Shown in pieces: positions 1-64,000 of a DNA stretch of 64,000 nt. Where the stretch lies: positions 6,133-70,132 of the forward strand of contig JACPKQ010000005.1 of the NCBI GenBank assembly GCA_016186995.1. The letters run 5' to 3'. The notes under the pieces are model-generated. The model searched no databases, was not told the DNA's origin, and saw only the letters and a program-made list of their open reading frames with translations. Each line of letters starts with the position of its first letter. Position 1 is the first letter of the stretch. This stretch comes from Deltaproteobacteria bacterium (lineage in GTDB: Bacteria; Bdellovibrionota; JACOXK01). Made by a program: the position numbers and the translations under genes.

Positions 1-11
1 ACTGGGATAGA

Positions 12-821
12 GTGAAGGGTGAGTTGAAAAATGTAAATAAAGCCTCTTTATATACATTCTCACAAATTGACTCTGAGAAAAAAATAAAACAGAGTGCGGT
101 TTATGATTTTAAAGTCTTGACGGATGGCCCACTGTCAGTTTCAGGTTCTCCGACCTTAGATAGTTTTTTAACCCAAGCAAGTTTTGTTAAAAAAGGCGTA
201 AAATTTGTGCTTTCATTAAGACGGATGGTTGTTTCAGGGCAGTCAGAACTTCTTGCTTATTTAAAAGAAAATTTTATTCGGGATTCCAATATCATTAATG
301 ATGATAAAGATTTACTCGCCAAAGTTTCTGATACATTTAACAGTGAAGCTAAAAGTGTAAAATTTAAATTTTTAAAAGCTGATTTGGAAAAAGCCATTCT
401 ATTAGTAGACGATGTTTCAATCGGAAATGCGGTGGATTCCATCATCGCCTATTTCGAACCTTTTTCATGGGAAATGATGCCGCTGAATTTGAGAGATCGA
501 AGTGATTTAGTCGATGGATTAAAAGATGTGATTGTAAGTGCTATGCGTCTTGGCATTCAAGACGTTGAACTTTTGTCCCTTGCAGATCAGTTCTTAAATC
601 CGTCCAAATCTGCATCTCCCTTTAACCCTGAAGGATTTCAAGCACTGAATGCACCAAAAGATACAATCATTAGCAGAAAAAGAGTAAACTTGAGTGAAAT
701 GATGCCAGCGTATTTATCTGCCTTACTCAGCGTGATCGATAAAACGATTTTTGTGGATCTGTATGTTGGGGCCATCAACGGCAAAGTCAAGCAGTGGATA
801 CAAATTGGGAGTGAGTCATGA
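12..821 (+). CDS. Hypothetical protein, 5' end open at window edge
   Basis: The reading frame has no stop between the window edge and the first possible start (GTG at 12), so the gene may begin upstream and this may be only its C-terminal 269 residues. The visible part is mixed alpha/beta and soluble, with no membrane segment and no recognised motif. It ends four bases into the next gene (shared ATGA), which implies translational coupling with the lipoprotein at 818 and a common envelope-related role. No family recognised. Confidence 0.6.
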   Translation: MKGELKNVNKASLYTFSQIDSEKKIKQSAVYDFKVLTDGPLSVSGSPTLDSFLTQASFVKKGVKFVLSLRRMVVSGQSELLAYLKENFIRDSNIINDDKDLLAKVSDTFNSEAKSVKFKFLKADLEKAILLVDDVSIGNAVDSIIAYFEPFSWEMMPLNLRDRSDLVDGLKDVIVSAMRLGIQDVELLSLADQFLNPSKSASPFNPEGFQALNAPKDTIISRKRVNLSEMMPAYLSALLSVIDKTIFVDLYVGAINGKVKQWIQIGSES

Positions 822-1771
822 CAGCTTTCAAAAAAAAAATGGGCTTTTTGATGTTGCTCACATCATTTTGTTTCATCACAGCTTGTAGTAAATATTCCAC
901 GACCAATCATTTGTATCCAGAAATTCAAACTCCTGAATTAAAAATTTATGCGGCGATGCTTGTCATCCACGAATTGCTTCAAGCCAATGGGGGAGCGCAA
1001 TCTTTGTCTCTTACCGTGACTCAATCACAGGAATTGAGTCTTCATCATTATAACAGTGGTGCAAAACCTGCATTTAGTCAAACGTATCCGAGGGTTCACA
1101 GTTGGTTTCATGCCAATGTTGTGACGGTTGACGGAGCAGGTTTGTCTTCTCCTCTCTCCGTTGCAGGACATGCTTGGAGGGAGCAGAGGGGGTATATAGA
1201 TAAGCCCGGCAAATTGGGTGCCCCTGTACATAATCAATCGCAAGCTGGGCTTTTAAGTAGCAATCGATTGTCGGATATTTCAGGCAGTTCTTATTCCAAG
1301 TTGGCGGCGGAGCCCGTTGAATATCTCGATTCTGTCAATTTAAAGAGACATTCGTTTTGGACTCACCATTCGTTTTGGACTCAATATTATGGCCAAGTTC
1401 CTCAAAGTTTAGCGACGGTTACAAAAGGTGTTTTTTATTCACATACCATTGGATTTACAGAACCGACAGCGCCTGTGACCCTGGCTTATTATCCGAATGG
1501 CCCATTCCAGGGAACAATTCCTTCTTATACGGTGGATTCGCTAAAAACGCCGGTTACTCGCATTTTAGACAGTAATGGCCAGCTCTACACAGACACCGCT
1601 GCACGCATGATCGTAGACGGGGCAGTGGATAGTGTGAATAATGAGGTGGTCGCGGTCATTGAGTTCGGCAGCTATCAGTACGGTCGTTTTTTCATTCGAA
1701 ATTTGAACCAAGCGACTTCAATGCTTGAACTCAATTTACTCAGCACTCCTCAGAAGAAAACAACTCCGTAA
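818..1771 (+). CDS. Putative lipoprotein of unknown function
   Basis: 317 residues. The N-terminus has Lys-rich residues, a hydrophobic stretch and a lipobox (ITAC, Cys at about residue 23), so it should be lipidated and held in the outer or inner membrane. The mature part is rich in Ser, Thr and Tyr, with no recognised domain. Residues about 178-189 are a tandem duplication (HSFWTH then HSFWTQ) caused by an 18-bp repeat. The start overlaps the stop of the upstream gene by 4 bp. Function unknown. Confidence 0.75.
   Translation: MTAFKKKMGFLMLLTSFCFITACSKYSTTNHLYPEIQTPELKIYAAMLVIHELLQANGGAQSLSLTVTQSQELSLHHYNSGAKPAFSQTYPRVHSWFHANVVTVDGAGLSSPLSVAGHAWREQRGYIDKPGKLGAPVHNQSQAGLLSSNRLSDISGSSYSKLAAEPVEYLDSVNLKRHSFWTHHSFWTQYYGQVPQSLATVTKGVFYSHTIGFTEPTAPVTLAYYPNGPFQGTIPSYTVDSLKTPVTRILDSNGQLYTDTAARMIVDGAVDSVNNEVVAVIEFGSYQYGRFFIRNLNQATSMLELNLLSTPQKKTTP
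1349..1384. repeat. 18-bp tandem duplication inside a lipoprotein gene
   Basis: The 17-mer at 1349-1365 recurs exactly at 1367-1383 with a period of 18 bp, duplicating six codons in frame. It looks like a recent slippage or microduplication event. Confidence 0.85.
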
Positions 1772-2104
1772 GTCTCTTTCATTAAAATCAGAGTCTGGGA
1801 ACGATCTGCCTAGACTATGAAACGAAGGTTACAGCCTGAGTACCATCCTGTTTTTAAGGGGACAAAATTTTTCTACCCTTCAATAACTGCCTTTTCAGAG
1901 TCGAAGTAGATGCGGAAAATATTTCCTAAAAATCCAAGTCGTTAACTGATTGAGCATTTTGGGACAGCGACAGACTGCAATTCATCTTATTTTTTTGTCG
2001 GAAGAGATTTTTCAGTAGTGCTCCAGAGATAACAAATAACATTTCCTATCGACGCCACTTTCGATTAGGAATTTGACCATTCCTTAATTTTGTTTTTCCT
2101 CTTC
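1772..2104. other. Intergenic region without a supported gene
   Basis: About 330 bp between the lipoprotein gene and the hairpin at 2105. A possible 30-codon ATG frame starts at 1817 but has no ribosome binding site. An imperfect inverted repeat lies near 2046-2072. Nothing else was identified. Confidence 0.4.
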
Positions 2105-2154
2105 AACCTCTTTTTTGTTGTCCATCCTTGGGTGAGACAACAAAAAAGGAGGTT
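2105..2154 (+). promoter_or_regulatory. Hairpin that sequesters the ribosome binding site of the 38-aa ORF
   Basis: The left arm (2105-2122) pairs with the right arm (2136-2154). There is a perfect 12-bp stem (GTTGTC/GACAAC plus six T-A pairs), extended by six more pairs past one bulged G at 2149. The loop is 13 nt (2123-2135). The Shine-Dalgarno AAGGAGG (2146-2152) is wholly inside the right arm, so the folded RNA should block translation of the ORF starting at 2160. No T-tract follows, so it is not a simple terminator. Control by temperature, an antisense RNA or a ligand is inference. Confidence 0.7.
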
Positions 2155-2159
2155 CTCAG

Positions 2160-2276
2160 ATGACAAACAAAACAAATCAAAAGTATCAAATCCCTACTTA
2201 TCTCAAGTGGATAGCGGTATCGGCAGCATGCTTGATCTTAAAGCTCATCATTGATGTCTGCTTTCTGCCGCTGTAA
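2160..2276 (+). CDS. 38-residue hydrophobic peptide
   Basis: An ATG seven bases after a consensus Shine-Dalgarno (AAGGAGG, 2146-2152) opens 38 codons. The product has a polar, basic N-terminus followed by one hydrophobic segment (about residues 17-37, with two Cys), typical of a small single-pass membrane peptide. The strong ribosome site and its enclosure in a hairpin argue that the ORF is real. A terminator-like hairpin follows directly. It could be a toxin-like peptide or a small membrane regulator; no family recognised. Confidence 0.55.
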   Translation: MTNKTNQKYQIPTYLKWIAVSAACLILKLIIDVCFLPL

Positions 2277-2281
2277 TTCAA

Positions 2282-2324
2282 AGGCAGGCTTCGGGGGACT
2301 CAAAGCTCCTGGAGCCTGCTTTTT
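2282..2324 (+). terminator. Rho-independent terminator-like hairpin
   Basis: GCAGGCT (2284-2290) pairs with AGCCTGC (2313-2319) and is followed by a T-tract. It lies 8 bp after the stop of the 38-residue ORF, so it probably ends that transcript. The right arm overlaps a 16-bp sequence (2305-2320) found again at 4741-4756. Confidence 0.5.
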
Positions 2325-2358
2325 ACTGCTCAAATTCTCAATACTAGGTATTATCAAT

Positions 2359-2423
2359 CCATCCACGTAAGGGAATATATCCCTTGCCAGCACGTGTTCG
2401 CATACTATAGCCTGGGCTCCAAA
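2359..2423. repeat. 65-bp direct repeat, left copy
   Basis: Identical over 65 bp to 4761-4825, in the same orientation. It contains a near-palindrome (AAGGGA, 5 nt, TCCCTT). A further shared 16-mer lies upstream of each copy (2305-2320 and 4741-4756) at a different spacing. The two copies bracket the toxin-antitoxin and envelope genes and may mark insertion or cassette boundaries. Confidence 0.85.
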
Positions 2424-2439
2424 CTTTTTTTGCCTTGTC

Positions 2440-2459
2440 ATTCCCGCTTTCGCGGGAAT
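2440..2459. repeat. Short palindromic repeat (ATTCCCGC family)
   Basis: ATTCCCGC, 4-nt loop, GCGGGAAT. This is a member of the dispersed palindromic family found many times in this window, both between and inside genes. Confidence 0.8.
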
Positions 2460-2515
2460 CTATACTGGAGACATAGGTTACACGTCTTACCACTCCCGCA
2501 AAAACGAAAAAGCCA

Positions 2516-2965
2516 TCAAGCGGCTAATTTTTTAGCATCAAATTTTAATGCATACTCTTTCTTAGATGATTTTTCTTCTAGGCTCTCATAAAGATGTGCT
2601 ATTTCTTTTGGTTTAGCATTTAATTGAAAAAGTACATATAAACGAATATCTTTTTCTGTTGCCCAGGCCACATCAGTAGATTTATTTTTTGTTTTTTCCC
2701 ATTTAATAACGCCTGCATGGGTTACATAAAATCGATTAGCGAACTCTGTTAAAGTCATCTCAAAATAATGACGGATAAATTTAATCTCATTTCCAGTTAA
2801 TTTTGCGGGTTTCCAACAAAGTGCTTCCAAAACAATATCAGCTAGAAGATCATAGTTAATATTTGGTGTCCATTTTCCTCGCACTTTTATCATAGGTACA
2901 TTTAAAAGTTGAATGGGGAATCCAAACCCATAATCAATGAATACTTTTTGAATTTTCTTGTCCAT
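2516..2965 (-). CDS. HTH-type antitoxin of a toxin-antitoxin pair
   Basis: 149 residues. The middle (about residues 55-95) resembles a lambda-repressor/Xre-type helix-turn-helix of the kind found in MqsA- and HigA-like antitoxins: a run on LTGNEIKFIR, then LTEFANRF and the recognition stretch HAGVIKWE. The start codon directly follows the stop of the DUF4258 gene (TAA then ATG), with an AGGAGG site just upstream, so the two are translated together. The role as DNA-binding antitoxin and autorepressor is inferred from this arrangement. An operator-like palindrome lies in front of the pair. Confidence 0.65.
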   Translation of the reverse strand: MDKKIQKVFIDYGFGFPIQLLNVPMIKVRGKWTPNINYDLLADIVLEALCWKPAKLTGNEIKFIRHYFEMTLTEFANRFYVTHAGVIKWEKTKNKSTDVAWATEKDIRLYVLFQLNAKPKEIAHLYESLEEKSSKKEYALKFDAKKLAA

Positions 2966-3280
2966 TTATCCTCCTAAATTTAAATCAATGGCTGTGATGA
3001 TAAGTATGTTGTACTCGATGACAATAATAATTCTCAGCTCTCTTCCATCAAGCGTTTTCCCTCGAACTGCATAATCCCAACTGTTATAGGCTTTATCAAA
3101 GGTGTCTTTGCTTTTTTCATGATAGCCTCGTTTTAGTACCTGAACGATTTCCATACGACTAATCTGCCGTTCAAGTTGTCTCTCAAAAGCGTGTCTCGTA
3201 TCCAAGTATCGGCCCTGCTGAAGATAACGATGAACTTCGTTCATCAAGTTAGAAATCTTTGGGGGCCGTTTCACTTTCAT
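2966..3280 (-). CDS. DUF4258-type putative toxin
   Basis: 104 residues. The sequence fits DUF4258: the HAFERQLERQIS segment resembles the family's 'HA..R..eR.is' motif, followed by the WDYAVRG strand and a C-terminal hydrophobic strand. Members are often toxins of two-gene systems, possibly RNA-targeting; activity here is untested. The gene precedes and abuts the HTH gene. The promoter seen at 3281-3309 would start transcription within the first codons, so the Met at residue 13 (3244) may be the true start. The DUF4258 core lies after that residue. Confidence 0.65.
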   Translation of the reverse strand: MKVKRPPKISNLMNEVHRYLQQGRYLDTRHAFERQLERQISRMEIVQVLKRGYHEKSKDTFDKAYNSWDYAVRGKTLDGRELRIIIVIEYNILIITAIDLNLGG

Positions 3281-3309
3281 AATGTAACTCAGTTACAATT
3301 ATGTGTCAA
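3281..3309 (-). promoter_or_regulatory. Toxin-antitoxin promoter with embedded operator palindrome
   Basis: On the minus strand TTGACA (3304-3309), a 17-bp spacer and TACATT (3281-3286) form a sigma70-type promoter. A palindrome with 7-bp arms, TGTAACT-C-AGTTACA (3283-3297), spans the -10 and part of the spacer, as expected for autoregulation by the HTH antitoxin. The operator role is inference. Confidence 0.6.
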
Positions 3310-3440
3310 GGCGTTTCCTTATTTCAGGTTATACATTTTTCACGCCAACCCAAAACATCAAAAATAGTTAGGAAAAACAAACCTAAGATCAATAGGTTGC
3401 CATAATTATTCTTACTAACGTTCTCTTAAACTTCAGATGG

Positions 3441-3449
3441 TGATATAAT
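3441..3449 (+). promoter_or_regulatory. Extended -10 promoter for the small lipoprotein gene
   Basis: TGATATAAT gives a consensus extended -10 (TG, one base, TATAAT at 3444-3449). A Shine-Dalgarno-like AAAGGGG and the ATG at 3473 follow. No good -35 is visible, which is normal for extended -10 promoters. Confidence 0.5.
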
Positions 3450-3472
3450 ACAGACAAAGGGGATGTCCTCCC

Positions 3473-3673
3473 ATGAAATTCTTAAAAATTAGTATTATTA
3501 GTATATTCATTCTATCCCTATTTTCTTGTAGTAGCAGAGATATTCCATCACCACGTGCTACACTTCCACAACCTTTAACGGAAACGGAGATCCAAAAACT
3601 AATAGACCTTGAACAGCGTGCACGTGATTTGGAACAAAGATTCATTCAATTAGAAAATGAGGTGTCTCAATGA
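3473..3673 (+). CDS. Small coiled-coil lipoprotein
   Basis: 66 residues. A signal peptide ends in a lipobox (LFSC, Cys at about residue 19). It is followed by a Pro-rich linker and a heptad-like helix (IQKLIDLEQRARDLEQRF) that probably forms a coiled coil. The 3' end overlaps the next gene by 17 bp. A similar leucine/glutamate helix occurs in the next protein, so the two may associate at the envelope. Function unknown. Confidence 0.65.
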   Translation: MKFLKISIISIFILSLFSCSSRDIPSPRATLPQPLTETEIQKLIDLEQRARDLEQRFIQLENEVSQ

Positions 3674-4472
3674 TAGAAAAAAAACCAATATCTTTCATTC
3701 TAGCTGGTTAACAGTAATTATTGTTGCAATAATTATAATGTTTATTCCAAAATTTATTCTATCTCACTCAGGTCGAACAGATAGCAGCGGATGTCATACT
3801 AATAGAACAATAGGAGAATATCACTGTCATAATGCACCAAGTGTTACTCCGCCTCCAGCAGCAGAACGAGTTCCGCCAGCCCCAGAGACTGTTCCGGCTA
3901 TAGAATCTTCTCCAGAATCTCCACCACCAGTAAAATTTTCTCCTGAACAAAGATTATTACGATTGGAACAGCTCCTTGACAGATTAGAACAGAAATTACC
4001 TGAACTTGAAAAGTGTCTCTCTAAAACTTCAAAAATAATAATTGATAAATCGACAATAAATGCATTTCATAATGATTATAGACGTGATCCAGGCCTAACT
4101 ATTGACAATAATAGAGGCACTTTTTGGCATTCAGACAATATGACCGGTGGTGAAAGAAAATGGCTTGCCTATGAATTTCCTGAAACTATTACGATTTCTG
4201 CTATTGAATTAATTAATGATTATGTAAATTTCTATGCCATGGGTGAGTTAAAGATTATAATATCTCAAGATTCAACAAATGGAGAAGATGGGACTTGGAC
4301 AATCATAAAACAAATCCCTGGCGACACAGACTTTCCCAATGGCGAAAGTAAGATCATTTTTGATTCACTAGTTTCTGCGAAGTGGGTAAAACTTGAAATG
4401 ACATTTCAAGGTCGTGGTGCTCATGGCAGTACGCCAGCATTTTATCTATCTGAAATTAATTTCTTTAAATAA
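3657..4472 (+). CDS. Membrane-anchored protein with YHYH-like motif and discoidin-like domain
   Basis: 271 residues. In order: an N-terminal membrane anchor or signal (about residues 17-36); a short Cys/His segment (SSGCHTNRTIGEYHCHN) typical of YHYH-domain proteins; a Pro/Glu-rich linker; a coiled-coil helix (about 98-118); and a C-terminal beta-rich domain (about 130-271) like an F5/8 type C (discoidin) carbohydrate-binding domain. The start is uncertain: an ATG at 3670 in another frame forms a typical ATGA overlap with the upstream stop but hits a stop after 13 codons, so a 5' frameshift is possible. Likely a surface-binding protein. Confidence 0.55.
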   Translation: MRCLNDRKKTNIFHSSWLTVIIVAIIIMFIPKFILSHSGRTDSSGCHTNRTIGEYHCHNAPSVTPPPAAERVPPAPETVPAIESSPESPPPVKFSPEQRLLRLEQLLDRLEQKLPELEKCLSKTSKIIIDKSTINAFHNDYRRDPGLTIDNNRGTFWHSDNMTGGERKWLAYEFPETITISAIELINDYVNFYAMGELKIIISQDSTNGEDGTWTIIKQIPGDTDFPNGESKIIFDSLVSAKWVKLEMTFQGRGAHGSTPAFYLSEINFFK

Positions 4473-4760
4473 TCGGAGGGATTCGGCGTTACTTGCAATA
4501 ACAGAAGTTGGCGTACGTTCAACACCTCATTGGATAGAAAAGTGCATTTGAAGTTGGCTTTGGGATATTTAAGATTGACGTATCACTACGTTACTCATGT
4601 TTTGAAAATACCAACAGTGTAGTTGGTACAAATACTGGGGAGCAGTCATTCATCGATACCTAATGAACTGATGGTAAAAAAATGTTGGAGTTTTACAAGA
4701 AGTCTATTACCCATCCTTGGTATTAATCAATATCCTCAAGGCTCCTGGAGCCTGCTCGGG

Positions 4761-4825
4761 CCATCCACGTAAGGGAATATATCCCTTGCCAGCACGTGTT
4801 CGCATACTATAGCCTGGGCTCCAAA
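4761..4825. repeat. 65-bp direct repeat, right copy
   Basis: Identical to 2359-2423 and ending 7 bp from the truA stop codon. The rest of the gap 4473-4760 holds the shared 16-mer (4741-4756) and no supported gene. Confidence 0.85.
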
Positions 4826-4831
4826 TATTTT

Positions 4832-5587
4832 TTAAAAGTAAAAAATTTTCTTCAAACTCAAGCCACAGGCTGGGGCTGTAGGGCCTCGAATCATATGAGC
4901 AGGATTTATCTGACCACTACCGACAAGATACATAGCACCCACAATGTTTCGAATCATATGTTTTAAAAATCCTGTTCCTTGAATTTTAAAAACAAGAAAA
5001 TCTTCTTCTTGTCTCCACGCAGCTTCTAGAATAGTTCGAAAAGTTGTTTTGGTACGACTGCCACTTGTTTGAAATAATCTAAAGTCATGTTCTCCTATTA
5101 AATATCCGCAAGCTTCATTCATGAGTAAAATATTTAATTTTTTAGGTCTCCACCAAGACATTGTTTTATCTTTCTTAGTTGGATTTTTTCCATTAAAAAT
5201 AGAGTACTCATAAAGTTTTGACACAGAGTCTTCCCGGGCGTGGAAACTATCTTGAACCTCTTCTGCCATAACAATACGAATATCTTCTGGTAAATATGAA
5301 TTTATTTTTTGAACACAACTATTCAAGGGACGGAACGCAGGGCTTCCTGGATTCCAGCTTGTGCCTACGGCTGTAGGCTGGAATGACGGAGGTGGTGTAA
5401 AATGAGCAACTTGGCCTTCTGCATGAACACCCGCATCTGTTCGAGAAGCCCCATAAATAATCACCTTTTGATGAAATATTTTATAAAGTGCTTCTTCTAT
5501 TTTTCTCTGTATTGTGGGGCGTGTTTTCTGCCTTTGCCAGCCTAAATATTTGGCTCCATTATATTTTATAGTGAGTTTTATTTTCAT
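4832..5587 (-). CDS. truA: tRNA pseudouridine(38-40) synthase TruA
   Basis: 251 residues. Converts U38-U40 of the tRNA anticodon arm to pseudouridine in the cytoplasm. The catalytic Asp sits in the conserved ASRTDAGVHAEG motif (about residues 47-58), and the ends (N-terminal KYNGAKYLGWQRQ, C-terminal HMIRNIVGAM) fit the family. About 20 residues (roughly 68-86) are encoded by a palindromic repeat inserted in frame, which explains a segment absent from typical TruA. The gene ends next to the 65-bp direct repeat and faces tRNA-Lys. Confidence 0.93.
   Translation of the reverse strand: MKIKLTIKYNGAKYLGWQRQKTRPTIQRKIEEALYKIFHQKVIIYGASRTDAGVHAEGQVAHFTPPPSFQPTAVGTSWNPGSPAFRPLNSCVQKINSYLPEDIRIVMAEEVQDSFHAREDSVSKLYEYSIFNGKNPTKKDKTMSWWRPKKLNILLMNEACGYLIGEHDFRLFQTSGSRTKTTFRTILEAAWRQEEDFLVFKIQGTGFLKHMIRNIVGAMYLVGSGQINPAHMIRGPTAPACGLSLKKIFYF
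5346..5389. repeat. Palindromic repeat inserted inside truA
   Basis: ATTCCAGC (5351-5358) and GCTGGAAT (5377-5384) flank an 18-nt loop, with the usual TGACGG tail. It is translated in frame within TruA and belongs to the same subfamily as 7846-7879. Confidence 0.85.
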
Positions 5588-5659
5588 ACAATCCTTGTTA
5601 TTTTTCTCTTACTTATTTTAATTTTTTGCGATATACAAGAGAGACCTTTAGAAATATGT

Positions 5660-5735
<76 letters not shown>

Positions 5736-5765
5736 CTTATTTCTCCCCCAAATAGGCTTATTTCC

Positions 5766-7046
5766 ATGTTTTATGATGTTATCATTATCGGTGGTGGTGC
5801 AGCAGGCCTTATGTGCGCCATTCAGGCTGGGTACAGAAAAAGAAAAGTACTTTTGATCGACCATGCAAAAAAATTGGGAGGGAAAATCCTCATTTCAGGC
5901 GGAGGTCGGTGCAACTTTACAAATAAAGGCGCAACACCCAAAAATTATGTTTCGCACAATCCCCATTTTTTTAAATCAGCCCTTTCCAGATATACGCCTT
6001 ATGATTTCATAGAACTTGTCAAAAAATATAATATTTCATTTTATGAAAAAAAATGGGGCCAACTTTTTTGTACACACTCAGCACGCCCACTTCTTAATAT
6101 GCTTCTTTCGGAAGCTCACAAAGCCAATGTAGAAAATTTACTCGATTGTAAAATAAAAAAAATTTCAGTTATCCGTCATTGCGAGGAGTCGAAGACGACG
6201 CGGCAATCCCATCGTGATAGCGATGAGATCACCACGGGTTCTTTCAGAACCCTCGTGATGACAGCAAAGGATGACAATGAAAAATTTGAAATAGAAACAA
6301 CCCAAAAAAAATTGAGTTGCTCTTCGCTTGTTATTGCTACAGGTGGTCTTTCTATACCTAAATTAGGAGCAAGTGGTTTTGGTTATAATCTTGCAAAACA
6401 ATTTGGTTTAAGCATTGTTCAAACTTATCCAGCTTTAGATGGATTCATTTTAAACCCTCAAGAAATCAATTTTTTTGGAAAGTTGGCCGGCATTTCTTTG
6501 GATTGCATGCTTACTTGTAATGGAGAAAAATTTAGAGAAAATATACTTTTTACACACAAAGGTTTAAGCGGCCCTGCTGCGCTTCAAGCCTCTCTTTATT
6601 GGAACGAAGGAGATTCCATTTTTATTAATCTTCTTCCAGAACTTAATGGTTATGAGTGGCTTTTACAAAGAAAAAATCAGGGTGAACGTTTTAAAATCAA
6701 AAATATTTTAAAAGAAAAACTTCCCCACCACTTTGTTGATCATTTTTGCTTGAAATATTTTCAAAGTGAAAAATCACTAAATGAAATCAAAAATCAAGAT
6801 CTTAAAAATCTTTCAAAAATTATTCATGCCTGGGAAATAAAACCCTTGAGTACCGTTGGATACCATAAAGCTGAAGTAACCAGAGGGGGCGTTGATACCC
6901 ATGAGCTTTCTTCAAAAACTCTTGAAAGCACAAAAGTAAAAGGGCTTTATTTTATTGGTGAAGTTGTCGATGTTACAGGGCAATTAGGTGGTTATAACTT
7001 CCAATGGGCCTGGGCTTCAGGCTGGGCTGCTGGACAAGTCGTTTAA
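5766..7046 (+). CDS. BaiN/HI0933-family FAD-dependent oxidoreductase
   Basis: 426 residues. The N-terminus has a dinucleotide-binding motif (IIIGGGAAGLMCA). It is followed by the family motifs GGKILISGGGRCNFTN and, at the C-terminus, the FAD-contacting GGYNFQWAWASG. The family contains soluble flavoproteins of mostly unknown substrate (BaiN, YhiN, HI0933). Residues about 137-171 (from IRHCEESK) come from a palindromic repeat inserted in frame. It lies immediately downstream of tRNA-Lys. Confidence 0.88.
   Translation: MFYDVIIIGGGAAGLMCAIQAGYRKRKVLLIDHAKKLGGKILISGGGRCNFTNKGATPKNYVSHNPHFFKSALSRYTPYDFIELVKKYNISFYEKKWGQLFCTHSARPLLNMLLSEAHKANVENLLDCKIKKISVIRHCEESKTTRQSHRDSDEITTGSFRTLVMTAKDDNEKFEIETTQKKLSCSSLVIATGGLSIPKLGASGFGYNLAKQFGLSIVQTYPALDGFILNPQEINFFGKLAGISLDCMLTCNGEKFRENILFTHKGLSGPAALQASLYWNEGDSIFINLLPELNGYEWLLQRKNQGERFKIKNILKEKLPHHFVDHFCLKYFQSEKSLNEIKNQDLKNLSKIIHAWEIKPLSTVGYHKAEVTRGGVDTHELSSKTLESTKVKGLYFIGEVVDVTGQLGGYNFQWAWASGWAAGQVV
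6174..6274. repeat. Palindromic repeat inserted inside the BaiN-like gene
   Basis: About 100 bp beginning GTCATTGCGAGGAG and ending CTCGTGATGACAG, with internal inverted segments. It is read through in frame, adding about 34 residues. Related to the copies at 11065-11145 (purL) and 47142-47184 (M16 peptidase). Confidence 0.85.
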
Positions 7047-7085
7047 GAAGAAAAAAAATCAGGCAAAAGTTCGAAGATCCAGTAT

Positions 7086-8369
7086 TTAGATTCCCGCTAA
7101 TGGCTCAAGCCTGAGTGCGGGAATGACAAAGGGGGATGGGGCTTTATTAATAAGATTTTCTGAGGTTGTTACTTCTCTCCAAATATCTGGATTTTCCATA
7201 CATAAATAAAGAGGTTGATCATTTCTTTTTTCTAAAATCCACGCCCATATTTTTTGATACATATGAATTCTTATTTTTTTAGGATACCTAAACCTACCAT
7301 CAAGACTTCGAACCATTTCTTGCCCTGCAAGCGGTGACTCACGCCATCTTAACTTCATGATTGTTTTAAGCTCTCTTGTAAGCCTTAAATTACCAAGGCT
7401 GATCCACTCAATTTTTTTAAAATCTATTTTTTGTGCCATATGTTCAATCATATTTCTATAACCTTCTTCCCAATTTTTGTAATAAACAATCGGGTCAAAA
7501 TGAAACCCAATTTTATAACCCCTTTCTAAACACTTTTGAGCGGCCTCTAACCTTTCTGTTAAAGAAGAGGTTCCATGTTCATGGTTTTTTACAATCTCCT
7601 CTGGTGAAAGCGACCACGACACCACAGTTGACCCGCCTGGATTCATTTGAAGTAGGTTTTCAATATTATTTGTTTTTGTTTTAAGTTCTAAAATAACCCC
7701 ACCCCCGTCATTCCCGCGAAGGCGGGAATCTATATCTCTAAAAAAAGGAACGAGGAGTCGAGAAATTCCTGTTATATGATCTAAGGCAAGGCTATCAGCA
7801 TACTCTCCCGTACCAATACGCACAGAAGGTAGCCTCGCTTTCTGAATTCCAGCTTGTGCCAAAGGCTTCGGGCTGGAATGACAGCGATTTTCTAAAACCT
7901 TTTTCACTTTTTGAAGTAATTCTTCTATATTTGCATACACAACCATAGCCTGTTTATTAAGGTAATATTGTAAAAAGCAATATTCACAATCCATGTGACA
8001 ATTTTGTGCAAAAGGAAAAATAAAATAATTACAACACATCATTCCAGGTTTACCTGCTGGGCAATGTTCAAAAACCTCCCCTTTATATTCTTGTATAAGA
8101 AGATGTTTTTTTCCTGTTTCTATCGAGCTTTTTAAACCTATTTCCTGAGGACGATCAATCAGTTCAATTCTGTCATCCCGGAAAACAATGTCACCCTGAA
8201 CGCTTTCCCTGTCACCCTGAGTGCAACGAAGGGTATCATCACGAAGTATATTCTTCGGCTTCGGACATTGTTCAGATAACAAGGAAAAATAAGAAAGAAT
8301 ATTACGAGTCACTTCAGTATCTAAAACTTTTTTCTCAATAAAAATTTTTTCTGGAATAAAAGGTTTCAT
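7086..8369 (-). CDS. Spore photoproduct lyase-like radical SAM protein
   Basis: 427 residues. A radical SAM cluster motif C-x3-C-x2-C (Cys 124, 128, 131, CHMDCEYC) in the context FPFAQNC...FLQYYLN matches the SplB family, which repairs the spore thymine dimer in Firmicutes. A non-sporulating diderm is expected to use it differently; the substrate is unknown. At least four palindromic repeats are translated in frame (about residues 39-66, 162-178 and 212-222, and the C-terminal tail after 414). The 5' end overlaps the gene at 8366 by 4 bp, so the two are coupled. Confidence 0.8.
   Translation of the reverse strand: MKPFIPEKIFIEKKVLDTEVTRNILSYFSLLSEQCPKPKNILRDDTLRCTQGDRESVQGDIVFRDDRIELIDRPQEIGLKSSIETGKKHLLIQEYKGEVFEHCPAGKPGMMCCNYFIFPFAQNCHMDCEYCFLQYYLNKQAMVVYANIEELLQKVKKVLENRCHSSPKPLAQAGIQKARLPSVRIGTGEYADSLALDHITGISRLLVPFFRDIDSRLRGNDGGGVILELKTKTNNIENLLQMNPGGSTVVSWSLSPEEIVKNHEHGTSSLTERLEAAQKCLERGYKIGFHFDPIVYYKNWEEGYRNMIEHMAQKIDFKKIEWISLGNLRLTRELKTIMKLRWRESPLAGQEMVRSLDGRFRYPKKIRIHMYQKIWAWILEKRNDQPLYLCMENPDIWREVTTSENLINKAPSPFVIPALRLEPLAGI
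7090..7124. repeat. Palindromic repeat forming the 3' end of the SplB-like gene
   Basis: ATTCCCGC (7090-7097) and GCGGGAAT (7117-7124). The repeat supplies the last codons and the stop of the SplB-like ORF. Confidence 0.8.
7710..7729. repeat. Palindromic repeat inside the SplB-like gene
   Basis: ATTCCCGC, 4-nt loop, GCGGGAAT, translated in frame ([10 protein letters not shown] on the coding strand). Confidence 0.85.
7846..7879. repeat. Palindromic repeat inside the SplB-like gene
   Basis: ATTCCAGC (7846-7853) and GCTGGAAT (7872-7879), the same subfamily as the copy in truA. Translated in frame. Confidence 0.8.
8172..8256. repeat. Composite repeat inside the 5' part of the SplB-like gene
   Basis: Contains GTCATCCCGG, GTCACCCTGA and a GTGCAACGAAGGGTATC end typical of another dispersed repeat subfamily (compare 29555-29645 and 49780-49852). 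Read through in frame. Confidence 0.65.
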
Positions 8370-9082
8370 GCAAAATCTAAAAGTTTTTGAAAAGAATCCT
8401 GATCTTTTATTTTTTGAAGTGTTTCCAACTTTTTTTCAAAATCCTTTTTACCTTTTATTTTTATTTCAAACTCAAGATAAGCTTCTTCAAAACTCTGTGG
8501 ATCTTTAAGTCGAATCCCTCCATCTAAAAAAATCTGTTTTTTTAAGGTTCTCCACCTTGCTTGTGTTTCTTTTAAATAAGGGTTTTCATATTCAAAAAGC
8601 CTTCTCTGAAAAGTATTTTTGGTAATAGACTCCGGATTGGCTGTGTGTCCCAATTCAGAACTTAAACTTGTTTCATGGAACAAAGATCGAATTATATCTT
8701 TGATTTCTTTTTTCTCCCGCAAAGAAATATCTTCTAAAGACTCAAAATTTTTTTTAAATTCATTTCCATTTAAATTTAACTTTTCAGGCAAGCTCGCTAA
8801 AACATTTTGATTCTCTTCATTTAACCTTGAAAGCCTCACAGCTATCTTTAACGGTAAATCAAAACTCACCACCCATTTTTGAAGATCTTCCGTCACATGA
8901 AGAAGCTCAAGGTGATAATCTAAAACTGTTTCATGCGCCTCACACTTGAGCTTTGGAAGATAATTTTCTATTGTTTCAAGACGCGAAAGCCCATGCTTTT
9001 CAAGCAACCACTTTAAAAGATGTGCTTTTTCAATCACATTGAAAGTGTTGGCAAAAAGCGCTGGATCAATATGATGAGACAT
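8366..9082 (-). CDS. Uncharacterised partner of the SplB-like protein
   Basis: 238 residues, soluble, mainly helical and rich in Leu, Glu and Lys, without signal peptide or membrane segment. No family recognised. It is first in a two-gene unit and overlaps the radical SAM gene by 4 bp (ATGA), so the two proteins are probably made together and may form a complex or act on the same substrate. The minus-strand start is ATG at 9082. Confidence 0.65.
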   Translation of the reverse strand: MSHHIDPALFANTFNVIEKAHLLKWLLEKHGLSRLETIENYLPKLKCEAHETVLDYHLELLHVTEDLQKWVVSFDLPLKIAVRLSRLNEENQNVLASLPEKLNLNGNEFKKNFESLEDISLREKKEIKDIIRSLFHETSLSSELGHTANPESITKNTFQRRLFEYENPYLKETQARWRTLKKQIFLDGGIRLKDPQSFEEAYLEFEIKIKGKKDFEKKLETLQKIKDQDSFQKLLDFA

Positions 9083-9117
9083 AGTCTCTAAACTTAAACT
9101 AGAAGCTTATTTCTTAG

Positions 9118-10644
9118 TCAAGAAAGGTAAAATGAGGCCAGGCCAGTCGAAGGTATTTTTGACAACGTCAGGTTAAAAATACCGAGTCCCGTACGAGTGA
9201 AACGAGATACGGGATCCAGAATTTCTGGATTCCCGCCTTCGCGGGAATGACAAGGAGGTGCTCCTTCGCCTACTAGGTATGTCTTTTGACTGGCAGCTTC
9301 GATCATACCCTCTTTACTTAAGTAGGCGAGAGAATCTGCTGAAATATATTTTCTAATTTCTTCGATAGATTGTGATGAGGCAATCAGTTCTTCTCTTGTT
9401 GGGGTATCAATACCATAAAAACAACTGTGTGTTGTTGGCGGAGAAGAAATACGCATATGAACTTCTTTTGCCCCGTTATCCCGAAGCATTTTTATAATTT
9501 TTCTAGAAGTGGTACCTCTCACCAAAGAATCATCAATAACAATCAATCTTTTTCCTTCAATCACTTTTCTAACAGCATTCAGTTTTACCTTGACACCAAA
9601 ATGCCTGATCGATTGCTGTGGTTCAATAAAAGTTCTTCCAACATAATGGTTTCGAATAATTCCCATGTCATAGGGAATTCCACTCGTCTGTGCATAACCA
9701 ATGGCAGCAGGCACCCCTGAATCAGGAACTGGTATAACCATATCCGCTTCGACAGGGCGTTCCCGTGCCAATCTTTGTCCCATGTTGCGCCTTATTTCAT
9801 AAACATTTTGTCCATAAACTTCACTATCAGGTCGTGCAAAATAAACATATTCAAAAATACAACTTTTTTGTGGGGTTTCAGTAATAGCTTGAATACTATG
9901 AAGACCATCATCGCGTATATCTAAAAGCTCTCCTTTTTCAATTTCACGAATGGATTCTGCTCCGATCAAATCAAACGCACATGTTTCTGAAGCAATCACA
10001 TAAGAATAGGTGACTTCGTTTTTGAGATCCCCGCTATTGCGCTTTGCGCTTCGGGCGGGGATGACATTTGGTAATCTTCCTAAAACAAGAGGCCGAAATC
10101 CGTAAGAATCTCTTGCAACAAGAAGCCCATGTTTTGTCAGTATGATAAGAGAAAAAGCACCCTCCACTTTTTGCAAAGCTTCAATCACTTTTTCTTTAAA
10201 ATTTATTTTTTTTGATTTTGCTATGAGGTGAAGAAAAATTTCAGTATCAGAATGAGATTGAAAAATAGCTCCATCACTTTCTAACTCGTCTCTTAATTTT
10301 TTTGCATTGGTTAAATTACCATTATGTGCAAGCGCCAGAAAACTTCCTTGAAAACTTGCCATAAGAGGTTGTACATCCGCCACATCATGTGCCTGCGTGG
10401 TTGAGTAACGAACATGCCCAATAGAAGCAAGCCCCTTTAGCTTTCTTAAGGATTCTTCATCAAAATTATCTGCAACAAGCCCCTTACCTTTTTTAAGCAC
10501 CAGTTCATTATTATGGAGAGAAACAATGCCACACCCTTCTTGACCTCTGTGCTGAAGCGCATAAAGCCCAAGATAAGTCATATTGGAAGCTTCGGTATGA
10601 TTCCAAATACCAAAAACGCCACATTCTTCTTTAAATTTATCCAT
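9118..10644 (-). CDS. purF: Amidophosphoribosyltransferase PurF
   Basis: First committed step of purine synthesis (PRPP plus glutamine to phosphoribosylamine). The ATG at 10644 is preferred because the protein then begins [12 protein letters not shown]; PurF is normally processed to expose the catalytic Cys (here Cys 8). The open frame continues 20 codons upstream into the 3' end of purL. The glutaminase domain is followed by the PRPP motif [12 protein letters not shown]. Two palindromic repeats are translated: one inside (10027-10062) and one forming the C-terminus (from CHSREGGNP). The start overlaps the purL stop by 8 bp. Last pur gene of the operon. Confidence 0.92.
9183..9262. repeat. 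Palindromic repeats encoding the PurF C-terminus
   Basis: ATTCCCGC (9229-9236) and GCGGGAAT (9241-9248), preceded by a second inverted segment (GAGTCCCGTACGAG...GATACGGGATC). Together they supply the last ~40 codons region of purF. Confidence 0.8.
10027..10062. repeat. Palindromic repeat inside purF
   Basis: ATCCCCGC (10027-10034) and GCGGGGAT (10055-10062), translated in frame between two conserved PurF blocks. Confidence 0.85.
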
Positions 10645-12304
10645 GGATGAGTCCAACCATAACGATAAGGGGTGTTGGCAAAATACTTTTTCCATTGGTT
10701 TCATTATAAAAACTTACATTCCCACTCACAACCGGCACATTCATCTTGCGGCAGGCCTCACTCATTCCTAAAACAGTTTGCTCAAACTGCCACATAATTT
10801 CTGGATTTTCTGGACTTCCAAAATTAAGACAATCGGTGAGCGCTAGAGGAATAGCCCCCACACTGGCCAATTTTTCAACGGCTTTCAACACAATATATTT
10901 GCCTCCTTCAAATGGATTTAAATAAGTCAGGTATTCTGCTGAACCCATGGCCAGAGCTAAAATACTCCCGTTTTCCCTTACCCGGATTAAAGGTACGTCA
11001 TGATAACAAACAAGTGTGTTTGTACCCACCATAGAATCATACTGCTCCATAATGGAGGCTTTTGTCATCGCGAGGTTTTCGGTAGAAAACCGTGGCGATC
11101 TCATCACCTTCGGTGATGGGATTGCTTCGCTACCGCTCGCAATGACAGATGATGAAGGCGTATAGCTTTTTCGAGGGCGTTCATAAAGAGGAGCACCTGA
11201 AACAAGAGGCTCTACAGGAATTTCTCCAATCTCCTCACCTTTCCATTCAATTTTTACATAAGGAGAATCAATAACCTCTCCTATAACAACAGCATCTAAA
11301 TCCCATTTTGAAAAAAGTTTTTTTGTTTCTTCTTCAAATCCTTTTTTTACACAAAGAAGCATACGTTCTTGTGATTCACTCATCATCACTTCTACTGGCG
11401 TCATATTTTTTGCTCTTAAAGGAACCTTTGAAAGATTGATTTTAACGCCACTTTGAGCCCGATCTGCCATCTCAAATGTTGAGCACGTAAGCCCTGCAGC
11501 ACCCATGTCTTGAATACCAACAATGTAATCTGTTTGCATAGCTTCAAGACAAGCCTCTAATAGAAGTTTCTCCATAAAAGGATCACCCACTTGAACCGTA
11601 GGTTTTTTCTCATAAGCTTCGTCATCAAATTCAGCTGAGGCCATAATAGCCCCGCCAATACCATCGCGCCCTGTTTTAGCACCTACATACATAATAGAGT
11701 TTCCAATACCCGAAGCATTGCCTAAAAAGATTTTATCTTTTTTGACAATTCCAATATTAAAGGCATTCACAAGTGGGTTATGTTCATAAGAAGGATCAAA
11801 AAATACATCGGTTCCAACTGTTGGAACACCCATGCAATTTCCATAATCGCCAATCCCCTTCACAACCCTTGAAATAAGATATTTTGTTTTTGCACTCTCT
11901 GGGTTTCCAAATCGAAGCATGTTAAGGGAAGCAACGGGTCTTGCACCCATTGTAAAAACATCTCTTAAGATACCCCCCACCCCTGTGGCAGCGCCTTGAT
12001 AAGGCTCTAAATAAGAGGGGTGATTATGACTTTCCATTTTAAAACAAGCAGCCCACCCACCCCCAATATCGACGATGCCTGCGTTTTCTCCGGGCCCTTG
12101 AATCACGTTTGGCCCCGTGGTTGGAAAATTTTTTAGAATATTTTTAGAGCTTTTATAAGAACAATGTTCGCTCCACATAGCAGAAAAAAGAGATGTTTCT
12201 AAATCTGTGGGGTCTCTTTTAAGGTAATCTTTAATAAGGTCATACTCATATTCAGTGAGGCCCAATTTTTTAGCTAAAGCTAGATTCCCGCCCAGATTTT
12301 TCAT
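10637..12304 (-). CDS. purL: Phosphoribosylformylglycinamidine synthase PurL, C-terminally truncated
   Basis: 555 residues; small-type PurL is usually about 720-750. The protein makes FGAM from FGAR with PurQ and PurS. Conserved blocks are present from the N-terminus ([25 protein letters not shown]) to [12 protein letters not shown] and [11 protein letters not shown]. The frame then stops exactly where purF begins, removing most of the second AIRS C-terminal domain. Residues about 385-412 come from an in-frame repeat. The start overlaps purQ by 4 bp. A deletion fusing the gene to purF, or an assembly artefact, would explain this; function may be lost. Confidence 0.9.
11065..11145. repeat. Composite palindromic repeat inside purL
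   Basis: GTCATCGCGAGG... to ...CTCGCAATGAC with internal inverted segments (GGTTTTC/GAAAACC, ATCACC/GGTGAT). Translated in frame. Confidence 0.85.
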
Positions 12305-12978
12305 AGTACTGACTCCAATAAAACCCTTCCATCCTCTGAACCTAAAATACTTTCACAAGCCCTTTCTGGATGGGGCATAAGCCCTAAAATATTTTTATTT
12401 TTATTATAAACACCTGCAATGTTTGAAACAGATCCATTAGGATTACTTGTTTCTAAAACTTCTCCTTTTTCATCACAATAACGAAAAGCTATTTGATCAT
12501 TGTCTTCTAATTCTTTTAATTTTTCTTGAGTCACAAAATAATTCCCCTCTCCATGGGCAATGGGCATTTTTAAAACTTTATTTTTTTCTGTATTGTGTGA
12601 CCACACACCTTGAGTTGTTTGTGATTTCACCCACACTTGTTTGCACATAAATTTCAATGTTTTATTTTTCATGAGCGTTCCTTCCAAAAGCCCGGCCTCA
12701 GTTAAAACTTGAAACCCGTTGCAAATACCCATAACGGGATGGCCTTTGTTTGCAAAAGAAATAACTTCTTCCATCACAGGAGAAAACCTGGCCATGGCAC
12801 CACAACGCAAATAATCGCCATAAGAAAAACCACCTGGTAAAACAACCACATCAACATTTTTAAGATTTCGTTCTTTGTGCCATAAAAACTCGACTTCACA
12901 CTTTAAAATATTTTTAAGCGCAAAGTAAGCATCGTAGTCACAATTCGAAGCTGGAAAAACAACAACGCCCCATTTCAT
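12301..12978 (-). CDS. purQ: FGAM synthase glutaminase subunit PurQ
   Basis: 225 residues, class I glutamine amidotransferase. The nucleophile Cys is in [10 protein letters not shown] (about residue 86), and the His/Glu of the triad is in [10 protein letters not shown] near the C-terminus. It supplies ammonia to PurL in a complex with PurS. Length is normal. It overlaps purS by 4 bp and purL by 4 bp, so the three subunits are translationally coupled. Confidence 0.95.
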
Positions 12979-13214
12979 ACGATCTCGATCCTGTAATCTT
13001 CAATCACAGTGTTTGCTAAAAGTTTCTGACACATTTCTTGAACCAAAGAAGTAGATGTTTCTCTATCTTGAGATTCAAGTTCAAGCTCGATCATCTTCCC
13101 TACTCGCGCATCTTTCACATTGTGATAACCTAAAGTCTTAAGTCCACCGACCACTGCGTTTCCTTGAGGATCTAAAACTTCTTCCTTAAGTGTAATAAAA
13201 ACACGTGCTTTCAT
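12975..13214 (-). CDS. purS: FGAM synthase subunit PurS
   Basis: 79 residues from the ATG at 13214, which is preceded by AAGGGG at good spacing. The open frame extends 35 codons further, but that part is repeat-derived. The sequence MKARVFITLKEEVLDPQGNA and LGY.NV.DARVGK fits PurS, the small dimer that bridges PurL and PurQ. Overlaps purQ by 4 bp. Confidence 0.92.
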   Translation of the reverse strand: MKARVFITLKEEVLDPQGNAVVGGLKTLGYHNVKDARVGKMIELELESQDRETSTSLVQEMCQKLLANTVIEDYRIEIV

Positions 13215-13248
13215 AATTAACCCCTTTGTCATTGTGAACATTTTCCTT

Positions 13249-13336
13249 GTCATTCTGAGTGGTCCCTCTGTCATCCTGAGGCGCAGCCGAAGGATATAGT
13301 TTATGATTATACCCTTCACTTCGTTCAGGGTGACAG
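13249..13336. repeat. Dispersed repeat between purC and purS
   Basis: GTCATTCTGAGT...GTCATCCTGAGGCG...TTCGTTCAGGGTGACAG: two related half-elements in tandem, the same subfamily as 29555-29645. Confidence 0.75.
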
Positions 13337-13349
13337 AAAAGACAAAAAT

Positions 13350-13703
13350 CTATAATACCGCCTCCATGCGATGAAATACTTCTTCATAAGATTCTGTGAT
13401 TTTTCCTAAATCTCTCCTGAAACGGTCTTTATCTAATTTTTCACCTGTTTCACTATCCCAAAAACGACAACTGTCTGGAGAAATTTCATCAGCTAAAATA
13501 ATTCTTCCATCTTCTGTTCTTCCAAACTCTATTTTAAAATCTACTAAAATAATCTGACACTTTAAGAAAAACTCTTTTAAAATTTTATTAATCTTAAAAG
13601 CCATTTCTCTGAGCACTTCCATTTCTTCTGGGGCTGCTAGTTGCAATGCATAAACATGTTCTTCTGGCATGAGAGGATCACCCAAAGCATCATTTTTATA
13701 CAA
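13350..13703 (-). pseudogene. purC: PurC C-terminal fragment (frameshifted SAICAR synthetase)
   Basis: 117 codons covering the C-terminal half of PurC: YKNDALGDP, VDFKIEFG, LADEISPDSCRFWD and DKDRFRRDLG are all conserved. It is in a different frame from the N-terminal half and would need the TTG at 13703, which overlaps the N-terminal frame by 8 bp. PurC makes SAICAR in purine synthesis. The family normally continues PI..E-F-Y-KNDALGD; here about 8 bases appear to be missing at the junction. Either a real lesion, a split gene rescued by reinitiation, or an assembly error. Confidence 0.85.
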
Positions 13704-14046
13704 TAATAGGGGTTGCTAATATGCCACCTTCTGTAAGGCCGTATCTTTTTGCAAAGCTTCCTGCAATGCGATTTCTTACAATCACTTCCAAAGGAATGAT
13801 TCGAACTTTTTTGGCCACCATTTCACGATCTGAAATTTTTTTTATAAAGTGACTAGGCACACCCTTTGTTTCTAAAAGTTGAAATAGTAGACTTGAAATT
13901 TTATTATTGAGAATACCCTTGTTTTCTAACACCGCTTTTTTCTGATTATTAAAGGCTGTCGCATCATCTTTAAAATAAATGATATATTCTTCTGGATTTT
14001 GAGTTTTGTAGACGATTTTAGCCTTACCTTCGTATATTTTCTGCAT
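13696..14046 (-). pseudogene. purC: PurC N-terminal fragment (frameshifted SAICAR synthetase)
   Basis: 116 codons covering the N-terminal half: MQKIYEGKAKIVY, FKDDATAFNN, PLEVIVRNRIAGSFAKRYG. The frame ends in a stop (GTA TAA) just after LATPII, where intact PurC enters the KNDALGDP motif found in the other frame. Both halves remain well conserved, so the break is recent or artefactual. It is the second gene of the operon, 24 bp after purB. Confidence 0.87.
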
Positions 14047-14070
14047 TTAAAACCTCCATTAAAATATCGT

Positions 14071-15366
14071 TCATGAGTTAAAAACCCTCTTAAAAGTTTG
14101 ATCTACTTCCTGAACATAAAGTTTTGGGTTAAAAGAATCTTCAATCTCCTTAGTTTTTAAAATTTTATGAATATCTTTGTCTTTCAGCACAAGTTCCTTG
14201 AAGTTTTTTCCATTTTCATAGGCTGAAAGTGCGTTTCTTTGGATAAGTGTATAAGCCTTTTCTCGAACTGCACCTTTTTCAATAAGTTTTAATAAAAGTT
14301 TTTGAGAATAAATAAGCCCTTTTGTTTGATTTAAGTTTTCAAGCATTTTTTCTTCTTTCACAACAAGGTTTTTAACCACGGATGAAATACGGACAAGCAT
14401 AAAGTCAACAAGTGTAGTTGCATCTTCCGCAATCACTCTTTCCACAGAAGAATGACTTATATCTCTTTCATGCCATAAAGCCATGTTTTCTAAAGAAGCA
14501 GAAGCATAACTTCTGACAAGCCTTGCAAGCCCTGTTAAGTTTTCAGAAAGAATGGGATTTTTTTTATGAGGCATACTTGAAGAACCCTTTTGCCCACGAC
14601 TGAAATTTTCTTCTACCTCCCCTACTTCTGTTCTTTGAAGATGTCGTACTTCAACAGCAATTTTTTCAATAGTTCCAGCTAGAATGGCAAGGGTTGAAAA
14701 ATATTCTGCATGACGATCTCTTTGAATGACTTGTGTTGTAATAGGATCTTCAACCAATCCTAGTTTTTTGCACACATGCTTTTCAATACGAGAAGATAAA
14801 TGTGCGTAGGTTCCAACAGCTCCAGAAATTTTTCCAACTGAAATATTGTGAATAGCTCTTTCAAGCCGTTTTTTATTTCTTTTCATTTCTTCATACCAAA
14901 GAGCACATTTTAAACCAAAAGTAGTCGGTTCAGCATGAATTCCATGAGAACGCCCAATCATAAGTGTGTTTTTGTATTGAAAGGCTTTGTCTTTAAGCAC
15001 TTTAAGAAAATTTTCTACTTCTTTTAAAATATTTTTACCTGCATCACGTAATCTTAAAGATAAAGAAGTGTCTAAAACATCTGAAGAAGTCACACCGTAA
15101 TGAAAAAATCTTCCTTCTTCTCCAAGTCTTTTTGAAACAACCGTTACAAAAGAAGCAACGTCATGTTTTGATTTTTTTTCTTCTTCTAGAATTTCGCCAA
15201 CTGTAAAGTCTGCTTTTTTTTGGATAGAAGAAAGCTCTTTGTGGGTGATGATGCCTTCCTGAAACAACGCTTCGCAGATGGCAAGTTCAACTTCAAGCCA
15301 AGATCGATATTTATTTTCTTCACTCCAGAAAAGAGACATCCCTTCTCTCTGGTAACGAGAAATCAT
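14071..15366 (-). CDS. purB: Adenylosuccinate lyase PurB
   Basis: 431 residues. Acts twice in purine metabolism (SAICAR to AICAR, adenylosuccinate to AMP). The fumarase/aspartase signature is GSSSMPHKKNP (about residue 260); the GRSHGIHAEPTTFG and TSSDVLDTS blocks are present and length is normal. The ATG at 15366 is preceded by AAGGA. First gene of the operon, directly behind the promoter at 15404-15432. Confidence 0.95.
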   Translation of the reverse strand: MISRYQREGMSLFWSEENKYRSWLEVELAICEALFQEGIITHKELSSIQKKADFTVGEILEEEKKSKHDVASFVTVVSKRLGEEGRFFHYGVTSSDVLDTSLSLRLRDAGKNILKEVENFLKVLKDKAFQYKNTLMIGRSHGIHAEPTTFGLKCALWYEEMKRNKKRLERAIHNISVGKISGAVGTYAHLSSRIEKHVCKKLGLVEDPITTQVIQRDRHAEYFSTLAILAGTIEKIAVEVRHLQRTEVGEVEENFSRGQKGSSSMPHKKNPILSENLTGLARLVRSYASASLENMALWHERDISHSSVERVIAEDATTLVDFMLVRISSVVKNLVVKEEKMLENLNQTKGLIYSQKLLLKLIEKGAVREKAYTLIQRNALSAYENGKNFKELVLKDKDIHKILKTKEIEDSFNPKLYVQEVDQTFKRVFNS

Positions 15367-15403
15367 AATATTCCTTTTAATTTAAGGGGTTAACGATGGT
15401 TTT

Positions 15404-15432
15404 CTTATACTTTAAAAAACGCCTTCTGGCAA
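15404..15432 (-). promoter_or_regulatory. Sigma70-type promoter of the pur operon
   Basis: On the minus strand TTGCCA (15427-15432), a 17-bp spacer and TATAAG (15404-15409). The leader to purB is about 30 nt and contains an AAGGA site. Confidence 0.65.
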
Positions 15433-15446
15433 TAAGCTGATTTTAT

Positions 15447-17135
15447 CTATAAATGTTCTTTCCGGCTTTGATAGGCAAGATGAATGTGTGAAAGCTTTTT
15501 AAGAAGGTTAAGATAAGTGAGCTCTATTTTCTTCTTACTTTCAAGTTCAATATCAAAAAGACATTGAATATCTAACAACTTTAACTCTCCTTTCACAAGA
15601 CCTCTGTAAAGACGATCCCCAATTCGATATCCTAAAATACGAGCCACTTCCCCAATCAGAAAATCTGTTTTCAAAATCTTAGTAGCTATTGTTGTATGCT
15701 GTCCCGTTTTTAAAAATTCTTCTCCACTGTGTACAAACTCGACTGCTGCTTTATACAGTTCTAACTTTTGTTCTTCTTTAAGATTCTGTGTTTTACCTTC
15801 ACAATTCTGTATAAATTCTTTTAAATCAATGATTTTATCTGACTTTCTTTTTGGATTTACAATTTTTGATCCTAAAAAACCAAGTGCATGAAGAAAAATA
15901 TGCGCATAAAAATTATGCTCTCCAGAAAAAACAAACTCTTTACTATGTGATTTTTGAAAATAAATATATTGTGTTACTTGCTCAACAGCATCATTAATAC
16001 TTAAGTCAGATAAATAAATAATATTCTCGCGTGGAATAAATAAACTTCTTCCTCTTTGAAGTGTTTTTTCAATCCATTTTTTTTCTTTTTTGGAAAGCCC
16101 TGAAAGAGAATTTAAAAAATCAAGATCTTCAAGTGTATAAACAGAAAAATCATCTTTATCTTTTAAATCAAAATCTAAAAACTGACTCACAATTTTAATA
16201 TATTTAAAAATTTGGTCATTGTAATCAATGATATCTTTCTCAGTATCAAAATGTGCCCAAAAAGAACTCATTTGCGGCCTTAAAGCATCAGCCTTTTCTT
16301 GCCAATGAAGATAGGATTGAAGTTTCACCCAAGGGGTGGCATTAATAATGCAGTAAGCATCATCTTTAAGTCTAACAACATCAACATCATGTTCTAAACC
16401 TCTTTTAGCTAGCTTCCAATAAATAGTTTCACTATTTTGATAAATAATAAGTCTTTTTCTGTTAAGTTTAAGCGTTTTAAGTTTCTCTTCAACTCTTTTG
16501 GGTAAGTGTTTTGAGGCAAGATGTAAATCTCCAAAAATAACATAAATAAGATGTTCTGGGTATTTCTGTGTTAAATTTATAATAATTTTAGATGCAAACT
16601 CATCTCTTCTCTCAAGCACTGTACGATCATCTGCCTCTAAGGTTCCATGAATAGGTGTGCTGTTTAAAGCTATAATTTTTAGTGAATGTAATTTTGCAAA
16701 ATCAAAAAGAGGTTTAAAATTATTCCAGTCAAAGCCCCAATTTTTTTTATAATCTGTTTTTTGAAGAAGCTCTTTTTCAGTTATTTTATTATTTAAATAA
16801 TCATTAATATATTGTTGATGAGAACTTAAGAAAAACTCAACGCCCAAAATGATATTTTTTTTCTTCTGAATAATCTCACGAAGAATTCTTAAAACGATTC
16901 TTTGAGATTGATCAAATGTATGATAATCACCACTATAAATAATATGTGATTTTAAAATATTTTTGAGTAATTCTTTTTTGCCCGAAATAGCTTGGATCTG
17001 TTTAAACTCATTCTTATATTCATGATAATAAGATTTTAAAGATAAGGGAATAGTTTTAAGATGCGTTAAAGCTTCTTCCTTAAGCCCTTCTAATATTTTC
17101 TTCTGAATTTTAAGGAGTTTAATCCTTTGATTCAT
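15447..17135 (-). CDS. ChaN-like haem-binding-domain protein
   Basis: 562 residues. Residues about 60-270 match the ChaN/Cofac_haem_bdg family: a SGDYHTFDQSQ motif like the family's 'GE.HD', then ILGVEFF and the VIFGDLHLA segment. ChaN proteins are iron-regulated and can bind haem. This one has no signal peptide or lipobox and carries a long helical C-terminal region of unknown role, so haem uptake should not be assumed. A weak nCCGATAA-like motif (GTCGATAA, 17154-17161 on the minus strand) lies upstream. Confidence 0.65.
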   Translation of the reverse strand: MNQRIKLLKIQKKILEGLKEEALTHLKTIPLSLKSYYHEYKNEFKQIQAISGKKELLKNILKSHIIYSGDYHTFDQSQRIVLRILREIIQKKKNIILGVEFFLSSHQQYINDYLNNKITEKELLQKTDYKKNWGFDWNNFKPLFDFAKLHSLKIIALNSTPIHGTLEADDRTVLERRDEFASKIIINLTQKYPEHLIYVIFGDLHLASKHLPKRVEEKLKTLKLNRKRLIIYQNSETIYWKLAKRGLEHDVDVVRLKDDAYCIINATPWVKLQSYLHWQEKADALRPQMSSFWAHFDTEKDIIDYNDQIFKYIKIVSQFLDFDLKDKDDFSVYTLEDLDFLNSLSGLSKKEKKWIEKTLQRGRSLFIPRENIIYLSDLSINDAVEQVTQYIYFQKSHSKEFVFSGEHNFYAHIFLHALGFLGSKIVNPKRKSDKIIDLKEFIQNCEGKTQNLKEEQKLELYKAAVEFVHSGEEFLKTGQHTTIATKILKTDFLIGEVARILGYRIGDRLYRGLVKGELKLLDIQCLFDIELESKKKIELTYLNLLKKLSHIHLAYQSRKEHL

Positions 17136-17177
17136 AAAACACCTTTTTCTGGCTTATCGACAGTTCAAGGATACAGC

Positions 17178-17206
17178 TTGAAGTTTTTCAAACTATTAGA
17201 TACTTT
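17178..17206 (+). promoter_or_regulatory. Sigma70-type promoter giving a near-leaderless transcript
   Basis: TTGAAG (17178-17183), 17 bp, TACTTT (17201-17206). The expected start is about 17213, 2-3 nt before the ATG at 17216, and there is no Shine-Dalgarno. Confidence 0.55.
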
Positions 17207-17215
17207 GTTCTCGTC

Positions 17216-17434
17216 ATGGAAAAAGAAGGTCTCTCAGACAAAGCAAAAACACTGCTTGCTCATATCGTTTCAAGTGGCGAGAAATGGCTCATTGAAGAAG
17301 TGGAAAGAATGTTTAAAGAAGCCTCTGATGAAGAAGATATGCTTGAAGAACTTGATCTTTACTTAACTCGTCTTGATATGAAAATTAAGACTTTTAAGGA
17401 AGAGCTCGAAAAAACACACGAAGAACTTTCTTAA
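17216..17434 (+). CDS. Small acidic helical protein
   Basis: 72 residues, predicted almost entirely helical and rich in Glu, Leu and Lys (EEDMLEELDLYLTRL...ELEKTHEELS). It resembles small phasin- or coiled-coil-type proteins, but no family is assigned. Its own promoter lies directly in front, divergent from the ChaN-like gene, and the transcript is probably leaderless. Confidence 0.6.
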   Translation: MEKEGLSDKAKTLLAHIVSSGEKWLIEEVERMFKEASDEEDMLEELDLYLTRLDMKIKTFKEELEKTHEELS

Positions 17435-17739
17435 AACTTTCTATTTTTTTTGGCCGGATTTTTTACCTTTATACGCTAAAAATATTTGCACATTTCCCTC
17501 TTTCTGTTTTACTACTCCCCTTACAAATGTGCAAAATGAAAGCCAAAATCAGGATTTTAAAATTGACAAGTATTTTCAATAAGTTGGAAGTTTTTGTTGA
17601 AAAAACATGAGTTATTTTAGGTGTTTAGAAAACACCCAATCCAAGACCCAAAAATAAAATACTAAATAATATTAATAGGTTAAGAATATGTCGAAAAAAT
17701 AGTGATGTTTTGAAGGTTTTACAGTCCTGGGATCTCGTA
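17435..17739. other. Intergenic region with one hairpin
   Basis: About 305 bp. GGTGTTT-AGA-AAACACC (17621-17637) is a perfect 7-bp inverted repeat without a clear T-tract and may terminate transcription between convergent genes. No supported gene. Confidence 0.4.
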
Positions 17740-18126
17740 TTAATAAGGCCAGTGTTCTGGGCCTTGTTTATCTTCAAAGGGTGAAGAGGAGGTTTCGCGC
17801 GTGTTTTCACGATAATCATCACACTTTTTTCTATTCACTTCATATTCTTCAAGAGCCTGTTGCTTACAAAATTGCTCATCTAGCCGAGTTTTACACTCTT
17901 CAATCTTACGATCTCGAATTGTTTGAAATGATTTAATACAAGATGGGTAGTCCTGAAAACCTCTGGCTGAGGTGTCTCGCTCATCTGAGGCAAGGGGTTC
18001 TAAAACAGCGCTTGTAACCTCTTCACCCGCGTCAATGAAAATATTTTTAGGTTCTTCTGCCAAAGATAGGGTCATACTTAAAAAGCCTAAAATAAGGCCT
18101 GATATTAAGATTTTAAGAGAACTCAC
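17740..18126 (-). CDS. Secreted cysteine-containing hypothetical protein
   Basis: 128 residues. A signal peptide (about residues 1-23, ending SLA) is followed by an acidic, polar mature chain with four Cys (SCIKSF, EECKTR, FCKQQ, KKCDDY) spaced as if for two disulfides. It is probably periplasmic or exported. No family recognised. Confidence 0.65.
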   Translation of the reverse strand: MSSLKILISGLILGFLSMTLSLAEEPKNIFIDAGEEVTSAVLEPLASDERDTSARGFQDYPSCIKSFQTIRDRKIEECKTRLDEQFCKQQALEEYEVNRKKCDDYRENTRETSSSPFEDKQGPEHWPY

Positions 18127-18201
18127 ATATCCCCCCTTGGATCCTTCAGTGTTCAGAATGATAAATATGAATTTAAGGATGAATACCTGACTCTTATTAT
18201 A

Positions 18202-19332
18202 TCAATTTGAGGTCGTGAGCTCAAGTACTTCTTCTGTATGCTCCCCAAGCCCTGGTACATCAAAGGCGTTTTCCGAAAGATGGTGAGAGAAAACAGTCTT
18301 TAAATAGTAGAATTTGGCCTTTTTATCATAAATAAAGGCTTCAGTTTGATAGTTTTTAAAGGCCTCTCCCTTATGATAAATGGGAGTTAAGCACACATCA
18401 GATTTTTTAAAATAACTTTCCCACTCTTCCCATGTTCTTTCTTTAAAAAGTGTACTCAAAATTTTTTCATACTTTTCCCAATCTTCTTGTAAAGTGTGAT
18501 CCAGTCCAAGATATTCTGGAAAAGAATCTTTGAGTTGAGAGAGCCCTACCTCTTCTAAAAAATGATTCATAAACTTTTTTTCAACAGGGCAAAAACCAAT
18601 AAATCTTCCATCTTTTGTTTGATAAATCTTATAATTAGGTACGCCACCCCTTACATTTTGATCTTCTTTTAAAAAAGAGGTTTGTGATGCCTGAAGATTG
18701 GCAAAAGGAAGCATCATTAAAGAAAGAGCCCCATGAAAAATTGAAATATCTAAAAAACTTCCCTCCCCACTTTGATTTTTTTTAAGAAGTGCACTTAAAA
18801 TTGAAAGCGCTGCCATGAGACTTCCCCCACAGATATCTCCTAATTGAACAAGAGGAATTTGAGGAACCGCATCTTCCACTGGATGAATGAAACCAGAAAG
18901 ACAAAGATAATTTAAATCATGAGAGGCTAAATTTTTATTTTGACTTTTCTGTCCATAACCTGAAAGGGAACAATAAATAAGATCTTTTTTTATTTTCTTT
19001 AAACTTTCATAATCAAGCCCATATTTTTTAAGCACACCTGGTCTAAAGCTTTCAATAAAAACATCACTTATTTCAATAAGCTTTAATAGTTTTTTTCGCT
19101 CAATTTCATTTTTAATATTAAGAGTTACACTTTTTTTACCACGGTTAACCATAGCAAAAGGAGCACTCACTCCGCTTTCTAGAAAAGGAGGCATGTTGCG
19201 CATGTAATCCCCCCTCACAGGATCTTCTATCTTAATAATCTCTGCACCCAAATCTTTTAAAAGCAATGAGCAATAGGCCCCTGGTAAAAGGCGTGAGGTA
19301 TCAAGAACTCTAATATTTTCAAGGGTTTTCAT
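18202..19332 (-). CDS. CaiB/BaiF-family CoA transferase
   Basis: 376 residues. Family III CoA transferase or alpha-methylacyl-CoA racemase fold: VLDTSRLLPGAYC...DLGAEIIKIEDPVRGD, then NRGKKSVTLN, and the catalytic Asp in QLGDICGGS (about residue 163). Substrate not determinable; racemase-type activity on branched acyl-CoA or a CoA transfer are the main options. Divergent from lon. Confidence 0.88.
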   Translation of the reverse strand: MKTLENIRVLDTSRLLPGAYCSLLLKDLGAEIIKIEDPVRGDYMRNMPPFLESGVSAPFAMVNRGKKSVTLNIKNEIERKKLLKLIEISDVFIESFRPGVLKKYGLDYESLKKIKKDLIYCSLSGYGQKSQNKNLASHDLNYLCLSGFIHPVEDAVPQIPLVQLGDICGGSLMAALSILSALLKKNQSGEGSFLDISIFHGALSLMMLPFANLQASQTSFLKEDQNVRGGVPNYKIYQTKDGRFIGFCPVEKKFMNHFLEEVGLSQLKDSFPEYLGLDHTLQEDWEKYEKILSTLFKERTWEEWESYFKKSDVCLTPIYHKGEAFKNYQTEAFIYDKKAKFYYLKTVFSHHLSENAFDVPGLGEHTEEVLELTTSN

Positions 19333-19370
19333 AGAAGCCTCAAAATATCAAAAGAACCTGTTCTGTAAAG

Positions 19371-19398
19371 TAAAAGATTTTAAAGAAGTGTCCGATAA
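19371..19398 (+). promoter_or_regulatory. FliA/sigma28-like promoter upstream of lon
   Basis: TAAAAGAT (19371-19378), 12 bp, TCCGATAA (19391-19398), close to the sigma28 consensus TAAAGTTT-N11-GCCGATAA. The ATG is 19 bp further on with GAGGGA as ribosome site. Confidence 0.5.
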
Positions 19399-19417
19399 GA
19401 AGTGTGAGGGATAAGTT

Positions 19418-21781
19418 ATGCCACAAAGTAAGAAGCTTCCAGTTCTTCCAGTGATGAGTACAGTTGTTTTTCCCTATGCTATTATTCAACTTCTCATTCG
19501 ACTTGATAAAAACAAGAAAATTTTCAAAGACTGTCAGGAAGGTGATCTTCTCTGCGTTGTAGCACCTCAAGATACCAATAAAGAAGATTTACAAGTCGAA
19601 GATCTGCACTCGTTTGGAGTCAAGGCTAAAATTTTAGATATTGTAGAGGCCGGGCATGATTCTTTACAAGTTGTCATTCAAGGAATGGAACGTGTTCGTA
19701 TTAAAAAATTTGTGCAGGAAACTCCCTACTTTATTGCTGAAGTTGAAGCGCTTGAATTACCTCAATTTGAATTTGATACTGAAACTCAATCATTACAAAA
19801 TGAACTTCTTACTACTTTTAATCGTTTTCTTTTTGCCAATCCAAAATACAGTGCTGAAATGGGTCGCATTGTTGAAACAAAAATAGATGAAGGCCCAGGT
19901 GTCATCTGTGATCTTATCAGTTCTTATATTAATTTTAATCTTCAGGATAAACAAATAGTTCTTGAAAGTTTAGATATCAAAAAAAGAATCAAAAAAGTTA
20001 TTGATCTTCTTAACAAAGAGCTCGAGTTCTCTAAACTTGAAGAAAATATCCAAGATAAAGCCCGCGAAGACATTGCTAAATCTCAAAAAGAATACTTTTT
20101 AAGAAAACAAATGGACCAAATTAAAAAAGAGCTTGGGGAAGTGGAATCAGGAAGCCCAGATATTATGGAGCTTAAAGAAAAAGCGAGAAAAAAGAACTTC
20201 CCTCAAGAAATAAAACAAGTAGTTGATAAAGAAATAGAACGACTCCAAGACATTCACCCTTCAGCAGCTGATTATAATATTATTCGTAACTATCTTGATT
20301 GGTTCATCACCCTTCCTTGGAGTGAAAGAACATCTGATAACCTTAACATTAAAGAAGTTAAAAAAATTCTTGATGAAGATCACTATGGTCTTGAAGAAGT
20401 TAAGGAAAGAATTTTAGAATATCTTGCAGTGCTTAAACTTAAAAAAGATCTTAAAGGCCCTATCCTCTGTTTAGCAGGCCCTCCAGGGGTAGGAAAAACA
20501 TCTTTAGGAAAATCGATTGCACGCGCCATGGGAAGAAGTTTTGTGAGAATTTCTTTAGGGGGTGTTCGAGATGAAGCAGAAATCAGAGGACATAGAAGAA
20601 CCTATGTAGGAGCGCTGCCTGGAAGAATTATACATGGAATGAAAAAAGCAGCAACTATCAATCCTCTTTTTATGATCGATGAAATCGATAAAATCAGCTC
20701 TGAACGAGGGGACCCGGCTTCAGCACTTTTAGAGGTTCTTGATCCAGAACAAAATAACACATTCCGAGATAATTTTCTTGAAGTGCCTTATAATCTTCAA
20801 CAAGTGATGTTCGTCTGTACTGCAAATTATCTTGAAAACGTACCAGCACCCCTTCGAGATAGAATGGAAATTATTCACCTTCCTGGCTACACCCAAGAAG
20901 AAAAGTTGTTTATTGCTAAAGACCACCTCATTCCAAATCAAATTGAAGCCCATGGACTTAAAAATATTCACATTCAATTTCAAAAATCAGGAATACAAGA
21001 AGTGATCATGCACTACACAAGAGAAGCAGGAGTTCGAAATCTCAACCGAGAAATTGCCAATATTTGTAGAAAAGTTGCTAAAAAAATTGCGCAAGCAACG
21101 AAAGAAACTCATAAATATAATGTCACAAAAACTAAGGTTTCAAAATACCTTGGCCCTAAAAAATACATACCTGAAGAACCTCTTATTAGAAAAGATGAGT
21201 GCGGAGTTGCTATTGGTCTTGCCTGGACTCCAGTGGGGGGAGAGCTTCTGACTATTGAAGCAACTCATGTTTATTACCCAAGAAAAGAAGCCTTTAAAAT
21301 TACAGGTCTTCTAGGAGATGTCATGCAAGAGTCTGTTCAAGCAGCCATTACATTTGTAAGATCAAAAGCAGCTGAACTGGGTATTGATCGAAGTGTCTTT
21401 GTAGATAGTCTTATTCATATTCACTTTCCAGCAGGCGCTATTCCTAAAGATGGTCCTTCAGCAGGGATTACCGTTGCAACAGCTGTTGCCTCACTTTTAA
21501 GTAATCGCCCTGTCAAGGAAAGCATTGCCATGACAGGTGAAATCTCTTTAAGAGGACATATCTTGCCTGTAGGTGGTATTAAAGAAAAAGTTCTTGCTGC
21601 TTACAGAGCAGGTATTAAAACTGTGTACCTTCCTAAGAAAAACGAAGTGGATCTTAAAGGACTTCCTAAAGAAGTAAGAAAAAATATGGAGTTCCACTGT
21701 GTTGATAATGCCATGGATGTTTTAAAAGAAATACTTACAGAACCCCTACCTCACAGACAAAAACAAACTGCTTTAGCTTAA
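19418..21781 (+). CDS. lon: ATP-dependent protease Lon
   Basis: 787 residues, full length. The N-terminal substrate-binding domain (1-200) is followed by a coiled-coil linker, an AAA+ domain with Walker [10 protein letters not shown] (about 354) and Walker B FMIDEID, and an S16 protease domain with the Ser in KDGPSAG (about 681) and the Lys in [10 protein letters not shown] (about 724). It degrades misfolded and regulatory proteins in the cytosol. A FliA-like promoter upstream suggests motility- or stage-linked expression rather than only heat shock. Confidence 0.97.
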
Positions 21782-21794
21782 TACCAAGAAAATC

Positions 21795-22067
21795 TTAATC
21801 GTTAAATTCGTAAATGATTTCATCATCTCGAACAAGCCCCAAAACTTCTCGTGCTTTTTTCTCAACATAAAAAGAACCATTTTCAACAAAATCAATTTCT
21901 TTTTGTAATTCTAAATTTTTATGCTTTGTACTTTCAATATCTAAAAGAACCTCTTGATACTCTTTTACCAATTTTAAAGAAGTGAGAAGCCCTTTACTTC
22001 CAAATAAGGAAAAGTAAAGAACAAGAATTAAAAAACATCCAACTATAAAAAGAAGTTTTCTGTTCAT
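21795..22067 (-). CDS. FtsB/DivIC-family septum formation initiator
   Basis: 90 residues: one N-terminal membrane segment (about 5-23), a coiled coil (about 30-60) and a short C-terminal motif (YVEKKAREVLGLVRDDE) typical of FtsB/DivIC. It is a bitopic divisome scaffold that works with FtsL and FtsQ. It follows exbB-exbD closely, 3 bp after exbD, so it is probably in the same transcript. Confidence 0.85.
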   Translation of the reverse strand: MNRKLLFIVGCFLILVLYFSLFGSKGLLTSLKLVKEYQEVLLDIESTKHKNLELQKEIDFVENGSFYVEKKAREVLGLVRDDEIIYEFND

Positions 22068-22070
22068 TCA

Positions 22071-22475
22071 TTATTTAGGTTTTGTAGCAATAGCAAGTTG
22101 TGTCAGCCCCGAAGCCCTTGCTGCATCCATCACCTCAACAACCCTGCCGTGTGAAACAGTTGTATCTGCTTTAATGATCACAAGCGTATCTTTGTGCGTT
22201 ACAGCCGTTTGATTTAATTTTTGCTTTAATTCTAAAAAACTCACCTTCACTTGATTAAAAATAATGTCATTATTTGTTTTTAAAACAATGGTCACATCTT
22301 CTTTTTTGCGAACAATATCTTGAGCAGTTGCTTCAGGCAAATCAACCTTAATACCAGGAGCTGATACAAAGGTTGTTGAAACCATAAAAAAGATAAGAAG
22401 AAGAAAAACAACATCAATCAAAGGGGTGATTTCAATAAGAACAGGTTCTTTAACTCTGCCTTTTTTAAAATTCAT
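22071..22475 (-). CDS. ExbD/TolR-family biopolymer transporter
   Basis: 134 residues with one membrane segment (LIDVVFLLLIFFMVSTTF) bearing the conserved Asp, followed by GIKVDLPEA and a periplasmic domain. With the ExbB/TolQ protein it forms a proton-driven energiser of outer-membrane transport or of cell-envelope constriction. The start overlaps the exbB-like stop (TAATG). Whether it is Exb or Tol type cannot be told, since no tonB, tolA or tolB is nearby. Confidence 0.92.
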   Translation of the reverse strand: MNFKKGRVKEPVLIEITPLIDVVFLLLIFFMVSTTFVSAPGIKVDLPEATAQDIVRKKEDVTIVLKTNNDIIFNQVKVSFLELKQKLNQTAVTHKDTLVIIKADTTVSHGRVVEVMDAARASGLTQLAIATKPK

Positions 22476-23077
22476 TACTTCTCCCCTAAAAGATCAGTGA
22501 TTTCACGACTCCGCTCCTCCATCACATGTACCAACCCTTCTATTCTTCCTAAGAAATATCGATAAGCAACAAGAGTTGGAATAGCCACAGAAAGCCCTGC
22601 TGCAGTTGTAATCAGAGCTTCAGAAATACCTCCTGCTAATGAGTTTGCATTACCTACGCCTTGAAAAGCAATGTCATTAAAAACTTTAATCATTCCAAAA
22701 ACAGTTCCTAATAAACCTAAAAGTGGGGATACGCTTGCAACGGTTCCTAAAAGTCCACATCCTTTTTCAAGTTGAGCGATCTCTCTTTTGCCTACCTCTT
22801 CAATTTTTTCTTTAATAAGATCTCTTCCCTGCCCAAAGCTTTGAATGGCCTTTAAAAGAATGCTCGACATAGGCGAATTATTATTTTTACAAAGCACCTC
22901 AGCTTCAGAAATCTTTCGTTTTTGGACTAAATCTTGAACTTCATCAAGAAAATCTTGCGGCATAATCTTAGAAGAGCGAATTTTAATAAACCGTTCTATG
23001 ATAATGGCTAAAGCTATAACAGAACACAAAAGAATGGGGCCCATAAGAACTCCACCTTTCATAATAAAAGTAATCAT
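22475..23077 (-). CDS. ExbB/TolQ/MotA-family proton channel
   Basis: 200 residues, three membrane segments. The family core GLLGTVASVSPLLGLLGTVFGMIKVF and the last helix ALITTAAGLSVAIPTLVAY are clear. It forms the proton-conducting pentamer with the following ExbD/TolR protein. The ATG has a good site (GGGAGG) upstream. Confidence 0.93.
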   Translation of the reverse strand: MITFIMKGGVLMGPILLCSVIALAIIIERFIKIRSSKIMPQDFLDEVQDLVQKRKISEAEVLCKNNNSPMSSILLKAIQSFGQGRDLIKEKIEEVGKREIAQLEKGCGLLGTVASVSPLLGLLGTVFGMIKVFNDIAFQGVGNANSLAGGISEALITTAAGLSVAIPTLVAYRYFLGRIEGLVHVMEERSREITDLLGEK

Positions 23078-23097
23078 TGAAACCTCCCATCATTGTC

Positions 23098-23118
23098 ATT
23101 CCTCAAGAAAGCAGGAAT
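23098..23118. repeat. Degenerate palindromic repeat
   Basis: ATTCCT (23098-23103) and AGGAAT (23113-23118) flank a short loop; a diverged member of the ATTCCCGC family. Confidence 0.55.
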
Positions 23119-23216
23119 CTAGACCACAACGTCTACCTAGAATAACTCTAACATAGGGTAAGAAAGTGTGGCAAGGTACAGAAATTCAGAACACAAGGTT
23201 GTTAGAAGTCTCTTTA

Positions 23217-24965
23217 TTAGCGAGATACCTGGGGAGGCAAAAAACGTCCTAACGATCTTGGCTTTAATCCCCTTCTTGTTTCTTCTTTTTCAACCATTTT
23301 ATTTAATTCTTGAATTTTATCTTGTAACCAAGGGGCAACATCAAAAGGTTTTCCGGGGTGTCTCAGTTCAAAATCAACTGGCCGCTGATAGGCTTCTTGA
23401 GTCATCATTTTTTTTGCGGCTCTTTCAAGTTGTCTTCTCAGTCTTTCTGCAGAAGCCCTCTGAGAAGCATGGGTAGAACGCACATCAAAACCTAAATAGG
23501 TTTTAGCTTCGACTAAAACATCGCGACCTTCTTCATAAAAATTTCTCACAAGAAAATCTGCATACCCTCCCAAAACCTCGGGCTCTGCCATTACTTTTTT
23601 TCCTGGAAATTTTGTGACAAGATCTCTTGCCACAAAAGTGTTATAAATATATCCTCGTGCTATAGAGGCTCGGGGTGGATCAGTGGGGCTAATAGGTGCT
23701 TTGAAGCGATCTGAAAAAGCATCGGCCATTTTTCTAAATAAATCATCATCTGCATTTTTGACTTCAGAAAATGCTTGAAAAACATCTTGACGACTCCACA
23801 ATCCTCCTCCAATTCTCCAGTTTTCTTCCGACTCACTTAAAAACTTAGCTAATTGTATTCTGTGTGGATCTTCCATTAAAGATCGGAGCCCCCCCACTTC
23901 AGAATGTGACACAACTCCTTTTCGAGTTTGTCTATATTGACTGACTACTTCTTCTTGAATTTCTTTAAGCCTTTTTTGAAAGGAGAGCCACACTTCAGAT
24001 TGGACAGCCTGTCTTCTGCCCCCTAAAAAAGGAAGAAGTTCGTCATAAAAATCTAAAACTTCTTTAAAGTTTTCTCTATAAAGTTGGGGCCCTGTATTAT
24101 TCTGTATTTTTCCCCATAAAACTCTTTTTTGAGGTTGGTTACTTGCTACAAAATCTAAAACCTTCTGGGCATAATACTCTTGCAGCATGTGATGCTCTGG
24201 AGTGTCTACAATACCTTTACTTAAATTTCCTAATTCACGTTGAAGTTCTTGAGGGTTGCGAGCTTCACCAAAAGCGATTTTTGCTTTTCTAAAAAGATCT
24301 CTATTACTTGTTAAACCCAACTCATAGGTAGCACTTTGAAAAGAAGGAAGATCATCCATCCACTGAAAAAGTGTGAGCCGATCAGAAGGTGACATATCAC
24401 GAGGATGATGATGCGCAAGATACCCCAAAATTCTATTTCTCTGAGTACCAAAACGCTCAAGTCGTGAAGGAGTGCCACGAGCTGAAAATTCATGAAGTCG
24501 ATCCCCAAGATCTAGCAAAAAATTGCCACAAAGATCCTCCCCTAAATGATCACACCAATCGGCACCAATCAGGGCAGCACAATCTGTTATGGGTAGAGTT
24601 GAATCTTCAAACGAAGGACGACTTAAAAGTAAAACAAAAAAGCTTATCTTTAACATTCTTTTTATTGATAACAGACTTTTGGATGGAAGATCGTCTAAAA
24701 AACGAGAAAAGTTTTGCAAATCTTGTGGAGATTCTGCTTCGGTGAGTAGCCTTCGAAAAGCCCTTGGGTTTTTACCCCTTATTTTTCCTAAAAATTTTTG
24801 GGTGAACTCTGGGCCGTAAGTTTGTGAAGTTTTACGAAGTTGTGCCACACCCTGTGATGATAGTCCTAAAGGTTTTGAGTAAAAACAAGGCATATTTACA
24901 GCAAAAACTCTCGCACTCGCACATAAAATAATCAAAAGAGAAAGAGTGATAATAAAGCTTTTCAT
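23217..24965 (-). CDS. Large secreted protein with PD-(D/E)XK-like C-terminal domain
   Basis: 582 residues with a signal peptide (about 1-22, ending VFA). The long N-terminal part is helical and unknown. Near the C-terminus (about residues 455-500) the order Glu, then GGYADFLV, then DVLVEAKTY fits the D...ExK core of the restriction-endonuclease fold, and the following helix is Arg/Gln-rich. This would make it an exported nuclease or toxin-like effector; the assignment is inference from the motif alone. Transcribed from a FliA-like promoter that overlaps that of the divergent secreted gene at 25027, with a leader of only about 1 nt. Confidence 0.6.
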   Translation of the reverse strand: MKSFIITLSLLIILCASARVFAVNMPCFYSKPLGLSSQGVAQLRKTSQTYGPEFTQKFLGKIRGKNPRAFRRLLTEAESPQDLQNFSRFLDDLPSKSLLSIKRMLKISFFVLLLSRPSFEDSTLPITDCAALIGADWCDHLGEDLCGNFLLDLGDRLHEFSARGTPSRLERFGTQRNRILGYLAHHHPRDMSPSDRLTLFQWMDDLPSFQSATYELGLTSNRDLFRKAKIAFGEARNPQELQRELGNLSKGIVDTPEHHMLQEYYAQKVLDFVASNQPQKRVLWGKIQNNTGPQLYRENFKEVLDFYDELLPFLGGRRQAVQSEVWLSFQKRLKEIQEEVVSQYRQTRKGVVSHSEVGGLRSLMEDPHRIQLAKFLSESEENWRIGGGLWSRQDVFQAFSEVKNADDDLFRKMADAFSDRFKAPISPTDPPRASIARGYIYNTFVARDLVTKFPGKKVMAEPEVLGGYADFLVRNFYEEGRDVLVEAKTYLGFDVRSTHASQRASAERLRRQLERAAKKMMTQEAYQRPVDFELRHPGKPFDVAPWLQDKIQELNKMVEKEETRRGLKPRSLGRFLPPQVSR

Positions 24966-24972
24966 GTACGTT

Positions 24973-24998
24973 TTATCGGTCTTTTCTTGATTTAACTA
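24973..24998 (-). promoter_or_regulatory. FliA-like promoter, left half of a bidirectional pair
   Basis: On the minus strand TAGTTAAA (24991-24998), 10 bp, ACCGATAA (24973-24980); the ATG is 7 bp further on (24965). Its -35 overlaps the -35 of the plus-strand promoter at 24993-25019. Confidence 0.5.
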
Positions 24999-25019
24999 AA
25001 TTCAAGGCCTGGCCGATAA
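24993..25019 (+). promoter_or_regulatory. FliA-like promoter, right half of a bidirectional pair
   Basis: TAACTAAA (24993-25000), exactly 11 bp, GCCGATAA (25012-25019, a perfect sigma28 -10). The GTG start lies 7 bp downstream. Confidence 0.6.
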
Positions 25020-25026
25020 GAAAGAT

Positions 25027-27705
25027 GTGAAGAAACCTATACTTATACTACTTTCTCTATCACTTGCTGTTCTTTTTTCTATACAAGAAGGAAGGCCAGC
25101 CCCAAAAATAACTAACACTCAAACTATTCCTTTTGAAACAAATCCATTTGATCTTATGGAAGAAGATCTGATTCTTTTAGGACTTCCACTTGAAAGCGTG
25201 TCTCAAGAAGAAAAAGCTCACATCATTCAAAACATTGAAGAAACAGTTGCTCATTATTCTGGAGAAAATAGAACACAACTTAAAATGGCTGCTGCTGATG
25301 CACTAGCAAGTGTGATCACCAATGATGATTCAATAGCAGGTGTTGGGCTTGTTTCAAGAGCAACTGGTGCCGCCTACAACTTAAATACACACACCCCCAC
25401 ACTTCAAAAAGCTCTGTGGAAAGTTCACTTTTTAGAAAACAATAGAATTGATGAACAAGTTATGCATCATGGACAAGAAATAGAGGATATGGCTGGCCTA
25501 CGTTTTCCTGCCGGAAAAAAACCTCGCCCCTGGCATCAAGCTCTTCTTTCTCATCAAAACTCAGCACGAGCTCTTTTAATTGGGCTTCAAAACCCAGATG
25601 TTCATCGTGCTTTTGATAGTGTAGCTTTGCTGTCTCCTCGTACCCAAGAACCTACAGAAGAAGAAACAGAAATATTAAATAGCCTTGTCATGAATCAAAA
25701 TCTTCCTCCCACAGTACGAACAGATGCAATTGAAACAGCTCTCCGTTACCGTCATCAATTCAAAAAAAATTTAAAAACAGAAAATGATCATATAAGACTC
25801 TCATTTGTTGATGACACATTAGCACAAGGGTTTGATCAAAACATTCGCTACCACGATGAATCTCAAGTTTTTGGGCATGGGGTTTCCGCACTTTCAGAAA
25901 TTGAAGATTATAATACATTAGGAGAGGCTCTTAACTTTAGAATGCAGAAAAGAAATTGGGAAGAAGATGTGAGAGTTCCGGAAGAAGAGTTTGAAGTTTA
26001 TAAATCATCTCTTAAATATTTTCTAGATGGAACACACAATGAATCTACAAAAGAAGATGTTTTAAATCATCTTCCCCATCTCATAAATACCATTCTTCAC
26101 AAAGACCCTGTTGCGCTTACTGCACGAGCTCGTCTTTCTCAATTATTAGACAACATAAAAAAAACAATGCAAAGTTTATCTCCAGAAGAACGACTTTATG
26201 TAGCCGATCAAACCAAACTTCCAGAAGCCGCAAGTGAGTGGTTAAAAGAAAAATACAAAATATTTCTCGACGACCTAGACCTTCAAAAAATAGGCGTCTG
26301 TAATGAAAAAGCAGATGGAAAAATTGTTTTAAAAAAACAAAAATCTCTTAAGGAAGATGTTGAAAAAATTGACCAGCTTTCAGAAAAAATTCAAGAAAAA
26401 AAAGCCCTCACAGATCCACATATATGTCTTGTTTCTACATATAAACTCAATGATACAGATCAACTTGTATTAGATCGTCTTTTAAAGCTTAGAGCTCAAC
26501 GCATGAAAAGCCTTGCCATTGCCTATCATGCTTTAAAATCTCAAGGATCAGAAGTTGAAGTACCTCCTCTTTGTAAATCAGAATTTCATCCCTTTTTTGA
26601 TGACGAAAAAAATGAAAATACACAAAGTGCATGGCTTACAACAAGGGGAAAAGAAAAAGGAATCTCACAAGAAGATATGGATACTGTTAATGAAGCCAGG
26701 AACAATGCAAAAAAAACAAACAAAATGTCGGAGGAAGAATGGCACAAAACTCTCAATAAAGCTATTCAAGATTCCTATGCACTCGCAGATATTCAAGATG
26801 ATATTCGATATTTTTCTGAAGGCGGTTTGCATTGGCGTTATGGTACAGAACAAGGTCTTTTAATATCAGAAGAAAGAAGAAGCCAACCACATTGGGTGGG
26901 TTATGCACGCCCAGGTGTGGGAGAATTTCCAACTTCAGCTCTTTTTAAAGATCAAGCACGAGATTCTTATTATGCTCCCCATCTCAACCAAGGAAGAAAT
27001 CTCTATGAAGAACTTCATGAAAAAATAAAACAAAACCGTGCTCAGTATGACGCTCTCCTTGTTCAAACCGGGGGACTTGCAGCAGGGCTTGTTCAAGAGG
27101 GAGTTCCTTTTCATGATTTTGTTTACAAAGAAGTTCATTTGGAAGATGCCCTTTTAGAAACAACTAACCATTCAGATGATTATTTAAAACAATTTGAAAA
27201 TCTTGAAGACTTCCCACAAAGTTTGTGGAAACCCTTTTGGAAAAATATTTTTGGAGATTTAAAAATACCCATTTCTTCTGCTACCACTTATTCCTCTCCT
27301 GGCAATAAAGAAAACAGGGGTTGGAATCATCATCAGGAACGAACCATTGTTGATTACCCAAAATTGATAGGTCATTTACAACACGAAATTGAAAATATGA
27401 ATCTAAGAGTACAAGACCCTCATGAATGGACTCAAGATGGACTCAAAGATCGTGAGCTTGCTACAAAATATGATCGCTATAAAAAAGCTTTAGAATTAAT
27501 TCAAAAAAGATATGAAGAAAAAATGGATACTTTTAAAAAAGAAAAAGGGTTAGAGCTTCTTAAACAAGCACGAAACTACAATGATAAAAAATTAAACTCC
27601 TATTTGGAAGAATTATGCCTCGATGGCCACTATGGAACCGATAGCGAAAAAATTGAAAAACTTCGTTACCTTGCGCTTGATGAAAAATTGAGAAAAGAGA
27701 ATTGA
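25027..27705 (+). CDS. Very large secreted protein of unknown function (N-terminal part of a frameshifted gene)
   Basis: 892 residues as read, starting at GTG 25027 with a clear signal peptide (MKKPILILLSLSLAVLF). The mature chain is charged, mainly helical and unlike any family I recognise. The frame stops at 27703-27705, but from about 27690 another frame continues without a break through 28678. The full gene would encode about 1216 residues if one extra base in an A-rich stretch (near 27690-27700) is removed. Shares a bidirectional FliA-like promoter with the secreted protein on the other strand. Confidence 0.75.
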   Translation: MKKPILILLSLSLAVLFSIQEGRPAPKITNTQTIPFETNPFDLMEEDLILLGLPLESVSQEEKAHIIQNIEETVAHYSGENRTQLKMAAADALASVITNDDSIAGVGLVSRATGAAYNLNTHTPTLQKALWKVHFLENNRIDEQVMHHGQEIEDMAGLRFPAGKKPRPWHQALLSHQNSARALLIGLQNPDVHRAFDSVALLSPRTQEPTEEETEILNSLVMNQNLPPTVRTDAIETALRYRHQFKKNLKTENDHIRLSFVDDTLAQGFDQNIRYHDESQVFGHGVSALSEIEDYNTLGEALNFRMQKRNWEEDVRVPEEEFEVYKSSLKYFLDGTHNESTKEDVLNHLPHLINTILHKDPVALTARARLSQLLDNIKKTMQSLSPEERLYVADQTKLPEAASEWLKEKYKIFLDDLDLQKIGVCNEKADGKIVLKKQKSLKEDVEKIDQLSEKIQEKKALTDPHICLVSTYKLNDTDQLVLDRLLKLRAQRMKSLAIAYHALKSQGSEVEVPPLCKSEFHPFFDDEKNENTQSAWLTTRGKEKGISQEDMDTVNEARNNAKKTNKMSEEEWHKTLNKAIQDSYALADIQDDIRYFSEGGLHWRYGTEQGLLISEERRSQPHWVGYARPGVGEFPTSALFKDQARDSYYAPHLNQGRNLYEELHEKIKQNRAQYDALLVQTGGLAAGLVQEGVPFHDFVYKEVHLEDALLETTNHSDDYLKQFENLEDFPQSLWKPFWKNIFGDLKIPISSATTYSSPGNKENRGWNHHQERTIVDYPKLIGHLQHEIENMNLRVQDPHEWTQDGLKDRELATKYDRYKKALELIQKRYEEKMDTFKKEKGLELLKQARNYNDKKLNSYLEELCLDGHYGTDSEKIEKLRYLALDEKLRKEN

Positions 27706-27829
27706 TGCTTACTATTATGGGAAGAAAAAAACGTTAGCAGATAAATTAACAACAGCCTATCAAGCTTCAGGTGGAAAGTTTGGAACAAGTCAAACCCTTG
27801 TTGAATATGAACACGCAGCACAAGACGCT

Positions 27830-28678
27830 TTGAATGATTTTTGGTTCTCTGTTGCTTCCGCACCCGTTGGAATACTCTTTCATGCTAAAGGCATTGCAAT
27901 TTTAGGAAGAGCCGCAAGAGCTTTGAAAGGTGCAAGACGTTTTAACGACGCACGCCATGTTCTTCACGCCAAAGGACTTCTCTCTCAATCTAAAAAATTG
28001 TGGAAATTAAATCCAAAAAAAGCACAAAGCTTATTGGAAGAAGCAAAAATCATTTTAGGAAAAATAGGAGCTCAAGATCCAGATGTACAACTCGCTCAAT
28101 CCCTCTTAGGAGAAGTAGAAGAAGTAGGTATTCGCATGACTCGTGGCAGGCAACTTGAAAAAGCCTACAAACCTTTAAGAAAGTTTGCCCATGACCACTT
28201 AGTGGATGAAGGAGTTCAACTCTCTCGCCTTTCTGGAGGAGAACTGAAAGCTGCGCGCCTTCAAGCTATCGGAAGAATGACCCGTCTTATGAAAGCAGCA
28301 GGAGTTGCTGTAGATAACCCACAAAGCCTTGAAAATTTTGGACAAGTTTTAAAACAAAATCCTCAATTTAGAACTCATGCTACAAAAATATTTAAGGCCT
28401 ATGGTAACGACGACACACTTTTAAAAGAGACCATTTCTGAAGTTGGCGGCTTTTCAGAATGGGCACCTATGGCCGCAAATTTAGCCGAACACTTTGAGGA
28501 CCCTAATGATATCAAAAAATTTTTTGATCAAGTGATAGGAGCCCTTAAACCCCAAGTCTCAAAAATAGGAACCCCAATAGGATTTTCACCTGAACAATAT
28601 GACGATTTTTTAAGACAGTTAAAAGATCCTCACAGTCCACTCTTTCAAAACTTTAAATCTACAATAAGTTGCAGTTAA
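27830..28678 (+). CDS. C-terminal part of the frameshifted secreted protein
   Basis: 282 residues from a TTG that is unlikely to be a real start: the same frame is open upstream to about 27690 (reading ...RIDAYYYGKKKTLADKL...), joining the 25027 gene at a +1 shift. The segment has a hydrophobic stretch (SVASAPVGILFHAKGIAIL) and then helices rich in Lys, Leu and Ala. No family recognised. It is best read as the C-terminus of one protein of about 1216 residues. Confidence 0.6.
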   Translation: MNDFWFSVASAPVGILFHAKGIAILGRAARALKGARRFNDARHVLHAKGLLSQSKKLWKLNPKKAQSLLEEAKIILGKIGAQDPDVQLAQSLLGEVEEVGIRMTRGRQLEKAYKPLRKFAHDHLVDEGVQLSRLSGGELKAARLQAIGRMTRLMKAAGVAVDNPQSLENFGQVLKQNPQFRTHATKIFKAYGNDDTLLKETISEVGGFSEWAPMAANLAEHFEDPNDIKKFFDQVIGALKPQVSKIGTPIGFSPEQYDDFLRQLKDPHSPLFQNFKSTISCS

Positions 28679-28680
28679 AG

Positions 28681-28700
28681 ATTCCTGCCTTCGCAGGGAT
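28681..28700. repeat. Palindromic repeat after the secreted-protein gene
   Basis: ATTCCTGC, CTTC loop, GCAGGGAT followed by GACAG; a member of the dispersed family. Confidence 0.75.
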
Positions 28701-28832
28701 GACAGAGAGTTCGTTGAGACAACTACAGCGAGCCATGAAGCGGAAGACGCTGCCATTTCAAGAACCTAAGCCGTATAAACATGTGGATAACATCACATGT
28801 GCTCATCGCAACTTCCTTAGTTAGATTCCCGT

Positions 28833-28861
28833 TTGACTTTAAAGACATGCTTTTCTATTAT
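28833..28861 (+). promoter_or_regulatory. Strong sigma70-type promoter giving a leaderless transcript
   Basis: TTGACT (28833-28838), 17 bp, TATTAT (28856-28861). The predicted start (about 28868) is next to the ATG at 28869. Confidence 0.65.
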
Positions 28862-28868
28862 GGCTTTT

Positions 28869-29087
28869 ATGGCTGAAAACAAAGAGAATTGGAAATCTAG
28901 TTCGTTTCTTATACAAGCATTTTTAGCCTTCATTATTCTTACAGGATTTCCTTACTACACTTTTAAAAATAATTCTTTGGATATTCTTCTTTCTCATTGG
29001 TGGATGTTTATTTTTTTAGGGCTGTGGGCGATTGGCTGGTTTTTCTTTTTAAGATGGGTTACCATAACCGTTAAGAACTCTAAATAA
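28869..29087 (+). CDS. Small two-span membrane protein
   Basis: 72 residues from the ATG at 28869, chosen because the promoter -10 ends at 28861; the frame is open upstream to 28833 but that overlaps the promoter. Two hydrophobic helices (FLIQAFLAFIILTGFPYYTF and WWMFIFLGLWAIGWFFFL) surround a short polar loop. Unknown inner-membrane protein, 17 bp before the next gene and probably co-transcribed. Confidence 0.65.
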   Translation: MAENKENWKSSSFLIQAFLAFIILTGFPYYTFKNNSLDILLSHWWMFIFLGLWAIGWFFFLRWVTITVKNSK

Positions 29088-29104
29088 AGAGTCTAGAACC
29101 CCGA

Positions 29105-29494
29105 ATGAAAATCAAATTTCTTATTATTTTGATTCTCTTAAGCCTTTTTACAGCCGTCACCTATTATTTTTACTCACTTAAAAAAGATAAACTTCATATT
29201 GTTCTCACCCCTCATGCTATTCAGATTTCTCTTGAGCTTGTTTCAACCAAACTTCCGATTGAAGATGATGTTGAAATTCATACAAGCCTTTTTGATTTGG
29301 AAGATAATGAAATTCTTTTTTTAAGAAGTAGAATTTTAGAAAAAACAAGAACGAAGTTTAACTGGCACGAAACAGACCTCAACTTAGAACCAGGGCACTA
29401 TAAAACTTTGACACAAATTATTTCTTTTCCAAAGCTTTATCCAGAAAAAATTCTTTTTGAAAAAACTTCGAAATTAAAAATTAAAGAAAAATAA
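29105..29494 (+). CDS. Membrane-anchored hypothetical protein
   Basis: 129 residues: a single N-terminal anchor (about 4-24) and a periplasmic beta-rich domain of about 100 residues. No family recognised. It sits 17 bp after the small two-span protein, so the pair may function together. Confidence 0.65.
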   Translation: MKIKFLIILILLSLFTAVTYYFYSLKKDKLHIVLTPHAIQISLELVSTKLPIEDDVEIHTSLFDLEDNEILFLRSRILEKTRTKFNWHETDLNLEPGHYKTLTQIISFPKLYPEKILFEKTSKLKIKEK

Positions 29495-29511
29495 TTTTTC
29501 AATAATACTAG

Positions 29512-29645
29512 ATCCCGGATATTGCTAACGCAATTCCGGGATGACATTTTTTCTGTCATTCTGAGCAACGCGAAGAATATACTCTCGTATGCAAATTATA
29601 CCCTTCACTGCGTTCAGGGTGACAGGAGTGCGTTCAGGGTGACAT
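29512..29645. repeat. Cluster of dispersed repeats
   Basis: A hairpin ATCCCGGA (29512-29519) / TCCGGGAT (29535-29542) is followed by a GTCATTCTGAGCAACGCG...GTTCAGGGTGACAG element whose 3' end is tandemly duplicated (GTGCGTTCAGGGTGACA). It fills most of the gap between two convergent genes. Confidence 0.8.
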
Positions 29646-29652
29646 TTCGAGG

Positions 29653-32600
29653 TCATTTATAAGGTTTAGCCCGTTCAAGCACCTCTTCAATCAACTCAAA
29701 TGTCTCTTGAAATTGAGAGTGTCTTTGAAAAAGCCTTGGCAAAACTTCTTCAAGTACAATTTCTTTAGCTGTGCGTATTGTTACTTGAATGCTTTCCTCC
29801 CCCATTAAACTGAGTAACTTTTGAAGTTTAGATTCATTTACTTTCTTGACCCACAGATGAGGGGCAAACTCAATGTGTGGACCAAAAACAAGGGGCAGGG
29901 TTTTTACTTTAAAATGAGGTCCATGGAAAAATTTTATTTTGCAAAGATGTGAAAGGGAAAGCCCTTCTTTTTTTAAAAAAAGAGGAAACTCACTCATCTG
30001 TGTTTGAGTTATTTCTAAAATGTGAGTTGCATCACCTACACCTTTTAGTTTTTCATTGAGTCTTGTATGGAAAAGTTTATTTAAAAGACCTTGAAGTAGA
30101 GATAATCCTTCTGTGGGGTTTTGTTTTAAAAAACTAACAAATTCTTGAGGAGACAGTGCACTCTTACCCCTCTCTCCTACTTTTCTCGTATAAGAAAAAC
30201 TTTCTGTTTGAGGTAATTTCTCTGCTAATTTTTCTAATTTTTGAATCAGGTCTTCAGGCATACCAGCATGGGGTATTTCTAAAAGTGCTTTTCTTAAATA
30301 AGAAAGTCCCTCTCCTGTTTGTAAAACTCTTTGAAGCTCTGGACTGTGTTCAATGGTTCGCATAAGCCTGCTTAACTGACCTAAAGACTCTCTTAAAAGA
30401 TATTTTGAAAGCTTGATCGGCCTTGATAAAGCTAAACCATCTAAAACAAGTGAAAATTTCAACCAATTGATAGAGCCATAAGAGGCAAGGTGTTCTAGAA
30501 AACCTTCAGGATCATTGAATCCGTAAAGCTCCCTACGCAACCCATTAAAATCTTCGTAACTTCCAAAACGCGCTTCTGATTCTGGAAGATTAGACATGAG
30601 ATTATGATACTTATTTTGAAGCTCTTGATAATCTCTTACATAAACATAATAGTATTCAGAACCATCAAGATAAGCGATGCTTGAAAGAAAAAATAAAGTT
30701 CCTACACTACCCGTTAAAAAGAAACTTCCTAAAAGAAAAACAGGCACACTTGCATAGCGAAAGATTATTTCTTTTGTCTGAGCACTTGCAAGATAGTTCT
30801 TATGTTCTTCCTTCATCATTTGAAATATTGGTTCAAGTAAAATTTTATCCTCACCTTCTAAAACTTTTTCTTCAACAACAGGGTTTATAAGAAGAAATAG
30901 TTTTTCTTCATAAGAGTTTCTTCTTGAAACCTCTCTCAAACCTTCATGAACACCTTTTAAACTTATTTTAAGAGATTGATCGAGGATCTCCATTAAAGGA
31001 TGTTTTGGAAGATCTCGAACTGAAACTTTCGCAAAATCTTCTTGGACAATACCCTGCTCTACTAAAACTTCATAAAAATACTTTGGATTTTTAAAAAACT
31101 CTTCCATCGATTGCTCACTTACATGAGACATAAGATAAGGGGCTCCACTCATAATGCCTACCCACTTCGCATTTAAAACAAAAAGTTCTATTAAATCATT
31201 TTTAATCTCTTCTGTAAGTGCTTCTATTTCTTGGGGATCTAAAGTTTGGTCTTTCAAAGCTTTAAGCTTTTCTTTTTGAGCTTCAATTTTACTTTCTTCT
31301 TCTTTGAGTTTTTGATCTAAAGATGAAAGCTCATAACTCAACTCTAAAGCTTGCATCATCCACTCTTTTCTTTTATTCCAAAAATCATAGAGGGGGTTTT
31401 CTTGAACAATTAAATTTTTAAAGGTTTTGAGCTTTTCATTATATGTATAATTAGGAATTTCAGCCTCTTCACTTAAAATATAACTACACTTAAAAAACAA
31501 TTCATTTTCTATTTCTCCTAGTTTTAAAACCATTAAAGAAGAAGGATCAGAAAATCTTTTAAAAAACTCTTCTACAAGATGATCAATATGAATACTTCGT
31601 GGATAGTTATCTCTTCCTAAAATACCTGTAATCTCTATATAGAAAGGATCAACCAACTGCTCAAGATATATCTCTATTTTCTCTTTATAACGTTTTAACG
31701 CTTTTTCTTTTTTCTGAAGGATCTGTTGATAAAGATGTTCCATAAAATCTTTATGAAAGAGAAGTTGTGAGTTTTCTACCCTTTCATCTTTCCCTAAAAA
31801 AAGGGGGAGTTTAGGTAAAAGAAGTTTTTTCTCTCTAAACTCAAAATCAAGTGAGTCTGGAACTTTAAGATAAGGTTTTATGTTTTCTGGATGCTCATAA
31901 AAATCAGAAAGTGAAGTTGCTGCCACAACATTGTTATGGAGCAAAAACTCATAGGTCACAACACGAGCTCTTTCTAAAATATTTTCTTTAAGGAAGTTTT
32001 CATAAGGATTTATCTTTTTTTGTAAAGTCTGATAATTCTCCAAAGCCTCAAAATAACCTTCTGGGTAAATGGGTTGCTCTGTATTGTATTGTATTTGTTT
32101 TGTGAGCTCTGCAAACTTTTCTTTGGCTTCGTCTCGTTTAGTTTTAAGATTGTTATAAGTTTCAAGATCAAAAGATTCAACACTCCCCCGCGCCTCTTTT
32201 TCAACAATAAACATAATAGGTGCTGAAACTTTTACTCTCACCTCATCTCCAAAACTTTGAGTTTCAAATTGAGGGTGTGCTTCAAGAGCTATATCAAGTC
32301 CCGTTGTAAAAACATCTTTTGAAATGTGAAGTTCATCTAAAAATTCACCCTGGAATTTTAAAGCATTATGTGACTTCCATGGATGATAAGAAATATATTT
32401 TTCATAAATATTTTTGATGAGATCTAAATAATCTTTAAGGATAAAAAACTTTTCAACAACACTAAACCCTGTTTGAGAAACATACCCTGCTTGAGCTTTA
32501 ATTTCTGAATCATAATGGTAAGCTCTGAACGAAGGCTTTAAAGTATTAAAAAACTCGTCAAAATTTTCTGTATTTTCATGACTTTCAGAATAGAGTGTAA

Positions 32601-33651
32601 ATAATCTTGAAAACTCTTCTTTAAAAGGTAGCTTCCCCTTTGACAGGTAATAGAATTTAAGTTTCTGGGCCTCTTCTTTATCAATTCCGAGCACATCAAT
32701 AAGACGAAAATACTCAGTTCTTGGAATGGAATTTCGCCAATCAGGAAAATCTAAAATAAATTGAACTATTCTCTTGTAATCTTCTAGTGCAAAAAAAAGT
32801 TTGGCTATTTTTTCTGAGGAAAAAAAATAATCTTTTTTCCATTCATCCTTATTTTTGACCCACTTCCACCCCGCAGTCCAAGTAAAGCCCCCTACAAAAC
32901 GTTCATCTTTCAACCACACAACCCACTCAAACCAATCCTGTTCTGTGACGGAGTCAAAAATACCTTTTGCTTTTTGTTTTGCCTCTTGTAATTCAAACCA
33001 ATTTTGAATTTTGTCGATTTGATTAAGCTTTGCAATGCTTGTTTGATAATCTTCTTCATCCCCTATTTTTCCATTAAAATTAGAATCAAAAGAAAAGGCT
33101 TCAAAATAGTGTTCTATGGCTATTTGAGATCTTTCTGCTTCTATTTCAGAAATAATGGCTTGATGAAAGAGTCTCAGTGTTTCTAAATAAATAAACAAAA
33201 TGCGTGCTTGAGTTTGATTTAAAGAAGATGATTTAAGAATTTGATTCAGAATTTCATCTTTATTAAAATCCCTTTTTAAATATTGATTATGCCTCACTTG
33301 CCAACTAGCCATCTCAACCCAAAAGTTCTTAAAAGGTAAAAATTCTAAAACTTTTTTTGTGTGAAGCAAAATAGAAAGAGCTTGGTAAGAAGCATGTCGT
33401 TCAACCCATACATTGTTTTCTAAAAAATAAAAAAAAACTTGAACAGCCTCTAACCAACGTTCAGAGGAAAGAATAAGGAGTTTAGGTTTAATAACTCGAA
33501 CTTGCGGATCCAATTGAGGAAATTGAATAACAACATACTCTTGAAAAACCTCTTGTTCCCATTGGAACCCCTCTGCAAAAACAGAAGTATAAAACAATAA
33601 AAACCCTACAAGGAATGGAACCGCTTTTAATTTCTTTTGGAAAAGAGCCAC
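29653..33651 (-). CDS. 1332-residue secreted or surface protein of unknown function
   Basis: It starts at GTG 33651 with a signal peptide (FLVGFLLFYTSVFA). The chain is helical and Glu/Lys/Leu-rich, with coiled-coil stretches (for example around residue 790, LDQKLKEEESKIEAQKEK). Near residue 960 lies a hydrophobic hairpin (VFLLGSFFLTGSVGTLFFL) that could be a membrane segment or fusion-like loop. No catalytic motif or family recognised. It is the third very large exported protein in a 10-kb stretch, which suggests a secreted or surface machine, but this is inference. Confidence 0.75.
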   Translation of the reverse strand: MALFQKKLKAVPFLVGFLLFYTSVFAEGFQWEQEVFQEYVVIQFPQLDPQVRVIKPKLLILSSERWLEAVQVFFYFLENNVWVERHASYQALSILLHTKKVLEFLPFKNFWVEMASWQVRHNQYLKRDFNKDEILNQILKSSSLNQTQARILFIYLETLRLFHQAIISEIEAERSQIAIEHYFEAFSFDSNFNGKIGDEEDYQTSIAKLNQIDKIQNWFELQEAKQKAKGIFDSVTEQDWFEWVVWLKDERFVGGFTWTAGWKWVKNKDEWKKDYFFSSEKIAKLFFALEDYKRIVQFILDFPDWRNSIPRTEYFRLIDVLGIDKEEAQKLKFYYLSKGKLPFKEEFSRLFTLYSESHENTENFDEFFNTLKPSFRAYHYDSEIKAQAGYVSQTGFSVVEKFFILKDYLDLIKNIYEKYISYHPWKSHNALKFQGEFLDELHISKDVFTTGLDIALEAHPQFETQSFGDEVRVKVSAPIMFIVEKEARGSVESFDLETYNNLKTKRDEAKEKFAELTKQIQYNTEQPIYPEGYFEALENYQTLQKKINPYENFLKENILERARVVTYEFLLHNNVVAATSLSDFYEHPENIKPYLKVPDSLDFEFREKKLLLPKLPLFLGKDERVENSQLLFHKDFMEHLYQQILQKKEKALKRYKEKIEIYLEQLVDPFYIEITGILGRDNYPRSIHIDHLVEEFFKRFSDPSSLMVLKLGEIENELFFKCSYILSEEAEIPNYTYNEKLKTFKNLIVQENPLYDFWNKRKEWMMQALELSYELSSLDQKLKEEESKIEAQKEKLKALKDQTLDPQEIEALTEEIKNDLIELFVLNAKWVGIMSGAPYLMSHVSEQSMEEFFKNPKYFYEVLVEQGIVQEDFAKVSVRDLPKHPLMEILDQSLKISLKGVHEGLREVSRRNSYEEKLFLLINPVVEEKVLEGEDKILLEPIFQMMKEEHKNYLASAQTKEIIFRYASVPVFLLGSFFLTGSVGTLFFLSSIAYLDGSEYYYVYVRDYQELQNKYHNLMSNLPESEARFGSYEDFNGLRRELYGFNDPEGFLEHLASYGSINWLKFSLVLDGLALSRPIKLSKYLLRESLGQLSRLMRTIEHSPELQRVLQTGEGLSYLRKALLEIPHAGMPEDLIQKLEKLAEKLPQTESFSYTRKVGERGKSALSPQEFVSFLKQNPTEGLSLLQGLLNKLFHTRLNEKLKGVGDATHILEITQTQMSEFPLFLKKEGLSLSHLCKIKFFHGPHFKVKTLPLVFGPHIEFAPHLWVKKVNESKLQKLLSLMGEESIQVTIRTAKEIVLEEVLPRLFQRHSQFQETFELIEEVLERAKPYK

Positions 33652-33693
33652 CAGGTTTTGTCTATACCAAACTTAAAGATAGAAATCCAATGT

Positions 33694-34167
33694 TTAGAGG
33701 TGGCAACCTCCGCCGTGCTTTTCATGGTATTTTTGGTGGTATTCTTCCGCTTTGTAAAAGGTTCCGGCTTTAAGAATCTGAGTCACAATAGGCTTTTTGA
33801 AGCGTTTTTCTTTTTCCAAATGTTCCTTATAAGAAAGAGCCTTTTCTTTTTGGTCTTCATTTATATAAAAAATAAGAGATCTATATTGAGAACCTACATC
33901 CACCCCTTGTCTATGAGGGGTTGTGGGGTCATGAATTTTAAAAAAAGTTTCTAAAAGTTTTTCAAAGCTTATTTTTTGAGAATCATAAACAACTTCAACA
34001 ACTTCAGCATGCCCAGTTTGATCTGTACATACATCTTCATAAGTAGGATTGTGAGTATGACCCCCTTGGTAACCCACTGTTGTTTGAATGACACCTGAAA
34101 GTTCATCAAAAAGGGATTGAACTCCCCAAAAACATCCTGCACCAAAATAGACTTTTTCTTGTGACAT
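33694..34167 (-). CDS. msrA: Peptide methionine sulfoxide reductase MsrA
   Basis: 157 residues from the ATG at 34167; the longer frame would add an unrelated N-terminus overlapping nfi. The catalytic Cys is in FGAGCFWG (about residue 11), followed by GYQGG, NPTYEDVCTD and TGHAEVVEV. It reduces methionine-S-sulfoxide in oxidised proteins. 8 bp after nfi, probably co-transcribed. Confidence 0.94.
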   Translation of the reverse strand: MSQEKVYFGAGCFWGVQSLFDELSGVIQTTVGYQGGHTHNPTYEDVCTDQTGHAEVVEVVYDSQKISFEKLLETFFKIHDPTTPHRQGVDVGSQYRSLIFYINEDQKEKALSYKEHLEKEKRFKKPIVTQILKAGTFYKAEEYHQKYHEKHGGGCHL

Positions 34168-34175
34168 ATTTTCTC

Positions 34176-34820
34176 TCAAGCACCACTTACAAGCTGATGG
34201 GCGAATCTTAGGGGTTCTGGAATCCTGTATCTTTGAGAACACTTTAAAATAATATGGGTGGCACTCACCAAAGATACCTTGTGTCCTACAGAAACAAAAA
34301 CAGGTTTTACTTTATCGCGTGTGCAAACGACACGTCCCACTACTTTTTTCTTATAATAGAGAGGAACAAAATTTCCTCTTTCTAGTTTTAAAAAATCATA
34401 TTCACCCACAAGTCTTTTTTTAGCACACCCTATCGTTGGAAGATCTAGAACAACCCCCAAGTGACTGGCTAAACCAAATTCTCTAAAATGAGCTATACCC
34501 TGCCCATCAACTAAAAGAAGATCCGGCTTCTTTTTTAAAAGTTTATAACATTCTTTAAGAGGAGGAATTTCTCTAAAAGACAAAAAACCAGGCACATAAG
34601 GAAAATCAGTTTCTGTTACCACTGTTTCACTTTCAAGCAATCTTAAATGAGGGTAGGTTAAAAGAACAATACCAGCCTTGACCCACGTTTTATCTTTTTG
34701 CTTTCGATAACTTACATCACAACCACCTATGATTTTAATTTTTGAAAACTGATCTTTAAGAATAATTTTTTTTCTTAAAATTTCTTGTTGTTTTTTTAAT
34801 TTTTCAAATTGGATTGCCAC
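34176..34820 (-). CDS. nfi: Endonuclease V (deoxyinosine 3'-endonuclease)
   Basis: 214 residues. GGCDVSY, the FPYVPGFLSFRE wedge motif, LLLVDGQG and the ASHLGV/GCAKKRLVG segment are diagnostic. It cuts near deaminated adenine (inosine) in DNA, so it is a repair enzyme. The start is a GTG inside the edge of a dispersed repeat (34813-34844), so the original 5' end may have been altered. Confidence 0.92.
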   Translation of the reverse strand: MAIQFEKLKKQQEILRKKIILKDQFSKIKIIGGCDVSYRKQKDKTWVKAGIVLLTYPHLRLLESETVVTETDFPYVPGFLSFREIPPLKECYKLLKKKPDLLLVDGQGIAHFREFGLASHLGVVLDLPTIGCAKKRLVGEYDFLKLERGNFVPLYYKKKVVGRVVCTRDKVKPVFVSVGHKVSLVSATHIILKCSQRYRIPEPLRFAHQLVSGA

Positions 34821-34844
34821 GACTCACTCCGTTCGCCTCGCAAT
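34813..34844. repeat. Dispersed repeat at the 5' end of nfi
   Basis: ATTGC (34813-34817) and GCAAT (34840-34844) frame a GACTCACTCCGTTCGCCTC core, part of the GTCATTGCGAGG family. Confidence 0.6.
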
Positions 34845-34853
34845 GACAGCAGT

Positions 34854-36302
34854 TTATAATTTTGAAAAAACATTTTTAATAACCTCAAAATCTTTTTCTT
34901 GAATCGTTTTAAAATCAAGAACAAAATGATTTTGAATGATTCTTCCTAAAATAGAGGGGGTTTTATTTCTAAAAAACTTAGCTAAATCTAAAGCCTTAAG
35001 TTTCGGATGAAAAAACATGAGACCAAAACTCTCAATATTTTCATCTGGTAAGCTTCCACCCCCACCTTGAGCTTTTGTTTCAATGATTTTGAAATCACAA
35101 GACTGGATCCCGGATAATGCGGAGCCTGCCCCCGACTCTGATCGGGGGCATTTCCGGGATGACAAATGGGATCTAGGAATGACAGGGGGTGAGCTTATCA
35201 TTTTTAAAAATCTCTCTATCTTTTCTTTTGTTTGAAACCCTGTTTCACAAAGCATTTTTAACGTAGGAATTTTTTCTTGAAAATCATCCTCGCAATACAG
35301 TTTTAAAAACTCTCCTAAAATAAAAAGCCCTATCTTGTCCATTCGAAGGGCTCGAACAAGTGGGTTTTTCTTCATTTGAGAAATGACTTTTATGGATCCT
35401 AAAAGAATACCCGCCTGAGGCCCACCTAAAAGCTTATCCCCACTTAAACTTATGATATCTACCCCTGTTTGAAGGCATTGTTCAACTGTAGGTTCCTCTC
35501 TATAAGAAACAACCTGTCCAGAGCCTAAATTAAACATAACAGGTATGTTTTTTGATTTTCCTAAGGCCACTAATGATTCTAAAGAAACAGAATGTGTAAA
35601 CCCACTCTGTTTAAAATTGCTTTGATGAACTTTGAGTAAAAGTGCCGTATTACTATGAATAGCCTTTTCATAATCTGAAATTTTTGTTTTGTTTGTGGTA
35701 CCTACCTCTTTAAGCAAAACACCACTTGCTTTCATAACATCAGGTATTCGAAAGCTTCCACCTATTTCAACAAGCTCTCCTCGAGAAACAATAACTTCTT
35801 TTTCTTGAGCCAAAGTGTTTAAAGCCACAAGAACAGAGGCTGCATTATTATTGACAACCAAAGCATCTTCACAGTGAAAGAGTGCACATAAAATTTCTTC
35901 AACATAGCGATGTCTCTCTCCACGCTTTCCAGTTTCGATATCAAGTTCTAAATCACAGTAAGATTCAAAAAAAGGTTTTGCTTTTTCCCATAAAGGCCCC
36001 GGCAAAAGTGCACGCCCTAAGTTGGTATGCAACAAAACACCCGTTCCATTCACAACAGGTGAATAATTAAAATCTTTCCATTTTTGAGAAAACCACTGCA
36101 TCTTTTTACAAAGCACATCTTTGATGCATTGAGGTGTGTCCCCAATGCATAGAATTTGTTCCCGTACTAATTCAAGTATCTTTCTTGCGCTGTGTTTTTG
36201 AAGTTTGAGAGGTAAATGTGAAAAAGTATTTTTAAATTCTTCACTGTTTATAAACTCATTGATACTTGGAAGTTCTTTTAAGTTTTTTTGTTTTTCTTTC
36301 AT
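34854..36302 (-). CDS. selA: L-seryl-tRNA(Sec) selenium transferase SelA
   Basis: 482 residues; PLP enzyme that turns seryl-tRNA(Sec) into selenocysteinyl-tRNA with selenophosphate. The PLP Lys lies in [14 protein letters not shown] (about residue 290); [16 protein letters not shown] and the [13 protein letters not shown] block are present. About 30 residues near 375-405 are encoded by an in-frame palindromic repeat. It overlaps hutU by 4 bp. No selB, selD or tRNA-Sec in this window. Confidence 0.9.
35107..35160. repeat. Nested palindromic repeat inside selA
   Basis: Outer arms ATCCCGGA (35107-35114) / TCCGGGAT (35153-35160), with an inner GCCCCCGA / TCGGGGGC hairpin. Translated in frame within SelA. 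Confidence 0.85.
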
Positions 36303-38053
36303 GATAGAAAGGGAATGTTAATGTTTTTTTCTTTCGCTACTTTTTTAGCTTCTTCATATCCTGCATCGGCATGACGTATGACCCCCATACCTGGATCACT
36401 TGTCAGAACTCTTTCTAAACGTTTTTCTGCCTCTTTTGTTCCATCCGCCACAATCACCATACCTGCATGAAGAGAATACCCCATCCCAACCCCCCCACCA
36501 TGGTGGAAGGAAACCCAGCTTGCTCCATTCACGGCATTGATGAGCGCATTTAAAATGGGCCAATCAGCAATAACATCAGAACCATCCTTCATACTTTCTG
36601 TTTCACGATAGGGGGAAGCAACACTTCCGCAATCAAGATGGTCTCGGCCAATCACGAGTGGGGCTTTTACTTTTTGAGTGCGAACTAATTCATTAAATGT
36701 GAGTCCGGCTTTGGCTCGATCACCATATCCTAACCAACAAATACGACTTGGAAGTCCTTGAAACTGAACCTTTTCTCTTGCAAGATGAAGCCATCTTAAA
36801 AGTGATTTATTTTCTGGAAATAATTTTTTAAGCGCTTCATCTGTTGCATAAATATCTTCGGGGTCTCCAGAAAGTGCCACCCATCTAAAAGGACCCTGTC
36901 CTTCACAAAATAAAGGACGAATATAAGCAGGAACAAAACCTGGAAAATCAAATGCATTTTTTAAACCCTTCTTATACGCTTGCGCGCGAATGTTATTACC
37001 GTAATCAAAAACAAAGCTTCCTAGCTTTTGAAAATCAAGCATGGCTTGCACATGGTGCACCATTGATTCATAACTCATTGCAATATATTTTTCTGGATCA
37101 GATGTGCGAAGTTTTAAAGCCTCTTTATAAGAAATACCGCGTGGTACATAGCCATTGAGTTCATCATGTGCTCCCGTTTGATCTGTCACTAGATCTGGTA
37201 TTACTTTTCTTTTTGCAAGTTCTGGAAAAACATCCGCTGCATTTCCTAAAAGACCCATGGATACAGCTTTTTTTTCTTTTTTATATAATTCTATTTTTCG
37301 AAGTGCTTCATCTAAGCTTTCTGTCATAAAATCAAGATAACGCGTTTGAAGCCTTCGCTTGATTTTATCCACATCAACATCAACCCCTAAGAAACAAGCG
37401 CCATTCATTGTTGCCGCAAGGGGCTGAGCTCCACCCATTCCTCCTAAACCAGCTGACAAAATAAATTTACCTTTTAAATCTCCACCAAAATGTTTTTTCC
37501 CTGCACTTGCAAATGTTTCATAAGTTCCTTGCAGAATACCTTGAGTCCCTATGTAGATCCAACTTCCTGCCGTCATTTGGCCGTACATAATAAGACCTTT
37601 TTTTTCTAACTCTCGAAAACATTCCCATGTCGCCCAATGAGGTACTAAATTCGAATTGGCGATAAGAACACGAGGTGCATCTTTATGTGATTTTAAAACA
37701 CCTACAGGTTTTCCTGACTGAACAAGAAGGGTTTCATCATCCTGAAGCGTTTTAAGAGTTTCAATAATTTTATCAAAACATTCCCAATTACGAGCTGCTT
37801 TTCCAGTACCCCCATAAACGATGAGTTCTTGAGGTTTTTCAGCAACGCCTTCGCTTACATTGTGCATAAGCATTCTCATGGCCGCTTCTTGCACCCAACC
37901 TTTACATGTTAATTGGCTTCCTTTCGGCGGAATGATTTTTCTCACAAAACTATTAGTAGAGGAAAGAACTTCTTTTTTCAAGAAACTTAGCGCTCTGTCC
38001 CTGTTGCTACATACAACCTTGGTTCTTAAAATGGTTGCTATCTTTCGCTTCAT
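36299..38053 (-). CDS. hutU: Urocanate hydratase HutU
   Basis: Converts urocanate to imidazolonepropionate in histidine breakdown, using NAD. Family blocks [41 protein letters not shown] and [11 protein letters not shown] are present. The first ~25 codons of the longest frame (ATG 38053) lie inside a mobile-looking repeat (38028-38185). The native start is more likely the TTG at 37981 or GTG at 37945, which would give the usual length of about 550-560 residues. No hutH, hutI or hutG nearby. Confidence 0.9.
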
Positions 38054-38185
38054 GGCTCACTACACTCGTCCTACCGGATTCTTCATTAATCCCGTAAGTG
38101 CTAAAGCACTGTCCGGGATAAGAGAGTTCTGAATATTTGCAAAGATGGGCTGCGCTTTATTTCCGCTTCAGATAGCAACCATTTT
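38028..38185. mobile_element. MITE-like element family B, copy 1
   Basis: 158 bp bounded by perfect 16-bp terminal inverted repeats (AAAATGGTTGCTATCT at 38028-38043 and its complement at 38170-38185). The interior has a hairpin AGTGCTAAAGCACT. No coding capacity. It lies at the 5' end of hutU. Related copies: 39218-39375 and 49602-49760. Confidence 0.8.
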
Positions 38186-38216
38186 TTCACATAGCTTCGA
38201 AATAAACCTATAGGGC

Positions 38217-38370
38217 AAAAGATAGGGATAGTGCTTATAGAGGGTCGTGTCGGAAGGTAATCTGGCTTGGTCCGCATAGTATATGCGGCAGATTACCTGA
38301 GACGCGAGGCGCACTTTTTCGCAGGAAAAAAGTGACGCCGTACCCGAGGGAAGTACTATCCCTATCTTTT
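38217..38370. mobile_element. MITE-like element family A, copy 1
   Basis: 154 bp with 20-bp terminal inverted repeats that differ at one base (38217-38236 and 38351-38370, AAAGATAGGGATAGT...). Two internal stem-loops are visible: GGTAATCTG/CAGATTACC with an inner CCGCATA/TATGCGG, and GGCGCACTTTTT/AAAAAGTGACGCC. A second copy in opposite orientation lies at 63847-63997. Confidence 0.8.
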
Positions 38371-38470
38371 GTGACCACTTCAAGAACTTAAGTACTTCAT
38401 CGTAATAAGAAAAAGACGCGTTGAGTCATGAAAAGACTTTAACCTATTGAAATAATTCACTATAAAAAGA

Positions 38471-38499
38471 TTGTGCTTGAGGTTTTTGTGACATAGAAT
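38471..38499 (+). promoter_or_regulatory. Sigma70-type promoter of the dolichol-kinase-like gene
   Basis: TTGTGC (38471-38476), 17 bp, TAGAAT (38494-38499), 18 bp before the ATG at 38518. No clear Shine-Dalgarno in the short leader. Confidence 0.5.
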
Positions 38500-38517
38500 G
38501 TAAAGTTCATAGGCAAT

Positions 38518-39165
38518 ATGAAAGCAAAACTTGCTAAATTTGAGTCTTTTAGTTCACGAAATGCAACCCACCTTTTAAGAAGGTTGTGGCATTTAGGGTG
38601 TTCTCTCTTACTTGCCTATGCTTATTGGGAGTTTTTCACAAAGGAGCAAGCCCTTCTTGTCATGACAACACTGGGTACTATTTTTCTTTTAGGTGATAGC
38701 TTTCGTTTAAAGTACAAATCACTTAATAAAGCCATTTTTAAAATCATGGGTGGATTTATGCGTAAATCAGAAATGCAATCCCAATCTGCCATGATGCCTT
38801 TTATTCTTTCTCTTTTTATTGTCATAGTTCTCTTTCCAAAACCTGTTGTTATACTTTCTATTCTTTATCTAGGGGTTGGAGACCCTGTTGCTTCTATTGT
38901 GGGCATTCACTATGGAAACACAAAAATTTTTGGAACGCGTAAAAGTTTAGAGGGTTTAGTTGCCAATTTCTTTACAACTACCATTATTACTTACTTTGTT
39001 TTGTCTGCTTTTGGCCTTGGTGGAAGTTATATTGTTCTTATTTCTCTTATTGGCGGAATAGGTTCTGCTGTTTCTGAAAGTCTGCCACTGACAACTGACG
39101 ATAATCTTCATGTACCTATTATTTCAGGCTCTGTCCTCTGGCTTGTGCTCACTCTCCTTCAGTAA
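38518..39165 (+). CDS. Dolichol/phytol/diacylglycerol kinase-like (CTP-dependent) membrane protein
   Basis: 215 residues, about six membrane segments. The signature LGVGDPVASIVG...GTRKSLEG near residues 118-142 is that of the SEC59/DGK1/VTE5 and CDP-DAG-synthase-like superfamily, which phosphorylate lipid alcohols. The exact lipid is unknown. It has its own promoter and stands alone between repeat-rich regions. Confidence 0.8.
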   Translation: MKAKLAKFESFSSRNATHLLRRLWHLGCSLLLAYAYWEFFTKEQALLVMTTLGTIFLLGDSFRLKYKSLNKAIFKIMGGFMRKSEMQSQSAMMPFILSLFIVIVLFPKPVVILSILYLGVGDPVASIVGIHYGNTKIFGTRKSLEGLVANFFTTTIITYFVLSAFGLGGSYIVLISLIGGIGSAVSESLPLTTDDNLHVPIISGSVLWLVLTLLQ

Positions 39166-39217
39166 TTCCTAGCAATGCTCAAAAAGCCCAATTCACATCT
39201 TTGCAGCTTAGGTTCTT

Positions 39218-39375
39218 AAAATGGTTACTATCTTCCGCTTCATGGCTCGCTACACTTGTCATACCGGATTCTTCATTATCCCGTAAGTGCTAAAGCACTG
39301 TCCGGGATGAGAGAATTTGGAATTATTATAAACCGTATGCTGCGCTTGACTTCCGCTCCAGATAACAACCATTTT
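39218..39375. mobile_element. MITE-like element family B, copy 2
   Basis: 158 bp with 16-bp terminal inverted repeats (39218-39233 and 39360-39375, two mismatches). The internal sequence is closely related to 38028-38185. Confidence 0.8.
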
Positions 39376-39435
39376 TTCACATAGTTATGAATTATGTCGT
39401 GTTTATGAAAGAATCTTAACTCGTGTTCATGTGAA

Positions 39436-39508
39436 GATGGGCTGGAGGTTTTGAAGGGGAGGATCCACACTGGCCGGTGCGAGGCCCCTGAGGAACCTCC
39501 AGCCCATC
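39436..39508. repeat. GC-rich long hairpin
   Basis: Perfect 15-bp arms GATGGGCTGGAGGTT (39436-39450) and AACCTCCAGCCCATC (39494-39508), with an inner AGGGG/CCCCT stem in the 43-nt loop. The base composition is far more GC-rich than its surroundings. It may be a structured RNA, a terminator or part of a composite element: AAGAACTTAAG follows both it and the family A copy at 38217. Confidence 0.65.
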
Positions 39509-39576
39509 AAGAACTTAAGTATCGAAAAAATACCACCCCCAATTCAGAACCAAGGTTGTAAAAAGAGAAATACTGG

Positions 39577-39607
39577 ATCCCGGATAGCACTTTCGTGCTT
39601 CCGGGAT
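39577..39607. repeat. Palindromic repeat (ATCCCGGA family)
   Basis: ATCCCGGA-TAGCAC-TTTC-GTGCT-TCCGGGAT, a nearly continuous 13-bp hairpin, 48 bp upstream of the next gene. Confidence 0.85.
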
Positions 39608-39619
39608 GACAGAGTGGTT

Positions 39620-39648
39620 TTGGAACATTGCGATCTGTGTGTTAAAGT
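39620..39648 (+). promoter_or_regulatory. Promoter giving a leaderless transcript (7TM-GAF gene)
   Basis: TTGGAA (39620-39625), 17 bp, TAAAGT (39643-39648), then only six bases to the ATG at 39655. Confidence 0.45.
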
Positions 39649-39654
39649 AAAAAC

Positions 39655-41175
39655 ATGCATATACTTCTGCAGACTTCGCTTATTGCAGGTGTTATCTCGC
39701 TTATTTTTGGTTTCATCACTTTTTTTAAAACACAAAAATCTAAAACTGCATTCTCTTTTGTTCTTTTGTGTCTTGTTGTGGGCGTGTGGGAGATTAGTTT
39801 TTTTCTTGAAAAAAACACCTCTGGTTTCTTTTGGAACAAAATCTATCTTTTTGCAACTATTCTTCTCGGACCCGCTTTTCTCTATTTTAATTTACTTTAT
39901 TTAAGATTTTTTGATGAGGAAGTGAAAAGAAATTCTACTATTTATTTTGCTATAGGTGTTTTTCTCATCATGGGTTGCTTTGTGCCTGCAGAGCAACTTA
40001 AATTTTTTACAAATGTGGCACTTTTTTATTTTGGGATTGCTCTTTTTTCAGTGCTTTATCTTCTTTTTCAAAATCTTAAAAAATCAAAAACAAAATCTGA
40101 ATACACACGTATTAAATATCTTTTTATTGGAAGTGCTATTGTTGTGGGTACCATTATAGGAGACTTTCTTTCCAAATTTGGAATCCCCTTTCCAACCTTA
40201 GGAAACATTGTACTTCTCCTTTATCTTTACTTTCTCTTTCAGTCTTTAACTCAAGAAAGGCCCTTAAACATTGAAGAGTATCTTTCAAAAGGTGTTCTTT
40301 TCATTATTTTATCTCTTATTTTAACTATTATTTATCTTGTTCTTGTTTCTTACGTCAAAGAATCAAAGGGTGTTTTTATCTTTAATACTTTTTGCGCTTC
40401 TTTTATCATCCTGATTCTTTATGAACCTTCTAAAAAAATAGCAGAAAAACTTACAAAAAAAATTATCTACAAAGAACTTTATCAGATGGAAAATAATATT
40501 TATAAACTGAAGGAAAATCTTTTAGGAGTGATTGAATTTAAAAACCTTGAGGATTTTTTAATCCATTTCTTAAGAATTTCTCTTAAAGCAACTCACTTTC
40601 ATATTTATCTCCTTGATAAAGAAAAACACCTCTATGAAAAAAAAGCTAGTTCTCACGAAGAAAACTATCTTCCTCATCTTTTAGAAAGCCACCCCCTTCT
40701 TGATTTTATTTTAAAACAGAAAGGAGCACCACTAACTCTTACAGAGTTTCAAGAAAAAAAGAATAAAAATAATTTAAAAATACAAACGCTTGAAAAAATA
40801 AACACAACGATTGAAGTTTTTAATAAACTCAACACTGAAGTGCTCATTCCATTTTACTATCAAGGACATATCTTAGGGTTTGCTTTTGCAGGGAATCAAA
40901 ACTCCACAGAATCTTATTCTCCTTCCATGCTTTCACTTTTAAGTTCCATTACAAATGATTTAGGATTAGTAGCTTTACACCTTTCTAGAAATACAACAGG
41001 CTTTGTCCCTATCGAGATGAAACAACAAAAATTACCTCACGACACCCTTAAAGTGATTTTAGAAACTATACAAAAAATGGAAATTGAAACTGTTCTTTCT
41101 AATGATCAAAAAACCCTCCTAGCTACCCTTAAAACCCAATTTCAAAAGTTAAAGCTGAATGGTTGGGCTGATTAA
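39655..41175 (+). CDS. 7TM sensor with C-terminal GAF-like domain, no kinase
   Basis: 506 residues. Residues about 1-260 form at least seven membrane helices like the N-terminal 7TM module of some histidine kinases. A linker helix follows and then a GAF-like domain (about 295-450). No His-box, ATPase, GGDEF or other output motif is visible, and the protein ends soon after the GAF region. It may be a sensor that signals through a partner, or a receptor whose output domain has been lost. Confidence 0.6.
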   Translation: MHILLQTSLIAGVISLIFGFITFFKTQKSKTAFSFVLLCLVVGVWEISFFLEKNTSGFFWNKIYLFATILLGPAFLYFNLLYLRFFDEEVKRNSTIYFAIGVFLIMGCFVPAEQLKFFTNVALFYFGIALFSVLYLLFQNLKKSKTKSEYTRIKYLFIGSAIVVGTIIGDFLSKFGIPFPTLGNIVLLLYLYFLFQSLTQERPLNIEEYLSKGVLFIILSLILTIIYLVLVSYVKESKGVFIFNTFCASFIILILYEPSKKIAEKLTKKIIYKELYQMENNIYKLKENLLGVIEFKNLEDFLIHFLRISLKATHFHIYLLDKEKHLYEKKASSHEENYLPHLLESHPLLDFILKQKGAPLTLTEFQEKKNKNNLKIQTLEKINTTIEVFNKLNTEVLIPFYYQGHILGFAFAGNQNSTESYSPSMLSLLSSITNDLGLVALHLSRNTTGFVPIEMKQQKLPHDTLKVILETIQKMEIETVLSNDQKTLLATLKTQFQKLKLNGWAD

Positions 41176-41227
41176 AAAATAAGCTAACTTATTAAAATAA
41201 CTAAAGTTTTACTGGTGACAGAAGACT

Positions 41228-41254
41228 TAAGTTAATATAAAAACTCACCGATAA
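41228..41254 (+). promoter_or_regulatory. FliA-like promoter of the glutamate dehydrogenase operon
   Basis: TAAGTTAA (41228-41235), exactly 11 bp, ACCGATAA (41247-41254). AAGGTGG precedes the ATG at 41292. Confidence 0.55.
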
Positions 41255-41291
41255 ACTTTAAGAATCTTTAATTTAAAAAAGGTGGCATTTC

Positions 41292-42578
41292 ATGGGGCCA
41301 GTTGGACACGATCTTACAAAATCTGAATGGGAAGGCTCAGATCTTTTTAGAAATACCTCAAAACTTTTTGTACATGCTACCCAACAAATGCATCTTGATC
41401 CTAACATTATTGAAAGATTGAAATGGCCTAAACGAGCTTTCGTTGTTTCAGTTCCTATACGCCTAGATGATAACTCCATTCGAACTTTTATTGGTTACAG
41501 AGTTCAACATAATATGACATTAGGTCCTGCAAAGGGTGGAGTTCGTTATCATCCTGATGTTAATCTTTCTGAAACAACTGCTCTTGCCATGCTTATGACT
41601 TTTAAATGCGCTGTTGTTGGTTTACCTTTAGGTGGAGCCAAAGGCGGCATTCGTTGCGATCCTACAAAAATGAGTCGCAATGAATTACAACGTCTGACTC
41701 GACGCTATACCTCAGAAATTGCACATCTCATTGGCCCTACTAAAGACATTCCTGCTCCCGATATTGGCACAGATCAACAAACAATGGCTTGGATGATGGA
41801 TACCTTCAGCCAAGAAATTGGATTTACTGTTCCTGATGTTGTCACTGGTAAACCTATTGAGATAGGCGGTTCTCTGGGAAGAACCGATGCAACAGGAAGA
41901 GGTGTTGTTTACTGTATTATGGAAGCCGCTAAGTATTTAGATATGCCTCTTGATGAAACCACCACAGTTGTCGTTCAAGGTTTTGGTAAAGTTGGCGCTT
42001 CTGCAGCACGTAAAATGGCAAAGATTGGGTGTAAAGTTATTGCTATTAGTGATGTTGCTGGTGGTATTTGTAACAGCAAAGGTCTTGATTTAGATGCACT
42101 CTGTGATTACATCGAGAAAAATAAAACAAGCGAAGGTTTTACAGAAGGTGATCGTGTCACTAATGAAGAACTTTTAGAGCTTCAGTGCGACATTCTTATT
42201 CCAGCTGCGGTGAGCAACCAAATTACAAAGCACAATGCTGATAAGATCAAATGTAAAATAATTGCTGAAGGTGCTAACGGTCCTACCAATATTGACGCTG
42301 ATCTCATCATTAATGACAAAAATATTTTTGTCATTCCAGATATTGTAGCCAATGCTGGAGGGGTTACCGTCTCATACTTTGAATGGGTTCAAGGAATTCA
42401 AAAACTTTTTTGGAGTGAAAAAGAAGTCAATAACCGTCTTTGGAATATTATGAGTGATACTTTTAGAAGAGTTGTTCACACTGCTGAAGAACATAAAATA
42501 GATATGAGAACAGCTGCTTATATTTCTGGGATCAGCAAGCTTTCAAGAGCCATGCTATTGAGAGGTTTTTGGCCATGA
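41292..42578 (+). CDS. Glutamate dehydrogenase (Glu/Leu/Phe/Val family)
   Basis: 428 residues. Catalyses reversible oxidative deamination of glutamate to 2-oxoglutarate and ammonia. The substrate-site motifs GPAKGGVRYHPDV and LPLGGAKGGIRCDP (catalytic Lys) and the Rossmann motif VVQGFGKVGASAA are intact; length is typical. The 3' end overlaps the DUF3047 gene by 10 bp. A FliA-like promoter precedes it, which would link amino-acid oxidation to a growth-stage programme. Confidence 0.93.
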   Translation: MGPVGHDLTKSEWEGSDLFRNTSKLFVHATQQMHLDPNIIERLKWPKRAFVVSVPIRLDDNSIRTFIGYRVQHNMTLGPAKGGVRYHPDVNLSETTALAMLMTFKCAVVGLPLGGAKGGIRCDPTKMSRNELQRLTRRYTSEIAHLIGPTKDIPAPDIGTDQQTMAWMMDTFSQEIGFTVPDVVTGKPIEIGGSLGRTDATGRGVVYCIMEAAKYLDMPLDETTTVVVQGFGKVGASAARKMAKIGCKVIAISDVAGGICNSKGLDLDALCDYIEKNKTSEGFTEGDRVTNEELLELQCDILIPAAVSNQITKHNADKIKCKIIAEGANGPTNIDADLIINDKNIFVIPDIVANAGGVTVSYFEWVQGIQKLFWSEKEVNNRLWNIMSDTFRRVVHTAEEHKIDMRTAAYISGISKLSRAMLLRGFWP

Positions 42579-43255
42579 GAAATATCAAAAAAGCAGGACA
42601 AGTCGTTTTTTTAACAATGGCTCTTATATTGATAGGTGTTTCTTTTGTATTATGTGTAAGACCTGCCTTTTCAAGTTCTCAACCTAAAAAGGCTTTTGAC
42701 TTTAATGACGACAATGCCCTTGAAGAATGGAACGAACACATTCTGAAAAACAAAGTAAAATACTACATTAAAAAAGATCAAGGTGAAACTTTTGTTCAAG
42801 CTGAAAGCAAAGATGCCGCTTCGGGGCTTTATTATAAGCTTCGTTTTAAAGCTAAAACCTATCCTTATGTCAGTTGGAAGTGGAAAATAAATCAATTTCC
42901 AAAAAAACGAAAAAATGTCGAGGATTATGCAGCGCGAGTTTATGTTATCTTTCCCCACATCGTCTTTTTTAAATCAAAATGTATTGAATATCTTTGGGAT
43001 GATGAACTTCCAAAAGATACAAGAAAACCAAGTTCTATGCATAAAAATATTCGTCAATGGGTTGTGAGAGATGGAAAAACACCTGCAGGTAAGTGGATCT
43101 TAGAAGAAAGAAATATTTATAAAGATTACAAACAACTTTTTGGAACTTATCCGGACAAACAAGTGGGCGCCATTGCTTTTATGAGTGACACTGATGATGA
43201 TAAGGGAATAGCTGTAGCAAGTTACGATGAAATACGTGTTGGTTATAAAAAATAG
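42569..43255 (+). CDS. DUF3047-family exported protein
   Basis: 228 residues with an N-terminal signal or anchor (about 12-31). The body matches DUF3047: a beta-rich domain with YVSWKWKINQFP, the AARVYVIFPH strand, W.V..GK...G.W..E.R and a final DTDDDKGIAVASYDEI motif. Function unknown; possibly carbohydrate-binding-like. Overlaps the dehydrogenase gene by 10 bp. Confidence 0.8.
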   Translation: MAMRNIKKAGQVVFLTMALILIGVSFVLCVRPAFSSSQPKKAFDFNDDNALEEWNEHILKNKVKYYIKKDQGETFVQAESKDAASGLYYKLRFKAKTYPYVSWKWKINQFPKKRKNVEDYAARVYVIFPHIVFFKSKCIEYLWDDELPKDTRKPSSMHKNIRQWVVRDGKTPAGKWILEERNIYKDYKQLFGTYPDKQVGAIAFMSDTDDDKGIAVASYDEIRVGYKK

Positions 43256-43264
43256 GAGAATAGC

Positions 43265-43693
43265 ATGAATAACTTTCAAAGAAGAAGGCAATATCTTTTA
43301 AAAAGCCCCATTCAAAGGCGCTTTTTATTTCACTCAACTATTATGATTCTTCTCCCTACTGCTTTTGTTGGAAGTTTACTTTTTTTCCTTATTTTTTATC
43401 TTCTCTCAGATCAAATCATGATTCCTGAACATGTTGTTGCAACCCTAGGACCTGTGATCACAAAACTAAAGTATATCTTAATACTAGGGGGAATCCCTCT
43501 TGTAGCAGTGCTTCTAGGTTGGGCTATTATTATTTCCCACCGTTTGGCAGGACCTATTTACAGACTTGAACAAGATCTTGAGAAGATTGCAGAAGGCAAT
43601 CATAGCGTTAGGGTCAAGTTTCGAAAAAATGACCGACTTGACCCCTTAGCCGAAAAAATAAATAGAGTGCTTGAAAAACTTCCTAAGACCTGA
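43265..43693 (+). CDS. Membrane protein with HAMP-like domain
   Basis: 142 residues: two membrane helices (about 22-48 and 68-91) separated by a short periplasmic loop, then a HAMP-like linker (HRLAGPIYRLEQDLEKIAEGN). It ends without an output domain. Such proteins occur beside sensors and chemoreceptors. It follows the DUF3047 gene by 9 bp with GGAGAA as ribosome site. Confidence 0.7.
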   Translation: MNNFQRRRQYLLKSPIQRRFLFHSTIMILLPTAFVGSLLFFLIFYLLSDQIMIPEHVVATLGPVITKLKYILILGGIPLVAVLLGWAIIISHRLAGPIYRLEQDLEKIAEGNHSVRVKFRKNDRLDPLAEKINRVLEKLPKT

Positions 43694-43702
43694 AAACCGG
43701 AC

Positions 43703-44242
43703 TTAGTCAAAGTAATAGCGAGCACCTAAAGCCCAATCAAAATCAAAACCAGCATTGTTGTTCAATCGATAACCTGGCACAAGCTCGAGATAAGTTCCCA
43801 CTCGATAATCTTTTAAAAAGTAATTGATACCGAGAGGTACACGAAGATAAACTATTGACTTATTAAAGGTAAATCTTCCCCCTACACCTGTATAAAAAAA
43901 CAAGGCTCCTTCGGGAACCTTTACTGTAAGCATATCTCTAAAGTGATAGAGTCCATCAAAGGCCGCACCCAAGGAAGAGTCCCCCCAATCATAACCAATA
44001 GTTGCTACCAACCCAACATACTTACTTAAAAAATACTTTGCAGTTCCCCCAGTAAGCCCCCCTAATTGGACCCCGGCACCAAAATCGCCTTGATCTGGGC
44101 TGACCATAGCTCCCTTAGATGTAGAAGTCGTTTTAGATACTTTAGTTGTTGTCTTTTTCTTTACCATCTTCTTCTTAGCATCAACTTCAGTTAAAAAAAG
44201 AAATGGAATCAGCAATACCAACAAAAATAACTTACTTTTCAT
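43703..44242 (-). CDS. Small outer-membrane beta-barrel-like protein
   Basis: 179 residues with a signal peptide (about 1-22). A Lys/Thr-rich linker is followed by alternating Gly/aromatic strands (GVQLGGLTGGTAKYFL, YFYTGVGG, ALGARYYF), and the chain ends near an aromatic residue, as in small outer-membrane barrels. Ligand unknown. Confidence 0.65.
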   Translation of the reverse strand: MKSKLFLLVLLIPFLFLTEVDAKKKMVKKKTTTKVSKTTSTSKGAMVSPDQGDFGAGVQLGGLTGGTAKYFLSKYVGLVATIGYDWGDSSLGAAFDGLYHFRDMLTVKVPEGALFFYTGVGGRFTFNKSIVYLRVPLGINYFLKDYRVGTYLELVPGYRLNNNAGFDFDWALGARYYFD

Positions 44243-44290
44243 TTTTACCCTCCAAGGTTCAAAAAATTTACTTGAATTGTAACGAAGCTC

Positions 44291-45322
44291 TTAATAAGAA
44301 GCAATGATTTTTGGGCACAAGTGTTCTTGATACTTTCTCAAAGCATAGAGATCTGTCATGCCTGCAATATAATCACAAACCAATTGATGCTTATCATCTT
44401 TTTCATTACTAAAATTTTTTGCCTCTTTGAGAAGAATATCCTCATTCTTGAGATAAAATTCATGAAGCTCTCTCAGCATCTTACAGGCTTTAACAAATTC
44501 ACCCCGATTGATAGGATTTTCATACACATTATCGAACATAAAAGCCCTCAACTGATCAATAGCATCTAAAATATCTCCGCTTACAGAAAGTGTTTTTTCT
44601 TCATGTTGTGATGTTTGCACAACTACATCTGTAATCATCTTTGTAATTCTTTGTGAAGCCGTATCACCTATAAACTTCATGATTTCACGAGGTAATTGAT
44701 CTTTTCTTAAAACTCCCACTCGAAGTGCATCGTCAATATCATGATTAAGATAGGCAATAATGTCTGCAATCCTAACCACCTGGCCTTCAAGAGTAGAGGC
44801 CTTATATTGTGGGTCATGTGATAAAAGTGGACCTTTCCCTTTGGAATGCTTCATAATACCTTCTTTAACTTCCCACGTTAAATTGAGCATTTCAGTTGTC
44901 TCGGCAATTCTGACTCCATGCCTTTCATGACGAAAACCTTGTGGATGCAGCTCACCTAAAGTATCCTCTCCAGCATGTCCGAAGGGGGTGTGCCCAATAT
45001 CATGTCCAATGGCAATGGCTTCTGTAAGCATTTCATTAAGGTGCAGAGCTCTTGCAATGGTTCTTGCTATTTGCATAACTTCTAACGTGTGTGTCATCCG
45101 GGTTCGATAATGATCCCCTTCTGGAGCAAGAAATACTTGAGTTTTTCCTTTAAGCCTTCTAAAAGCTTTAGAGTAAAGAATTTTATCACGATCTTTTTGA
45201 AAGCTTGTTCTTAAAGAGCAAGATTCTTCTTCCTCTTTACGACCTTTTGTATCTGTACTGAAACAAGCCCTTTTAGAAAAAATCTTTCTCTCATTTTCTT
45301 CTAAAATTTTTCGAATTGTCAT
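44291..45322 (-). CDS. dGTPase-like HD-domain deoxynucleoside triphosphohydrolase
   Basis: 343 residues. The HD signature is present: H in YRTRMTHTLEVMQIAR, then AIGHDIGHTPFGHAGE, and the distal D in RIADIIAYLNHDIDDA. The family hydrolyses dNTPs (dGTP first) to nucleoside and triphosphate and helps keep dNTP pools balanced. The ATG overlaps the stop of the small FlgM-like ORF (ATGA), so the genes are coupled. Confidence 0.9.
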   Translation of the reverse strand: MTIRKILEENERKIFSKRACFSTDTKGRKEEEESCSLRTSFQKDRDKILYSKAFRRLKGKTQVFLAPEGDHYRTRMTHTLEVMQIARTIARALHLNEMLTEAIAIGHDIGHTPFGHAGEDTLGELHPQGFRHERHGVRIAETTEMLNLTWEVKEGIMKHSKGKGPLLSHDPQYKASTLEGQVVRIADIIAYLNHDIDDALRVGVLRKDQLPREIMKFIGDTASQRITKMITDVVVQTSQHEEKTLSVSGDILDAIDQLRAFMFDNVYENPINRGEFVKACKMLRELHEFYLKNEDILLKEAKNFSNEKDDKHQLVCDYIAGMTDLYALRKYQEHLCPKIIASY

Positions 45323-45474
45323 TTTAGATCCTTAATATTCGTTTTAATAATAGCTTCACTTATTTTTGTACTATCAATTTTGTAAATGCCTTTTTTTATC
45401 TGCTTTTTAATTTTTTGGATTTTTTTCTTTCTTAATTTATCTTTTTGAGAGGGGGTTCCCGAGTGACTTCCCAT
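45319..45474 (-). CDS. FlgM-like anti-sigma28 factor, 51 residues
   Basis: A 51-codon ORF between LAB_N and dgt. The sequence from about residue 15 (RKKKIQKIKKQIKKGIYKID, then STKISEAIIK) follows the conserved C-terminal region of FlgM position by position: IK..I..G.YK.D..KI...II. FlgM holds the flagellar sigma factor FliA inactive until it is exported; only the sigma-binding part is present here. It starts 1 bp after the LAB_N stop and overlaps dgt by 4 bp. Best explained as a short FlgM homologue; an unrelated basic peptide is possible. Confidence 0.65.
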   Translation of the reverse strand: MGSHSGTPSQKDKLRKKKIQKIKKQIKKGIYKIDSTKISEAIIKTNIKDLK

Positions 45475-45475
45475 A

Positions 45476-45787
45476 TTAGCAAACCGAACTTGTTGTTCGT
45501 TCCCCCGATTTCAAAAGACGATCCTTCTTCCAAATGAGATAGATATTTCGTAAATAAATAAAAAGCCCTAAACCTTGCCCCACAATAAAAACAGGATCTT
45601 TTCTGTGAAGAGCATAAATAAATAAAAGAAGCCCTCCCGAAAAACTAAAATGCCAAAAAACAGTAGGAATAACACTTTCACCCTTTTTTTCAGAAACAAC
45701 CCATTGAACGAGAAAACGCATAAAAAAAAGGGATTGTGCTACAAAACCCAATATCAGCCAAAAATCTAAATGAAAGTGAGCAAACAT
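45476..45787 (-). CDS. Lipid-A-disaccharide synthase N-terminal-like (LAB_N) membrane protein
   Basis: 103 residues with three membrane helices. The LAB_N features FMRFLVQWVVSEKKGESVIP and FWHFSFSGGLLLFIYALHRKDPVFIVGQ are clear. Members are stand-alone partners in lipid A or sugar-lipid handling, or small SemiSWEET-like transporters. First gene of a LAB_N/FlgM-like/dgt unit. Confidence 0.87.
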   Translation of the reverse strand: MFAHFHLDFWLILGFVAQSLFFMRFLVQWVVSEKKGESVIPTVFWHFSFSGGLLLFIYALHRKDPVFIVGQGLGLFIYLRNIYLIWKKDRLLKSGERTTSSVC

Positions 45788-45789
45788 TG

Positions 45790-45818
45790 TTCAAACAGTA
45801 TTCTCTCCTCTCTATTAT
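45790..45818 (+). promoter_or_regulatory. Promoter next to the M16 peptidase start
   Basis: TTCAAA (45790-45795), 17 bp, TATTAT (45813-45818), five bases before ATG 45824. This fits a leaderless transcript and argues against the longer ORF start at 45770, which overlaps the divergent LAB_N gene. Confidence 0.4.
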
Positions 45819-45823
45819 TGTCA

Positions 45824-48460
45824 ATGTTCAGAGACGTGTTACTCTTTAAAGATATGCATCTAACTCTTTCTCAGGGTCTTAAAGTTACGGTTGAAGAATC
45901 CCATCGTTCTCCTGTTGTTTCAGCTCAAATTTGGCTTGATGTGGGTAGTTTTCACGAAGGAAAGGGCGAAGAAGGTGTAGCTCATTTTTTTGAACACATG
46001 CTTTTTAAAGGAACTCAACGGAGAAAACTAGGCGAAATAGCACAAGAAGTTGAATCTCATGGTGGAGAAATGAATGCCTATACGAGTTTTGATCAGACGG
46101 TATATTATATCACCATTCCCTCTCGTCACTGGGCATTAGCCCTAGATATATTATCCGATGCAGTCCTTCATCCACTTTTTGATCCACAAGAAATAGAAAA
46201 TGAAAAACTTGTCGTCTTTGAAGAAATGGCAAGATCCCACGACTCTCCTCATGATATGGCAAGTGAACTGTTACTCAAAAACATTTTTCAAAACCACCCT
46301 TATGGTAAACCTATCTTGGGGAAAAAAGAAACAATCCAAAATTTAAATCAGAAAAAACTCATTCAGTTTCATAGAAAATGGTACACACCCAATCGAATGA
46401 CACTTGTTGTAGCAGGCGATGTGAACTCAAAAAATATATTGGCACAAGCCAAAAAACTTTTTTCACATAAAAAAAAATCTCCAATCAAAAAAGACTGGAT
46501 TCCCCGATCAAGTCGGGGGATGACATTTTATTTCCGGGATGACTATTTTAAAAAAAAACTTACCTTTTGTCTTAAACCAGCACATATCCAACTCTCTCAC
46601 TCTCACTTAGCTTTTCTAACTCCACCTGTTGTACACTCAGATATCCCAAAACTTGATCTTTTATCTTCTATTTTGGGACATGGAGAAAGCAGTCGCCTCT
46701 ACGTCGCCACAAAAACGAAGAAAAAATTAACAAGTTCCATTCACTGTGGAATCTATACATTAAAAAAAGCAAGCGTATTTTATATTTCTTCTGTTCACAT
46801 CCCAGAAAATCTTATTCCCCTCACAAGAGAAATTGTTACACAAATCAATAATATCAAATTAGCTCATATCACCCCACAAGAGATAGACATTGCTAAGAAA
46901 AACATCTTAAGTGAAAAAATCTATGAAAAAGAAACAACAGATGGTCTTGCACGTAAGGTAGGCTTTTATGCTACTTATTTTAATAATCCAGGAGAAGAAC
47001 AGAAATATTATGAAAGTATCAAAGATACAACCACTTCAGAACTTAAAGACATAGCTCATAAATATTTAAATCTTTCTCAGTCGACTTTTGTTAATTTATA
47101 TCCTGAAAAATACTCCCCAAAAATAAAAGAATTTAAAAACATGATGAGATCGCCACGGTTTCTTTTGAGAACCCTCGCGATGACAAGAGAAAAAACAACT
47201 CATAAAATAAAACAAAAAAGTATTAAAAAATATGTTTTGAATGGCTTGACCGTCCTTTTTGTTGAAGATCACTCGCTACCTATCATTTCTATGAGAGCAA
47301 CTTTTTTTGGAGGTTCTCTCTATGAAACAAAGCAAAAAATAGGTCTTACACAGGTACTCACCCGTGCCATGACAAAAGAAACTTTGGAAACTTCGCAAAT
47401 AGAGCTCGCTCAAAAAGTAGAAGAAATAGCAGGAAGTTTAGAGGGTTTTAGTGGTAGAAACAGTTCTGGACTCAGCTTAGAATTTTTAAGTGAATATGAA
47501 AACCTAGCACTAGACCTTTTCTTTGAAATCTTACTGCACCCAAAATTCTCTCCTAAAATACTCTCTTATCTCAAAAAACAAACTCTTGAAGAAATAAAGT
47601 ATGAAGAAGATAATCTTGCAAGCAAAGCTTATAATAATTTCCTTAGAAAACTATATCCCCATCATCCTTATGGATATCCACTTAATGGTACTCCACAAAC
47701 AATAACCTCACTAAAAACTAAAAATCTCTTCAAAGCTCATAAAAGCATTTTCATTCAAAATCCTGGAATATTAACTATCGTGGGAAGCTTTTCGGAAGAC
47801 TTTAGAGAAAAAATTATTGAAGCTGCTAAAAAATGGGAGAAAAGAACTAAGCCCCATAAAAAATTTCCTAAAATTCTACCTTTAAAATCAAATCAGGAGC
47901 TTTATGAGCACAAAACTAAAAAACAAGTCAATATTATACTTGGTTTTTTAGGAGCAAAAATTTCGGATCAAGACCGTTACGCTCTACACATACTTTCTAC
48001 AATCCTTTCTGGACAAAGTGGAAGACTTTTTATGAATTTAAGAGATAAAGAAAGTTTAGCTTATTCACTTCATGCAAGTAATATAGAGGGACTTCTACCA
48101 GGACATTTTTATTTTTACCTAGGTACCTCCCCAGAGAAATTAGGAAAAGCTTTAAATCTACTTAAAAAAGAAATTGAAACCCTTAGAAAGGAAAAAATTT
48201 CAAGAACAGAAATAACAAGAGCCAAAAAATATATTATAGGAAAGCATGAAATGAGTTTGCAAAAACTGAGCACCCAAAATGCCTATTATTCTTTTGATGA
48301 ACTTTACGGATTAGGATACGCAGAAACTTTAAATTACCATAAAAAAATTTCTCAGATAACTCAAAAAGATTTAGAAAAAGTGATTCACAAATATCTAAAC
48401 TTAAATTCTTCTATTTTATCTGTTGTAGGCCCTGTAAAGAATAAAACAACTGATAAATAA
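45824..48460 (+). CDS. M16-family zinc metallopeptidase, tandem-domain
   Basis: About 878 residues from ATG 45824. The N-terminal half has the inverted zinc motif HFFEH with the downstream Glu in ENEKLVVFEEM. The second half repeats the M16 fold without an HxxEH and serves as the inactive half of the clamp (as in pitrilysin-like or PqqL-like proteins). No signal peptide is visible from this start. Two palindromic repeats (46499-46521 and 47142-47184) are translated in frame, the latter in the linker between halves. The 3' end overlaps the convergent permease gene by 45 bp. Confidence 0.85.
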   Translation: MFRDVLLFKDMHLTLSQGLKVTVEESHRSPVVSAQIWLDVGSFHEGKGEEGVAHFFEHMLFKGTQRRKLGEIAQEVESHGGEMNAYTSFDQTVYYITIPSRHWALALDILSDAVLHPLFDPQEIENEKLVVFEEMARSHDSPHDMASELLLKNIFQNHPYGKPILGKKETIQNLNQKKLIQFHRKWYTPNRMTLVVAGDVNSKNILAQAKKLFSHKKKSPIKKDWIPRSSRGMTFYFRDDYFKKKLTFCLKPAHIQLSHSHLAFLTPPVVHSDIPKLDLLSSILGHGESSRLYVATKTKKKLTSSIHCGIYTLKKASVFYISSVHIPENLIPLTREIVTQINNIKLAHITPQEIDIAKKNILSEKIYEKETTDGLARKVGFYATYFNNPGEEQKYYESIKDTTTSELKDIAHKYLNLSQSTFVNLYPEKYSPKIKEFKNMMRSPRFLLRTLAMTREKTTHKIKQKSIKKYVLNGLTVLFVEDHSLPIISMRATFFGGSLYETKQKIGLTQVLTRAMTKETLETSQIELAQKVEEIAGSLEGFSGRNSSGLSLEFLSEYENLALDLFFEILLHPKFSPKILSYLKKQTLEEIKYEEDNLASKAYNNFLRKLYPHHPYGYPLNGTPQTITSLKTKNLFKAHKSIFIQNPGILTIVGSFSEDFREKIIEAAKKWEKRTKPHKKFPKILPLKSNQELYEHKTKKQVNIILGFLGAKISDQDRYALHILSTILSGQSGRLFMNLRDKESLAYSLHASNIEGLLPGHFYFYLGTSPEKLGKALNLLKKEIETLRKEKISRTEITRAKKYIIGKHEMSLQKLSTQNAYYSFDELYGLGYAETLNYHKKISQITQKDLEKVIHKYLNLNSSILSVVGPVKNKTTDK
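46499..46521. repeat. Palindromic repeat inside the M16 peptidase gene
   Basis: ATTCCCCGA, short loop, TCGGGGGAT followed by GACATT, and a second TTTCCGGGATGAC end. Translated in frame (residues about 226-243). Confidence 0.8.
47142..47184. repeat. Palindromic repeat in the inter-domain linker of the M16 gene
   Basis: GATGAGATCGCCACGG to CCTCGCGATGACAAG, the same subfamily as the purL and BaiN-like insertions; translated in frame (MMRSPRFLLRTLAMTR). Confidence 0.8.
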
Positions 48461-49501
48461 CACTATAACGTTAGGTATTGCCATAAGATAGGGAATATAA
48501 CCCATTTTTAAACTTCCTAAGATACTCATTAAATACTTAAAATACCCAAAATAAACAAAAACAAATCCTAAAGTAAGCAACAACGCAAGTCCCTTATTAA
48601 ATTGATAACTCAAAAAAGTCAGAGCTAGCGCTAGAAATCCAAAAAGGGCTGAAGCTAAAGATAAATTGAGTTTTTCGTCAAAAACATATCGATGCATAGA
48701 GTCCTTATTTCTATTTGAAAAAAGTACATCCAACATTTGTTTTTTTTCATAAAAACCCTCTCTAATAGGAAATTTTGTATTTAATCTTAACGCTGCATTG
48801 TGAAATTCTACTTTTTGAACACCCTCTTTCATAGGAAAATTATAAACCCCGTTTTTTAAATAGAACATTATTGAAAAAGGAGTTGCTTGTACATTGAGAA
48901 AACCACTTTGTGCAAAAATAATACCTTCTGGGTGAAAACTGTTATCAGATTGATTTTTATTAAAAAGAATAATATTTTTAAGTTCATTACTTTGTTTGTC
49001 TATTTTCTCAATATAAATAATATAATGGAAAAAATCCTCATTAAAAATACCTTCTTGAAGAAAAGTCATACTTTTTTTTTGAATAACATCAAAAAGTTTT
49101 AACTTTAATTTTTGATAGCAGATAGGTGCTGCAAATCCAGATAATAGTAAACTCGAAAAAAAGAAAAATAGTGAAATAAAAAGAATCGGTTTAATAAATA
49201 TATATTTAGTGACCCCACATGAATTTAAAGCAATGATTTCATGCTGAGTTGTGAGTTTCGCAAAAACCAGAAGCAATGAATAAAGTAACGACATGGGAAT
49301 AATAAGATGGCTGTATTCCACTAAAATATAAAAACACATAATGAGACTATCTATAAAACCCAAAGATCCAGATGTTTTATTTTGAATTTCAAAAAGTTGA
49401 GCGGTAGAAAGAATAAAAGAAAGTATAAAAAGGGCAATAAAAAATGAAGAAATGAATTCCTTAATAAGATATTTCTGTAAAATAGAAAGCTTCATCACCA
49501 T
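48416..49501 (-). CDS. LptF/LptG-family permease (YjgP/YjgQ)
   Basis: About 361 residues from ATG 49501. Six membrane helices with the periplasmic domain between the third and fourth fit LptF/LptG, the transmembrane halves of the LptB2FG exporter that lifts lipopolysaccharide from the inner membrane. The N-terminal LQKYLIKEF and the ALNSCGVT coupling-helix region are typical. F and G cannot be told apart. Transcribed from TTGAAC-N16-TATGCT at 49508-49535, six bases from the start. Confidence 0.85.
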   Translation of the reverse strand: MVMKLSILQKYLIKEFISSFFIALFILSFILSTAQLFEIQNKTSGSLGFIDSLIMCFYILVEYSHLIIPMSLLYSLLLVFAKLTTQHEIIALNSCGVTKYIFIKPILFISLFFFFSSLLLSGFAAPICYQKLKLKLFDVIQKKSMTFLQEGIFNEDFFHYIIYIEKIDKQSNELKNIILFNKNQSDNSFHPEGIIFAQSGFLNVQATPFSIMFYLKNGVYNFPMKEGVQKVEFHNAALRLNTKFPIREGFYEKKQMLDVLFSNRNKDSMHRYVFDEKLNLSLASALFGFLALALTFLSYQFNKGLALLLTLGFVFVYFGYFKYLMSILGSLKMGYIPYLMAIPNVIVLFISCFILYRAYNR

Positions 49502-49507
49502 GAGTCT

Positions 49508-49535
49508 AGCATAAAGCATTGAAAATTGTGTTCAA
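49508..49535 (-). promoter_or_regulatory. Promoter giving a leaderless transcript (LptF/G gene)
   Basis: On the minus strand TTGAAC (49530-49535), 16 bp, TATGCT (49508-49513), then six bases to the ATG at 49501. No Shine-Dalgarno. Confidence 0.45.
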
Positions 49536-49548
49536 AAAGCATTTGGTC

Positions 49549-49569
49549 ATTCCCGGCAAGAGCGGGAAT
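49549..49569. repeat. Palindromic repeat (ATTCCCGC family)
   Basis: ATTCCCGGC, AAGA loop, GCGGGAAT; intergenic. Confidence 0.8.
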
Positions 49570-49601
49570 CTAGTATTCTTCTTTTTCAAATTAAGTTCTT
49601 A

Positions 49602-49760
49602 AAAATGGCTACTATCTTCCGCTTCATGGCTCGCTGTAGTTGTCCCACATGAATTCTTCGTTATCCCGTAAGTGCTAAAGCACTGTCCGGGATGAGAGTA
49701 TTCTGAATTATTATAAACCGTATGCTGCGCTTGACTTCCGCTCCAGACAGTAACCATTTT
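49602..49760. mobile_element. MITE-like element family B, copy 3
   Basis: 159 bp with 16-bp terminal inverted repeats (49602-49617 and 49745-49760, two mismatches). It shares most of the interior of copies 1 and 2 (CCCGTAAGTGCTAAAGCACT...). Together with the repeat at 49780 it fills the gap before the next gene. Confidence 0.8.
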
Positions 49761-49779
49761 TTGACATAGACTCGAATTT

Positions 49780-49852
49780 TTTGTCATCTTGAGCATAGCG
49801 AAAGATATAATTCGCGCTATACCCTTCGTTACACTCAGGGTAACAAAAATAT
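49780..49852. repeat. Dispersed repeat (GTCATCTTGAGC...CAGGGTAAC)
   Basis: Begins TTGTCATCTTGAGCATAGCG and ends ACACTCAGGGTAAC, the same subfamily as 29555-29645. Two similar 16-mers follow (around 49855-49871 and 49879-49895, ...ATGTCCC...), which recall insertion-sequence end repeats. Confidence 0.65.
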
Positions 49853-50009
49853 GTAAACCATGTCCCCTGGCAAATATGTTCACTATGTCCCTGTTGCCAC
49901 ACTGGTTTCGTAACACAACGCATGGTATAATAGGGAAAGGCGAGTGAGAAGGTATCGTTTTTTCCAGTATTACTCCATAACATCTTGTAATTGCTACGTT
50001 TTTTAAATT

Positions 50010-50036
50010 TAACTTTGTGCCTAGGTCTGCCGAAAA
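50010..50036 (+). promoter_or_regulatory. FliA-like promoter of the exported-protein/metalloprotease operon
   Basis: TAACTTTG (50010-50017), exactly 11 bp, GCCGAAAA (50029-50036; one mismatch to the consensus GCCGATAA). The ATG is at 50056 after GAGAGGGG. Confidence 0.45.
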
Positions 50037-50055
50037 GAAGACGAGAGGGGCATTC

Positions 50056-50715
50056 ATGTCGGGTTTTTTTAGATCTTTCTTTTTTTCTACATTCATACTG
50101 GCACTAGGGCTTCAAGGCTCTATTTTTAGCCTTAATACCAAAGAAAAGCTTTCAGAAATCGGCACACGTCATAATACACTCATTGTTAAAGTAAAACTCA
50201 TCAAAGCAGAATCTAAGTGGGAAGGCTCCCAGGTTATCACCTATTGGAAAGCACAATCTCTTGAAGATTCTATCAATAAAGCCCCCTCTTCACTTATAGG
50301 AAGCAATAAAGAATTTGAGTTTACCTCACAAGGTGGCATTCCAAACGAAGCCCCTACCGATCCAAAACTTTCAGGTTGTGGAAAAGAACCTCATAATCTT
50401 TGCGGACAAGTCGCTTATGGATCAGGAACAGAAGAACTTTTCAAAATGCTTACTATTAATCAAGAAGCCTATATTGTTCTTGAACATAAATCAGGAAAAA
50501 GAACTCCTTTTCATCTTGTTGGCAGTGTGCGAATCGCTCCTATTTCAAGAGACAGCACTACAGGGGAAGAAGTTATCAAATCAGACTTAGAACTCAATGG
50601 CCAGATACAGCAGTTTTCATCTTCTGCTCCTCTATCAATACAGACTCATGATGATTCAGCACGATATAAATTAGGAGACTTTAAGGAAGCTTCAAAAAAA
50701 GCGTTTGGTAAATGA
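50056..50715 (+). CDS. Secreted hypothetical protein
   Basis: 219 residues from ATG 50056, which has a GAGAGGGG site and opens a good signal peptide (FFSTFILALGLQGSIFS). The longer frame from 50017 runs into the promoter region. The mature part is beta-rich with two Cys (GCGKEPHNLCG) that may form a disulfide. It overlaps the metalloprotease gene by 4 bp (ATGA), so it may assist or accompany that protease. Confidence 0.7.
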   Translation: MSGFFRSFFFSTFILALGLQGSIFSLNTKEKLSEIGTRHNTLIVKVKLIKAESKWEGSQVITYWKAQSLEDSINKAPSSLIGSNKEFEFTSQGGIPNEAPTDPKLSGCGKEPHNLCGQVAYGSGTEELFKMLTINQEAYIVLEHKSGKRTPFHLVGSVRIAPISRDSTTGEEVIKSDLELNGQIQQFSSSAPLSIQTHDDSARYKLGDFKEASKKAFGK

Positions 50716-52973
50716 TTAAAAAAACTTTGATTCAATTATTATTCTTTTTACTTCCAGCCTTCTCCTTTGCCTTTCTTCAAGAAAGTTATTGGGCAAATAA
50801 TAATCGGGCCATGCTTTCCTGGGGAGGTGGTTCACAACAAATAACACTTGCCCTGAATATTGCTGGGAACCCCCAAACGGTAGACTCACGGGAGTTTTCA
50901 GCCTTCATTCAAGCTATGAATGCGTGGAATACCCATTTTGGAACCTTTACTAATTTTGCTTTTAAAGCAGTCACCACATCACAAAAAACGCTCGATGGAC
51001 TTGATGGGGTCAATAATGTTTTTTTTGAAAATATGGGTGCTGTTTCAACAGTTGCTGAAACACGTTCTACCTTTTTTGTTTCAAATGGAAGAGTTATTGA
51101 TACAGACATACGTTTCAATACTTTTTATATCTATGTATATGGTGATGCCGCAACCGGTTTTTCTCAGATTAATTTAGCTGACGTTGCTACGCACGAATTT
51201 GGTCATGCAGCGGGGCTGGGTCACAGCTCTTTTAAAAACGCAACCATGTATTTCATGGCTCAAGATAAACAACGCTTTCCTACTCATGACGATCTTGCAG
51301 GAATACACACCATTTATCCTGTAGGAAACACCACCACCCTTTCTGGGAAAATACAGAAAGGAAGTGAAAATATTCATGGTGCAGAAATCATAGCTATCCG
51401 CACAGATGAAGGCCCTTGGCAAGGAAAACCTTGGGTTAACGACCTTTCTGACAGAAGTGGAAACTTTAGTATTCGTGGGTTAGACGTACAAGGACAATAC
51501 ATGCTTTTAGCGGTTCCTCTTCATAACCACTCACCCCATGGAAACTATTTTAGTGGATCTCATAATGAAAGTGATTTTGTTGAAAATATTTTAGGAACAA
51601 CTGTTCAAGGCCACCTCATCCCTACCCTTTTTTCAAGCTCTCAGTCAGGACTCAACATTCAAGTTTCTCAAACCGTTTTTCAAGATGATTATGAAAATAA
51701 TGACACTGTAAACACTGCTTTTGACCTCTCTACCCTTTCTTCGAACGCTCTGATTGCAACAGCAGATAAAGTTTCAGACGCTCAAGATTTTTATAAAATA
51801 AGCTTGAATCAAGGAGATAGAATTGATGTAAGCACAACAGCCTTTCAAATACGATCAGGACTTGATCTTGAAATAGAAGTTGGAAAAAAAGTGGGTAGTA
51901 CCTTTAGCAAGATAGAAAGTAACGATGATCATCCCTATGACACAAGAGACAACAAAGACCCTTTTATCTTTCAATTCGAAGCCGCACAAACACAAGATTA
52001 TTACATTCGAGTGAAAGCCAAAAATAATCTTGTAGCTTCTGATTTTCCAGGAAGCAGCTCTGATGGAAAACTTGCATCAAGAATGTATGTTTTTATTTGG
52101 AATCAAAGACAAGCACAAAACGCAAGTGCTGTGGAAGCTCCACTAGGACTTACTTTAGATGAGTTTGATGAAAATACAGGAGCTACTACCATTTCAGTAG
52201 GAAGTAGTGGTTTTTCAGTACTTGAAGCAACACTCAATAAGCTCCTTATTGAAAGTGTAAGCTTGAGTGGAAGTAATATGCTGATCCAACTTCAACCAGG
52301 AATGAATGGTAAAACAAACTTCTTTATTAAAAATGGAACCCTCAATAATACAACCTATAGACAGGTGAAGCTGACTATTAATCCAGTGAACTACACACCT
52401 TTTATTTTTACATCTCAATCACAAACAAGCTTTGATGTTACAAGTGGAGGAAAACTTAATCTTTCTCTTGCAGGCATTGTAGGTGGTGATGATATTGATA
52501 ATTTGGGCGTTAATATTAATGGGGTTATTATAGGAAGAGTCGCAGGCGTTCTTCCTTCACATACGCTTACAGCAACTGCAAGCAATGCTAACGTTAATGT
52601 CAATCTTTCGATCGATGATGGAAGTTATATGCTTCAAGTCAGTGGCCCTGTAGGAGAATCAGCTACCATTGATTTTGAAATTAAAGACAGCCAGGGTAAT
52701 ACCATTGTAACCTCAAATGCAAACTCAAGCGCTGCCTCATCCCCTGGGGTGACTGTCTCTTCCCCTTCCCAAGGAAGTGGTATCATCGTTAATATCGTAG
52801 ATGCTGCAAGGTCTGTTGCAGGTGCGACCGGAGGTGGTTGTGGAACTGTTTTTAATGAGCCTTATCAAGGTAACTTCAACCAGTATTTTAACCTCTTTAT
52901 ATTATTACTTCCCCTGCTCTTTCTCTCAATCTTAAGAAAACTTAAATTGAAGCCGATAAGAACAAAGAAATAA
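50712..52973 (+). CDS. Secreted matrixin-like zinc metalloprotease with PPC domain and C-terminal sorting-like tail
   Basis: 753 residues. A signal peptide (1-18) is followed by a metzincin catalytic domain with HEFGHAAGLGH (about residues 160-170; HExxHxxGxxH) and the Met-turn region. Then come a carboxypeptidase-regulatory-like beta-sandwich (about 205-290), a pre-peptidase C-terminal-like (PPC) domain (DDYENNDTVNTAFDL onward, about 325-430) and further beta-rich repeats. The end is tripartite: a Gly/Cys motif (GGGCGT), a hydrophobic helix and a basic tail, as in GlyGly- or MYXO-CTERM proteins. It is probably an exported, surface-held protease. Confidence 0.8.
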   Translation: MIKKTLIQLLFFLLPAFSFAFLQESYWANNNRAMLSWGGGSQQITLALNIAGNPQTVDSREFSAFIQAMNAWNTHFGTFTNFAFKAVTTSQKTLDGLDGVNNVFFENMGAVSTVAETRSTFFVSNGRVIDTDIRFNTFYIYVYGDAATGFSQINLADVATHEFGHAAGLGHSSFKNATMYFMAQDKQRFPTHDDLAGIHTIYPVGNTTTLSGKIQKGSENIHGAEIIAIRTDEGPWQGKPWVNDLSDRSGNFSIRGLDVQGQYMLLAVPLHNHSPHGNYFSGSHNESDFVENILGTTVQGHLIPTLFSSSQSGLNIQVSQTVFQDDYENNDTVNTAFDLSTLSSNALIATADKVSDAQDFYKISLNQGDRIDVSTTAFQIRSGLDLEIEVGKKVGSTFSKIESNDDHPYDTRDNKDPFIFQFEAAQTQDYYIRVKAKNNLVASDFPGSSSDGKLASRMYVFIWNQRQAQNASAVEAPLGLTLDEFDENTGATTISVGSSGFSVLEATLNKLLIESVSLSGSNMLIQLQPGMNGKTNFFIKNGTLNNTTYRQVKLTINPVNYTPFIFTSQSQTSFDVTSGGKLNLSLAGIVGGDDIDNLGVNINGVIIGRVAGVLPSHTLTATASNANVNVNLSIDDGSYMLQVSGPVGESATIDFEIKDSQGNTIVTSNANSSAASSPGVTVSSPSQGSGIIVNIVDAARSVAGATGGGCGTVFNEPYQGNFNQYFNLFILLLPLLFLSILRKLKLKPIRTKK
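52934..52960 (+). promoter_or_regulatory. FliA-like promoter of the diguanylate cyclase gene
   Basis: TAAGAAAA (52934-52941), exactly 11 bp, GCCGATAA (52953-52960), inside the last codons of the metalloprotease gene. The ATG is at 52987 with AAGTGGAG. Confidence 0.5.
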
Positions 52974-52986
52974 GTGGAGAACTTTT

Positions 52987-54018
52987 ATGTCTACAGAAAA
53001 AAAACTTTTATGTGCTTTAGATACCCTGTCTCTCATTAATTCAACTTTAGATCTTGATGATCTTTTACAAATTGTATTGCGCTCTATTAAACAAGTCATG
53101 GAAGTAGATGCCTCTTCTATGATACTCATGGATTTTGAAACAGGAGAACTTTATTTTTCAAAAACTGAAGGTGGATCCCAAAAAGTACAAGAAATAAGAC
53201 TTAAAATGGGTGAAGGTGTGGCAGGACGTGTTGCTCTCACAGGTGAACCTATGATTGTGAACGATGTTTCTAAAAACCCCTACTTTGCTAAACACATCGA
53301 TGAAGCTACCAAATTTAAAACAAAATCTATTTTAGCTGTACCTCTTAAAATAAAAGGAAAAGTCACAGGAGTTCTTGAAGCCCTCAATAAAGTAGATGGA
53401 ACTCCATTTACAGGTGAAGATCTTCTTATTTTTACAAGCTATGCAAATCAAATTGCGGTTGCACTTGAAAATGCCCGTCTTTACAAAATGGCGGTTTATG
53501 ATGGACTTACAGGTATTTTTGAAAAACAATATTTTCAAATTTGGGCAGAAAGCGAATTTGCAAGAGTCAAAAGATATAAAACAGACCTCTCACTTGTGAT
53601 GTTTGATCTCGATTATTTTAAAGATATTAATGATACCTATGGCCACCGTAGTGGTGATTATGTCTTAAGTGAAGTTGCTAAAACAGTCAAAGAGGCTATC
53701 CGCCGAGCTGATGTCTTTGCACGTTATGGTGGAGAGGAATTTATTATTGCTCTCCCTGAAACAAACATCAATCAAGCTAAAATAATGGCTGAAAAAATTA
53801 GAAAAATTATTGAAACAAAAAAATTTAAGTTTGAAGGAAAAACAATCACACTTACTATAAGCCTGGGTGTTGTAAGCTATGACCACACTCACGAAAATTC
53901 TTTTGAAAGACTTCTTCAAGATGTAGACCAAGCGCTTTATACTTCAAAAGAAAGTGGTCGAAATAAAACAACGGTTTATAGAAAGAAAACCCATCTTAAG
54001 CTTAGAAAATCAGCTTAA
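52987..54018 (+). CDS. GAF-GGDEF diguanylate cyclase
   Basis: 343 residues. An N-terminal GAF sensor (about 15-165) is followed by a GGDEF domain (about 175-335) with an intact active site (YGGEEF) and a product-inhibition I-site (RRAD five residues upstream). It should make cyclic di-GMP in the cytoplasm in response to a small-molecule or redox signal. A FliA-like promoter precedes it. It converges with the adenylate cyclase gene, the two stops being adjacent. Confidence 0.92.
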   Translation: MSTEKKLLCALDTLSLINSTLDLDDLLQIVLRSIKQVMEVDASSMILMDFETGELYFSKTEGGSQKVQEIRLKMGEGVAGRVALTGEPMIVNDVSKNPYFAKHIDEATKFKTKSILAVPLKIKGKVTGVLEALNKVDGTPFTGEDLLIFTSYANQIAVALENARLYKMAVYDGLTGIFEKQYFQIWAESEFARVKRYKTDLSLVMFDLDYFKDINDTYGHRSGDYVLSEVAKTVKEAIRRADVFARYGGEEFIIALPETNINQAKIMAEKIRKIIETKKFKFEGKTITLTISLGVVSYDHTHENSFERLLQDVDQALYTSKESGRNKTTVYRKKTHLKLRKSA

Positions 54019-56133
54019 TCAATCTACCTTGTGAATGGGAAGCCAATCGGGGCCGGGCAAGGAAAGCAATAAATTCTCACAGCGATGCACAAAAATAACT
54101 GTGGGGTGATCTTCAGGCTTAAGTTCCTCAGCATTTTTAAAATGTATAAGAGCTTGTTCAAACTGTTTATTTTCATAAAATTGAAGCGCTTTTTCATATT
54201 CGTAAATAAAATCTTTTTCCAATTCAAATTCAAGAAGACCGGAAGGAATCACTTCATAAATACTCACACCCTGAGTACGTCCCCTTACCTGAACGGTATC
54301 TACTTTTCGAGTAAGTCTTTGGTGTTGAAATTGTTTTTTTGTATCCTGACTTATAAGAAAAGGAATCTTATAAAACTTAGTTGCTTGTTCAATTCGCGAG
54401 GCCAAATTAACAGAATCTCCAATAACTGTGTAATCAAAAACTTTAGAACTTCCCATATTACCTACAAGCATCTCTCCTGTATGGACACCAATACCGATTT
54501 GAATCTCTTTCCAACGCTTTGCTTTCCAATGCTCATTTAAATCTTTAAGCCTTTCAAGCATAGCTAAACCTGTTTTAGCAGCCTGATCAGCATGTGCAGC
54601 ATTGACAATAGGGGCCCCATAAATGACCATGATGGCATCTCCCATATATTTATCAATCAAACCACCCTGTTCAAAAATGACATCACTCATGGCAGACATG
54701 TATTCATTGAGCATTTTAGTAAGTAGCCCTGCAGGGAGCTTTTCTGAAATTTTTGTAAAATCCCTGATATCTGCAAAAAGAACGGTGAGAACTTTTCTTT
54801 CTCCTTTAAGTTTTAATTGTGAAGGATCTCGGATCAGCTCTTCAACAAGTTGAGGTGCAAGATAGTGTTCAAAAGCCTCACGAATGTGGCGGGCTCTTTT
54901 TTCTTCAACAAAATACTTAAATAAAATAGTATTCACAAAAACAACTAAAATATGAAGATAAATAAAAACAGTGTTCGCCACAAAACCTTTTTGAAAAAGA
55001 ATGAATTGATCACAATAGTAAATTAAAAAAAGCACTGTGAGAGTAAAAAGAGCACCCCATAAAGCTCTTAATTTACTTAGGAAAAATCCTAAAATAAATG
55101 CCATGAAAAGAATAAATAAAACTTCAAGAGCAAGAGAGGCTTCGGAACGTTTTAAAAAATTTTGATTAAGAATATTATCAATAATATGAGCATGCACCTC
55201 AACACCCGCCATTTCAGTTGAAAAAGGAGTGTTTCTTAAATCTTGAACTGCTTTGGCAGAAACACCTATTAAAACAATTTTATTTTTTGTCTCTTTTTGA
55301 GAAATTTTATCTCTTAAAAGATCTTGGAAGCTTAAGGTAGTATAGGTTTTCCGGCCTCCACGATAATTAATCAAAAAACGTGCTTGTTCATCAACGGGTA
55401 GCATAACATCATCCAAAAAAATACTTTGAATACCCTCTTTGCTAAGCTTCACACCAATATTTTTTTGAAGATAAACAGATGCTGTTTTTAAAGCAAGGGA
55501 GGGATAAAGTGCTCCACCATATTCTGTCACAAGAAAACCCTTCCGTATCCCTCCATCATAATCAGATGTAAAATCAAAAAAACCATAATGTGATGTTGCA
55601 CTTGCAATAGGGCTTATATTCATCTCAACAGATTGTGCTTTTGATACGTGAGGAAACTGTCCTTCTTGAGAGGAAATAAGAAGATTAATTTTTGAGGGCA
55701 ATTCTTTCTGATTTTCTAGTTTTTTATCAAAATAAAAAAAGTATCCTAAAACAACACGAGAAGTTTGTTTTATTTGAGATGCGAAAGAGAGATCTTCTGC
55801 TTCTTCACTTTTTTCAGAGAAAAGCATATCCAGTGAAATAGTATGAGCCCCTAAAGCACGAAGTTTCTGAATGGCTTTGGCTAAAACACTTCTTTTCCAA
55901 GGCCAGCGCCCTATCTCACGAATACTTTCATCATCGATAGAAACAATGACAATTCTATCATCTGGTTTTTCCTCACCTCTTACCTGAAACTTAGTGTCTA
56001 AAAGTTTAAGCTCTAAATAAGTGAGAAAGGGAAGTTTTTGAGGGGCAACATAATTAATAAACATAAGAAAAAGAACAAACACTGTAAAAAAACAAGTAAT
56101 TTTAGGAACAGACAAAGAAAAAAGTTTTTTCAT
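54019..56133 (-). CDS. CHASE2-domain class III adenylate/guanylate cyclase
   Basis: 704 residues: an N-terminal membrane helix, a periplasmic CHASE2 sensor (about 35-320), three membrane helices (about 330-410), a class III cyclase domain (LTVLFADIRDFT with metal-binding Asp, then the GGLIDKYMGDAIMVIYG segment; about 440-620) and a short TPR-like end. It should make cAMP (possibly cGMP) in response to an external signal. The start overlaps the phosphodiesterase gene by 4 bp. Confidence 0.9.
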   Translation of the reverse strand: MKKLFSLSVPKITCFFTVFVLFLMFINYVAPQKLPFLTYLELKLLDTKFQVRGEEKPDDRIVIVSIDDESIREIGRWPWKRSVLAKAIQKLRALGAHTISLDMLFSEKSEEAEDLSFASQIKQTSRVVLGYFFYFDKKLENQKELPSKINLLISSQEGQFPHVSKAQSVEMNISPIASATSHYGFFDFTSDYDGGIRKGFLVTEYGGALYPSLALKTASVYLQKNIGVKLSKEGIQSIFLDDVMLPVDEQARFLINYRGGRKTYTTLSFQDLLRDKISQKETKNKIVLIGVSAKAVQDLRNTPFSTEMAGVEVHAHIIDNILNQNFLKRSEASLALEVLFILFMAFILGFFLSKLRALWGALFTLTVLFLIYYCDQFILFQKGFVANTVFIYLHILVVFVNTILFKYFVEEKRARHIREAFEHYLAPQLVEELIRDPSQLKLKGERKVLTVLFADIRDFTKISEKLPAGLLTKMLNEYMSAMSDVIFEQGGLIDKYMGDAIMVIYGAPIVNAAHADQAAKTGLAMLERLKDLNEHWKAKRWKEIQIGIGVHTGEMLVGNMGSSKVFDYTVIGDSVNLASRIEQATKFYKIPFLISQDTKKQFQHQRLTRKVDTVQVRGRTQGVSIYEVIPSGLLEFELEKDFIYEYEKALQFYENKQFEQALIHFKNAEELKPEDHPTVIFVHRCENLLLSLPGPDWLPIHKVD

Positions 56134-56885
56134 ATTAATTTAATAACCTGTCCTTTTGTGACTATCTCAATGTGATACCCTTTTAGTTCTTTTTCTATTT
56201 CTTTATAAAAATGCGGTTTTAGATGATAGGCATATACTTTTACATTCTTGGGTATTTTTTTAATTTCCTTTAAAAAAGTCTCAGTACAATGATGCCTTGC
56301 CAAAGATACAAGATCTTTTTTCCTGTTAGAATAAGATAAATCGAGAAACACTGCTTTTAAGTTTTTATAAGTTTGAGCTACTTTCCACATGGCTTCTGTT
56401 TCATAAGTATCGCCACTAAAAACACAGGCGTTACTACCATCATCTACTATGAAACCAAGAGCTTCTGTAGCATGATTAACAGAAACCGCCTGTACTTTTA
56501 ATTTTTCAATGTGAAACGGTTTACTTTCAATAGGATGTAAATAAAGGAGTGGATTTTTTTGCGGTATTTTTGTGTAATCAGGCCAAATAATATTATTAAA
56601 AACTCCTTTGTGAATAGCCTCTAAAACTTTTTTGTGACTATAAACATGAATTTCTTTATCTTCACTCTCTCCCACAAGACGATTATCCACTAAAAAATGA
56701 AGCTCGTGAAAATGATCTAAATGAGCATGAGTTAAAAGAATGTGTTTTATTTTAAGTTGTTCTTCTTGAGAAAGAACTGAAGTCATAGTACCTGCATCCA
56801 GACAAACGCTTTGGTTGATACGAAAACAGACCGGGGAATAACCCGGCAACGATCCGCCATCGCATCCAAGTACCTGAATTTCCAC
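56130..56885 (-). CDS. Class II cyclic nucleotide phosphodiesterase (metallo-beta-lactamase fold)
   Basis: 251 residues. The metal-binding motif THAHLDHF (about residues 52-59), preceded by CLDAGT and an N-terminal LGCDGGS, matches PDEase_II proteins (CpdP, yeast PDE1), which hydrolyse cAMP. The CVFSGDT strand supplies another metal ligand. It is first in a two-gene unit with the cyclase, so synthesis and breakdown of the same messenger are co-expressed. A general MBL hydrolase is the alternative. Confidence 0.8.
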   Translation of the reverse strand: MEIQVLGCDGGSLPGYSPVCFRINQSVCLDAGTMTSVLSQEEQLKIKHILLTHAHLDHFHELHFLVDNRLVGESEDKEIHVYSHKKVLEAIHKGVFNNIIWPDYTKIPQKNPLLYLHPIESKPFHIEKLKVQAVSVNHATEALGFIVDDGSNACVFSGDTYETEAMWKVAQTYKNLKAVFLDLSYSNRKKDLVSLARHHCTETFLKEIKKIPKNVKVYAYHLKPHFYKEIEKELKGYHIEIVTKGQVIKLI

Positions 56886-56915
56886 ATAAAAAGTGTATCA
56901 CCTTATGAACTTAAA

Positions 56916-57896
56916 CTACAGCCATTTTTTACGTTTGAAGTAGTAAAGAAGAATAGAAGCGACAAAAGCCATAAAAAACATAACTGATGGAAAACCCCAA
57001 TCTGAATGAAGAAGAGGCATTTTTTTAAAGTTCATACCATAAATACCCACAATCACTGTTAAAGGTAAAAGTACAGCCGCAAATAAAGTAAGTGTGTTCA
57101 TAATTTCAGTTAATTTCTTTGTCGCAATGGAAAGGGAAACATCTAAAATACCCGTTGTCATATCACGATAAAACTCTGTTTGATCCAAAACTCGATCCAT
57201 ATGATCGTACACATTTTTAAAATAAAGAGAACAGCCTGCACAGATGCGATCATATTTTTCCTGATACATTTTATGAATAACTTCTTTTTGATAAAAGAAG
57301 ATGCGGCGAAGACGCATCAACCTTTTTTTAAGTGAAAAAATATCATCCATAATATTTTCTTCACCATGAGTAAAAATTTTATTTTCAATACGATCCAATC
57401 TTTTATCAATTTTATCTAACACGGGTATATACTGATCTACTACTTCATCTAAAATATGATGAAAAAGATATTCTGTATCAACTGCCATAGGAGCCACAAC
57501 TTCTAAAATTTTTTCTTGAAGTTCCCGAATACTCAAGAGAGGATTCTCATGATAAGTCACAAGCATGTTTTCACAAATAAAAGATGAAAGACTTACTGTT
57601 CGAATAGAATCTTCTTCAAGAACACCCCTGTCTTCCATCTTCAAACCATGCACGCGCACATAAAGATAATCTTTATAATCTGTAATCTTTGGAAAAAACC
57701 TTTCACTAAAACAATCTTCAAGTGCGGTAGGGTGAAATTTAAACTTGTTGATGAGTAAATTTTTTTCTTCTTGGGAGGGCTTTAAAAAATCAATCCAAAC
57801 AAGGTAGTTTTTATCATTTAAATAAGCTCCACATTGCTCTAAGTTACTTTTTAAAACCTTAGCCTCTTTTTTAGAATAAACATATACAACAACCAT
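56916..57896 (-). CDS. corA: CorA-family Mg2+/Co2+ transporter
   Basis: 326 residues. A large cytoplasmic N-terminal domain with a long helix is followed by two C-terminal membrane helices with the selectivity motif YGMNF (about residue 284) and a basic tail. It forms a pentameric divalent-cation channel. A CCGATAA motif (TCCGATAA, 57904-57911 on the minus strand) lies seven bases before the start. Confidence 0.92.
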   Translation of the reverse strand: MVVVYVYSKKEAKVLKSNLEQCGAYLNDKNYLVWIDFLKPSQEEKNLLINKFKFHPTALEDCFSERFFPKITDYKDYLYVRVHGLKMEDRGVLEEDSIRTVSLSSFICENMLVTYHENPLLSIRELQEKILEVVAPMAVDTEYLFHHILDEVVDQYIPVLDKIDKRLDRIENKIFTHGEENIMDDIFSLKKRLMRLRRIFFYQKEVIHKMYQEKYDRICAGCSLYFKNVYDHMDRVLDQTEFYRDMTTGILDVSLSIATKKLTEIMNTLTLFAAVLLPLTVIVGIYGMNFKKMPLLHSDWGFPSVMFFMAFVASILLYYFKRKKWL

Positions 57897-57903
57897 AATA
57901 GAC

Positions 57904-57911
57904 TTATCGGA
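57904..57911 (-). promoter_or_regulatory. FliA-like -10 upstream of corA
   Basis: TCCGATAA on the minus strand, 7 bp from the ATG. The -35 is weak (no TAA at the right distance), so this is only a candidate promoter. Confidence 0.35.
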
Positions 57912-57982
57912 AAAATAAAAATTTTACTTGATTAAACAAAACCCATTGACTTTAAAGCACACTTTCGACACATTTAAAAAAA

Positions 57983-58444
57983 ATGAATAAAATCATTATT
58001 TTACTGGCAACAGGACTCAGATCTGGGGATTTACCCAAAGCCCCTGGAACATGGGGCACGCTTGTCTCTCTTCTGCTTGTGCTTTTTGTAGTACCAGAAC
58101 TTCTAAGCATTTCTCCTTTTCTTTACGTTCTTACACTTTTAACCTTTATTGTTTTAAGCATGTGGATAGCAGACAAAGCTGAAAAGCTTTTAGAACAAAA
58201 AGATGCCCCTCGTATTGTTATTGATGAAATGGCTGGTTTTTTGGTAGCTACCTTTTATCTTCCCACAACCTGGTGGGTTATTCTTTTAGCTTTTATTCTT
58301 TTTCGCGCCGGAGACATTTTAAAACCCTTTCCAGTAAGATGGTGTCAGGAAAATCTAAAGGGTGGAGTTGGAATCGTTTTTGATGATGTGGTTGCAGGAA
58401 TTTATACCTGCCTTTTACTTCACATTGTCCTGTTAATATTATGA
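57983..58444 (+). CDS. pgpA: Phosphatidylglycerophosphatase A
   Basis: 153 residues, four membrane helices. The family motifs LPKAPGTWGTL, KDAPRIVIDEMAGF and the RAGDILKPFPVRW segment are present. It removes the phosphate from phosphatidylglycerophosphate to give phosphatidylglycerol. The stop overlaps pncC by 4 bp. The pgpA-pncC-recA order is common in deltaproteobacterial lineages. Confidence 0.93.
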   Translation: MNKIIILLATGLRSGDLPKAPGTWGTLVSLLLVLFVVPELLSISPFLYVLTLLTFIVLSMWIADKAEKLLEQKDAPRIVIDEMAGFLVATFYLPTTWWVILLAFILFRAGDILKPFPVRWCQENLKGGVGIVFDDVVAGIYTCLLLHIVLLIL

Positions 58445-58902
58445 AAGCAGAAAAGATTGTTTCTCTTTTAAGAGAAAAAAAATTAAAAATAACAGTTGCA
58501 GAATCTATGACAGGTGGACTCATTGCAAAAACTTTAACAGATGTTCCAGGTGCAAGTGACGTTTTTGAATATGGCTTCATCCCTTACTCTGACAGTGCAA
58601 AACAAAAAATTTTAAATGTTCCAGAAAATATTTTGCAAAAATATAGTGCAATTTCAAAAGAAACGGTTGCATCCATGTTGGAAGGTGCTAAACATAAGAG
58701 TAATGCTCACGTTGCTGTAGCAGTCACAGGCAATGCAGGTGGGCTTGAAAAAAAGAAAGGTTCTGTTTTTATAGGTATTCAAGTTCAAAATAAAGTAGAA
58801 ATTTTTGAAAAAGATTTTTTTGGAACAAGGGATGAAATTCGAAAACAAACTTTAGATTTTGCACTTCAAATACTTTTAGAAAAACTCAAAAATGGGAGGT
58901 AG
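58441..58902 (+). CDS. pncC: CinA C-terminal-domain protein, nicotinamide-nucleotide amidase
   Basis: 153 residues, the stand-alone CinA_C domain: [21 protein letters not shown] near the N-terminus, [13 protein letters not shown] and VAVTGNAGG. PncC hydrolyses NMN to NaMN in pyridine nucleotide recycling. The usual motif end is TGIAGP; here TGNAGG is slightly different. Overlaps pgpA and is followed 2 bp later by recA. Confidence 0.88.
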
Positions 58903-58904
58903 AA

Positions 58905-59987
58905 ATGTCACAACCACAAGATTTAAACAAAACAAAAGCTCTTGATCTGGCGCTGAGCTCGATTGAAAAACAATTTGGAAAAGGGGCTATTATGCGCCTT
59001 GGAAAAGATGATCTTGCCTCGACTCACATTGAAACTATTTCAACGGGTTCATTAGGGCTTGATCTTGCCTTAGGTGCTGGTGGCGTACCACGAGGAAGAA
59101 TAATTGAAATTTTTGGACCTGAATCCTCGGGTAAAACAACGCTGACACTTCATGTTATCGCAGAGGCTCAAAAACAAGGTGGAGTCGCTGCTTTTGTTGA
59201 TGCAGAACATGCTTTAGATGTCACTTATGCACGCAAACTAGGGGTCAAAACAGATGATCTTTTAATTTCTCAACCTGACACAGGTGAACAAGCTTTAGAA
59301 ATTACTGAAATGCTTGTTCGAAGTGGCGCTATTGATATTCTTGTTATTGACTCTGTTGCAGCACTTGTTCCTAAAGCAGAAATTGAAGGAGAAATGGGAG
59401 ACTCCCACATGGGACTTCAAGCGCGCCTTATGTCACAAGCCTTAAGAAAACTGACTGGCATCGTTTCACGTTCTAAAACAACAATTATTTTTATTAACCA
59501 GCTTCGTATGAAAATTGGCGTTATGTTTGGAAACCCTGAAACAACAACAGGAGGTAACGCACTTAAATTTTACGCCTCTGTTCGCCTTGATATCCGAAGA
59601 ATTCAAACAATCAAAAAAGGAGAACAGGCTATTGGGAATAGAACGCGTGTTAAAGTAGTTAAAAATAAGATTTCACCTCCTTTCAAACAAGCTGAATTTG
59701 ATATTCTTTACGGAACAGGCATTAATAAATTAGGAGAAGTCTTGGATATCGCCTCAGACAACGACATTATTGCAAAACAAGGTACCTGGTTTGCCTATAA
59801 CGACGAAAAATTAGGTCAAGGAAGAGACAATGCTATCGAATTTTTAAATACTAACCCAAAAATTTATAACGAAGTATACAAAAAAGTTCTCACTCATTAT
59901 GGCATTGCTCAATCGAAACCTGCTGCAACTCAAAGTATAGAAGACAAAGCTAAACCTAAAGGAAAAGCACCCAAAACGAAACACTAA
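58905..59987 (+). CDS. recA: Recombinase RecA
   Basis: 360 residues. Walker [11 protein letters not shown], Walker [11 protein letters not shown], the L1/L2 loops ([19 protein letters not shown]) and a Lys-rich tail ([13 protein letters not shown]) are all present. It drives homologous recombination and SOS induction. Start at ATG 58905 after GGGAGG; the stop overlaps the alaS start by 1 bp. No LexA box was recognised nearby. Confidence 0.98.
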
Positions 59988-62623
59988 TGAAGACAGCGCA
60001 CATTCGGAAACTCTTCATTGATTATTTTAAATCAAAGGGGCACACAGAAGTTAAAAGTGCCCCTTTGATTCCTCAAAACGACCCTACGCTTCTTTTTACC
60101 AACGCTGGAATGGTTCAGTTTAAAAATGTGTTTCTGGGTACCGAGAAAAAGCCTTATACCAAAGCTGTGTCAGTACAAAAATGTGTTCGCGCAGGCGGTA
60201 AACATAATGATCTTGAAAACGTAGGACACACAGCCAGGCATCATACCTTTTTTGAAATGTTGGGAAATTTTTCTTTTGGAGACTACTTTAAAAAAGAAGC
60301 TATTTCCTATGCGTGGGATTTTGTCACAAAACACCTTAAAATCGATCAGGAAAAATTAACTGTTACTATTTTTAAAGATGATGAGGAATCCTTCAAGATC
60401 TGGCACGAAGTCATAGGTCTTCCAAAAAATAGAATTGTGAGGTTTGGTGAGAAAGATAATTTTTGGCAAATGGCGGAGACAGGCCCCTGTGGCCCTTGTT
60501 CTGAAATTTTTTATGACATGGGTGAAAAAGTGGGCTGCGGAAAATCAACCTGCCAAACAGGGTGTGAGTGCGACCGCTTTGTTGAGATTTGGAATCTGGT
60601 CTTTATGCAATTTAATCGAGATGAAAAGGGAGGGCTTACCCCTCTTCCAAAACCTTGTGTAGACACAGGAATGGGGCTTGAAAGAACGGCAGCTCTTCTT
60701 CAAGGAAAAACAAATAATTATGATATTGATCTTTTTCAAGACCTTATTAAACACATTGAAAAAATCACACGTAAAAAATATAAAGGGAACACTCACGACC
60801 GAGTTTCTTTTAGGGTTATTGCTGATCATATTCGAGCTATCACATTTCTTATAGGCGATGGAATTTTACCCTCCAATGAAGGGCGCGGTTATGTTTTGCG
60901 CCGTATTATGCGAAGGGCCATTCGCTACGGAAGGCACATAGGTCTTAAAAAACCCTTTCTTTATAAAATTTCTGAAAAACTTATCAACATTATGAAAGAT
61001 GCCTATCCTGACTTAAAAGATAAGAAAAATTTTATTGAAAAAATGATTTTCACCGAAGAAGAAAAGTTTTTAGAAACTCTTGAGAAAGGACTTTCTCTTT
61101 TTAATTCCCATGTGCATGCTCTTAAAAAAGAAAAGAAATCACAAATGCCAGCAGATATTGTTTTTAAACTTTATGATACTTATGGCTTTCCTTTGGACCT
61201 GACTCGAATTCTTGCACAAGAAGAAAAGATGACCCTTGATGAAGAAGAATTTAATACCCTTATGAAAGTCCAACGTGAAAGGGCTAAAGCCTCGTGGAAG
61301 GCTTCTCCTAAGTTTAAAGAAATTTATAAAAAACTAGGTGAGAAAAATATTAAAAATCAATTTTTGGGCTATAAAACCCTTGAGATAAATGCAACCCTTC
61401 TTTACATCGTTAAAGGCAACGACCTTGTTCAAGAAGCAAAAGAAGGAGAAGAAGTGGAGCTTGTTTTTGATAAAACACCTTTTTATGCAGAATCGGGTGG
61501 ACAAGTAGGTGATCAAGGAAAAATTGCTAAAAAAGTAGATAAAAAAAATGAAACTATTATTGAAATTGATAATACCTTCTCCCCGCACGATGGAATTATT
61601 GCTCATAAAGGAAAAATTATAAAAGGAAGCATCAAACTCAAACAAAAATATAATTTAAATGTTAATCCTGATACAAGGCATAGAACAGCACTGAACCATA
61701 CAGCAACACACCTTCTTCATTACGTCTTAAAACATATTTTAGGAGATCATGTCAAACAAGCTGGCTCTCTTGTAGAGCCTGACCGGCTCCGTTTTGACTA
61801 CACCCATTTTAAACCTACCACAGTACTTGAGCTCCAAAAAATTGAAGATCTTATTAATGAAAAGATTTTAGAAAATAATGAAACTAAAACTGAAGTAATG
61901 GGTTATGAAGAAGCTGTTAAAAAAGGAGCTATCGCTATTTTTGAAGAGAAATATGGAAACCGTGTTCGCTGTGTACAATTAGGAGATTACAGTAAAGAAC
62001 TCTGCGGCGGAACACATGCACACAACACAGGTTTACTTAAACTTTTTAAAATTGTTTCAGATTTTGCTATTGGCTCTGGTGTAAGACGTATTGAAGCCGT
62101 GACAGAAAAGAAAGCTTTTGAATTTCTAGGTTCTGCTTATGAAACTGTGAAAGACCTTTCGAACATTCTTAAAACAACACCTCGTGAAGTACCTCTTAAA
62201 GTAGAAAAGCTTCTTCACAATTATAAAGAACTGCAAAAGCAAATCGACAAATTTAAATCACAAACCCATTCAAATGATTCAGAAAATCTACTTTCAAAAA
62301 TAAAAATGCTCAATGGAGTCTCTGTTCTTATCACTCATGTGCCCGAGGCAGATCCAAAAACATTAAGACACTACTCTGATGTTATTCGCCAAAAATTAAA
62401 ATCAGGAATTTTTGCATTAGGGTCAAGTGTGGACGGTAAAGTTTTTTTGCTTGTAGGGGTTACAGAAGACCTTGCTCAAAAATATCACGCAGGCAGTCTT
62501 ATCAAACACATTGCCCCTCTTGTTGGTGGAAGCGGTGGCGGTGGGGCTCATATGGCACAAGCCGGTGGCACAAAACCAGAAAAACTCGATGAAGCTCTTA
62601 AAAAATTAGAAGATCTTATTTAA
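59987..62623 (+). CDS. alaS: Alanyl-tRNA synthetase
   Basis: 878 residues, full length. Catalytic core (1-~400, with MLGNFSFGDYFKKEA and GMGLERTAA), editing domain with zinc ligands HTATH and CGGTH, and the C-terminal DHHA1 domain (GGSGGGGAHMAQAGG). It charges tRNA-Ala. Follows recA directly and converges with the citrate synthase gene, overlapping by 4 bp. Confidence 0.98.
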   Translation: MKTAHIRKLFIDYFKSKGHTEVKSAPLIPQNDPTLLFTNAGMVQFKNVFLGTEKKPYTKAVSVQKCVRAGGKHNDLENVGHTARHHTFFEMLGNFSFGDYFKKEAISYAWDFVTKHLKIDQEKLTVTIFKDDEESFKIWHEVIGLPKNRIVRFGEKDNFWQMAETGPCGPCSEIFYDMGEKVGCGKSTCQTGCECDRFVEIWNLVFMQFNRDEKGGLTPLPKPCVDTGMGLERTAALLQGKTNNYDIDLFQDLIKHIEKITRKKYKGNTHDRVSFRVIADHIRAITFLIGDGILPSNEGRGYVLRRIMRRAIRYGRHIGLKKPFLYKISEKLINIMKDAYPDLKDKKNFIEKMIFTEEEKFLETLEKGLSLFNSHVHALKKEKKSQMPADIVFKLYDTYGFPLDLTRILAQEEKMTLDEEEFNTLMKVQRERAKASWKASPKFKEIYKKLGEKNIKNQFLGYKTLEINATLLYIVKGNDLVQEAKEGEEVELVFDKTPFYAESGGQVGDQGKIAKKVDKKNETIIEIDNTFSPHDGIIAHKGKIIKGSIKLKQKYNLNVNPDTRHRTALNHTATHLLHYVLKHILGDHVKQAGSLVEPDRLRFDYTHFKPTTVLELQKIEDLINEKILENNETKTEVMGYEEAVKKGAIAIFEEKYGNRVRCVQLGDYSKELCGGTHAHNTGLLKLFKIVSDFAIGSGVRRIEAVTEKKAFEFLGSAYETVKDLSNILKTTPREVPLKVEKLLHNYKELQKQIDKFKSQTHSNDSENLLSKIKMLNGVSVLITHVPEADPKTLRHYSDVIRQKLKSGIFALGSSVDGKVFLLVGVTEDLAQKYHAGSLIKHIAPLVGGSGGGGAHMAQAGGTKPEKLDEALKKLEDLI

Positions 62624-63756
62624 CTTCGTCTATTTTTTAAAGGGATAAACTTTTCATCACGCGTACCTTGATAAAGAAGCTTAGGACGATAAAGACGGTT
62701 ATCTTGCCACATTTCAACAAGATGAGCACTCCATCCTACAACACGAGCAATGGCAAAAAGTGGTGTAAAAAGCTCTCGAGGAATCCCTAATAAATTATAA
62801 AGAGCTCCAGAAAAGAAATCAACATTAGGATAAATAGGTTTTCCTCTTTTCTCCATTTCAAGTTTCATCGTTACTTCAAGCTCTTTCAAGATTTCATAGT
62901 TTTTTGTGTTCCCTGTTTTCTCTGCACAACTTTTTAAAAGGTCCTCTAAAATATAGGCTCGTGGATCTTTCACTTTATAAACACGATGTCCCATACCTGT
63001 AATTTTTCTTTTTTCTTGAAGTGCTTTCTTCACCCAAGCTGAAACATTTTCTGGACTACCTATTTCTTTGACAATATCTAAAACTCCTTCATTAGCTCCA
63101 CCATGAAGTGGCCCATATAAAGAACCCACAGCTCCAGAGATAGAAGCATGATAAGGGGCTAGGGTAGAACCAATCGCACGAGCTGCAAACGTACTTGCAT
63201 TAAAACCGTGTTCCATATGAAGAATAAAACAGGTTTCCATGATACGTGCTTCTTCTTTGTCTGATTGAGCGTCCTTTAAAATCTGAAGAAAATGCCCCCC
63301 TTCGCTTTCATCTTGTGAAGAAGGAACAACGGCTTGCCCCTTTTTATAACGATAATAAGAAGCACAAATAATAGGAAATTGAGATATCAAAGTAATTATT
63401 TTTTCTTCTAAAGGTTCGTCATCATGATGAGCGGTCCCTAAAGCGGCAACGCAAGCTTGCAAAACCTCCATAGGATGAGCACTCTTAGGAAGACTATGGA
63501 TAATATCAATAATAAAACGTGGAATACTTCTTTTTTCTCTGAGCTTGTGGGTGATTTCACTTAGTTCTTTTTGGTTGGGAAGTTTTCCTTTAAGGAGAAG
63601 ATAAGTCACTTCAGGAAAAGTACAACCTACCAAATCTGAAATAGAGTAACCTCGATAATAAAGTTTTCCCTCCACCCCATCTACAAGGCAAATAGAACTT
63701 TGGTCGGCAATCACACCTTCTAAACCACGCTTAAATTCTGTTCCTGTTACTGTCAT
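62620..63756 (-). CDS. Citrate synthase / 2-methylcitrate synthase family
   Basis: 378 residues, short type. The catalytic His in YGPLHGGANEG, the second His in GMGHRVYKVKDPRA and the Asp in NVDFFSGALYNLLGIP are present. It condenses oxaloacetate with acetyl-CoA. Propionyl-CoA use (PrpC) cannot be excluded, but no prp genes are near. Confidence 0.9.
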   Translation of the reverse strand: MTVTGTEFKRGLEGVIADQSSICLVDGVEGKLYYRGYSISDLVGCTFPEVTYLLLKGKLPNQKELSEITHKLREKRSIPRFIIDIIHSLPKSAHPMEVLQACVAALGTAHHDDEPLEEKIITLISQFPIICASYYRYKKGQAVVPSSQDESEGGHFLQILKDAQSDKEEARIMETCFILHMEHGFNASTFAARAIGSTLAPYHASISGAVGSLYGPLHGGANEGVLDIVKEIGSPENVSAWVKKALQEKRKITGMGHRVYKVKDPRAYILEDLLKSCAEKTGNTKNYEILKELEVTMKLEMEKRGKPIYPNVDFFSGALYNLLGIPRELFTPLFAIARVVGWSAHLVEMWQDNRLYRPKLLYQGTRDEKFIPLKNRRS

Positions 63757-63846
63757 ATGTTCTAAAATTTACCAAAATCTCCACCCCGCGTCAAAAACTT
63801 GATAAAGAAATCATGATAAACATCATAAAAAAACTTTTTTTCTTTC

Positions 63847-63997
63847 AGAGATAGGGATAGTGCTCCCCTCGGGTACGGCGTCACTTTTTTCCTGCGAAAA
63901 AGTGCGCCTCGCGTCTCAGGTAATCTGCCGCATATTCATGCGGACCAAGCCAGATTACCTTCCGACACGACCCTCTGTAAGCACTATCCCCATCTCT
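63847..63997. mobile_element. MITE-like element family A, copy 2
   Basis: 151 bp in the opposite orientation to 38217-38370, with 18-bp terminal inverted repeats (63847-63864 and 63980-63997, one mismatch) and the same two internal stem-loops (GGCGTCACTTTTTT/AAAAAGTGCGCC and GGTAATCTG/CAGATTACC). Confidence 0.8.
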
Positions 63998-64000
63998 TCA

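Follow-up and report, generated by a model that had tools for sequence, protein, structure and literature searches.

A Probable Repurposed Sigma28/FlgM Switch with a 51-Residue FlgM-Like Protein in an Apparently Non-Flagellate Bacterial Class

FlgM normally restrains FliA (sigma28) until the basal body exports FlgM, and it is the standard example of a regulator governed by its own export through the apparatus under its control. The canonical FliA-FlgM pairs are those of Salmonella, E. coli, and Aquifex (structures 1rp3, 1sc5, and 9wsf). Retention of the two genes in the absence of flagella is already known. In Legionella species without flagella (L. oakridgensis and others of clade III), the flagellar genes were lost and only fliA and flgM were kept, according to PMC5655016, which cites Tlapak et al. 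2017. FlgM is described there as still repressing FliA-dependent genes, and its removal appears to occur by degradation and not by export. Non-flagellate Legionella is the closest known precedent for FliA and FlgM without flagella. In the WhiG-RsiG system of Rubrobacter and Streptomyces, a sigma factor of the flagellar clade has been reused, and its targets include c-di-GMP enzymes (PMC8325347). Chlamydia has no flagella; its sigma28 acts below sigma54 on two target genes only, and no anti-sigma28 is known (PMC10597470).

In this report, we describe a 64,000-nucleotide stretch of DNA (the window; positions 6,133 to 70,132 of contig JACPKQ010000005.1, assembly GCA_016186995.1) from a member of the class JACOXK01 of the Bdellovibrionota that encodes a FlgM-like protein of 51 residues. 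This system shares with the canonical pairs the same two protein families, the C-terminal segment of FlgM, and the promoter type, but it is without the export region, and neither the export apparatus (FlhA) nor flagellar targets were found. As in Legionella, fliA and flgM are retained in the apparent absence of a flagellum. The two differ in that flgM is itself sigma28-dependent in Legionella, whereas the 51-residue core found here shares what looks like a housekeeping operon with dgt; moreover, the class is unrelated, and its fliA is preceded by a sigma54-type promoter and followed by an HD-GYP-type gene. The non-flagellar use of a flagellar-clade sigma factor and the promoter consensus are shared with WhiG-RsiG (PMC8325347), whereas RsiG belongs to another family and needs c-di-GMP, and the anti-sigma factor here is of the FlgM family. 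The likeness to Chlamydia is a sigma28 without flagella that may act below sigma54, the link to sigma54 consisting here of promoter type and activator genes; in contrast, a FlgM-like anti-sigma28 is present here and none is known there (PMC10597470). The class would thus add a further variant to the Legionella case.

The flgM-Like Gene and Its Operon

An open reading frame of 51 codons with an ATG start (translation, MGSHSGTPSQKDKLRKKKIQKIKKQIKKGIYKIDSTKISEAIIKTNIKDLK) was found where the first-pass annotation had placed it (Table 1). That annotation had read the frame as a FlgM-like anti-sigma28 gene without the usual N-terminal export region, and both statements were borne out by the profile searches. 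Pfam FlgM (PF04316), the sole Pfam family found, matched the protein significantly, at 33.7 bits against a cut-off of 25 (E 4.2e-8), with residues 11-44 aligned to positions 23-55 of the 55 in the model. The NCBIfam FlgM equivalog (TIGR03824) gave 32.1 bits, below its cut-off of 40.75, and was matched at positions 62-96 of 98 only; the N-terminal half of FlgM is therefore missing from the protein. Since the protein is lysine-rich (and very basic, with a calculated pI of 10.3), a shuffling test was carried out. An HMM built from the relatives in the other family of the class scored the protein at 18.9 bits, whereas 2000 shuffled sequences of identical composition reached 9.8 at most. Using a profile of this FlgM-like family, the solved FlgM chain 9wsf_B from a FliA-FlgM complex was retrieved with an E value of 2.5e-8. 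The AF2 single-sequence model of the protein has helices at residues 10-28 and 35-50 and a mean pLDDT of 82. A second FlgM was not found in a search of this genome, which is 93% complete and not closed.

The reading frame is a genuine gene. By its predicted sequence its product is FlgM-like, and we call it a minimal and not a canonical FlgM because full-length and export features were looked for and not found. The two retained C-terminal helices would be expected to bind and inhibit FliA, and the protein would constitute a natural minimal FlgM of 51 residues.

One base separates the stop codon of LAB_N from the ATG of flgM, and the stop codon of flgM overlaps the start of dgt (ATGA), so that LAB_N, flgM, and dgt look like one translationally coupled operon. 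The candidate sigma70-like promoter is located approximately 10 nt upstream of the LAB_N start, and no sigma28-type site ahead of the three genes was found among the best matrix sites. FlgM is apparently made from a housekeeping operon with dgt. Elsewhere in the window, the gene for an M16 peptidase carries an in-frame GC-rich palindrome, CCCCGATCAAGTCGGGG (46501-46519), that resembles an inserted palindromic element; the motif recurs near a promoter-pattern match in genome G002 (L204).

Table 1. Positions of the genes and candidate promoters in the window
Feature	Position	Strand	Remarks
flgM-like gene, 51 aa	45319-45474	minus	sigma-binding C-terminal half of anti-sigma28 factor
dgt, dGTP triphosphohydrolase	44291-45322	minus	NCBIfam NF002327, 474 bits (cut-off 393)
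LAB_N domain protein, first gene of apparent operon	45476-45787	minus	PF07578, 108.8 bits
Candidate sigma70-like promoter for LAB_N-flgM-dgt, TTGACA-N16-AATACT	45797-45824	minus	consensus scan, 10/12 matches
Sigma28-type promoter, 20 nt before lon (Lon protease, 19418-21781)	19371-19397	+	best in window, score 21.1; Lon by Pfam
Sigma28-type site before ORF of 219-232 aa (to 50715)	50009-50035	+	rank 2
Sigma28-type promoter before CorA-like transporter (56916-57896)	57905-57931	minus	rank 3; CorA by Pfam
Sigma28-type promoter, 38 nt before glutamate dehydrogenase (41292-42578)	41227-41253	+	rank 4
Sigma28-type site before ChaN/Tiki haem-binding-like gene (15447-17135; PF04187)	17155-17181	minus	rank 5
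Weaker sigma28-type site, 28 nt before GAF-GGDEF diguanylate cyclase (52987-54018)	52932-52958	+	score 13.0; GGDEF 160 bits

Conservation of flgM and Flagellar Markers in the Class

The class was sampled with eight genomes from two families, one of which is estimated to be 100% complete. FlgM was found above the Pfam cut-off in six of the eight. In the sister genome, G001, a frame of 47 codons occupies the same place before dgt; its FlgM-like score of 12.6 bits, compared with 11.6 for the best shuffle, is below the Pfam threshold, and the assignment of this 47-residue copy draws on its position and a weak score only. Neither flgM nor dgt was found in G007 at the thresholds used, and FliA and sigma28-type promoters are present in that genome. 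The FlgM proteins of the relatives are also short (61-84 residues). The gene stands immediately upstream of dgt in six class genomes (G000, G001, G002, G004, G005, and G006), and in G003 the contig ends at this position. The order LAB_N-flgM-dgt, suggested for a check of conservation, held in part: flgM-dgt is conserved, but LAB_N is beside flgM only in the window and was not found there in the other genomes, and in the other family folD occupies the side of flgM opposite dgt. The conserved trio was therefore rejected, and what is common to the class is flgM-dgt only. The first-pass annotation had named a missing profile match and a missing conservation in relatives as outcomes that would count against it, and neither was obtained. 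Outside the class, the 80 closest dgt loci from named genomes had no flgM nearby.

FlhA is essential for flagellar export. Neither FlhA nor the flagellar rod proteins were found in any of the eight class genomes, this genome included, and the statement of the first-pass annotation that the gene lies far from flagellar genes was thus an understatement. On the basis of these two marker families, the class appears to be without flagella, and this is the main point that the annotation did not contain. The flagellum would either have been lost or never have been present. In a sample of the phylum, rod proteins were found in 262 of 290 genomes and FlgM in 267 of 290, so that the class stands out.

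There are 15 genomes in the phylum sample that are rod-negative yet FlgM-positive, six from this class and nine from elsewhere, and the phylum thus contains repeated cases in which FlgM outlasted the rod genes. In seven of the nine outside the class, the gene adjoins csrA and mostly also fliW (recognised by eye, not by profile), which is the usual neighbourhood of flagellar regulation. A weak FlgM beside csrA- and fliW-like genes at the rod-negative phylum loci L166-L169 and L171-L173 suggests repeated loss of the flagellum with the regulators kept. In this class, fliA and flgM are found in non-flagellar neighbourhoods, and no flagellar targets of sigma28 were found, the rod and FlhA genes being undetected in the eight genomes. 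The FliA/FlgM pair is therefore separable from the flagellum, and this raises the question of how the inhibitor is removed.

FliA and Candidate Sigma28-Type Promoters

One FliA, a strong match at 277 bits (cut-off 189.6), was found in this genome, and each of the eight class genomes has one strong copy (265-277 bits). An HD gene directly follows fliA in all eight (L002, L036-L042). In this genome, the product of the HD gene was assigned to HD_5/HD by Pfam, and its motifs read as HD-GYP. The arrangement points to a conserved pairing of sigma28 with c-di-GMP turnover. A sigma54-type promoter (TGGCAY-N5-TTGCT) is located 26-57 nt before fliA in seven of the eight genomes. Sigma54-activator domains are encoded upstream of fliA, immediately so in G002 and at a distance of approximately 8 kb in this genome.

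The pattern TAAAG-N13..15-NCCGATA was matched 69 times in the class, compared with 30 times for the reversed pattern, and all 69 matches were retrieved and examined. Twenty-nine of them are located 5-70 nt before an open reading frame of at least 110 residues, versus 5 of 132 for composition-matched patterns. The extension of the consensus by TTT after TAAAG, which was not part of the search, was found in 12 of the 29 gene-upstream matches and in 3 of the 40 others (p 0.001). An OmpR-type response regulator is an orthologous target in G002, G003, G005, and G007. Other recurring targets are TrkA and a rhodanese (both in G003 and G007), a DHH protein (G005 and G006), and a lipoprotein (G004 and G006). 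In this genome, sigma28-type sites are located ahead of a glutamate dehydrogenase gene, of two histidine kinase genes, and of the lipoprotein-MlaE-MlaF-MlaD operon, which is transcribed divergently from fliA. One of the kinase genes is divergent from a relative of the recurring response regulator, and the site divergent from fliA is also present in G001. Among the targets with a Pfam assignment, genes for signalling, metabolism, transport, and the envelope predominate.

The strict TAAAG...CCGATA pattern has no match in the window, and the sites in Table 1 were obtained from the matrix alone, which was trained on the other seven genomes with this genome excluded. The five best matrix sites are all located 8-38 nt before open reading frames, compared with approximately 4% of random positions. 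Taken singly, the sites of ranks 2-5 do not outscore shuffled sequence, so that their significance as a group comes from their position. The bare GCCGATA motif was dropped as a promoter signal in the window; its four matches are at about the number expected from base composition, and the two-box pattern and the matrix were used instead for this reason. No Pfam family was found for the frame ending at 50715. In G001, the best site for the orthologue of the window glutamate dehydrogenase is likewise immediately ahead of the gene, at an identical spacing (L273:1107-1133). The five sites agree with the FliA-like promoters that had been noted in the window at first pass, and the suggestion made there that the gene could tune a sigma28-type regulon gains support from the strong FliA and the predicted promoters.

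Two further observations concern genes of the window. The glutamate dehydrogenase in Table 1 has a paralogue in this genome (L270) that is 47% identical, and each of the two has a sigma28-type site directly upstream. The GAF-GGDEF gene and a gene for a CHASE2-nucleotide cyclase (54019-56133) are arranged tail to tail.

Alternative Explanations and a Proposed Circuit

The flgM-like gene could be a decaying relic, in which case a nonfunctional FlgM would have been carried along with dgt after loss of the flagellum and FliA would work without it. Consistent with this, the copies of the other family are longer and score higher than those in the window and in the sister genome, and G007 keeps FliA and the promoters with no FlgM match. 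However, the frame is open and scores above the Pfam cut-off in six of the eight genomes, across distances at which dgt is only 56% identical, and the two segments that were retained correspond to the pair of sigma-binding helices. We consider the relic to be unlikely. It is quite improbable that the protein acts on another partner, for example Dgt or a nucleic acid, and that the match to FlgM is a coincidence of lysine-rich helical sequence. The E value of the FlgM match, the 2000 same-composition shuffles that all fell well short, and the clear FlgM relatives at the same pre-dgt place in the other family argue against this explanation, even though the protein is short and very basic (pI 10.3) and its gene overlaps dgt.

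We find it scarcely credible that the gene encodes a normal flagellar FlgM and that the assembly lacks the flagellar genes of a flagellate. At 93% completeness, the genome is not closed, but FlhA and the rod proteins were not found in any of the eight class genomes, including the one estimated to be 100% complete, and the neighbourhoods of fliA and flgM are non-flagellar. A class that is apparently without flagella and keeps the gene for the inhibitor of FliA has probably reused the switch for other functions. The reading that we prefer, and regard as likely, is thus a repurposed sigma28/FlgM switch in which a minimal FlgM and FliA have been kept in a class without a flagellum.

The genes, their synteny, the absence of the two flagellar markers, and the promoter-like sites are directly established. 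From these, we infer the binding and inhibition of FliA, its release, and the effects on transcription. An NtrC-type activator and sigma54 would drive the expression of fliA together with the downstream HD-GYP (c-di-GMP phosphodiesterase-type) gene. FlgM, supplied at a constant level by the dgt operon, would hold FliA inactive and set a threshold. Because there is no flagellar export channel, we propose that FliA would be freed either by titration, when the sigma54-driven output exceeds FlgM, or by proteolysis of FlgM. Free FliA would then direct the transcription of lon, the glutamate dehydrogenase genes, two-component systems, and genes of the envelope and of transport. In E. coli, FliA is shielded from Lon by FlgM (PMC7549644; PMC4295839). 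Since free FliA is degraded by Lon in E. coli, the sigma28-type promoter at lon suggests a negative loop, and FliA-driven expression of lon would provide this feedback. The full rewired cascade, in which sigma54 drives fliA and the c-di-GMP phosphodiesterase-type gene, the dGTPase operon sets the FlgM threshold, Lon closes a loop, and the regulon covers signalling, nitrogen, and envelope genes throughout a class without flagella, might equally well prove right or wrong in its entirety. The predicted non-flagellar sigma28 regulon is directly testable.

A final observation was made with three related genes for short, secreted-looking proteins (L230, L238, and L260 in G004, G005, and G007). Their promoters have a run of approximately 6-9 C immediately before GATA, and the length of the promoter varies, being 25 or 26 bases. 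A C tract of variable length between the promoter boxes could make the expression of these genes phase-variable.
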